Part shown: positions 1 to 25,327 of the stretch, piece after piece | Layout of the letters: each line of letters starts with the position of its first letter | Numbering within the stretch: position 1 is the first letter of the stretch | From: a virus | Virus record (IMG/VR): IMGVR_UViG_3300050016_000384 | Location: 1 to 25,327 of that record | Length of the DNA stretch: 25,327 bases | Strand: one strand, 5' to 3' | Notes under the pieces: model-generated | The model's database searches: none | Told to the model about the DNA's origin: nothing | Seen by the model: the letters and a program-made list of their open reading frames with translations, nothing else | Position numbers and translations under genes: made by a program

Positions 1-27
1 ACGTCGCGAGACATTCGGCCGCCGCGC

Positions 28-1167
28 ATGTTCAAGGCGTTCCGAAAGTTCATTCAGTTCAGCAAAGTTGAAGAGCAGAAAGACGGAACGCTCTTTGTCT
101 ACGGCCTTGTCACCGCCGAAAAGCCCGACCAGGAAGATGAAGTCTGCGATTACGTTTCAACCAAACCCCTCTACCAGAAGCTCGTTGCCCGCTATGCCAA
201 AGCAACCGAAGCCGTTGATGGCATGGACAAATCCATCGCGCCGCTGCGCGAGATGCACAAGCTCGAAGCGGTGGGCTGCGGCAAGTCGATCGACTTTGAC
301 GACGAAGCGAAAACGATCCACATGGGTTTCCACGTCGTTGCGACCGAAACCTGCAAGAAAGTTCGCGCGGGCGTACTCATTGGCTTCTCCCAGGGCGGCG
401 ATTACGAAAAGACCTGGAAAAAGGGAACCTACACCTGGTACACCGCCGATCCTGGCGAAGTAAGCCTCGTAGATTCACCCTGCCTCGAAGATGCGCTGAT
501 CGAACGCCTCGCTGAAAAAACCTTCATGTACGTGCAGGAAAACGGATCGTCTGAACTGCGCAAATTCAAAGTCGAGAAGAAAACGCACGACGATCCCGCG
601 AACAAAGATTTGCTCGAAAAGATTGCCGATCTTACGAAACAAATTGAGGAGCTGAAAATGAAACCCGAACTGCAAAAGATCCTCGCGAAACTCGCGAAAG
701 CTGGCACCGAGACCGTGACTCTGAGCAAGGAAGAAATGCTCGAACTCGCTGAGCTCTCGAAGGGCCACGCCGCGATCCTCGATCACCTGAAGGACATGCA
801 CAAAGCCGCGACCGATCACATGCACGAGATGCACGAACACATCGCCAAATGCCACAAGTCGATTGGCGCGGAGCCGATGAAGGCGGATAAGACGGGCGAC
901 GTGAAGAAAGACTTCTCGCAGGCGGATATCGATGCCGCTGTCGCAAAGGCGCTCGAAAAGAAGGACGAGAAGAAAGAAACGCCCGACGTTGCCAAGCTGG
1001 TCGCCGATGCAGTCGAGAAGGCGATGAAGGAAAAAGACGCCACCCGCAGCGATCCGACCAACAAAGCAAAGCTGATGCTAATCGGCCGCGACGGTAAAGA
1101 AATCGAGAAGCGTGCTTCGGACCTTCCAGAAGACTTCGAAGCGGTAGAGAAGTCGGTCGGTTTCTAA
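28..1167 (+). CDS. XkdF-like prohead protease fused to C-terminal scaffold
   Basis: Probable capsid maturation protease with a scaffold tail. Residues about 10-165 resemble the XkdF/prohead serine protease group: an N-terminal strand with LFVYGLV, a His at residue 77 (REMHK), a Ser at 121 (IGFSQGG) and the family-like ending EVSLVDSP around 144-151. His77 and Ser121 are candidate catalytic residues, not proven. Residues about 185-379 are charged, Lys/Glu/Ala-rich and predicted helical or coiled coil, as expected for a scaffold domain removed during maturation. The next gene is the major capsid protein, the usual order. The reading frame is open back to base 1 and no clear Shine-Dalgarno precedes the ATG at 28, so the true start could lie upstream of the window. 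The homologous part begins close to residue 10, which favours a start near here. An internal start at 658 is listed separately. Confidence 0.75.
   Translation: MFKAFRKFIQFSKVEEQKDGTLFVYGLVTAEKPDQEDEVCDYVSTKPLYQKLVARYAKATEAVDGMDKSIAPLREMHKLEAVGCGKSIDFDDEAKTIHMGFHVVATETCKKVRAGVLIGFSQGGDYEKTWKKGTYTWYTADPGEVSLVDSPCLEDALIERLAEKTFMYVQENGSSELRKFKVEKKTHDDPANKDLLEKIADLTKQIEELKMKPELQKILAKLAKAGTETVTLSKEEMLELAELSKGHAAILDHLKDMHKAATDHMHEMHEHIAKCHKSIGAEPMKADKTGDVKKDFSQADIDAAVAKALEKKDEKKETPDVAKLVADAVEKAMKEKDATRSDPTNKAKLMLIGRDGKEIEKRASDLPEDFEAVEKSVGF
658..1167 (+). CDS. Nested in-frame scaffold protein (internal start)
   Basis: An in-frame ATG at 658-660 (codon 211 of the protease gene) is preceded by a strong Shine-Dalgarno, GAGGAG at 646-651, six bases upstream. 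Translation from it would give a free 169-residue, helical, charged protein equal to the scaffold half alone. Lambda makes its Nu3 scaffold in the same way, from an in-frame start inside protease gene C, so the arrangement has precedent. What is seen is the start context and the position exactly at the protease/scaffold boundary. Actual use of this start is inferred. The alternative is that GAGGAG is a chance result of Glu-Glu codons in a coiled coil. Confidence 0.5.
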   Translation: MKPELQKILAKLAKAGTETVTLSKEEMLELAELSKGHAAILDHLKDMHKAATDHMHEMHEHIAKCHKSIGAEPMKADKTGDVKKDFSQADIDAAVAKALEKKDEKKETPDVAKLVADAVEKAMKEKDATRSDPTNKAKLMLIGRDGKEIEKRASDLPEDFEAVEKSVGF

Positions 1168-1235
1168 ACGATTCAAGATTTTATTAAAACGCAACACCTT
1201 TTTTGTGAAACGAAAAGCTCTCTAGGAGAAACGCA
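1168..1235 (+). promoter_or_regulatory. AT-rich leader and strong RBS of the capsid gene
   Basis: This 68-base gap is clearly more AT-rich than the flanking genes. It ends with the Shine-Dalgarno AGGAGA at 1224-1229, six bases before the ATG at 1236. An unstructured AT-rich leader with a good ribosome site suits the most abundant virion protein. I do not see a convincing -35/-10 pair, so I call this a translation leader and not a promoter. Confidence 0.45.
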
Positions 1236-3047
1236 ATGCTGAATTCAAGAGGCGACATCGCGAAGATCGTGCCGCAGGCCATGTACAAGCATTACGCGGC
1301 AATGGGAACCTCCGTAAATCGCGATGTCTACAAAGCGATGCGACCGGAACAACAGTCGCAGTTAACGAAATTCAAGCACTTCAACGCCGGTCGAACCGAC
1401 GAAGCGCAGGCAGCAATCTACGAGCTCGAAAAGCGCGATCGTCGCCTGGCTGCACGTGAGTTGGCGAAAGCATCCGCCGACGTACTGCTAAAAGCCGGTG
1501 TCACCAGTCAGCTCGGATACAACTTTTATGATTTGCGGGGACCGGCATTTTTGCTGTACCCGGTCAACACCCCGCTGAGAAACTCCATCGCGCGAGTCGG
1601 CGCCGTAAATGCTGGCGTCGGCCAAGCAGCTCATTGGATCGCGACCCGTAATCCAGGAATGCAGTACCTCGGAGTTTTGGAAGGACAGCGCAACGCGCTC
1701 GCGACTCCGGACGAGAATCCCTACGTTGCCACGTACAAAGAGTTGGGCGTCGAGCGCGGCGTTACATTCACAGCACAGTTTGCTGGCGAAGGCTATACCG
1801 ATAACGTCGCGGATGAGCACATTCGCGGGATGCATGAATTCTTCCTGGGCGAAGAAGGCATGCTGCTCGGCGGGAATTCCGGTACTGGGACGGGGAACAA
1901 CGGTTTCGCACTCGGGACTGCCAACACACCGGTCGCGGTTCTCGCCGGCACCGGTGCTGCGGTTGCCGGTCCTGGCTTAACTCCGGGAACGAACTTCCCG
2001 AACGCGACCAACGTTTCGGCGCGCGTCGTCGAAATGACGATGCTTGGGAATCCATCAAACAATCAATTTGGGTACGGAGTTTTCCCGACCATCGTCACCG
2101 GTTTGACCCCTTCGTATGTGCGCACCAACTACGACGGCTCAACCACCACGGTCAACGGCGGCATGGGCCAGATCAGCGCCAGCTCGAACGTTGTGAGTTC
2201 GATCACCGCGAACGGCAACGTGACATTCAGCGTTGTGCCAAAAACCGGCGCGGTCGCATGGGCTTGGTTCATCGACATCACCGACGCTTCCGCGCCTTCT
2301 GCTGCGAACGCCATTCTTTCGTTCATCACGACCGTTCCAGGGCTGACCACCGGCAGTTCTGGCGGCGGCACACAGGCGGGCAACGCCGCAGGTCTCAGCG
2401 CCGATCACAGCTTCAACACCACCGACTTTGACGGATTACTGACCTACGCCGCGAACGCTGGCATCTGGACCAACTTGTACGCCGGCACGAACCAAGGCTA
2501 TGGAATAAACACCGCGCCGAGCGCTTCGAAGACTGGTTTGACGCCGCTATCGCAGGGCCGGATCAAGGAATTCGAACAGATTCTCGGCGCAATATTTCAG
2601 CAGTTCCAAGCGCCAGTTAAAACGATTTGGTGCTCTCAGGACGCGAAGCAAAGTGCCTCGGACACAATCTTGGCTGCGTCCGGATCGACGCCGACCGCGT
2701 TTCACTTCAACTACACCAAGGATGGTCAGAACAACATCGTTGGCGGTTTCACGGTCAGCGCCTACAACTCACAGTTCGCGATGGACCCTTCGGGCGCGGG
2801 CGCGATTCCGCTGCGCATTCACCCGATGCTTCCTCCGGGCACGTTCTATTTTGACATCGGGGACGAGTCACCATATCCGCAATCTCGTGTTCCTTGGACT
2901 CGCGTACTTCTCGAACAGCGTTCGATCTACTCAATCGAGTGGCCATTGGTTACTCGGCAATGGACTTTCGGAACGTACGAGCACGTCGTTCTCGCTCACA
3001 TGTTCCCGTGGATCACCGCGGTTCTGACGGGGGTTACACCGAGCTAA
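1236..3047 (+). CDS. Major capsid protein, large form with inserted domain
   Basis: Probable major capsid protein of the HK97 fold, called mainly from position directly after the protease/scaffold gene, the strong leader, and the following head-tail connector. At 603 residues it is much longer than typical HK97-type capsid proteins (roughly 300-400). Residues 1-210 and 410-603 look like the structural core, with helices at the N-terminus (QSQLTKF, AIYELEKRDRR) and a conserved-looking C-terminal part from ILGAIFQQF to the end. The middle, about 215-400, is Gly/Thr/Asn/Ser-rich. It contains an Ig/FN3-like stretch near residues 312-375 (NGNVTFSVVP, AVAWAWFID), flanked by Gly-rich linkers, and is probably a surface-exposed insertion. 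Only one Cys is seen (IWCSQD). Stop TAA at 3045-3047, followed by a terminator-like hairpin. Confidence 0.75.
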   Translation: MLNSRGDIAKIVPQAMYKHYAAMGTSVNRDVYKAMRPEQQSQLTKFKHFNAGRTDEAQAAIYELEKRDRRLAARELAKASADVLLKAGVTSQLGYNFYDLRGPAFLLYPVNTPLRNSIARVGAVNAGVGQAAHWIATRNPGMQYLGVLEGQRNALATPDENPYVATYKELGVERGVTFTAQFAGEGYTDNVADEHIRGMHEFFLGEEGMLLGGNSGTGTGNNGFALGTANTPVAVLAGTGAAVAGPGLTPGTNFPNATNVSARVVEMTMLGNPSNNQFGYGVFPTIVTGLTPSYVRTNYDGSTTTVNGGMGQISASSNVVSSITANGNVTFSVVPKTGAVAWAWFIDITDASAPSAANAILSFITTVPGLTTGSSGGGTQAGNAAGLSADHSFNTTDFDGLLTYAANAGIWTNLYAGTNQGYGINTAPSASKTGLTPLSQGRIKEFEQILGAIFQQFQAPVKTIWCSQDAKQSASDTILAASGSTPTAFHFNYTKDGQNNIVGGFTVSAYNSQFAMDPSGAGAIPLRIHPMLPPGTFYFDIGDESPYPQSRVPWTRVLLEQRSIYSIEWPLVTRQWTFGTYEHVVLAHMFPWITAVLTGVTPS

Positions 3048-3068
3048 TTTCCCTGAGCACAATCAGGG

Positions 3069-3109
3069 CCGGACGAGGTTTCACCCTTTCAACTCGTCCG
3101 GAGTTTTCT
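3069..3109 (+). terminator. Terminator-like hairpin after the capsid gene
   Basis: A perfect 9-base inverted repeat, CCGGACGAG at 3069-3077 and CTCGTCCGG at 3093-3101, is separated by a 15-base loop and followed by AGTTTTCT. The stem is GC-rich and the T run is short (four T), so this is probably a partial rho-independent terminator or an mRNA-stabilising 3' hairpin. Either would raise capsid mRNA relative to the downstream tail genes. It is the best terminator candidate I found in the window. Confidence 0.6.
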
Positions 3110-3122
3110 AGGGAGCGCAGCG

Positions 3123-3509
3123 ATGGGCAACGTTATCGGCGGAATCGATTGGCAAAGACGCCTCAAGAACATTGAGGCAGTGAATGCGGTGTCTGACGAT
3201 ACGACTGGTCTTAACGGTGCAGCGATCCAGGCGACGCAGGGCGTCTTCACGATCACCAAAGGCTCTGCCGCGGCTTACACGCTGGCCGCTCCTCTTGCCG
3301 GGTTTCCTTCCGCTGGCGGACAAGACGGCTACGTATTGCTCATCAACTCGTTAACCGCTTACGCGCACGTGGTCACCGTTCCATCGAACGTGTTCAACGG
3401 CAACAAAGCCACCGCGACATTCGCGGCCGCAGTTGGCAACGCGATTAAGTTGGTCGCCAAGAATGGCGTATGGCTCGTCGTTCAGAACAACGGCGTCACG
3501 CTGTCGTAA
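3123..3509 (+). CDS. Small beta-rich capsid-proximal protein (decoration candidate)
   Basis: 128-residue protein of unknown function between the capsid and connector genes. The sequence alternates hydrophobic strands and Gly/Asn turns (AYTLAAPLAG, GYVLLINSL, HVVTVPSNVFNG, AVGNAIKLVAKNGVWLVVQ), which suggests a small beta barrel or sandwich. Proteins with the pattern SAGG-DG, HxVT-P, NGxK-xATFA and NGxWxV are common next to phage capsid genes. A head decoration or head-fibre role is reasonable but inferred. The ATG at 3123 has GGGAG about eight bases upstream. No transmembrane or signal segment is seen. Confidence 0.6.
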   Translation: MGNVIGGIDWQRRLKNIEAVNAVSDDTTGLNGAAIQATQGVFTITKGSAAAYTLAAPLAGFPSAGGQDGYVLLINSLTAYAHVVTVPSNVFNGNKATATFAAAVGNAIKLVAKNGVWLVVQNNGVTLS

Positions 3510-3543
3510 AAAGATTTATTTGGTGAACAGGAAATGATCGCCA

Positions 3544-4236
3544 ATGCCGGTAACGCCCAATGCGATCGACCTCACGACCGTCGCGAACGTTCAAAACTGG
3601 CTCTCTGGCGGGAGCTGGTCTACCGCCGAGCAGCAGAGCTGCCAGGATTGCATCACCGCAGCTAGCGCCTACTGGCTTTGGACTCTTGGCCTCGGCCCGC
3701 AGAACGGCGCAGCGCCTACCGCATCGCCTCTCAACTCCATCGTTGCTGCAATATCTGAAACCTACGATGGCGATTGTTCGTCGCGTCTCTTTCTTCGCAT
3801 TCGACCAATCGTTTCGGTGTCATCGCTTAGCGTCAACGGCGTCGCGATCCCTGCATCGAGCGGCATCAACAATCCCGGCTTCGTCATCGATGGATCGGGA
3901 AAGTCGATCGCGATCCGCGCCGGCTTCGGCTCGCCAGCCACCGGGCGACTCACCGTTGGTTTCAGTTTCTTGCGTGGCGGATGTCGCGGATGGAGTTTCG
4001 GCGAAGGGTTACAGAACGTCCAGGTCGTGTACAGCGCCGGCTATGCGGCCACGCCATTCGATATCGAGTTCGCTTGCCGCCAGATGGTTGCGGTGAATTA
4101 CAAACGCCGGCAATGGATCGACCAGGGCTCGCAGATGATGGCGAACGGCGCGGGATCGGTGAGCTATCGGAGTTGGGAGCTGCCGCCAGAAGTGCGATCG
4201 GTGATGGAGCAGTACAGACGGAGAGCAATCGCATGA
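3544..4236 (+). CDS. Head-tail connector, gp6-like
   Basis: Probable head-tail adaptor that docks under the portal ring. The 230-residue protein starts with a helical segment (TTVANVQNWLSGG, EQQSCQDCITAASAYW). A beta region follows (RPIVSVSSLSVNGVAIP, SIAIRAGFG, RLTVGFSFLRGG), then a helical end with FDIEFACRQMVAVNYKRRQ and YRSWELPPEVRSVMEQYRRR. That helix-beta-helix order, with the RPI-x-V-SSL-x-VNG core and the FACRQMV helix, is typical of gp6-type connectors. The start at 3544 sits about ten bases after AGGAAA. An overlapping ATG at 3534 leads only to a 42-codon out-of-frame ORF. The stop overlaps the start of the next gene as ATGA. In most relatives a stopper and gp10-like gene follow directly; here a two-gene insertion intervenes. 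Confidence 0.7.
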   Translation: MPVTPNAIDLTTVANVQNWLSGGSWSTAEQQSCQDCITAASAYWLWTLGLGPQNGAAPTASPLNSIVAAISETYDGDCSSRLFLRIRPIVSVSSLSVNGVAIPASSGINNPGFVIDGSGKSIAIRAGFGSPATGRLTVGFSFLRGGCRGWSFGEGLQNVQVVYSAGYAATPFDIEFACRQMVAVNYKRRQWIDQGSQMMANGAGSVSYRSWELPPEVRSVMEQYRRRAIA

Positions 4237-7052
4237 GACGCTTCACGCAATTTTGTTTGGCCGCAATCCTGTTGGCTCTGCCGAGCGCCAGTAAAGCTCA
4301 AGTCGTCAATCTCACTGTGACTGCCACGCCAACGCCGATCGTTGTCGATCGCACATCCGGTTTCGTGTTCATCCGCGAAAACTCGGCAACGCCGACAGCA
4401 ACATTTTCGATCAAGCTCGCGAATAGCAACGTGGCGCAGAATTTTGCCGCGGGTCAGGCATTCGTATTCCAACCCGGAACGCCTTTCCCGAGCGGCGCCA
4501 CCATCGGAACGATCGTCGCAATGTCCAGCGGCCCATACAACTTTGCGGCGTCTGAAATGGCGACACCGCCAAGCGGCGGCGCAACTGGCGTCGGCGGCAA
4601 CGGACTTCTTTCGCTCAGCGTGACGAACACTCCCATTCCAATTGTCACTGACACCACGGCTGGTTTCGTTTTCATTCGCGAAAACGCTGCGTCACCTTCC
4701 GCTGTCTTTTCGATCACCATCGGCGGCGTCACGCAGAACTTCGCAGCCGGCCAAACCTTCACGTTTCAGCCAAGCACACCGTATCTGCCGGGCACGACGA
4801 TTGGCACCATCGTTGCGACGACGTCCGGACCGTTCAGCTTCACCGGCGCGGAAACATTTTCGTTGCCAGCAAGCGGCGGTAGCAGCGGCGCAGCGAGCAC
4901 CGGTCCAACGGGTACTGCCGGTGGCGATCTGTCCGGAACGTATCCGAATCCGACCGTCGCGAAAATCAACGGCAGCACGCCTGCCGCGAGCGCGACGACG
5001 GACACAACCAATGCAACTAATATCGTTTTGGGAACCTTGCCGCATGGCCGGTTGCCAGCACTTCTCTCAGGCGATATCCCCGCGAACGCTGCGAATACTT
5101 CGGGGAACGCGGGCACCGCAACAGCCCTCGCGGCAGCTCCGAGCGATTGCTCGGCAGGAAGCTACACCATCGGTGTGAACGCGGCGGGGAATGCTCAGGG
5201 TTGCACCGCTCTTGCCGCCAGCGCGACGACCGATACAACGAACGCGGCGAACATTACGGTCGGCACCCTGCCTCACGGACGCTTGCCGACGCTTCTGTCC
5301 GCCGACATTCCCAACAATGCGGCGAACACCAGCGGAAACGCGGCTACGGCCACGGCGCTTGCCGCTACTCCATCGCAGTGCGGAGCCAACAATTTCGCGA
5401 CCGGCGTCGCTGCCGGCGGTAACGCGAATTGCGCGCAGCCCGCTGCAGCGAACATCACCGGTTTAGCGGCCAGCGCCACAACCGATACGACCAATGCTGC
5501 GAACATCACGGTTGGTACACTTCCTCATGGGCGGCTGCCCACCTTGCTTTCGGCGGATATTCCGAACAACGCCGCCAACACTTCCGGAACAGCCGCGTCG
5601 CTATCAGCAACCCAGGCGGCAAATACTGTTCTCGGCGGACCCTCGGCTTTCGGCGCGGCAGCCGCTGCGCCGACACCACGGACTCTTACTCCCTACGACA
5701 TTCCTGGTGGGTATGGGGCTTGTGCGATCTTAGATTTCTCGCTCTGCACTTCCTTTGCTACCAGCGGTAATCCCAATTTCATGGCGCAAGGAACGTGCTC
5801 AGTCACGTGCGGGTTGACCATCACCGGGTCGGGCCTTTCGATGTTCATCAACGGCGTGTATCAGGCGGGCGCGGGCACCTACACCAATGCGATCACTGGT
5901 CTGGCGGCTTCGAACTACTATTTCATCTATGCGATGCAAGACACCGCGAACGCTAACCTGGTAGCTGCGGATTTTGGAGCTACCACGATTCCGTTCATCT
6001 ATTCGTACGCCGCGCCAACCGCTTGCACTGGAGCGACTTCTTCGACGCCAGAGTATTGGTTCAACATGGCGATTCGGCAGTGGGAAATTTCCACTGCAGC
6101 GGCGTGCTCGTTCTCGATAGCATCCCCGCAAATCCTGTCGCTTGGCGATCTGTGGGTGACCGCGACACCAACCATTCCAACCATTGGAGCAGAGCCTTGC
6201 AATCTCGGCCCCTATCACCGCTACGAACTGTTTGGCGAAGGCATGGATTATCAACAAGGCGGGACCGATCTCACCGCAAAGCTGCTCACCAGCGGCACCA
6301 CCATTCTTGACGGCTGGCATACCCTAGCGGCGTTCAACCTAAGTGGCGCAACGGTCAGCCCAACGACGGAGAACACTGGCGGGACCGTAAACGGGACAGT
6401 CGTTGTCTACTCCCAGAATCCTGTCCTGTTGTTGAACGGCGCAGCGGTAAACGCCAATGGTCTCGGCCGGGGAGGAGCTGGCGGCGGCACCGCAGCGGGC
6501 GGCGCGGGGACAGGCGGGGGTTATGGCGGCGCAGGTGGCGGAGGGGGCGGCGGGGCTTCTGGCGCTGGTGGCGGTGGAGCTAGCAGAACAAAAAACACTT
6601 CTACAGACACAGGTATCGGGAACGGCGCTGGTGGCACGACCGGAAGCGGCACCGGAGCCAATGGCATCAACACTCCGATTCCCAGCCCCTCATTTTGTAA
6701 TACATCGCTGGGCCTAATCGGTGGAGCGGGTGGGTCAGGCGGAGGTGACGGCACCAACGTGAGCGGCGCAGGTGGTGCCTCTGGCGGCGGCATCGTCATC
6801 AAGGCTCCTGCAGTTGTACAAGACGGTTCTTCCAGCATCACCGCCAACGGAGCCAATGGTGTTTCCCCGGCGGCCGGAAACGATGGTGGTGGCGGTGGCG
6901 GCGGCGGTGGAGTTGCTGTTGTTTGTGTCGGTTATTACGCACTCTCCGGTACCGACACAGCAACTCACGGCAATGGTGGCGCGTTGCACGGAACTGGCGG
7001 CGCTGGCGGCGCAGGAAGCAACGGTCTCTTTCAGGCGGTAAAACTCTGGTGA
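4233..7052 (+). CDS. Exported fibre/adhesin with tandem repeats and poly-Gly end
   Basis: 939-residue fibre-like protein with a Sec-type signal peptide (MRRFTQF, then hydrophobic CLAAILLALP, likely cut SKA/Q near residue 22). Residues 24-115 and 125-216 are two copies of an unrecognised domain sharing GFVFIREN, QNFAAGQ and GTTIGTIVA-like blocks. Then comes GDLSGTYPNPTVAKI, a common phage tail-fibre motif, and three copies of a roughly 51-residue unit containing GTLPHGRLP. Residues about 490-740 hold several Cys and look globular. The last 195 residues are Gly-rich with runs of Gly, as in phage fibre tips. The ATG overlaps the connector stop (ATGA) and GGAGA lies eight bases before it, so I prefer it to the longer open frame from 3981, which only shadows the connector. 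A signal peptide is unusual for a virion fibre. It may be exported to the cell surface, or be a captured host adhesin fused to fibre repeats. Confidence 0.7.
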   Translation: MRRFTQFCLAAILLALPSASKAQVVNLTVTATPTPIVVDRTSGFVFIRENSATPTATFSIKLANSNVAQNFAAGQAFVFQPGTPFPSGATIGTIVAMSSGPYNFAASEMATPPSGGATGVGGNGLLSLSVTNTPIPIVTDTTAGFVFIRENAASPSAVFSITIGGVTQNFAAGQTFTFQPSTPYLPGTTIGTIVATTSGPFSFTGAETFSLPASGGSSGAASTGPTGTAGGDLSGTYPNPTVAKINGSTPAASATTDTTNATNIVLGTLPHGRLPALLSGDIPANAANTSGNAGTATALAAAPSDCSAGSYTIGVNAAGNAQGCTALAASATTDTTNAANITVGTLPHGRLPTLLSADIPNNAANTSGNAATATALAATPSQCGANNFATGVAAGGNANCAQPAAANITGLAASATTDTTNAANITVGTLPHGRLPTLLSADIPNNAANTSGTAASLSATQAANTVLGGPSAFGAAAAAPTPRTLTPYDIPGGYGACAILDFSLCTSFATSGNPNFMAQGTCSVTCGLTITGSGLSMFINGVYQAGAGTYTNAITGLAASNYYFIYAMQDTANANLVAADFGATTIPFIYSYAAPTACTGATSSTPEYWFNMAIRQWEISTAAACSFSIASPQILSLGDLWVTATPTIPTIGAEPCNLGPYHRYELFGEGMDYQQGGTDLTAKLLTSGTTILDGWHTLAAFNLSGATVSPTTENTGGTVNGTVVVYSQNPVLLLNGAAVNANGLGRGGAGGGTAAGGAGTGGGYGGAGGGGGGGASGAGGGGASRTKNTSTDTGIGNGAGGTTGSGTGANGINTPIPSPSFCNTSLGLIGGAGGSGGGDGTNVSGAGGASGGGIVIKAPAVVQDGSSSITANGANGVSPAAGNDGGGGGGGGGVAVVCVGYYALSGTDTATHGNGGALHGTGGAGGAGSNGLFQAVKLW
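4302..4880 (+). repeat. Duplicated ~92-residue domain in the fibre
   Basis: Two protein-level copies, starting at 4302 and 4605. Both contain TPxPIV, GFVFIREN, FSI, QNFAAGQxFxFQP, GxTIGTIVA and a closing Pro/Ser/Gly linker. They have diverged at DNA level, so the duplication is old. I do not recognise the domain. Confidence 0.75.
4983..5588 (+). repeat. Three fibre repeats with GTLPHGRLP core
   Basis: Units begin at 4983, 5214 and 5466. Each reads AASATTDTTNA, then NI, GTLPHGRLP, LLS-DIP and NAANTSG. Between units 1-2 and 2-3 is a spacer with a cysteine pair (PSDC to GC; PSQC to NC). The second and third units are nearly identical in protein, which suggests a recent duplication. Such units usually form the trimeric shaft of tail fibres. 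Confidence 0.8.
6466..7023 (+). repeat. Gly-rich low-complexity tip of the fibre
   Basis: Two GGC/GGT-rich blocks (about 6466-6590 and 6720-7023) encode runs of up to seven or more Gly separated by Ala/Ser/Thr. They are split by a short ordinary stretch with one Cys. Poly-Gly tips occur in phage adhesins such as the gp38 type of T-even phages, where they vary between strains and set receptor range. The same role here is inference. Confidence 0.7.
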
Positions 7053-8323
7053 AAAGAGTTTTCCTAGCCCTCCTGTTGGCGGTTAGCTTGCCTCTGACTG
7101 GCTTGCCTCAGTGCCAAGCTCCAGCAACACCTGCGTTGCCGGCTGGATTTTTCGGCATGACCATCGGCACGCGAAGCAACGTTCCTTCAATTTCTTTCGG
7201 AGGATTGCGCTTGTGGGACACCACCGCCGTGTGGCCACTGATCGAGACGGCGAGCGCTACTTACAGTTGGACGGAACTAGATGCGTGGTTAGCCAAGGCG
7301 CAAACCGCTGGTGCGGATGTGCTCTTTACTTTCGGCAGAACTCCGAGCTGGGCCACCACCGGATGCAGCGGAACGTATTCTCCTGGTAGCTGCGCTCAAC
7401 CGCCCACCGACATCGGCTCGGGCGACACTACTTTCAAAACGTTTGTAACCGCGCTGGTCAACCATTCGGTCGCCAGTTCAACCGCGCACATAAAATATTA
7501 CGAATGCTGGAATGAGCCGGACCTAACCGGAACCTGGTCGGGAACTGCTGCGCAACTGGTGACCATGTGCAGCGATATGATTGCGATCGTTCACTCGCTC
7601 GATTCCACCGCCCTGGTTGTCGGCCCGTCTCCAAGCACCGCAAACCCCTCTGGTGTCCATTTTCTTCCGGCTTACTATGCCGCTGGGGGCGCGCCGTATC
7701 AGGACATCGTGGGGCTGCACGCCTATATATACGGCAGTGGCAATCCTCCTCCGAGCACCAACTGTTACGGGGGTAGCTTCAACCCTGGTCCCGGTTGCGT
7801 CCAGGTCAGCATTGCCCAACTGCAATCGTTGATGATCGTCAATGGTATCGGTTCAAAACCGATCTTCCTCACCGAAGGCAACTGGGCGCCTTCCAACAAC
7901 AGCACCTTCACCGACGATCAAAAGATCGCGTACCTAGGGCAAGAATATTTGCTGATTTGGGGAAGCGGCACACAAGTTGCGCGGTACTACTGGTACGCCT
8001 ACGACAACACCAGCGGTTTCGGACCGTTGTCGATTTCGGGAACGATCACTCCCGCCGGAACTGCATATGGTTTGCTCTACAACTGGCTGGTTGGTTCGAC
8101 GCACGTCTCGAATAATTGCGGCATCGATTCAAATGGAACGACTCTGTGCACGCTCACACGCTCAGGACAGCCAGCACAGATTTATTTCAACCCGACCACC
8201 ACGGTTTCCGAACCGGTCTCATCGACCTATGTGCACGACCTCACGCTCGACAACGCAACCGTAAACAGCATTTCTGGCGGCGCTGTGAGCGTTGGCGCGA
8301 AACCCATCATGGTGACGCCCTAA
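7049..8323 (+). CDS. Secreted glycoside hydrolase, clan GH-A-like
   Basis: 424-residue enzyme expected to hydrolyse a polysaccharide or oligosaccharide outside the cytoplasm. The signal peptide is MKRVFLALLLAVSLPLTG. The catalytic domain (about 33-345) shows TIM-barrel glycosidase marks: an early strand GGLRLWD, the acid/base candidate Glu156 in ECWNEP, GLHAY on a middle strand, and the nucleophile candidate Glu276 in FLTEGNW. That WNEP/TEG pairing about 120 residues apart is typical of clan GH-A (GH5, GH39 and relatives); I cannot choose the family or substrate. Residues about 345-424 form a small beta domain (AQIYFNP, VHDLTLDN), as in GH39-like enzymes. Three close Cys pairs (TTGC-GSC, NC-GPGC, NNC-TLC) fit disulfides in an exported protein. 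The start is GTG at 7049 overlapping the fibre stop (GTGA); longer upstream frames only shadow the fibre. Confidence 0.8.
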   Translation: MKRVFLALLLAVSLPLTGLPQCQAPATPALPAGFFGMTIGTRSNVPSISFGGLRLWDTTAVWPLIETASATYSWTELDAWLAKAQTAGADVLFTFGRTPSWATTGCSGTYSPGSCAQPPTDIGSGDTTFKTFVTALVNHSVASSTAHIKYYECWNEPDLTGTWSGTAAQLVTMCSDMIAIVHSLDSTALVVGPSPSTANPSGVHFLPAYYAAGGAPYQDIVGLHAYIYGSGNPPPSTNCYGGSFNPGPGCVQVSIAQLQSLMIVNGIGSKPIFLTEGNWAPSNNSTFTDDQKIAYLGQEYLLIWGSGTQVARYYWYAYDNTSGFGPLSISGTITPAGTAYGLLYNWLVGSTHVSNNCGIDSNGTTLCTLTRSGQPAQIYFNPTTTVSEPVSSTYVHDLTLDNATVNSISGGAVSVGAKPIMVTP

Positions 8324-8806
8324 ATGCTGAAATTCTCGTTCAACAATTCGGACGTTCGCCTGGTCGAGAACCTCCGCGCCAAAGGTCCGCAAATCATCCA
8401 GGCCGTCACCCGCAAGATGGACGAGCTCATGCTTTGGCTCCAGGCGAAGATCGTTGGCGAAAAGCTGCAGGGGCAGGTCCTCCAACACCGCACCGGTAAA
8501 CTCGCCGCGAGCATTCGCGCGATTCCAGCGACGGTGGAAGGGACGTCGGTCGTCGGCGCTGTCGAGGGCGCCGGCGGTCCTGCGTTCTACGGCCGGTTTC
8601 TTGAAGAGGGAAGTGCGCCGCACGAAATCGTTCCGGTCAACAAAGCGGCTCTGGCGTTCATCCTCAACGGCAAGCAGGTGTTCTTCAAGCGGGTGCATCA
8701 CCCGGGCACGCAGGCGTACCGCTTCATGGAAAAGTCGCAGGAAGAGATGCGTGCAGCAATGTTTGCCGGACTGACTGAATCGGTCTATGCGGAGCTCGCG
8801 AAATGA
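8324..8806 (+). CDS. HK97 gp10-like neck/tail completion protein
   Basis: 160-residue protein of the HK97 gp10 type, which acts at the head-tail interface. It has an N-terminal helix (LVENLRAKGPQIIQAVTRKMDELMLWLQAKI), the conserved RTGKLAASIRA block, a strand region (TSVVGAVEGAGGPAFYGRFLEEGSAPHEI), and the ending HHPGTQAYRFMEKSQEE. RTGxLxxSI, YGxFLExGtxPH and HPGxxAxxFM are family hallmarks. The ATG directly follows the TAA of the glycosidase gene with no spacer. It restarts the normal neck-gene order after the inserted cassette and overlaps the next gene by four bases. Confidence 0.85.
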   Translation: MLKFSFNNSDVRLVENLRAKGPQIIQAVTRKMDELMLWLQAKIVGEKLQGQVLQHRTGKLAASIRAIPATVEGTSVVGAVEGAGGPAFYGRFLEEGSAPHEIVPVNKAALAFILNGKQVFFKRVHHPGTQAYRFMEKSQEEMRAAMFAGLTESVYAELAK

Positions 8807-9255
8807 ACGTCTCGCGCGAAGCCGTCGCCGCGGCGCTCTTCACGCAGCTCGCTGGAACGAAGATTGGCGGCGTCTCGCCATTCAACACCACTGGCCGGCG
8901 CGCGCGGATCTGGAGCGATCTCAGTCCTGGCGATCAGCCCGCGATGTTTCTGATCCATACCGGCGAGCAGGCCGTCCAGAATCAGGCACCGGGATTGACA
9001 AAATGGATGTTGCACTTTGAAGTTTTAATCTACGCTCGCGTCGATCCGAGCCCGAGCTCTACGCCGGACACATTCATCAATGCCATCCTCGATGCTCTCG
9101 ACGCGCAGATGCAAACCACGCCGCCAGGCGAGCGCCAAACCCTCGGTGGAGTCATCTACAACGCGTGGATCGAAGTACAAATTTTCATCGACACCGGGAT
9201 TCTCGATCAGCAGATCGCGATCTTGGTGCCAATTCGAGTGATGACAGGAATTTAG
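8803..9255 (+). CDS. Tail terminator-like protein
   Basis: 150-residue protein in the usual position of the tail terminator, between the gp10-like gene and the major tail gene. It begins with a helix (SREAVAAALFTQLAG), then RIWSDLSPGDQPAMFLIHTGEQ, a strand LHFEVLIYARVD, a helix (TFINAILDALDAQMQ) and C-terminal strands AWIEVQIFIDTG and QIAILVPIRVMTGI. This alpha/beta layout, with an early W/P-x-D-QPAxFL motif and a final strand of the form VPIxV, fits the terminator family (lambda gpU, HK97 gp10-neighbour types). It would cap the tail tube and join it to the neck. The start overlaps the preceding stop (ATGA). Confidence 0.7.
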   Translation: MNVSREAVAAALFTQLAGTKIGGVSPFNTTGRRARIWSDLSPGDQPAMFLIHTGEQAVQNQAPGLTKWMLHFEVLIYARVDPSPSSTPDTFINAILDALDAQMQTTPPGERQTLGGVIYNAWIEVQIFIDTGILDQQIAILVPIRVMTGI

Positions 9256-9276
9256 CGAACGCCGTGAGGCATTCGC
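9255..9276 (+). promoter_or_regulatory. GNRA-tetraloop hairpin before the major tail gene
   Basis: GCGAACGCC at 9255-9263 pairs with GGCATTCGC at 9268-9276 (eight of nine positions; one C-A mismatch) across the loop GTGA, a GNRA tetraloop. The structure ends just before the Shine-Dalgarno AGGAGG (9278-9283) and GTG start (9289) of the major tail gene. It may protect or process the mRNA 5' side or isolate the ribosome site from upstream translation. There is no T run, so it is not a typical terminator. Confidence 0.5.
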
Positions 9277-9288
9277 CAGGAGGAAGTC

Positions 9289-10038
9289 GTGTTCAATTTC
9301 GGTACTGGCTACCTTTTTGCAAATCCTACAGCGCAGAACCTTGCGACGAATCCGACGCCGCAATACTTCGGCACGGTGCAGGAAATCAGCGTCGAGTTCA
9401 GCGCGACGATCAAAGAGCTCCGCGGCAACCTGCAGTTTCCTGACGACACCGCAATCGCTGACAAGAAGATCTCCGGAAAGATCACGTTCGGAAAGATTGA
9501 AGTCAGCGTGTTCAATCAGCTTTTCTTCGCCGACTCGTACACTTCCGGCGTGACCGGAATGCAGCCGTTCGAGGCGCACGCCGTTCCCACCACGCCGTAC
9601 CAGGTCACCATCGCGCCGCCAGGCAGCGGCGCGTACATCATCGATCTCGGCGTGCGCTACGCCGCAACCGGTGTCGAGCTCACGAAAGTCGCTTCCGGTC
9701 CGACGGTCGGCCAGTACTCGGTCAACACCAGCACCGGCGTTTACACCTTCGCCGCAGCCGATTCGCTTGCCAACGTGCAGATTTCCTACACCTACACTTC
9801 CACCGCCGGAAACACTTTGACGGTTAACAACCAACTGCAAGGCTACGGCCCGCAGTTTGAGTTGTGGCTCACCGAGCCATACTCCGGGACCGGCAACGGT
9901 TTGCACATCTACGCTGCGAAGGCCGGAAAGATGGCAGCGCCTCGCAAGCGCGACGACTACACGATCATGGATCTCGAATGGCAAGGCTTCGCCAACGCCG
10001 GTGGCAAAGTCTTCGATTGGTTCCAGACCTCGGTATAA
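9289..10038 (+). CDS. Major tail (tube) protein
   Basis: Probable tail tube subunit. The 249-residue protein lies between the terminator-like gene and the tail assembly chaperone genes, the conserved site of the major tail protein. Beta-rich segments include QYFGTVQEISVEFSATIKELRG, KKISGKITFGKIEV, YQVTIAPPGSG, GQYSVNTSTGVYTF and NVQISYTYTS. The end is TIMDLEWQGFANAGGKVFDWF. The KELRGNLQFPxDTAIADKKISGKI region is typical of tail tube proteins of siphoviruses with GTA-like tails. A strong AGGAGG five bases before the GTG at 9289 fixes the start and suits high expression. No Cys is seen. A small Ig-like part around residues 95-180 may project from the tube. Confidence 0.8.
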   Translation: MFNFGTGYLFANPTAQNLATNPTPQYFGTVQEISVEFSATIKELRGNLQFPDDTAIADKKISGKITFGKIEVSVFNQLFFADSYTSGVTGMQPFEAHAVPTTPYQVTIAPPGSGAYIIDLGVRYAATGVELTKVASGPTVGQYSVNTSTGVYTFAAADSLANVQISYTYTSTAGNTLTVNNQLQGYGPQFELWLTEPYSGTGNGLHIYAAKAGKMAAPRKRDDYTIMDLEWQGFANAGGKVFDWFQTSV

Positions 10039-10047
10039 GGAGCGGGT

Positions 10048-10413
10048 TTGCCGCGAACTAAGACGATCGAGCTTGACGGCGCGAAATTCATCATCGCGGC
10101 GCTCACGCTCTCACAGGTGGAAGAGTTTCTCGCTGATCATCGCGACGCACTTGGCCTGGACGATAAAGGCAACGCGCGACCAGGTGCGACACCGGACGAA
10201 AAGAAACTCAAGCAGCTCTGGCGGAAGTTCATCTGCGTCGGATTGAACAACGCAGCGCAAAACGGCGAGAAGCCACGCGAACCGAAGACACTCGCCGATG
10301 AACTCGACCTCGTATCGTTCGAGATGCTCAGAAACGAACTGCTCAAGTTCAGTGGACTCAAGGCGCTCGATGAGGAAAAAAAAACAGAGCGCGCCGCGGC
10401 CGCAGCCTCTTAG
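10048..10413 (+). CDS. Tail assembly chaperone, G-like
   Basis: 121-residue helical, charged protein in the position of lambda gene G, between the major tail protein and the tape measure. It begins with a short beta motif (KTIELDGAKFIIAALTLSQVEEF), followed by helices with KLKQLWRKFICVGLNNAAQ and FEMLRNELLKFSGLKALDEEKK. Tail assembly chaperones coat the tape measure during tail building and are not part of the virion. The start is TTG at 10048, supported by AAGGAG at 10037-10042, five bases upstream. Near its 3' end is a run of nine A where a -1 shift would move ribosomes into the following frame. Most ribosomes should continue to the TAG at 10411-10413 and make the short form. Confidence 0.75.
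   Translation: MPRTKTIELDGAKFIIAALTLSQVEEFLADHRDALGLDDKGNARPGATPDEKKLKQLWRKFICVGLNNAAQNGEKPREPKTLADELDLVSFEMLRNELLKFSGLKALDEEKKTERAAAAAS
10376..10384 (+). promoter_or_regulatory. Slippery A9 site for -1 frameshift (G to G-T)
   Basis: Nine consecutive A follow GAGG in the zero-frame reading GAG GAA AAA AAA ACA. The -1 frame has a TGA at 10371-10373, immediately before the run, and is then open to 10703, while the zero frame stops at 10411-10413. The shift must therefore happen in the short shared window that contains the A run. A-rich heptamers allow tandem slippage of both tRNAs. Polymerase slippage on the same run is an alternative mechanism. Confidence 0.7.
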
Positions 10414-10703
10414 AGGAGATTCCAGAAATTCGAGGCTGTTTTGTGACAGCGACCTCTCTGACATTCGACCAGATCGACGCGCTGCCATTCCCGCAAGTTC
10501 TCGCTCAGTGCGAATACTGGGCCGACAATCCTCCCGCACATCTCTTGCTCAAAGCCTACGTCGGCTACAAACCGACGAAGAGTCGCGACGTGAATCGTTG
10601 GGAACGCGAAGCTTTGCCACCGCCGAACGCCGCACTTCCGCCACCACCGCCATACGTTCTCGCCGCTATGAAAGCTCACAAATCGGAGCGCGCTAATGCC
10701 TGA
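10383..10703 (+). CDS. T segment of tail assembly chaperone G-T (frameshift product)
   Basis: Best read as the C-terminal part of a G-T fusion. A -1 slip at the A9 run joins residues 1-112 of the G-like protein to 106 residues of this frame, giving about 218 residues. Independent initiation looks poor: the frame has no ATG, and its first usable codon is GTG at 10443. The nearest Shine-Dalgarno-like GAGGAG lies about 26 bases upstream of that GTG. The segment contains FDQIDALPFPQVLAQCEYW, HLLLKAYVGYKP and a Pro-rich end (PPPPPYVLAAM). In lambda the T domain recruits tail tube subunits to the tape measure. A gene finder would report only 10443-10703 (86 residues). The stop overlaps the tape measure start by eight bases. 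Confidence 0.65.
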   Translation, partial: NRARRGRSLLEEIPEIRGCFVTATSLTFDQIDALPFPQVLAQCEYWADNPPAHLLLKAYVGYKPTKSRDVNRWEREALPPPNAALPPPPPYVLAAMKAHKSERANA

Positions 10704-13269
10704 CGCCCTCCGCATAGTTTCCGAATTCGACGTTGGTCCGATTGTTGCCGGTGTCGACGTTGCTGCGGCCGCTGTAAAGACGGGCACGCAGCAAATGGCC
10801 GCTGGGTTCACGCAGGCGACGAATTCGGCCATCGTCATGATGAAAGCAATTCAGGCGACGGGCGCTACCGTCGCTCAAGCTGCGGCGCAAATGGAGGCTG
10901 GGGGCGTCGGCGCGAATGCTATAGCGGCAGCAGTTCAGGCCGTAACAGCGGCCGCTCAACAAGCACCTCCCGCCCTCGCGCAGACAACGGCCGCAGTCAA
11001 CGCGGTGACCGCAGCAACCACGCCATTGGTACAAGGCGCGAACAACGTCCGGGTCGCCTTCACCGGATTGACTCAGGATCTTGGCATCCACGGATCGCGC
11101 GCCCTTGGCAGCTTCATCGCACAATCGCAAACGCTTGGTCCGATCATTTCCAAAGCTTTCGCCGGAATCGCAGTCCTCGCATTCGTCGAGATCCTCGATC
11201 AGGCAAACAAAAAGCTCGCCGAAATAACTGACAGCGTCGCGGGTTTTGGCAAGGCGGCTCAAAAGGCCTACAAAGAGGCCCTCGACGCAAATCAGCACGC
11301 CATCATCAGCAACATCGAACTGAATGAGAAAGTTCGAGATCTCGCAACCATCGGAACAGCCGGTATTAAGAAATACTCGCTCGAACAAGAGAACTCGGCG
11401 CGGACGGCACGCGAAATGTCCGATGCGATGATGGCTGCGAACCGCCAGCTTGACCAGCAACAAGAGCTAATGCGGCACCTAGAGAATGCTGCCGATTTCT
11501 GGCATGACCCGCTGTATGGATTGACTGGTGCAACGCGAGCGCTGAAAGAGGGAACTGAAACACTCGAGCGCTACAAGAAAACCGTCGATGAGCTACAGCC
11601 AAAGGTGAAAGATCGGCTCTTCGTCGAAAAGCCAAAACACGAAAGAGAAGAAACAGTTCGATCGCGGGATGACGAGCTGGCGGCCGAAAGGGCCTCTTCG
11701 GAAGCACGACGCGAAATCGAGAACTCCTATCTCGAATACTACCTTTCAGCTTTGAGGCAGATGCGCGCGGCCGGGCAGATCACGCACGATGCCGATGTCG
11801 ACGGAGAGATCGCCGCGGTCAACGCGAAGCTTGCCGAAGATCGACGATACGCGTCGGAACGCAAGGCTCAACTATCGGTTGAAGCTAAAACCGGGAAGGA
11901 CGTACGGCCCGAGCTGGAATCATTGAACGCTCAGCTCATCAGCCAGGAAACTGCAGCGCAGCAAAAAATAAATGAAATCCGATCAACTGCGGAGCAAGAG
12001 CGTATCGGCCACGCCAATGCTGTTTCGCTTGCGCTGGCTGAGGCCGACAAGGCCGCAACCGAAGCCGAAGTTCGCGAAGCCGATCGCGGCGCGAAACTAA
12101 AACTCGAACAACTTAAAATCTCCGACGAGGAATACGCTGCGCTACTCAAAGCGAACAACGCTAAAGAGATCCAAGCCGCCGTTCAGCTCGAAGAGGAAAG
12201 GGTTCGCGTCGGCAGTCAGAACGCCTACAAAAACCAGGAAGCGATCATTCGAGCGCAGGGAGAAATTGTAAGGATCAAGCAGGAAGGCGCGGCTAAGGAA
12301 CACGAAATCGATGCCGACCTCGCTAAGAAAACCATCAAGGATCAGGAATACGCATTGACCGAGGGAGTGCGGTTACAGGAAGAAGCCGGCAAGAACGAGC
12401 TCGAACAAATCCGTGCGAACGCAGAAATGAAATCGAAAGCAATGGAGGCGACTTCGTTCGCTGGCGCCGCCGATCCGCGCATGATCCAGATCGCCGACGC
12501 TGCCCTCGATCAGCAAGCTTTCAAGATCATGGATTTGATCGGCCTGGAAGAGCAGCTTCGCCAAAAGCTCATCCAGACGGGCCTCGCGGAAACCGATCCG
12601 AAGATCCAGGAAAGCCTGGCGCGGCAACAGCAGCTCGTCCAGCAGCTCACCGTCGCGATGCAGAAGTACGACAACGCCGTTCAGAACGTTTCGCTCAAAC
12701 AGTTGAAAGACTTCAAGAGCTCCTTCGAGCAGATCTCGAACGAATTCAACCGGAGCATCGTCGGCTGGATGAACGGCACCGAAACGTTCGGTCGCGCGAT
12801 GGCGAAGCTTTGGACGACGATGGCGGACCAGGCGGTAACAGCGCTCCTCAAGATCGCCGAACAGGAGCTCGTGGGCCTGGCGCTGCACCAAACCATGGCC
12901 GACACCCAGAAATTGAGCGACGCGAAGCTCGCCGCGGCGAATACCTACGCCTCAGTGTCAGCCGTACCGATCATTGGCCCTGTATTGGCTCCAGCCGCAG
13001 CGGCGGCGGCATTTGCGGCGGTCCTGGCATTCGAGAAGGGCGGCATCGTTCCTGAGACCGGCCTGGCGATGCTCCATTCGAAGGAAATGGTCCTCCCCGC
13101 GCATATCAGCCAAAGCGTTCAGCAAATGGCCGATGGCGGCGGATCTGGCGGAAATCTGCAGGTTCACTTCCACGGTAAGCAAGCGAAGGAAGATCACGCC
13201 GGCATGGAAAACCAGCTTGTGAGGATGGTCAAACGTGCGCAGCGCCGCGGAAGGATCACCCGGCCGTGA
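10696..13269 (+). CDS. Tape measure protein
   Basis: 857-residue protein that sets tail length and passes through the tail tube. It follows the chaperones, as in nearly all siphoviruses. Residues 1-110 are Ala-rich with IVAGVDVAAAAV and many Gln/Thr. About 130-190 holds hydrophobic stretches (GIAVLAFVEIL). About 230-680 is long, charged coiled coil rich in Glu, Lys, Ala and Gln (for example QEYALTEGVRLQEEAG). The end has a hydrophobic Ala-rich segment near 755-785 (VSAVPIIGPVLAPAAAAAAF) followed by FEKGGIVPETGLAMLHSKEMVLP, a motif common at tape-measure C-termini. At about 0.15 nm per residue the length would predict a tail of roughly 130 nm. I see no Cys and no lytic domain. The ATG overlaps the T stop. 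Confidence 0.88.
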   Translation: MPDALRIVSEFDVGPIVAGVDVAAAAVKTGTQQMAAGFTQATNSAIVMMKAIQATGATVAQAAAQMEAGGVGANAIAAAVQAVTAAAQQAPPALAQTTAAVNAVTAATTPLVQGANNVRVAFTGLTQDLGIHGSRALGSFIAQSQTLGPIISKAFAGIAVLAFVEILDQANKKLAEITDSVAGFGKAAQKAYKEALDANQHAIISNIELNEKVRDLATIGTAGIKKYSLEQENSARTAREMSDAMMAANRQLDQQQELMRHLENAADFWHDPLYGLTGATRALKEGTETLERYKKTVDELQPKVKDRLFVEKPKHEREETVRSRDDELAAERASSEARREIENSYLEYYLSALRQMRAAGQITHDADVDGEIAAVNAKLAEDRRYASERKAQLSVEAKTGKDVRPELESLNAQLISQETAAQQKINEIRSTAEQERIGHANAVSLALAEADKAATEAEVREADRGAKLKLEQLKISDEEYAALLKANNAKEIQAAVQLEEERVRVGSQNAYKNQEAIIRAQGEIVRIKQEGAAKEHEIDADLAKKTIKDQEYALTEGVRLQEEAGKNELEQIRANAEMKSKAMEATSFAGAADPRMIQIADAALDQQAFKIMDLIGLEEQLRQKLIQTGLAETDPKIQESLARQQQLVQQLTVAMQKYDNAVQNVSLKQLKDFKSSFEQISNEFNRSIVGWMNGTETFGRAMAKLWTTMADQAVTALLKIAEQELVGLALHQTMADTQKLSDAKLAAANTYASVSAVPIIGPVLAPAAAAAAFAAVLAFEKGGIVPETGLAMLHSKEMVLPAHISQSVQQMADGGGSGGNLQVHFHGKQAKEDHAGMENQLVRMVKRAQRRGRITRP

Positions 13270-14003
13270 GCTCACAGGTCTATCCCGCAGCCGTACGAGG
13301 TCTAACCTGGACGGTGCTGAAGAGCTTCGAATTCAACACCATTAAACAGGCTTCCGCGGCTAATGTGCAGACGCGGATCGTGCAGGCGCAAAACCCGACG
13401 TGGCACTGGACGCTCATCTACGACTACCTCAAAGACTATGTGAACGACATTTTGCCCGGCTTTACCGACACCGACTTTCGGACGCTGCTCGGCTTCATGC
13501 TCGCGCGCCAGGGCATGTTTGATGACTTTCTGTACGACGATCCGTACGACAACTCGGTCGGTCCTGGACTGCTTCCAACCGGCGGCCCAAACCTCGGTGC
13601 ACAGCTCCAGCTCGTGCAGGATCCCACAACCGGAATCTGGTATTCGCCGGTACAGCGGCTCATGGGCGGCCAGTTCTACGAAGACGTCACCGATCTGTAC
13701 TCGAGCGGAATTTCCGCTTTCGCGAACGGGATCACCAAGGTTGGCGGCGGGATGGATTACACCCTGCTCGGTCCAGGTCTTGCGATCCCGGGTTACTCGT
13801 TCTGTGGCCCCTATCTCAAGTGGACCGGAACGCCGACGCCGCCGATCACCGCTGAATTCAATTTCTACTTTCGCGTGTGTTTCGAAATGGACGATCAAGA
13901 CTTCGAGCAGTTCATGCAATTTCTTTGGACCATCGGCGGCGGCTCATCGAAGAACGGATCCGGGATGCTGAAACTCGTCACTGCCAGGACGGCGAATCTA
14001 TGA
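13266..14003 (+). CDS. Distal tail protein, DUF2460-like
   Basis: 245-residue tail protein resembling DUF2460, the family of gene transfer agent gp12. Supporting features are the N-terminal LTWTVLKSFEFNT, the NPTWHWTLIYDYL block, the FRTLLGFMLARQGMFDDFLYDDPYDNSV block (family form: loop of a residue count, then F-x-DPxD), and the end FYFRVCFEMDDQDFEQF. This family forms the distal tail ring joining the tube to the tip. The GTG at 13266 overlaps the tape measure stop by four bases, and its stop overlaps the next ATG as ATGA. In relatives DUF2163 follows directly. Here a two-gene secreted cassette and a small unknown gene are inserted first. Confidence 0.7.
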   Translation: MSSQVYPAAVRGLTWTVLKSFEFNTIKQASAANVQTRIVQAQNPTWHWTLIYDYLKDYVNDILPGFTDTDFRTLLGFMLARQGMFDDFLYDDPYDNSVGPGLLPTGGPNLGAQLQLVQDPTTGIWYSPVQRLMGGQFYEDVTDLYSSGISAFANGITKVGGGMDYTLLGPGLAIPGYSFCGPYLKWTGTPTPPITAEFNFYFRVCFEMDDQDFEQFMQFLWTIGGGSSKNGSGMLKLVTARTANL

Positions 14004-15472
14004 AGCGCTGGGCACTGTTAATCGCACTCTGTTTGTTGCCGAGCGTAGGACGCTCGCAATCACTGACGACTCTTTCACCGCCGAACACCATCGCCGGCTC
14101 GACGGACATGACGCTGACAGTGCTCGGCACGAATTTTCAGACGGGCGCGACGATCAACTGGAACGGCGTCGCGAAATCGACGACGTTCATTTCGTCGTCC
14201 ACACTCACGACGATCATCAATACCGCGCAGCTCGCTGCAGCCGGCGCCGCGCAAGTTACCGTAACGCAGAGCGGCCTCACGCTAGGACCACTCACGTTTC
14301 AGATTCTTTCGCCGATCTCAACCGGGATCTCGTATCAGCCCACGGTGTTCACGCCTGGCACGAACGCGTATGTCACCGTTACCGGACAAGGCTTCAATAC
14401 GACGGCCACCGTTTTCTTCGATTGGTTTCCGGTGATCACCACGTTCATTTCGCCGACGACCCTCTCCGCATTTATCCCGGGATCGGAAATCTCTAGTGCG
14501 TCTCAGCATCACGTTCTGGTCTACAACGCCGCAGTACCGGCGGGCCGGCCTAGCCTGCAGGTGCAGGTGCAGCAAAAATTCGGCGTACAGACCACCGGTA
14601 CGACGTCGAACCAGACCATCACGATCACGAACATCTCCGCTTCGACGGTGACGCTCTCAAGTCCTTTCCGCATTCTCACCGGTCCGAATTCCGGCGACTT
14701 CGCGAACATCACCGGCGGCACCTGCAGCAATGGCGGCACGTTGGCATCCGGCGCGAGTTGCACAGCGACGTTCAGCTTCACACCTTCGGTCCTGGCCGGC
14801 GAGCTCGCGGTTGCTTCGATTCAGAGCAACGGCATCGGCAGCCCGCAGTATGTGAATCTGGCCGGAACGGGCGCACCTGTCGCGGCGCCAGCGCTAACGA
14901 TCTCACCGTCCGGACTTTTGTTCGGCAACCAGGTGCAATCAACCGCCTCGAACTCGATCACTGCGACGGTCACAAACTCCGGAACGAGTGCGCTGGATAT
15001 GAGCGCTCTGGTCATCACCGGCACAAACGGATCCGACTTCACACTGACCGGCGGGAGCTGCACCAGCACGACGGTGCTGCAGCCCGGCGACACCTGCTCG
15101 ATGACGGTGACTTTCACGCCGTCGTTGACGTCGACCGAGTCTGCCGAAATCAGCATCACCGACAACGCGGTGGGAAGCCCTCATCTTTTGCCGCTGCACG
15201 GATCCGGCGTGACGGCGACTGCGCACTACGTCGCGCTCGCATGGACTACCTCAACCAGTTCGAACTTGCTCGGCTACAACATCTATCGCGGATCGACGAA
15301 CGGCGGTCCGTATACGCTGGTGACTCCTTCGCCAGTAAACGGCACCGGCTACAACGACACGCAAGTCACTCATGGGGTGATTTGCTATTACGTGATCACC
15401 TCGGTCGGCACGAATCCACCGTACAGCCCGGTAGAAAGTCCGGACTCGACGCAGGTGAATGCGACGCCATGA
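14000..15472 (+). CDS. Secreted IPT/choice-of-anchor/FN3 multidomain protein
   Basis: 490-residue exported protein made of beta-sandwich domains. Signal peptide MKRWALLIALCLLPSVGRS, likely cut before Gln. Then two IPT/TIG-like domains (about 24-105: TTLSPPNTIAG, LTVLGTNFQTGATINWNG; and about 107-195: VTVTGQGFNTTATVFFDW). Next are two choice-of-anchor D-like repeats (about 195-295 and 300-410), each with a Cys pair (GTC-GASC; GSC-GDTC) and SGDFxxxxGGxC and CxxTxxFTPS motifs. A final FN3-like domain has VALAWTTSTSSNLLGYNIYRGSTNGGPY. Such proteins are abundant in the secretomes of soil Acidobacteriota and usually bind surfaces or polysaccharide. A structural role in the virion is possible but nothing proves it. 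The ATG at 14000 overlaps the distal tail gene stop; a longer open frame upstream is only a shadow. Confidence 0.75.
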   Translation: MKRWALLIALCLLPSVGRSQSLTTLSPPNTIAGSTDMTLTVLGTNFQTGATINWNGVAKSTTFISSSTLTTIINTAQLAAAGAAQVTVTQSGLTLGPLTFQILSPISTGISYQPTVFTPGTNAYVTVTGQGFNTTATVFFDWFPVITTFISPTTLSAFIPGSEISSASQHHVLVYNAAVPAGRPSLQVQVQQKFGVQTTGTTSNQTITITNISASTVTLSSPFRILTGPNSGDFANITGGTCSNGGTLASGASCTATFSFTPSVLAGELAVASIQSNGIGSPQYVNLAGTGAPVAAPALTISPSGLLFGNQVQSTASNSITATVTNSGTSALDMSALVITGTNGSDFTLTGGSCTSTTVLQPGDTCSMTVTFTPSLTSTESAEISITDNAVGSPHLLPLHGSGVTATAHYVALAWTTSTSSNLLGYNIYRGSTNGGPYTLVTPSPVNGTGYNDTQVTHGVICYYVITSVGTNPPYSPVESPDSTQVNATP

Positions 15473-16968
15473 GGAAAACCGCAATCGTTCTGCTCGCCTT
15501 CTTGGCTGTCTCTTTCCTGGCGATCGTTTATGCGCAGTCCAATCTTCCAGCTTTTCCGGAGGCTCAGGGCGGGGGAGCTGCGGCGAGGGGAGGCCGCGGC
15601 GGTCAAGTAATCGAAGTGACCAATTTGAACGACTCGGGATCGGGATCTCTGCGCAATTGCATGGAATCGTCCGGCGCACGCACCTGCATATTCCGCGTCT
15701 GGGGAATCATCAACGTTCAGGGAGATCTGCGAGTTGGAAACGGCTCTCTGACCATCGCCGGCCAGAGCGCTCCGAGCGGCGGAATCAAACTCATCGGCAC
15801 CGGCGCGATGATGTGGATCAATACCGACAACGTGCAGGTTCGCTATCTTACATACGATGGCAACAGCGCGAACAACGGCCCTGGTGCCGGCTCAGTCAGC
15901 TTCGACGCCGGCAGCGGCGGAAATACGCACGATGTCATCTTCGATCACGTTTCTGGCTTCCACGTCACCAACAAGCAGCTCATCGTTTTGCGGAACAACA
16001 CCGGCCCGGTCAGCAACGTCTCGTTCCAATGGAGCATGACCTTCCAGCCCGACGCCGCACATCCGGTTGGCCCGATGGTCGACGCGACGACCGGGCCTGC
16101 GATCGACGTGAACAACATCGATTACCATCACAATTTCTTTGGCGATACTTCGCACCGCCTGCCGCTGTACAACGGCCACATTGGACGCTGGGTTTCGAAC
16201 ATCATCTACAACTGGGATCAATTCGCGACGCTTGTTCAAGGCGGAGCTCAGTTCGATGCGATCGCAAATCACTACGTTTCCGGCCTCGGCTTAGGTCACG
16301 GCGGAAGCTGCAATCCTCACGAGATCGAAGGCGATTTAGCGCAGAGTCAGGATGACACTTCCGCGTCCATGCCTGGGCCGCCGTCTTTCTACTTGAGCGG
16401 CAACACTGGCCCAAACGGAACGGATTGGGCGATGACTGCGGAGGTTCGTAGCGAAGGCGGTTGCGAAGCGGGATTCCCGAGCCCGGTCGAAAATAGCTGG
16501 CGCCGCAGCAGCCCGCTTCCGACCGAGCCATTTCCAATCACGCCGGATGCGGCGACCAGCCTCGATACGGTACTGCTCTCGCTGGTAGGAAATTCTCGCG
16601 GTCTCGATTGTCACGGCAACTGGGTTGCGCGTCGGCAGACCGAAGACGCGGAGATGATCAACGAATATGTGAACGGTCTCACCGGTTCGCTGTGGACCGC
16701 ACCGGGCGGATACGTCACTGCGGCGGTTCCATCAAACTCGTCGATCCCTACATGCACCGAATCGCTGCACGATGGAATGCCGGATCAATACAAAACCGAT
16801 AATGGGTTGAGCACCACGGACACTGGACTCGCACAAAGAGCCGCACCGAATGGCTACACGTGGCTCGAAAATTACTTGAACGGGAAAACTGGATCGAGCA
16901 CCATCACGCCGCCGCCGGCGTCGGGAACGCCGTTGCCTCCGACTGGCGTGACAGCTACTCCACACTGA
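15469..16968 (+). CDS. Secreted polysaccharide lyase family 1-like (pectate lyase)
   Basis: 499-residue enzyme expected to cleave pectin-like uronate polysaccharide by beta-elimination. Signal peptide MRKTAIVLLAFLAVSFLAIVYA, cut before QSN. The mature N-terminus has the PL1 opening FPEAQGGG-ARGGRGGQVIEVTNLNDSGSGSLR, then RTCIFRVWGII and LTIAGQSAPSGGIKL. The core beta helix has DVIFDHVSGF, DYHHNFFGDTSHRLPLYNG and VSNIIYNW, a near-textbook PL1 block in which Arg230 (SHRLP) is the candidate catalytic Arg. Near 430-470, DGMPDQYKTDNGL and GYTWLENYLNG resemble the Ca-binding thrombospondin-3-like tail common after such lyases. The end PPTGVTATPH looks like the first strand of an FN3 domain cut short. 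Several Cys pairs are present. The start overlaps the previous stop (ATGA). Substrate is inferred from family only. Confidence 0.82.
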   Translation: MRKTAIVLLAFLAVSFLAIVYAQSNLPAFPEAQGGGAAARGGRGGQVIEVTNLNDSGSGSLRNCMESSGARTCIFRVWGIINVQGDLRVGNGSLTIAGQSAPSGGIKLIGTGAMMWINTDNVQVRYLTYDGNSANNGPGAGSVSFDAGSGGNTHDVIFDHVSGFHVTNKQLIVLRNNTGPVSNVSFQWSMTFQPDAAHPVGPMVDATTGPAIDVNNIDYHHNFFGDTSHRLPLYNGHIGRWVSNIIYNWDQFATLVQGGAQFDAIANHYVSGLGLGHGGSCNPHEIEGDLAQSQDDTSASMPGPPSFYLSGNTGPNGTDWAMTAEVRSEGGCEAGFPSPVENSWRRSSPLPTEPFPITPDAATSLDTVLLSLVGNSRGLDCHGNWVARRQTEDAEMINEYVNGLTGSLWTAPGGYVTAAVPSNSSIPTCTESLHDGMPDQYKTDNGLSTTDTGLAQRAAPNGYTWLENYLNGKTGSSTITPPPASGTPLPPTGVTATPH

Positions 16969-16984
16969 GGAATGGGAGGGAACT

Positions 16985-17242
16985 ATGAGTTTCACAGTCG
17001 ATGCGATCGACAGCTACTATCACCCAAAGATCGGATTCGGGATCGATCAAAAGAAAGCGGCGATTGAGTTACGTCGCCTAGCAGACGAAATAGAAAAACC
17101 CATTCCAGAAATGGGCGGAGAGTATATCTGCATCCAGGAAGCGATCACACTCGAAACCGTCAACATTGACGATTATGCGATGACCACGCTCGTGCTCAAA
17201 TTCGCAACCAAGAAATCCGACGGCGGTATCAGGCCCACATGA
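16985..17242 (+). CDS. Small conserved-looking protein, unknown
   Basis: 85-residue protein I do not recognise. It begins FTVDAIDSYYHPKIGFGIDQKKAAIELRRLADEIEKP and ends with strands YICIQEAITLETVNIDDYAMTTLVLKF, so it is probably a small alpha/beta domain with a soluble, cytoplasmic look. A strong GGGAGGGAA lies just before the ATG, showing that translation restarts independently after the secreted cassette. It may be a cassette-associated cargo gene or a small tail-assembly factor. Its stop overlaps a 22-codon ORF as ATGA. Confidence 0.6.
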   Translation: MSFTVDAIDSYYHPKIGFGIDQKKAAIELRRLADEIEKPIPEMGGEYICIQEAITLETVNIDDYAMTTLVLKFATKKSDGGIRPT

Positions 17243-17307
17243 AGCGACGGCGCACTAAAGAAATGCGGAATTACCGCCTTGAGCGCTCAAGCATGGGGAA
17301 ATCTTGA
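17239..17307 (+). CDS. 22-residue basic micro-ORF
   Basis: A 22-codon ORF (MKRRRTKEMRNYRLERSSMG, then KS) starts at an ATG overlapping the previous stop (ATGA, 17239-17242). It ends at a TGA overlapping the TTG start of the DUF2163 gene (TTGA, 17304-17307). It thus bridges two genes with the same stop/start chaining as the rest of the operon. Of its first 17 residues, eight are Arg or Lys. It may encode a micropeptide or only carry ribosomes to the next weak start (translational coupling). It is too short for homology to decide. Confidence 0.35.
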   Translation: MKRRRTKEMRNYRLERSSMGKS

Positions 17308-18239
17308 AAACCGTCATCGGCGGATCGGGCTCTGACACTTCGGCCGCCACACTCACGTATCTCACCAACAATCACCAATTCAAACTGGCGGATCTGTATC
17401 TGATCGGCGAAGTCGAGGATCCCAACGCGATCTGGTTAACCGACTGGCAATCGCCGCTGGTCTGGCCGGCGATGGGAACGTTCAATCCGACAGCGATCTC
17501 ACGCGGCACAGTGACGATGAACATTGGCCTCGAGGTCGCGAATCTCGAAGTCGATTGGTCGCCAAAGCTCACTGCGTTCGGTCAGACCGCTGCAACCGCG
17601 AATTTCTATCAAAAGGCGTGGCTCGGTTTCTATCGCAACTGGCGCGTGCGAATCTGGCGCACGATCATGCCGACGCCAGGCGACGCGAATACCTACGGCG
17701 CATATCAGCTCTTTGGCGGGCGGATCGCCACGGCTGAGGTTTCCCGCGGGAAGATCAAGTTCACGATCAACAGCTTCCTCGATTGCGTGAATGAACAAGT
17801 TCCTCCGAACGTCATCGAGACAACAAACATCCTGGCCGGCTATAGCGGCGCGACACCGGTCCTGGTCGACGGTGAGACGTCGTTGCCACAGTTCACGGCC
17901 GTCAATCCAAGTTCGACGACCACAATCGTTGCGGTCTGCAATTCACCGACGCCGAACAAGGTTTACGGCGATAACAAACTGCAATTCGGCTACCTGGTAT
18001 TTCTGCCGGGGTCGACGCTCGCGGGCGCGTTCTCGCAGATCGCGACCAGCGACTACTACGACGCCGGCGGCGGCGTTCACCTGAATCAATTGTTCGTGTA
18101 CGCGCCGTTTCCCTGGGCGCCGACGACCGGCGACAAATTCTACGTTTCGACAGCTTTCCCACTGGATCAAACCGCGGCGGCCGCAGCGGGCGTCTATCGG
18201 GGATTTCCATATGTGCCCGCACCGGAGACGGCCGCATGA
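17304..18239 (+). CDS. Tail tip hub protein, DUF2163-like
   Basis: 311-residue tail protein resembling DUF2163 (gene transfer agent gp13 family), which forms the hub between the distal ring and the tip. Supporting features are the N-terminal LTYLTNNHQFKLADLYLIGEV (where ADLY-L-L matches the family's first strand), SRGTVTMNIGLEVANLEV, WRVRIWRTIMPTPGD, and the later GRIATAEVSRGKIKFTINSFLDCVNEQVPPN. The TTG at 17304 is preceded by GGGGAAA and overlaps the micro-ORF stop. The next gene is the NlpC/P60 peptidase, as in gene transfer agents and many lambda-like phages. Confidence 0.72.
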   Translation: MKTVIGGSGSDTSAATLTYLTNNHQFKLADLYLIGEVEDPNAIWLTDWQSPLVWPAMGTFNPTAISRGTVTMNIGLEVANLEVDWSPKLTAFGQTAATANFYQKAWLGFYRNWRVRIWRTIMPTPGDANTYGAYQLFGGRIATAEVSRGKIKFTINSFLDCVNEQVPPNVIETTNILAGYSGATPVLVDGETSLPQFTAVNPSSTTTIVAVCNSPTPNKVYGDNKLQFGYLVFLPGSTLAGAFSQIATSDYYDAGGGVHLNQLFVYAPFPWAPTTGDKFYVSTAFPLDQTAAAAAGVYRGFPYVPAPETAA

Positions 18240-18721
18240 CACTCGAAGAGTGCATCGTCAACGCCTCGCGCACGCTCACCGTGAGAGAAGCACGCACCTG
18301 GATTGGAACGCCTTATCACCTCGGCGGTCGCTTGAAGGGCGTTGGCTGCGACTGCTATTCCTTCATCTGCGAAGTGCTCATCTACTGTCGACTGATCAAT
18401 GTTGAAACGTTGCCGGTCTACGCTGGCGACTGGTGGTGTCACATCTCGCGCGAGGAATATCTTTTCCGCCTCATGCGCTACGCGACCAAAACCTTTGAAG
18501 GCGTCGCCTACGGAAACACCAATGTGAAATCTGGCAACGTGCTCGCAGTTCGAGCCGCGGGCACAGAGAGCCGGATTTATAATCACGGCGCGATTGTGAC
18601 GAGCTTCCCGAAAGCGATTCACGCTGTCGACGGGGGCGTAGAAGAGTTCGACGTCACCTCACATCACATGTGGGCGTTTCAGCCTTTGAAAGTTTTCGAT
18701 CCCTGGGAGAAAAATGCTTAG
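18236..18721 (+). CDS. NlpC/P60 cell-wall peptidase of the tail tip
   Basis: 161-residue cysteine peptidase of the NlpC/P60 superfamily, similar in size and position to gene transfer agent gp14 and the peptidase part of lambda gpK. It has WIGTPYHLGG, the nucleophile motif GCDCYSF (candidate Cys40; Cys38 is also close) and the His motif YNHGAIV (His117). The third residue of the triad is not obvious to me. It probably trims peptidoglycan peptides locally during DNA entry. The ATG overlaps the DUF2163 stop (ATGA), and the end overlaps the next start by eight bases. Confidence 0.82.
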   Translation: MTLEECIVNASRTLTVREARTWIGTPYHLGGRLKGVGCDCYSFICEVLIYCRLINVETLPVYAGDWWCHISREEYLFRLMRYATKTFEGVAYGNTNVKSGNVLAVRAAGTESRIYNHGAIVTSFPKAIHAVDGGVEEFDVTSHHMWAFQPLKVFDPWEKNA

Positions 18722-21700
18722 CGGAAAATCCATGGCGCGCACGCGCCCGACGGCGCTGGGAAGTCAGCTCCAAGCAAGCTGCTATGGACTGGCAATCCCT
18801 TCCATATACGGTTGCGTAAAATCACCGCTGCTTGTGATCTGGGCGCAAAACCTTCGCCAGGGCGGAAGCGGAAAGAAAGCAAAAAAGAAAGGTGTTACGA
18901 CCTACGTCGAGCAGATCGATTTCCTGATCGGCTCGAATCCCATGCAAGGCCTATTGCAGTTTTGGGGCAACCGCACCGATCGCTATCCGCTAAACTTCGT
19001 GAAGCAGCGATCAGCGTTTTCCTCTTTCACCACCACGATCACGATATCCGATTCTGAATTCTACTTTGTGGTCGGCGTCACAGCCGAAGTCAGTCTGAGC
19101 GGCACGTTCAACGATTACGGCGGTCAGGGATCGGTCGCGTGGGGCCCGACGACTTACGAATACCCGTTGTGGAACAAAGCGTTGCACGGTCCAGACTTGG
19201 TGAACGCGTCCACCGCTCGCTGGATTCCGTGGACCTATAAGTGGGTACCCGGGGATGGCAACGTGGTTACGCTCCCGGATTTGCCGTTGTGGCCGGACAC
19301 GCTGCCAACCAACGGCTTCATAAATATCTACTATGCGCAGCTAGCCGCGGCGAACAAGTTCCAAGTGCCAGCGGCGACGTTCCGTCTGACCTTTGAGCCG
19401 CAGCTCGGCAACAACAACGCGGCCTTCGCCGGCTACACCGCGCAGCAAATCATCTATCCCGAATACGCCGGTGCGAGCTCGCCAAACATCGATCTCGGCG
19501 CAACCGGAATGATCCAGGGCACGCGCGCAGAAGTGATGGGCAGCTTCTCGGTTTACTCCCGCGGCGATGCTGATTTTTTCGACATGATCGAAGACGTCCT
19601 GAAAAGCGGGATGTTGCAAGTTGGCGCTCAGCTTGGATTGATTCAACGAGGAGTTAATCTTAACGATCTTCCGGGAACGATCCAGAAAAATTTCTTCATG
19701 TCGCTGGAGTTGCATTCACCCCCGGTGCCTTTGTATCAGCCTGTGGGCGCTGGAAACATTTTGGTCGCCTGGGGCGGCTCGGAGCCGCCTGGCGGATCTC
19801 CCTCGATTGCCGACACGCAAGGCAACAACTTCAACCCCGTCTATCTCGCTAACCAAACCGGCACCTGGTACAGCGACCCTGCGATCGGTGGAGCGGGCGA
19901 CGTCGTGACGATCACGCCGGCGGGCGGCCCGAACTACGCTTGCGGCGGATTCGTGGTGGAACTGGACAGCAACACGAATGTCTTCGATGCACAAGCGCAT
20001 GCCACCGGCACGAGCCCAACCACTCCAGCCACCTGCTCAATCACTACGACGGGGCAAGCAGGCGGGATTATTTTCGTTGCGCTTTTCCTGGATGGCGGCT
20101 TTATCAATGGATCGGATCCGCCTCACTGGAAACAACTCTTTCCTAACTTGGTCAACAACGCCAAAGGGAATGCCTTCTGGTATCGCGTCATTTCAGGCCC
20201 AGGCACTTACACGTTCAGTTTCCCCACAGGCCCGTATACCAGCTACATCATGACCATGGTCGCGTTTACTTCCGCCCAAGCCGCTGCCTATCCCAAAGCG
20301 CTCGGGAACATTTTAGACCCGAAGACCGCGCTGGTTGCCCGAGCCGGATGCCGCGCAAACGGACTCTTCGGCAGCATTTCGCTCGACTCGCAAAAGAAAG
20401 CTGCGGACTGGCTTGCTGATTTTTATGCGTGCGCAAACAGCGCGCCGGTCTGGTCCGGCTTTGTGCTCAAATCCATTTTCCGCAGTGAAGTCTCGGCGGT
20501 TGGAAACGGCGTCGTATATACCGCACCGACGGCTTCGGGTCCGGTGATGAACATCACTGAGGACGATTTGATCGGCGATCCAGGCGGTCCACTGATCACC
20601 GTCGGAGACAAAGCACCGGGGATCAGCGACGACGAGGACAATGAAAACTACATCCTGCAAATCGAGTTCCTCGATCGCGACAGCGACTACAACCCGAGCG
20701 TCGCTTCCTGGCCTGAGCAAGCCAGCGTCGCGCAGTACGGGCCGCGAAAGGGAACTCCGCAAGTTCTCCACGAAATCACCAGCTCCGTCGTCGCGCAAAA
20801 GCTACTCGCGATCCAGGCGCGCCGGCACGCGTACGTGATCCCGCGAACGTTCAAATTCAAGGGCATGGCTCACCTGTGCTTGCTCGAGCCGATGGACCTG
20901 GTCACGATCAACGATTCGCTGCTCGGGATCTCGGCACTGCCAGTGCGAATCACCAGCGTCGCGGAGGACGACAAACACAATTTCGATTTCGAGGCTGAAC
21001 CGTTCTTCTATGGTGTGCATGCTCCGGATCCCGAAATCACTGTCACCAGCACGGCGCCGTATCAGCCGAACACCAACAACACGCCGGCCAGCGTCAACAC
21101 GCCAATCATTTTCGAACCGGTGCTGCGACTTTCCGGAGGCACAGCGCAGCTCTGGGCCGCGGTGAGTGATGCGGATCCCAACTACGGCGGCTGCGCAGTC
21201 TATCTCTCAACCGATGGCGGCACGTCTTACAACCCGATTCCGGGCGGCACAATCTTCGGCAATTCCATGACCGGCGTCACGACCGCGGACTGGCCGAGCT
21301 CGACGGATCCGGATACAACGCACGATCTTCCGGTCGACCTGACTGAAAGCCTCGGCTCGCTGCTTTCCTACCAGGTGAGCGATGAAGACAATTTCGTCTA
21401 TCCGTGTTACGTCGCCGGCGGCAACGCGACGATCCCATACGGGTTGATGACCTACGCGGTCGCGACGCTCACCGCGGCGAACAAGTACACGCTCAAAGCC
21501 ACAGGCGGCGGAACGAACCATCTGCGTCGCTGCCTGTACGGGGCGCCGGCGGTTGGCACCGACGTCGATCATCCGAACGGATCCCGATGGGCGCTGCTTA
21601 ATCCCGCCGGCGTCGGATTGTTCAAGATCAACCTCGATCCGAAATGGATCGGTAAAACTCTCTATTTCAAATTTCCCGCGTTCAACACCTTTCAAGGTGG

Positions 21701-22139
21701 GCAGCAATCGGTGCCTTCGGCGACGGCTTACGCCTACACGCCGACCGGCCTTCCATCGCAGAGCACTGCCAACCCTTCAAACAGCTACGTACAGAGCCCG
21801 GCGATCGCGCTCTCGCAACCGAGCGATGTGCAGATTTCCATGGCGCAGGTTTCGGTGCAGTTCGCGACGAACATCGTCAATTACAACGCGCGCAACTTTA
21901 CGATCCCGGATCCAGGCGGAACACCAACCACCTACTACGTGACGATCGCGGACACTGCGCAGCTCGGCGACACTGGTGCCCTTACGAACTTGACGGCAAC
22001 GTGTCAGACCTCAAATGCGCTGGTTGGCGTTCCGGGAAATACCTACATCGGATTCATCATTGCGACGCATGCGGCCGGCGCAACTGCTACGCCTGCGCCG
22101 GGCGGTTGGCCGCCTCCGCAAGCATTTATTGTAAATTGA
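18714..22139 (+). CDS. Tail tip host-specificity protein (J / gp15-like)
   Basis: 1141-residue tip attachment protein. The N-terminus has the family pattern RPTALGSQLQASCYGLAIPSIYG followed by a basic stretch (GSGKKAKKKG) and VEQIDFLIGSNPMQGLLQFW. The core near 600-770 has DDLIGDPGG, LQIEFLDRDSDYN, ARRHAYVIPRTFKFKG and LEPMDLVTINDSLLG. These blocks match gp15/J-type proteins that form the tip hub. Residues about 346-520 look like an inserted beta domain (SIADTQGNNF, GDVVTITP, GTYTFSFP). After about 780 come FN3-like and jelly-roll-like domains (LWAAVSDADPNYGG, KTLYFKFPAFNTF, YYVTIADTAQLGDTG, VPGNTYIGFI), probably for receptor binding. GGGAG lies just before the ATG. It directly follows the peptidase, as in gene transfer agents. 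Confidence 0.85.
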   Translation: MLSGKSMARTRPTALGSQLQASCYGLAIPSIYGCVKSPLLVIWAQNLRQGGSGKKAKKKGVTTYVEQIDFLIGSNPMQGLLQFWGNRTDRYPLNFVKQRSAFSSFTTTITISDSEFYFVVGVTAEVSLSGTFNDYGGQGSVAWGPTTYEYPLWNKALHGPDLVNASTARWIPWTYKWVPGDGNVVTLPDLPLWPDTLPTNGFINIYYAQLAAANKFQVPAATFRLTFEPQLGNNNAAFAGYTAQQIIYPEYAGASSPNIDLGATGMIQGTRAEVMGSFSVYSRGDADFFDMIEDVLKSGMLQVGAQLGLIQRGVNLNDLPGTIQKNFFMSLELHSPPVPLYQPVGAGNILVAWGGSEPPGGSPSIADTQGNNFNPVYLANQTGTWYSDPAIGGAGDVVTITPAGGPNYACGGFVVELDSNTNVFDAQAHATGTSPTTPATCSITTTGQAGGIIFVALFLDGGFINGSDPPHWKQLFPNLVNNAKGNAFWYRVISGPGTYTFSFPTGPYTSYIMTMVAFTSAQAAAYPKALGNILDPKTALVARAGCRANGLFGSISLDSQKKAADWLADFYACANSAPVWSGFVLKSIFRSEVSAVGNGVVYTAPTASGPVMNITEDDLIGDPGGPLITVGDKAPGISDDEDNENYILQIEFLDRDSDYNPSVASWPEQASVAQYGPRKGTPQVLHEITSSVVAQKLLAIQARRHAYVIPRTFKFKGMAHLCLLEPMDLVTINDSLLGISALPVRITSVAEDDKHNFDFEAEPFFYGVHAPDPEITVTSTAPYQPNTNNTPASVNTPIIFEPVLRLSGGTAQLWAAVSDADPNYGGCAVYLSTDGGTSYNPIPGGTIFGNSMTGVTTADWPSSTDPDTTHDLPVDLTESLGSLLSYQVSDEDNFVYPCYVAGGNATIPYGLMTYAVATLTAANKYTLKATGGGTNHLRRCLYGAPAVGTDVDHPNGSRWALLNPAGVGLFKINLDPKWIGKTLYFKFPAFNTFQGGQQSVPSATAYAYTPTGLPSQSTANPSNSYVQSPAIALSQPSDVQISMAQVSVQFATNIVNYNARNFTIPDPGGTPTTYYVTIADTAQLGDTGALTNLTATCQTSNALVGVPGNTYIGFIIATHAAGATATPAPGGWPPPQAFIVN

Positions 22140-22142
22140 GCT

Positions 22143-22628
22143 ATGGCGCAACCTCCAGCAATCATCCGACTTGTGAGCGCCGCCAACGCGCCACCGCCAA
22201 CCATTCCGGGCGGTGCAGAAGCGATTACGTGGCTCTCCGATGGCGGCTTTCCGATCGCCAACGTCGCGGGTTATTTTGCTGCGCTCAGCAATCCCTACGA
22301 CGTGGTGTTCTCGCTGCCCGGGCAGTACGCGATTTCGATCACTTACCAGATCATCGTGTTCGCTAGGGCCGTTGCTTTTTCCGCGAATTTCGCCGGCGCG
22401 AAAGGGAACATCTTAACGAATCCGACCGGCGTGAAGACCTGGACACTCAACAAAAACGGATCGAGTTGCGGAACAATTCAGGTTTCAACCGGCGGCGCCT
22501 TCACCTTCACGTCAACCGGAGGCCTCGCGGTTTCCTTCGCGATCGGTGATGTGTTGTCGATCACCACGCCGAGTTCGCCGGACGCAACGCTTGCCGATTT
22601 CGCTTTTACGCTGCCTGGATTGCGGTAG
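22143..22628 (+). CDS. Tail-associated beta-rich protein, unknown
   Basis: 161-residue protein downstream of the tip gene. Residues 60-161 carry FSLPGQYAISITYQIIVF, TWTLNKNGSSCGTIQVSTGG, FTFTSTGGLAVSFAIGDVLSITTP and the ending DATLADFAFTLPG. The pattern kNGssvGTi-s.gg.atFt.....F..GD.lsi..P..pDatlaD is frequent in small phage proteins near tail fibres and probably forms a jelly-roll head domain. The function is unproven. The Shine-Dalgarno is weak and the start lies three bases after the previous stop. Confidence 0.6.
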   Translation: MAQPPAIIRLVSAANAPPPTIPGGAEAITWLSDGGFPIANVAGYFAALSNPYDVVFSLPGQYAISITYQIIVFARAVAFSANFAGAKGNILTNPTGVKTWTLNKNGSSCGTIQVSTGGAFTFTSTGGLAVSFAIGDVLSITTPSSPDATLADFAFTLPGLR

Positions 22629-22919
22629 ATGGCGAACGCTCAGGTAACTCAGCTCGCGGTCGAAGTTCTGATCAGCCAGACTGCGGCGGCCGAAGTTACC
22701 CAGGCAGCTATTGAAGTTCCGCTGCTACAAACCGCGACGGCGGAAGTCACGCAGGTTGCGGTCGAAGTTGTCGTCGGAACCAGCCCACTCGCGCAGGTGA
22801 CACAGACCGCGGTGGAAGCCGTGATTCTTTTGCCGGTTACTGCGCAAGTAACTCAAGCGGCGCTGGAGATTTTGACGCAAGGATCGGGATTGAAGCCGTT
22901 CATTTTCGTTGCGACTTAG
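22629..22919 (+). CDS. Small protein of five 17-residue VTQ-A-VEV repeats
   Basis: 96-residue protein made almost wholly of five perfect-length 17-residue repeats (residues 4-88), each beginning A(Q/E)VTQ-xA(V/I/L)E. The strand-turn period and lack of charge clusters suggest a beta solenoid, hairpin stack or trimeric fibre shaft. Related VTQ-x-x-VEV repeats occur, as far as I recall, as unnamed phage proteins near tail tips. The gene abuts the previous stop (TAG then ATG). Its own TAG lies inside the AGGAGG ribosome site of the next gene. Confidence 0.6.
   Translation: MANAQVTQLAVEVLISQTAAAEVTQAAIEVPLLQTATAEVTQVAVEVVVGTSPLAQVTQTAVEAVILLPVTAQVTQAALEILTQGSGLKPFIFVAT
22638..22892 (+). repeat. 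Five tandem 51-base protein-level repeats
   Basis: Five units of exactly 51 bases with the consensus A-Q/E-V-T-Q-x-A-V-E-V followed by seven variable residues. The protein period is exact while DNA identity is only moderate, which points to selection on the repeat length. Confidence 0.85.
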
Positions 22920-22927
22920 GAGGCAGA

Positions 22928-23947
22928 ATGCTTTTGTTCACCGACAGCTTCGATCACTACACCACGCTCACTCAAAAGTGGGACATCGTGAACGTCATCG
23001 GCGGATCTCCGTCGATCACCACCGGGTCTGCTCGCACTGGCCTCAATGGAATGCAGATGTCGAACACCGGTTCGAATGTGGCCAAAAACATCGGCAACAA
23101 GGTGACGATCATCAGCGGTTGCGGAATTAAAGTCGTAGCGTTACCGAGCAGTTCGCCTTCTACGCTGATTGGGTACGCAGATTCCGGAACGACGCAGATC
23201 GATGTGCGCATCACACCTGGCGGCCTGCTGCAGCTCACCAGGAATGGAACGGTGCTGGCCACCAGCACGTCCGTTTTCTCCACCGGCGTTTACCACTATG
23301 TTGAATTCAAAGGCACGATTGATCCATCCGCCGGTCTGGCCGAAGTCAAAGTCGACGGAACGGTATTTGCGACATTCACCGGTAACACCCGCAGCACCGC
23401 GAACAGCTTCGCTGGCAGCGTCTATCTTGGACAGTTCGGCGGGGCCAATGGCGGAACGTATAATTTCGACGATTTCTACATCTGCGACAGCACCGGCTCG
23501 TTCAACAACACCTACCTCGGAGCGATCGCGGTCAAATGCATTCTTCCAACTGCCAATGGAACAACGAACAACTGGGCGATTGGAGGCGGCTCGCCGGCCG
23601 CTACCAACTGGCAATCCGTCGATGAGAATCCACCGGACGACGCCACAACCTTCGTCGACAGTGCGACGGTTGGACAGATCGATCGATACACATTCCCGGC
23701 CGTCACCGGATCGACCGTTGCTGCGGTCGTTGTGAACTTACGCGCCAACATAAGCGTTGCCGGCACGCGCGCGATCCGCGCCGTCACAAAATCAGGATCC
23801 ACACTTGGTGACAACGGTTCCGATCTTTCGCTAACTACGACGTTTGGCGATTACCAGGGAATTTTCGAAACCGATCCAAACACTTCTGCGGCCTGGGCAG
23901 TTGCAGCGGTCAATGCCGCAGAGTGGGGAGAAAAAGTGACGATATGA
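22928..23947 (+). CDS. Lectin-like tail protein (LamG/ConA-like N-domain)
   Basis: 339-residue structural protein. Residues 1-195 look like a LamG/ConA-like jelly roll: FTDSFDHY at the start, LRLTRNG-like LLQLTRNGTVLATS, GVYHYVEFKGTID, AEVKVDGTVFATF, and the closing strand GTYNFDDFYICDSTGS. Residues about 200-339 are a second domain with YLGAIAVKCILPTANG, WQSVDENPPDDATTFV, ATVGQIDRYTF, VVVNLRANISVAGTRAI and the ending FETDPNTSAAWAVAAVNAAEWGEKV. This two-part layout is common in soil and aquatic phage tail modules and probably binds a glycan receptor. A perfect AGGAGG at 22918-22923 precedes the ATG by four bases. Confidence 0.65.
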   Translation: MLLFTDSFDHYTTLTQKWDIVNVIGGSPSITTGSARTGLNGMQMSNTGSNVAKNIGNKVTIISGCGIKVVALPSSSPSTLIGYADSGTTQIDVRITPGGLLQLTRNGTVLATSTSVFSTGVYHYVEFKGTIDPSAGLAEVKVDGTVFATFTGNTRSTANSFAGSVYLGQFGGANGGTYNFDDFYICDSTGSFNNTYLGAIAVKCILPTANGTTNNWAIGGGSPAATNWQSVDENPPDDATTFVDSATVGQIDRYTFPAVTGSTVAAVVVNLRANISVAGTRAIRAVTKSGSTLGDNGSDLSLTTTFGDYQGIFETDPNTSAAWAVAAVNAAEWGEKVTI

Positions 23948-24261
23948 ACTCTGACGCGCAAATCACTCTCGGCATCGCGATCGCGGTTTGGATCTTCACT
24001 GCCGGCGGACTGCTCACCTGGGCGAAGATGTCCATCAACCAGCTCGAGAAGGACGCGATGTTTCGAACCGCTGAGCTCAGGAAAGAATTGGAACGAGCGC
24101 GGGCGGATCTCTACCGCGACATCAACGGTATCGGCAATCGTGTGAAGGCAGATGGAGAGGCTGCTTCACGTCGCTATTACAATCTTTCGATGTCGCTGTT
24201 GATCGCCGCGCCGCAGTCGAAAGAGACAGAGTTGTGCGGATTGTTACGTGAAGGGAATTAG
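23944..24261 (+). CDS. Membrane-anchored coiled-coil protein (lysis candidate)
   Basis: 105-residue protein with one N-terminal transmembrane segment (ITLGIAIAVWIFTAGGLLTW) followed by a charged helix (MSINQLEKDAMFRTAELRKELERARADLY). This layout recalls XhlA-type proteins and the inner-membrane part of spanins, and the holin-like gene follows, so a lysis role is plausible. No lipobox or peptidase motif is seen. The ATG at 23944 overlaps the previous stop as ATGA, so I prefer it to the in-frame ATG at 23923, which would add seven residues inside the upstream gene. Confidence 0.5.
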   Translation: MNSDAQITLGIAIAVWIFTAGGLLTWAKMSINQLEKDAMFRTAELRKELERARADLYRDINGIGNRVKADGEAASRRYYNLSMSLLIAAPQSKETELCGLLREGN

Positions 24262-24309
24262 GAACACCTGACCGTTTGGACTCTGGCGCGTGAAAAAGAT
24301 TTCGCCCAT

Positions 24310-24324
24310 CCTCGGCTCACGAGG
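24310..24324 (+). promoter_or_regulatory. Hairpin occluding the holin ribosome site
   Basis: CCTCG at 24310-24314 pairs perfectly with CGAGG at 24320-24324 over a five-base loop. The 3' arm contains GAGG, the likely Shine-Dalgarno of the ATG at 24330. A short GC-rich stem here could hold down translation of the holin-like gene. At five base pairs it could also be chance. It lies in the 68-base gap 24262-24329, which otherwise shows nothing clear. Confidence 0.35.
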
Positions 24325-24329
24325 TCGTC

Positions 24330-24545
24330 ATGGGGTCACATCTCAAAAAGTTTTGGGCCACTCACGTCACCTGGATCGGAGCGCTTATCGGCTTCCTGAA
24401 TCCAAGCGTGCAGAATTGGCTAGCCGTTCCGGAACACATCAAATACGCCATTCTGGTCGGCGGGGCCTGGGGCATCCTGCTCCATAACCTCACCGCGCCG
24501 AAGAACGCCGATCTCGTTGCCGATGCGAAAGGCACAACGCCTTAA
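24330..24545 (+). CDS. Small holin-like membrane protein
   Basis: 71-residue protein with two hydrophobic segments (THVTWIGALIGFLNPSVQNWL and YAILVGGAWGILLHNL) separated by a short polar part (AVPEHIK). It has a basic start (HLKKFW) and a polar C-terminus. Size and layout fit a class II-type holin, and its place after the tail module and beside a membrane-anchored coiled coil supports a lysis role. Holin families are too diverse to assign one by eye. The frame opens only at 24294 and has no earlier usable start, so the ATG at 24330 is firm. Confidence 0.5.
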   Translation: MGSHLKKFWATHVTWIGALIGFLNPSVQNWLAVPEHIKYAILVGGAWGILLHNLTAPKNADLVADAKGTTP

Positions 24546-24548
24546 TAC

Positions 24549-24884
24549 ATGGGCCTGCTCGAATTCCCGAATCCCGTCAGTTGGTATGAAGGCGCGAAAA
24601 ACGCTGGCGTAGAGCGCGCGGACATGAACGCTCTGGTCAGCATGGCGTACTCCGCGCAGATCACATTTCTGTGGCGGTCGGGATCATCGAAGTGGGCGCA
24701 GTGGGCAGGCGAAGGCAAAGCGTTGCAGGATGCAGCGACCAGCATGTATTTGAGCCTGCAAAGTCTCGAAGCCAAAAACTTTCTTACTCTCACCGTTCCC
24801 CAGGACATGCTCTCTGCTGACAATCTTTCAAAGTTCGAGACAAGTTTCGTAGCGAAAAAAGGAAAAGAGGAGAAACCGCAATGA
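24549..24884 (+). CDS. Unknown soluble helical protein
   Basis: 111-residue protein I do not recognise. It has an aromatic N-terminus (LEFPNPVSWYEGAKNAG), a helical middle (ALVSMAYSAQITFLWRSG, ALQDAATSMYLSLQSLEAKNF) and a basic end (KKGKEEKPQ). No signal peptide, membrane segment or catalytic motif is evident. It starts three bases after the holin-like stop with a weak ribosome site and overlaps the next gene as ATGA. This suggests co-translation with it. No endolysin motif is visible. Confidence 0.5.
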   Translation: MGLLEFPNPVSWYEGAKNAGVERADMNALVSMAYSAQITFLWRSGSSKWAQWAGEGKALQDAATSMYLSLQSLEAKNFLTLTVPQDMLSADNLSKFETSFVAKKGKEEKPQ

Positions 24885-25327
24885 GCTGGCTAACTAAATT
24901 CGGCAGCACCTTGAAGTCTATTTTCACCAACGCACAAACCCTGGAGCAGAAAGCGGAGCCCATCGTCGAAAGCTTGCTGCCCGCGAGCATTCCTGTTTTT
25001 GACGTGTTCGATACTGGAATTGAAATTGCCAAAGACGTTGAAGCTGGCTTTGCATCGGCTGGCGTAGTGAAAGGTGGGTCGCAGAAGTTGGTTGCTGCTT
25101 TGCCTGGGTTCGGCGCTGCGCTTGATGCTTACACCACCGCCAAGTTTCCCGGCTCCACTGCAGTCCTCAAAAGCGAAGCGTACATCGCGTCCAAGCCGGT
25201 GCTCATGAACGCAATTGTGAACTACATCAACGCGCTGCCGGAAACTCTCACGGTCGCTCCAACTCCGAGCTCGATCATCGTTGCCGCTGCCACCAGCGCC
25301 GCGGTGAGCGCTGCAAAAGTAGCCTAG
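24881..25327 (+). CDS. Unknown Ala/Val-rich protein at window end
   Basis: 148-residue protein with no recognised domain. It starts with an amphipathic helix (SWLTKFGSTLKSIFTNAQTLEQK). A segment with LLPASIPVFDVFDTGIEIAKDVEAGFASAG and helices AALPGFGAALDAYTTAKF follow, and it ends in an Ala/Val/Ser-rich hydrophobic stretch (SIIVAAATSAAVSAAKVA). The hydrophobic patches might associate with a membrane, but none is a clear transmembrane helix. AGAGGAG precedes the ATG, which overlaps the previous stop. The TAG is the last codon of the window. Confidence 0.5.
   Translation: MSWLTKFGSTLKSIFTNAQTLEQKAEPIVESLLPASIPVFDVFDTGIEIAKDVEAGFASAGVVKGGSQKLVAALPGFGAALDAYTTAKFPGSTAVLKSEAYIASKPVLMNAIVNYINALPETLTVAPTPSSIIVAAATSAAVSAAKVA

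Follow-up and report, generated by a model that had tools for sequence, protein, structure and literature searches.

Predicted Sec-exported adhesins and polysaccharide enzymes at two exchange sites in the structural operon of a soil phage lineage

Phage depolymerases and fibres are generally regarded as virion parts made in the cytoplasm. Why would a tailed phage carry, inside its structural operon, four genes whose products begin with what look like Sec signal peptides? The DNA analysed here (the window) is a virus fragment of 25,327 bases from IMG/VR (virus IMGVR_UViG_3300050016_000384). Its late block encodes a protease-like protein, a major capsid protein (named by position only, its match phrog_13692 carrying no function), connector, gp10-like protein, terminator, tube and tape measure, and then a tail tip. 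The tail tip has the order DUF2460, DUF2163, NlpC, Phage-tail_3 tip, which marks a siphovirus with a GTA-like tail tip and is the order found in gene transfer agents. Four extra genes interrupt this operon. A1 (4233–7052) and A2 (7049–8323) occupy site A, between the head-tail connector (3544–4236; phrog_442 head-tail adaptor, 5.7e-17) and the gp10-like neck protein (8324–8806; phrog_5). B1 (14000–15472) and B2 (15469–16968) occupy site B, between the DUF2460 distal tail protein (13266–14003; PF09343) and the DUF2163/hub protein (17304–18239; PF09931). These genes and their borders are all on the plus strand; the first-pass annotation of this DNA had the coordinates and order of the four right, and all four frames are intact.

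Each of the four starts overlaps the preceding stop by 4 nt (ATGA at 4233, 14000 and 15469, GTGA at 7049), as had been pointed out, but the same overlap is found at five other junctions of the window (8803, 13266, 18236, 23944 and 24881). It is a general property of the operon and was rejected as a signature of the cassettes. As read from the sequence, A1, A2, B1 and B2 are translationally coupled within a siphovirus structural operon. Two other places in the window deserve mention. Between the tail assembly chaperone and the tape measure gene is a gap of 282 nt (10414–10695), a place at which one might look for a chaperone extension made by frameshifting; and just 3' of the tail fibre gene, positions 22629–22919 encode a 96-residue protein of near repeats (AQVTQ-AVEV-type units).

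Signal peptides were called with a rule set, not with SignalP, and scores of single proteins need rechecking. The rule set accepts OmpA, PhoA, MalE, Bla, LamB, DsbA and TolB, rejects GroEL and SecY, and passes 1.05% of whole-protein shuffles when the score threshold applied later is left off. All four extra proteins are flagged as Sec-type, in agreement with the first reading of their N-termini, and no other gene in the window scores. The predicted cuts are MRRFTQFCLAAILLALPSASKA^QVV in A1 and MRKTAIVLLAFLAVSFLAIVYA^QSN in B2. Across the clade the rate is 3/539 for core structural genes and 11/16 for accessory genes between DUF2460 and DUF2163 (Fisher 4e-17); accessory genes between connector and gp10 give 3/4. 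Rates outside these sites (28/119 downstream of the tip, 16/147 upstream of the protease) are below that of site B. These clade counts take in the window's own four genes, and also two doubtful proteins away from the sites, the portal of contig L107 (overlong start) and a lipoprotein-like protein of L037. Among 118 structural-region genes of reference phages (lambda, D3, YuA, two Brevundimonas phages and one Acinetobacter phage), only three were flagged: Lom, the Rz spanin and a signal-bearing (SAR-type) endolysin, which are exactly the known exported kind.

A1 is a predicted exported adhesin of tail-fibre-like character, with fibre-like repeats and a glycine-rich C-terminus. Single-sequence scanning of IMG/VR gave no close relative and INPHARED no match. 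Residues 451–744 share 51% identity with a fibre of the related contigs L002 and L094 that itself has a signal peptide, and A1 belongs to a linked cluster of 12 signal-peptide fibre proteins. A2 combines its signal peptide with a GH39/PslG-like hydrolase domain. It belongs to clan GH-A by Pfam Glyco_hydro_cc (26.5 bits against a cut-off of 21), matches GH39 beta-xylosidases in the PDB by sequence (4.4e-7) and, using a low-confidence model, GH39/PslG by Foldseek (2e-10). Its catalytic residues E156 (WNEP) and E276 (TEG) are invariant across three viral homologues; in the low-confidence model they fall at strand ends 149–155 and 272–276, in keeping with catalytic glutamates at the ends of strands 4 and 7. 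The proposal that A2 is a GH-A-like polysaccharide hydrolase therefore gains a domain match and both glutamates. PslG itself, a GH39 enzyme of Pseudomonas aeruginosa that is among the nearest solved folds or sequences and acts on a bacterial polysaccharide, is a bacterial gene, unlike phage A2, and less than 20% identical to it. PslG disperses Pseudomonas biofilm by disrupting the exopolysaccharide matrix (PMC7237758).

B1, by its domains, is a predicted exported adhesin or scaffold. The IPT/FN3 description given to it earlier is borne out by models above cut-off: choice-of-anchor D (ASH; NF012200, 102 bits against a cut-off of 45) and IPT/TIG (PF01833), along with FN3, domains that fit exported proteins of the choice-of-anchor D/IPT kind. 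Relatives at the same site, 31–46% identical, retain the signal peptide with a Gln near the cut, and the cysteine pairs of the choice-of-anchor D domains (C242/C254, C354/C366) are invariant among them. In INPHARED, B1 is matched through its repeat domain only, in Erwinia phages. B2 is probably the PL1-like lyase it was first taken for: it matches phrog_27797 pectate lyase (2e-18) and, in the PDB, pectate lyase 9buj (6.8e-16) and VexL (9e-8). There was no Pfam match and, in a single-sequence scan of IMG/VR, no close relative. B2 is not PelZ itself, because it scores 86 bits where the equivalog cut-off is 840. Its structure model (pLDDT 30) is useless for placing a catalytic Arg or Ca-binding Asp. 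Matches to fecal 'phage' pectate lyases were set aside as unverified, unannotated scaffolds. VexL, the Vi lyase, is among the nearest solved folds or sequences and acts on a bacterial polysaccharide, but is again a bacterial gene.

B2 ends in PPTGVTATPH (window 16936–16968). Two otherwise unrelated enzymes of L013 (8824–8856 and 9972–10004) share this end as PPTG[LV]TA[VT]PH, which resembles an FN3 domain truncated by a stop codon after its first strand. It was rejected as a general export or sorting signal: a DNA-pattern scan matched only L013 and its near-duplicate L175, and the tail therefore looks like lineage-local module history.

Are these simply host-captured auxiliary metabolic genes that degrade plant pectin or xylan and feed the infected cell? 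PL1 and GH relatives do occur in Acidobacteriota genomes (34–38% identity), and soil viruses do carry active CAZymes such as a chitosanase, which resembles the enzymes described here in being a carbohydrate enzyme encoded by a soil virus contig; the text of the paper describing it mentions neither secretion nor signal peptides (PMC9485262). Against this, the genes sit inside a virion operon, the enzymes are paired with adhesins, and the nearest functional matches include enzymes for bacterial exopolysaccharide (PslG, VexL); we regard plain metabolic capture as very unlikely. Nor do the four look like secreted endolysins, since none has a peptidoglycan hydrolase domain. Sec-exported endolysins, among them Lys44 of Oenococcus phage fOg44 and the SAR endolysins (reviewed in PMC6116005), are phage enzymes exported by host Sec before lysis, as is predicted for the window's enzymes, but their target is peptidoglycan, which they break down for lysis, and their genes do not lie with adhesin genes in head-tail blocks.

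How general is the arrangement? Scanning with alignments of DUF2163 and of the capsid protein yielded 87 non-redundant related contigs (labelled with L-numbers). Site B is empty in 27 of the 44 contigs in which it could be measured and site A in 30 of 45, so that the empty sites which the first-pass annotation had proposed to look for exist at both positions; since relatives lack an insert at either site, the function is accessory. Site B holds signal-peptide genes in six contigs, the window included, and in the contig-end cases L005, L120 and L173/L174. What it holds varies: B1 alone, B1 with other enzymes, or other exported proteins. In L013, B1 is followed by two beta-helix-like proteins, L173 has B1 and one other, and in L030 the site has four proteins with export-type N-termini, one of them missed by the strict rule. 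(The tail tip of L030 also encodes a signal-peptide protein of 2,185 residues, at 10963–17520, flanked by DUF2163 and NlpC.) In a DUF2163 tree four B1 carriers, the window among them, fall within one set of nine rows (99/99) whose other members lack B1. Judging by the genes present, one phage subclade carries B1 recurrently and exchanges the enzyme behind it.

Site A content is likewise exchanged among relatives. In the sister contig L011 the site has a PL1 homolog of B2 (31% over 357 aa); of other sisters, L012 has fibre-like ORFs there and L069 a short ORF with a signal peptide. A1 and A2 occur together elsewhere only in L002/L094, upstream of the protease and with two GH genes, all with signals. 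The idea of two parallel pairs thus holds insofar as both lie between conserved late genes, but they are one instance of a clade-wide habit with exchanged contents. Small proteins made of a signal peptide and a single FN3 domain were also seen (L130:11751–12125, L181:776–1075, L182:7935–8270); one adjoins lineage capsid genes and two are in contigs in which no lineage core genes were detected.

The same comparison bears on whether the locus is an artefact of misassembly, which the first-pass annotation had named as fatal to its proposal, or of chance hydrophobic N-termini. The window is, after all, a virus fragment of 25 kb. However, L013, an independent contig, and its near-duplicate L175 have the order DUF2460-B1-enzyme-DUF2163 with junctions of the same kind, and relatives have empty sites, which makes misassembly unlikely; with relatives of the same arrangement found and the statistics strong, we give an artefact of either kind almost no weight.

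Cysteine content had been offered as a further mark of the four proteins. Counts including the signal peptides are 14 (A1), 9 (A2), 6 (B1) and 6 (B2). The tube and tape measure proteins do lack cysteine, as claimed, and so do gp10 and the terminator; the contrast fails within the window for the connector (5), NlpC (6), the tip (9) and DUF2163 (2). Across the clade it is real and significant. Per 1000 aa, mature signal-peptide proteins have 18.5 Cys and core proteins 6.75. The count is even in 54 and odd in 17 of the former (binomial 1e-5), against 154 and 220 of the latter. Since NlpC, the tip and the protease also contain cysteines, richness alone is no proof and parity is the better sign; rich, even cysteine is as expected of disulfide-bonded secreted proteins. 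Chromosomal Acidobacteriota proteins flagged under the same rule have even counts in 23 cases and odd ones in 20, without the bias; the contrast is thus a property of this phage protein class and not of exported proteins at large.

The best reading, to which we assign a probability of about 0.55, is that these are late-made phage adhesins and polysaccharide enzymes that are exported through Sec and act outside the producing cell. The virus-encoded export programme suggested at the outset is supported in this form by the predicted signal peptides, the identity of the enzymes and the position in the operon. The four genes would be expressed late and alongside virion parts, as their place in the structural operon and overlapping start and stop codons lead one to expect. 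Host Sec would move the proteins out of the cytoplasm, signal peptidase would cut them, often before Gln, and disulfides would form. A2 and B2 could then cut host exopolysaccharide or capsule, with A1 and B1 holding enzymes or virions to the same polysaccharide. Progeny could then get away from slime-producing soil bacteria and spread, and glycan that would trap virions would be cleared away; this would be the benefit to the phage. Sites A and B would be exchange points at which phages of the lineage swap exported modules. A signal peptide alone takes a protein only to the periplasm, and no outer-membrane export signal was identified.

Several of the exported proteins look like tail fibres, which are usually virion parts, and this counts against action outside the cell. 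Known virion-bound depolymerases (tailspikes, fibre-associated pectate lyases and hydrolases) likewise have PL1-like or hydrolase domains, lie among structural genes and target surface polysaccharide; but they fold in the cytoplasm and are devoid of signal peptides, and the enzyme homologs seen in other phages, the Cr30 'xylanase' and the pectate lyase of a podophage, have no signal at their start, whereas signal peptides are predicted on all four window proteins. Could the four be virion adhesins and depolymerases all the same, sent through Sec, disulfide-bonded in the periplasm and docked on tail tips at lysis? Site B is within the tail-tip block, and Brevundimonas phages of the same backbone have in its place fibre-like proteins and a DUF2460 fusion, all without signal peptides. 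(The cultured Brevundimonas phage Polewnik, L147, has such genes and the fusion at 23389–28815 and is usable as a laboratory comparator.) Fibre domains are found on signal-peptide proteins and also on others whose N-terminus is different and signal-less, and the even cysteine counts would fit as well. In L030 (5505–6777) a signal-less stub of 129 aa adjoins an exported protein with the same N-terminal domain (54% over 79 aa), possibly a docking pair or a paralog with a changed N-terminus. On the other side, no docking domain was identified, the window already encodes an ordinary fibre without signal peptide (P19), and we know of no tailed phage that assembles in this way. Such a detour is, on balance, rather unlikely.

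Another explanation can point to lambda Lom, an outer membrane protein encoded by a tail-region moron; like the window's genes, lom is a signal-peptide gene at the tail-fibre end of a late operon, although Lom is a single small outer-membrane protein and the window's set comprises enzymes and multidomain adhesins. Exported adhesins might cover the phage's glycan receptor on the infected cell while the enzymes remove it, so that the cell is not superinfected and progeny are not lost on debris; Llp of phage T5 does likewise for a protein receptor. Domains common to exported and presumed virion fibres would suit such decoys. Genes expressed together with virion genes come late for exclusion, however, and neither a clear lipobox nor a clear outer-membrane anchor was seen; we consider decoys improbable. 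Both this and virion assembly by way of the periplasm are live rivals of Sec export for action outside the cell, and sequence cannot separate them.

Which host would do the exporting? One relative is in a contig of an Acidobacteria MAG, which could be a binned virus. A backbone relative on a 584 kb contig, from a genome of the Acidobacteriota set, has host-type flanking genes, which indicate that it is integrated in the chromosome; both its sites are insert-free. The first residue after the cut (+1) is commonly Gln, in 31 signal peptides of the phages and in 14 of 58 from Acidobacteriota. Because of the MAG contig, the integrated relative and this shared Gln, Acidobacteriota are the likely, though not proven, host of the window phage.

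A wider proposal, put forward tentatively, is that the lineage sends some of its adhesins and depolymerases through host Sec, with disulfide folding outside the cytoplasm and either action on the matrix before lysis or joining to virions after export. We found no description of such a two-compartment scheme of virus production for tailed phages, and no paper describing signal peptides on phage tail adhesins in a search that covered few subscription journals. In this soil phage family, proteins of this type repeatedly carry export signals, and they do so at constant positions in the tail operon where modules are exchanged. If Sec export for action outside the cell is correct, phages of slime-forming soil bacteria would dissolve or coat the matrix from within the infected cell before lysis. 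That would have a bearing on the escape of progeny in soil and on the ability of tail adhesins to carry disulfides. Viral CAZymes of this kind would then have to be counted as matrix-cutting tools and not as carbon metabolism, and the lineage is a source of candidate exopolysaccharide-degrading enzymes.
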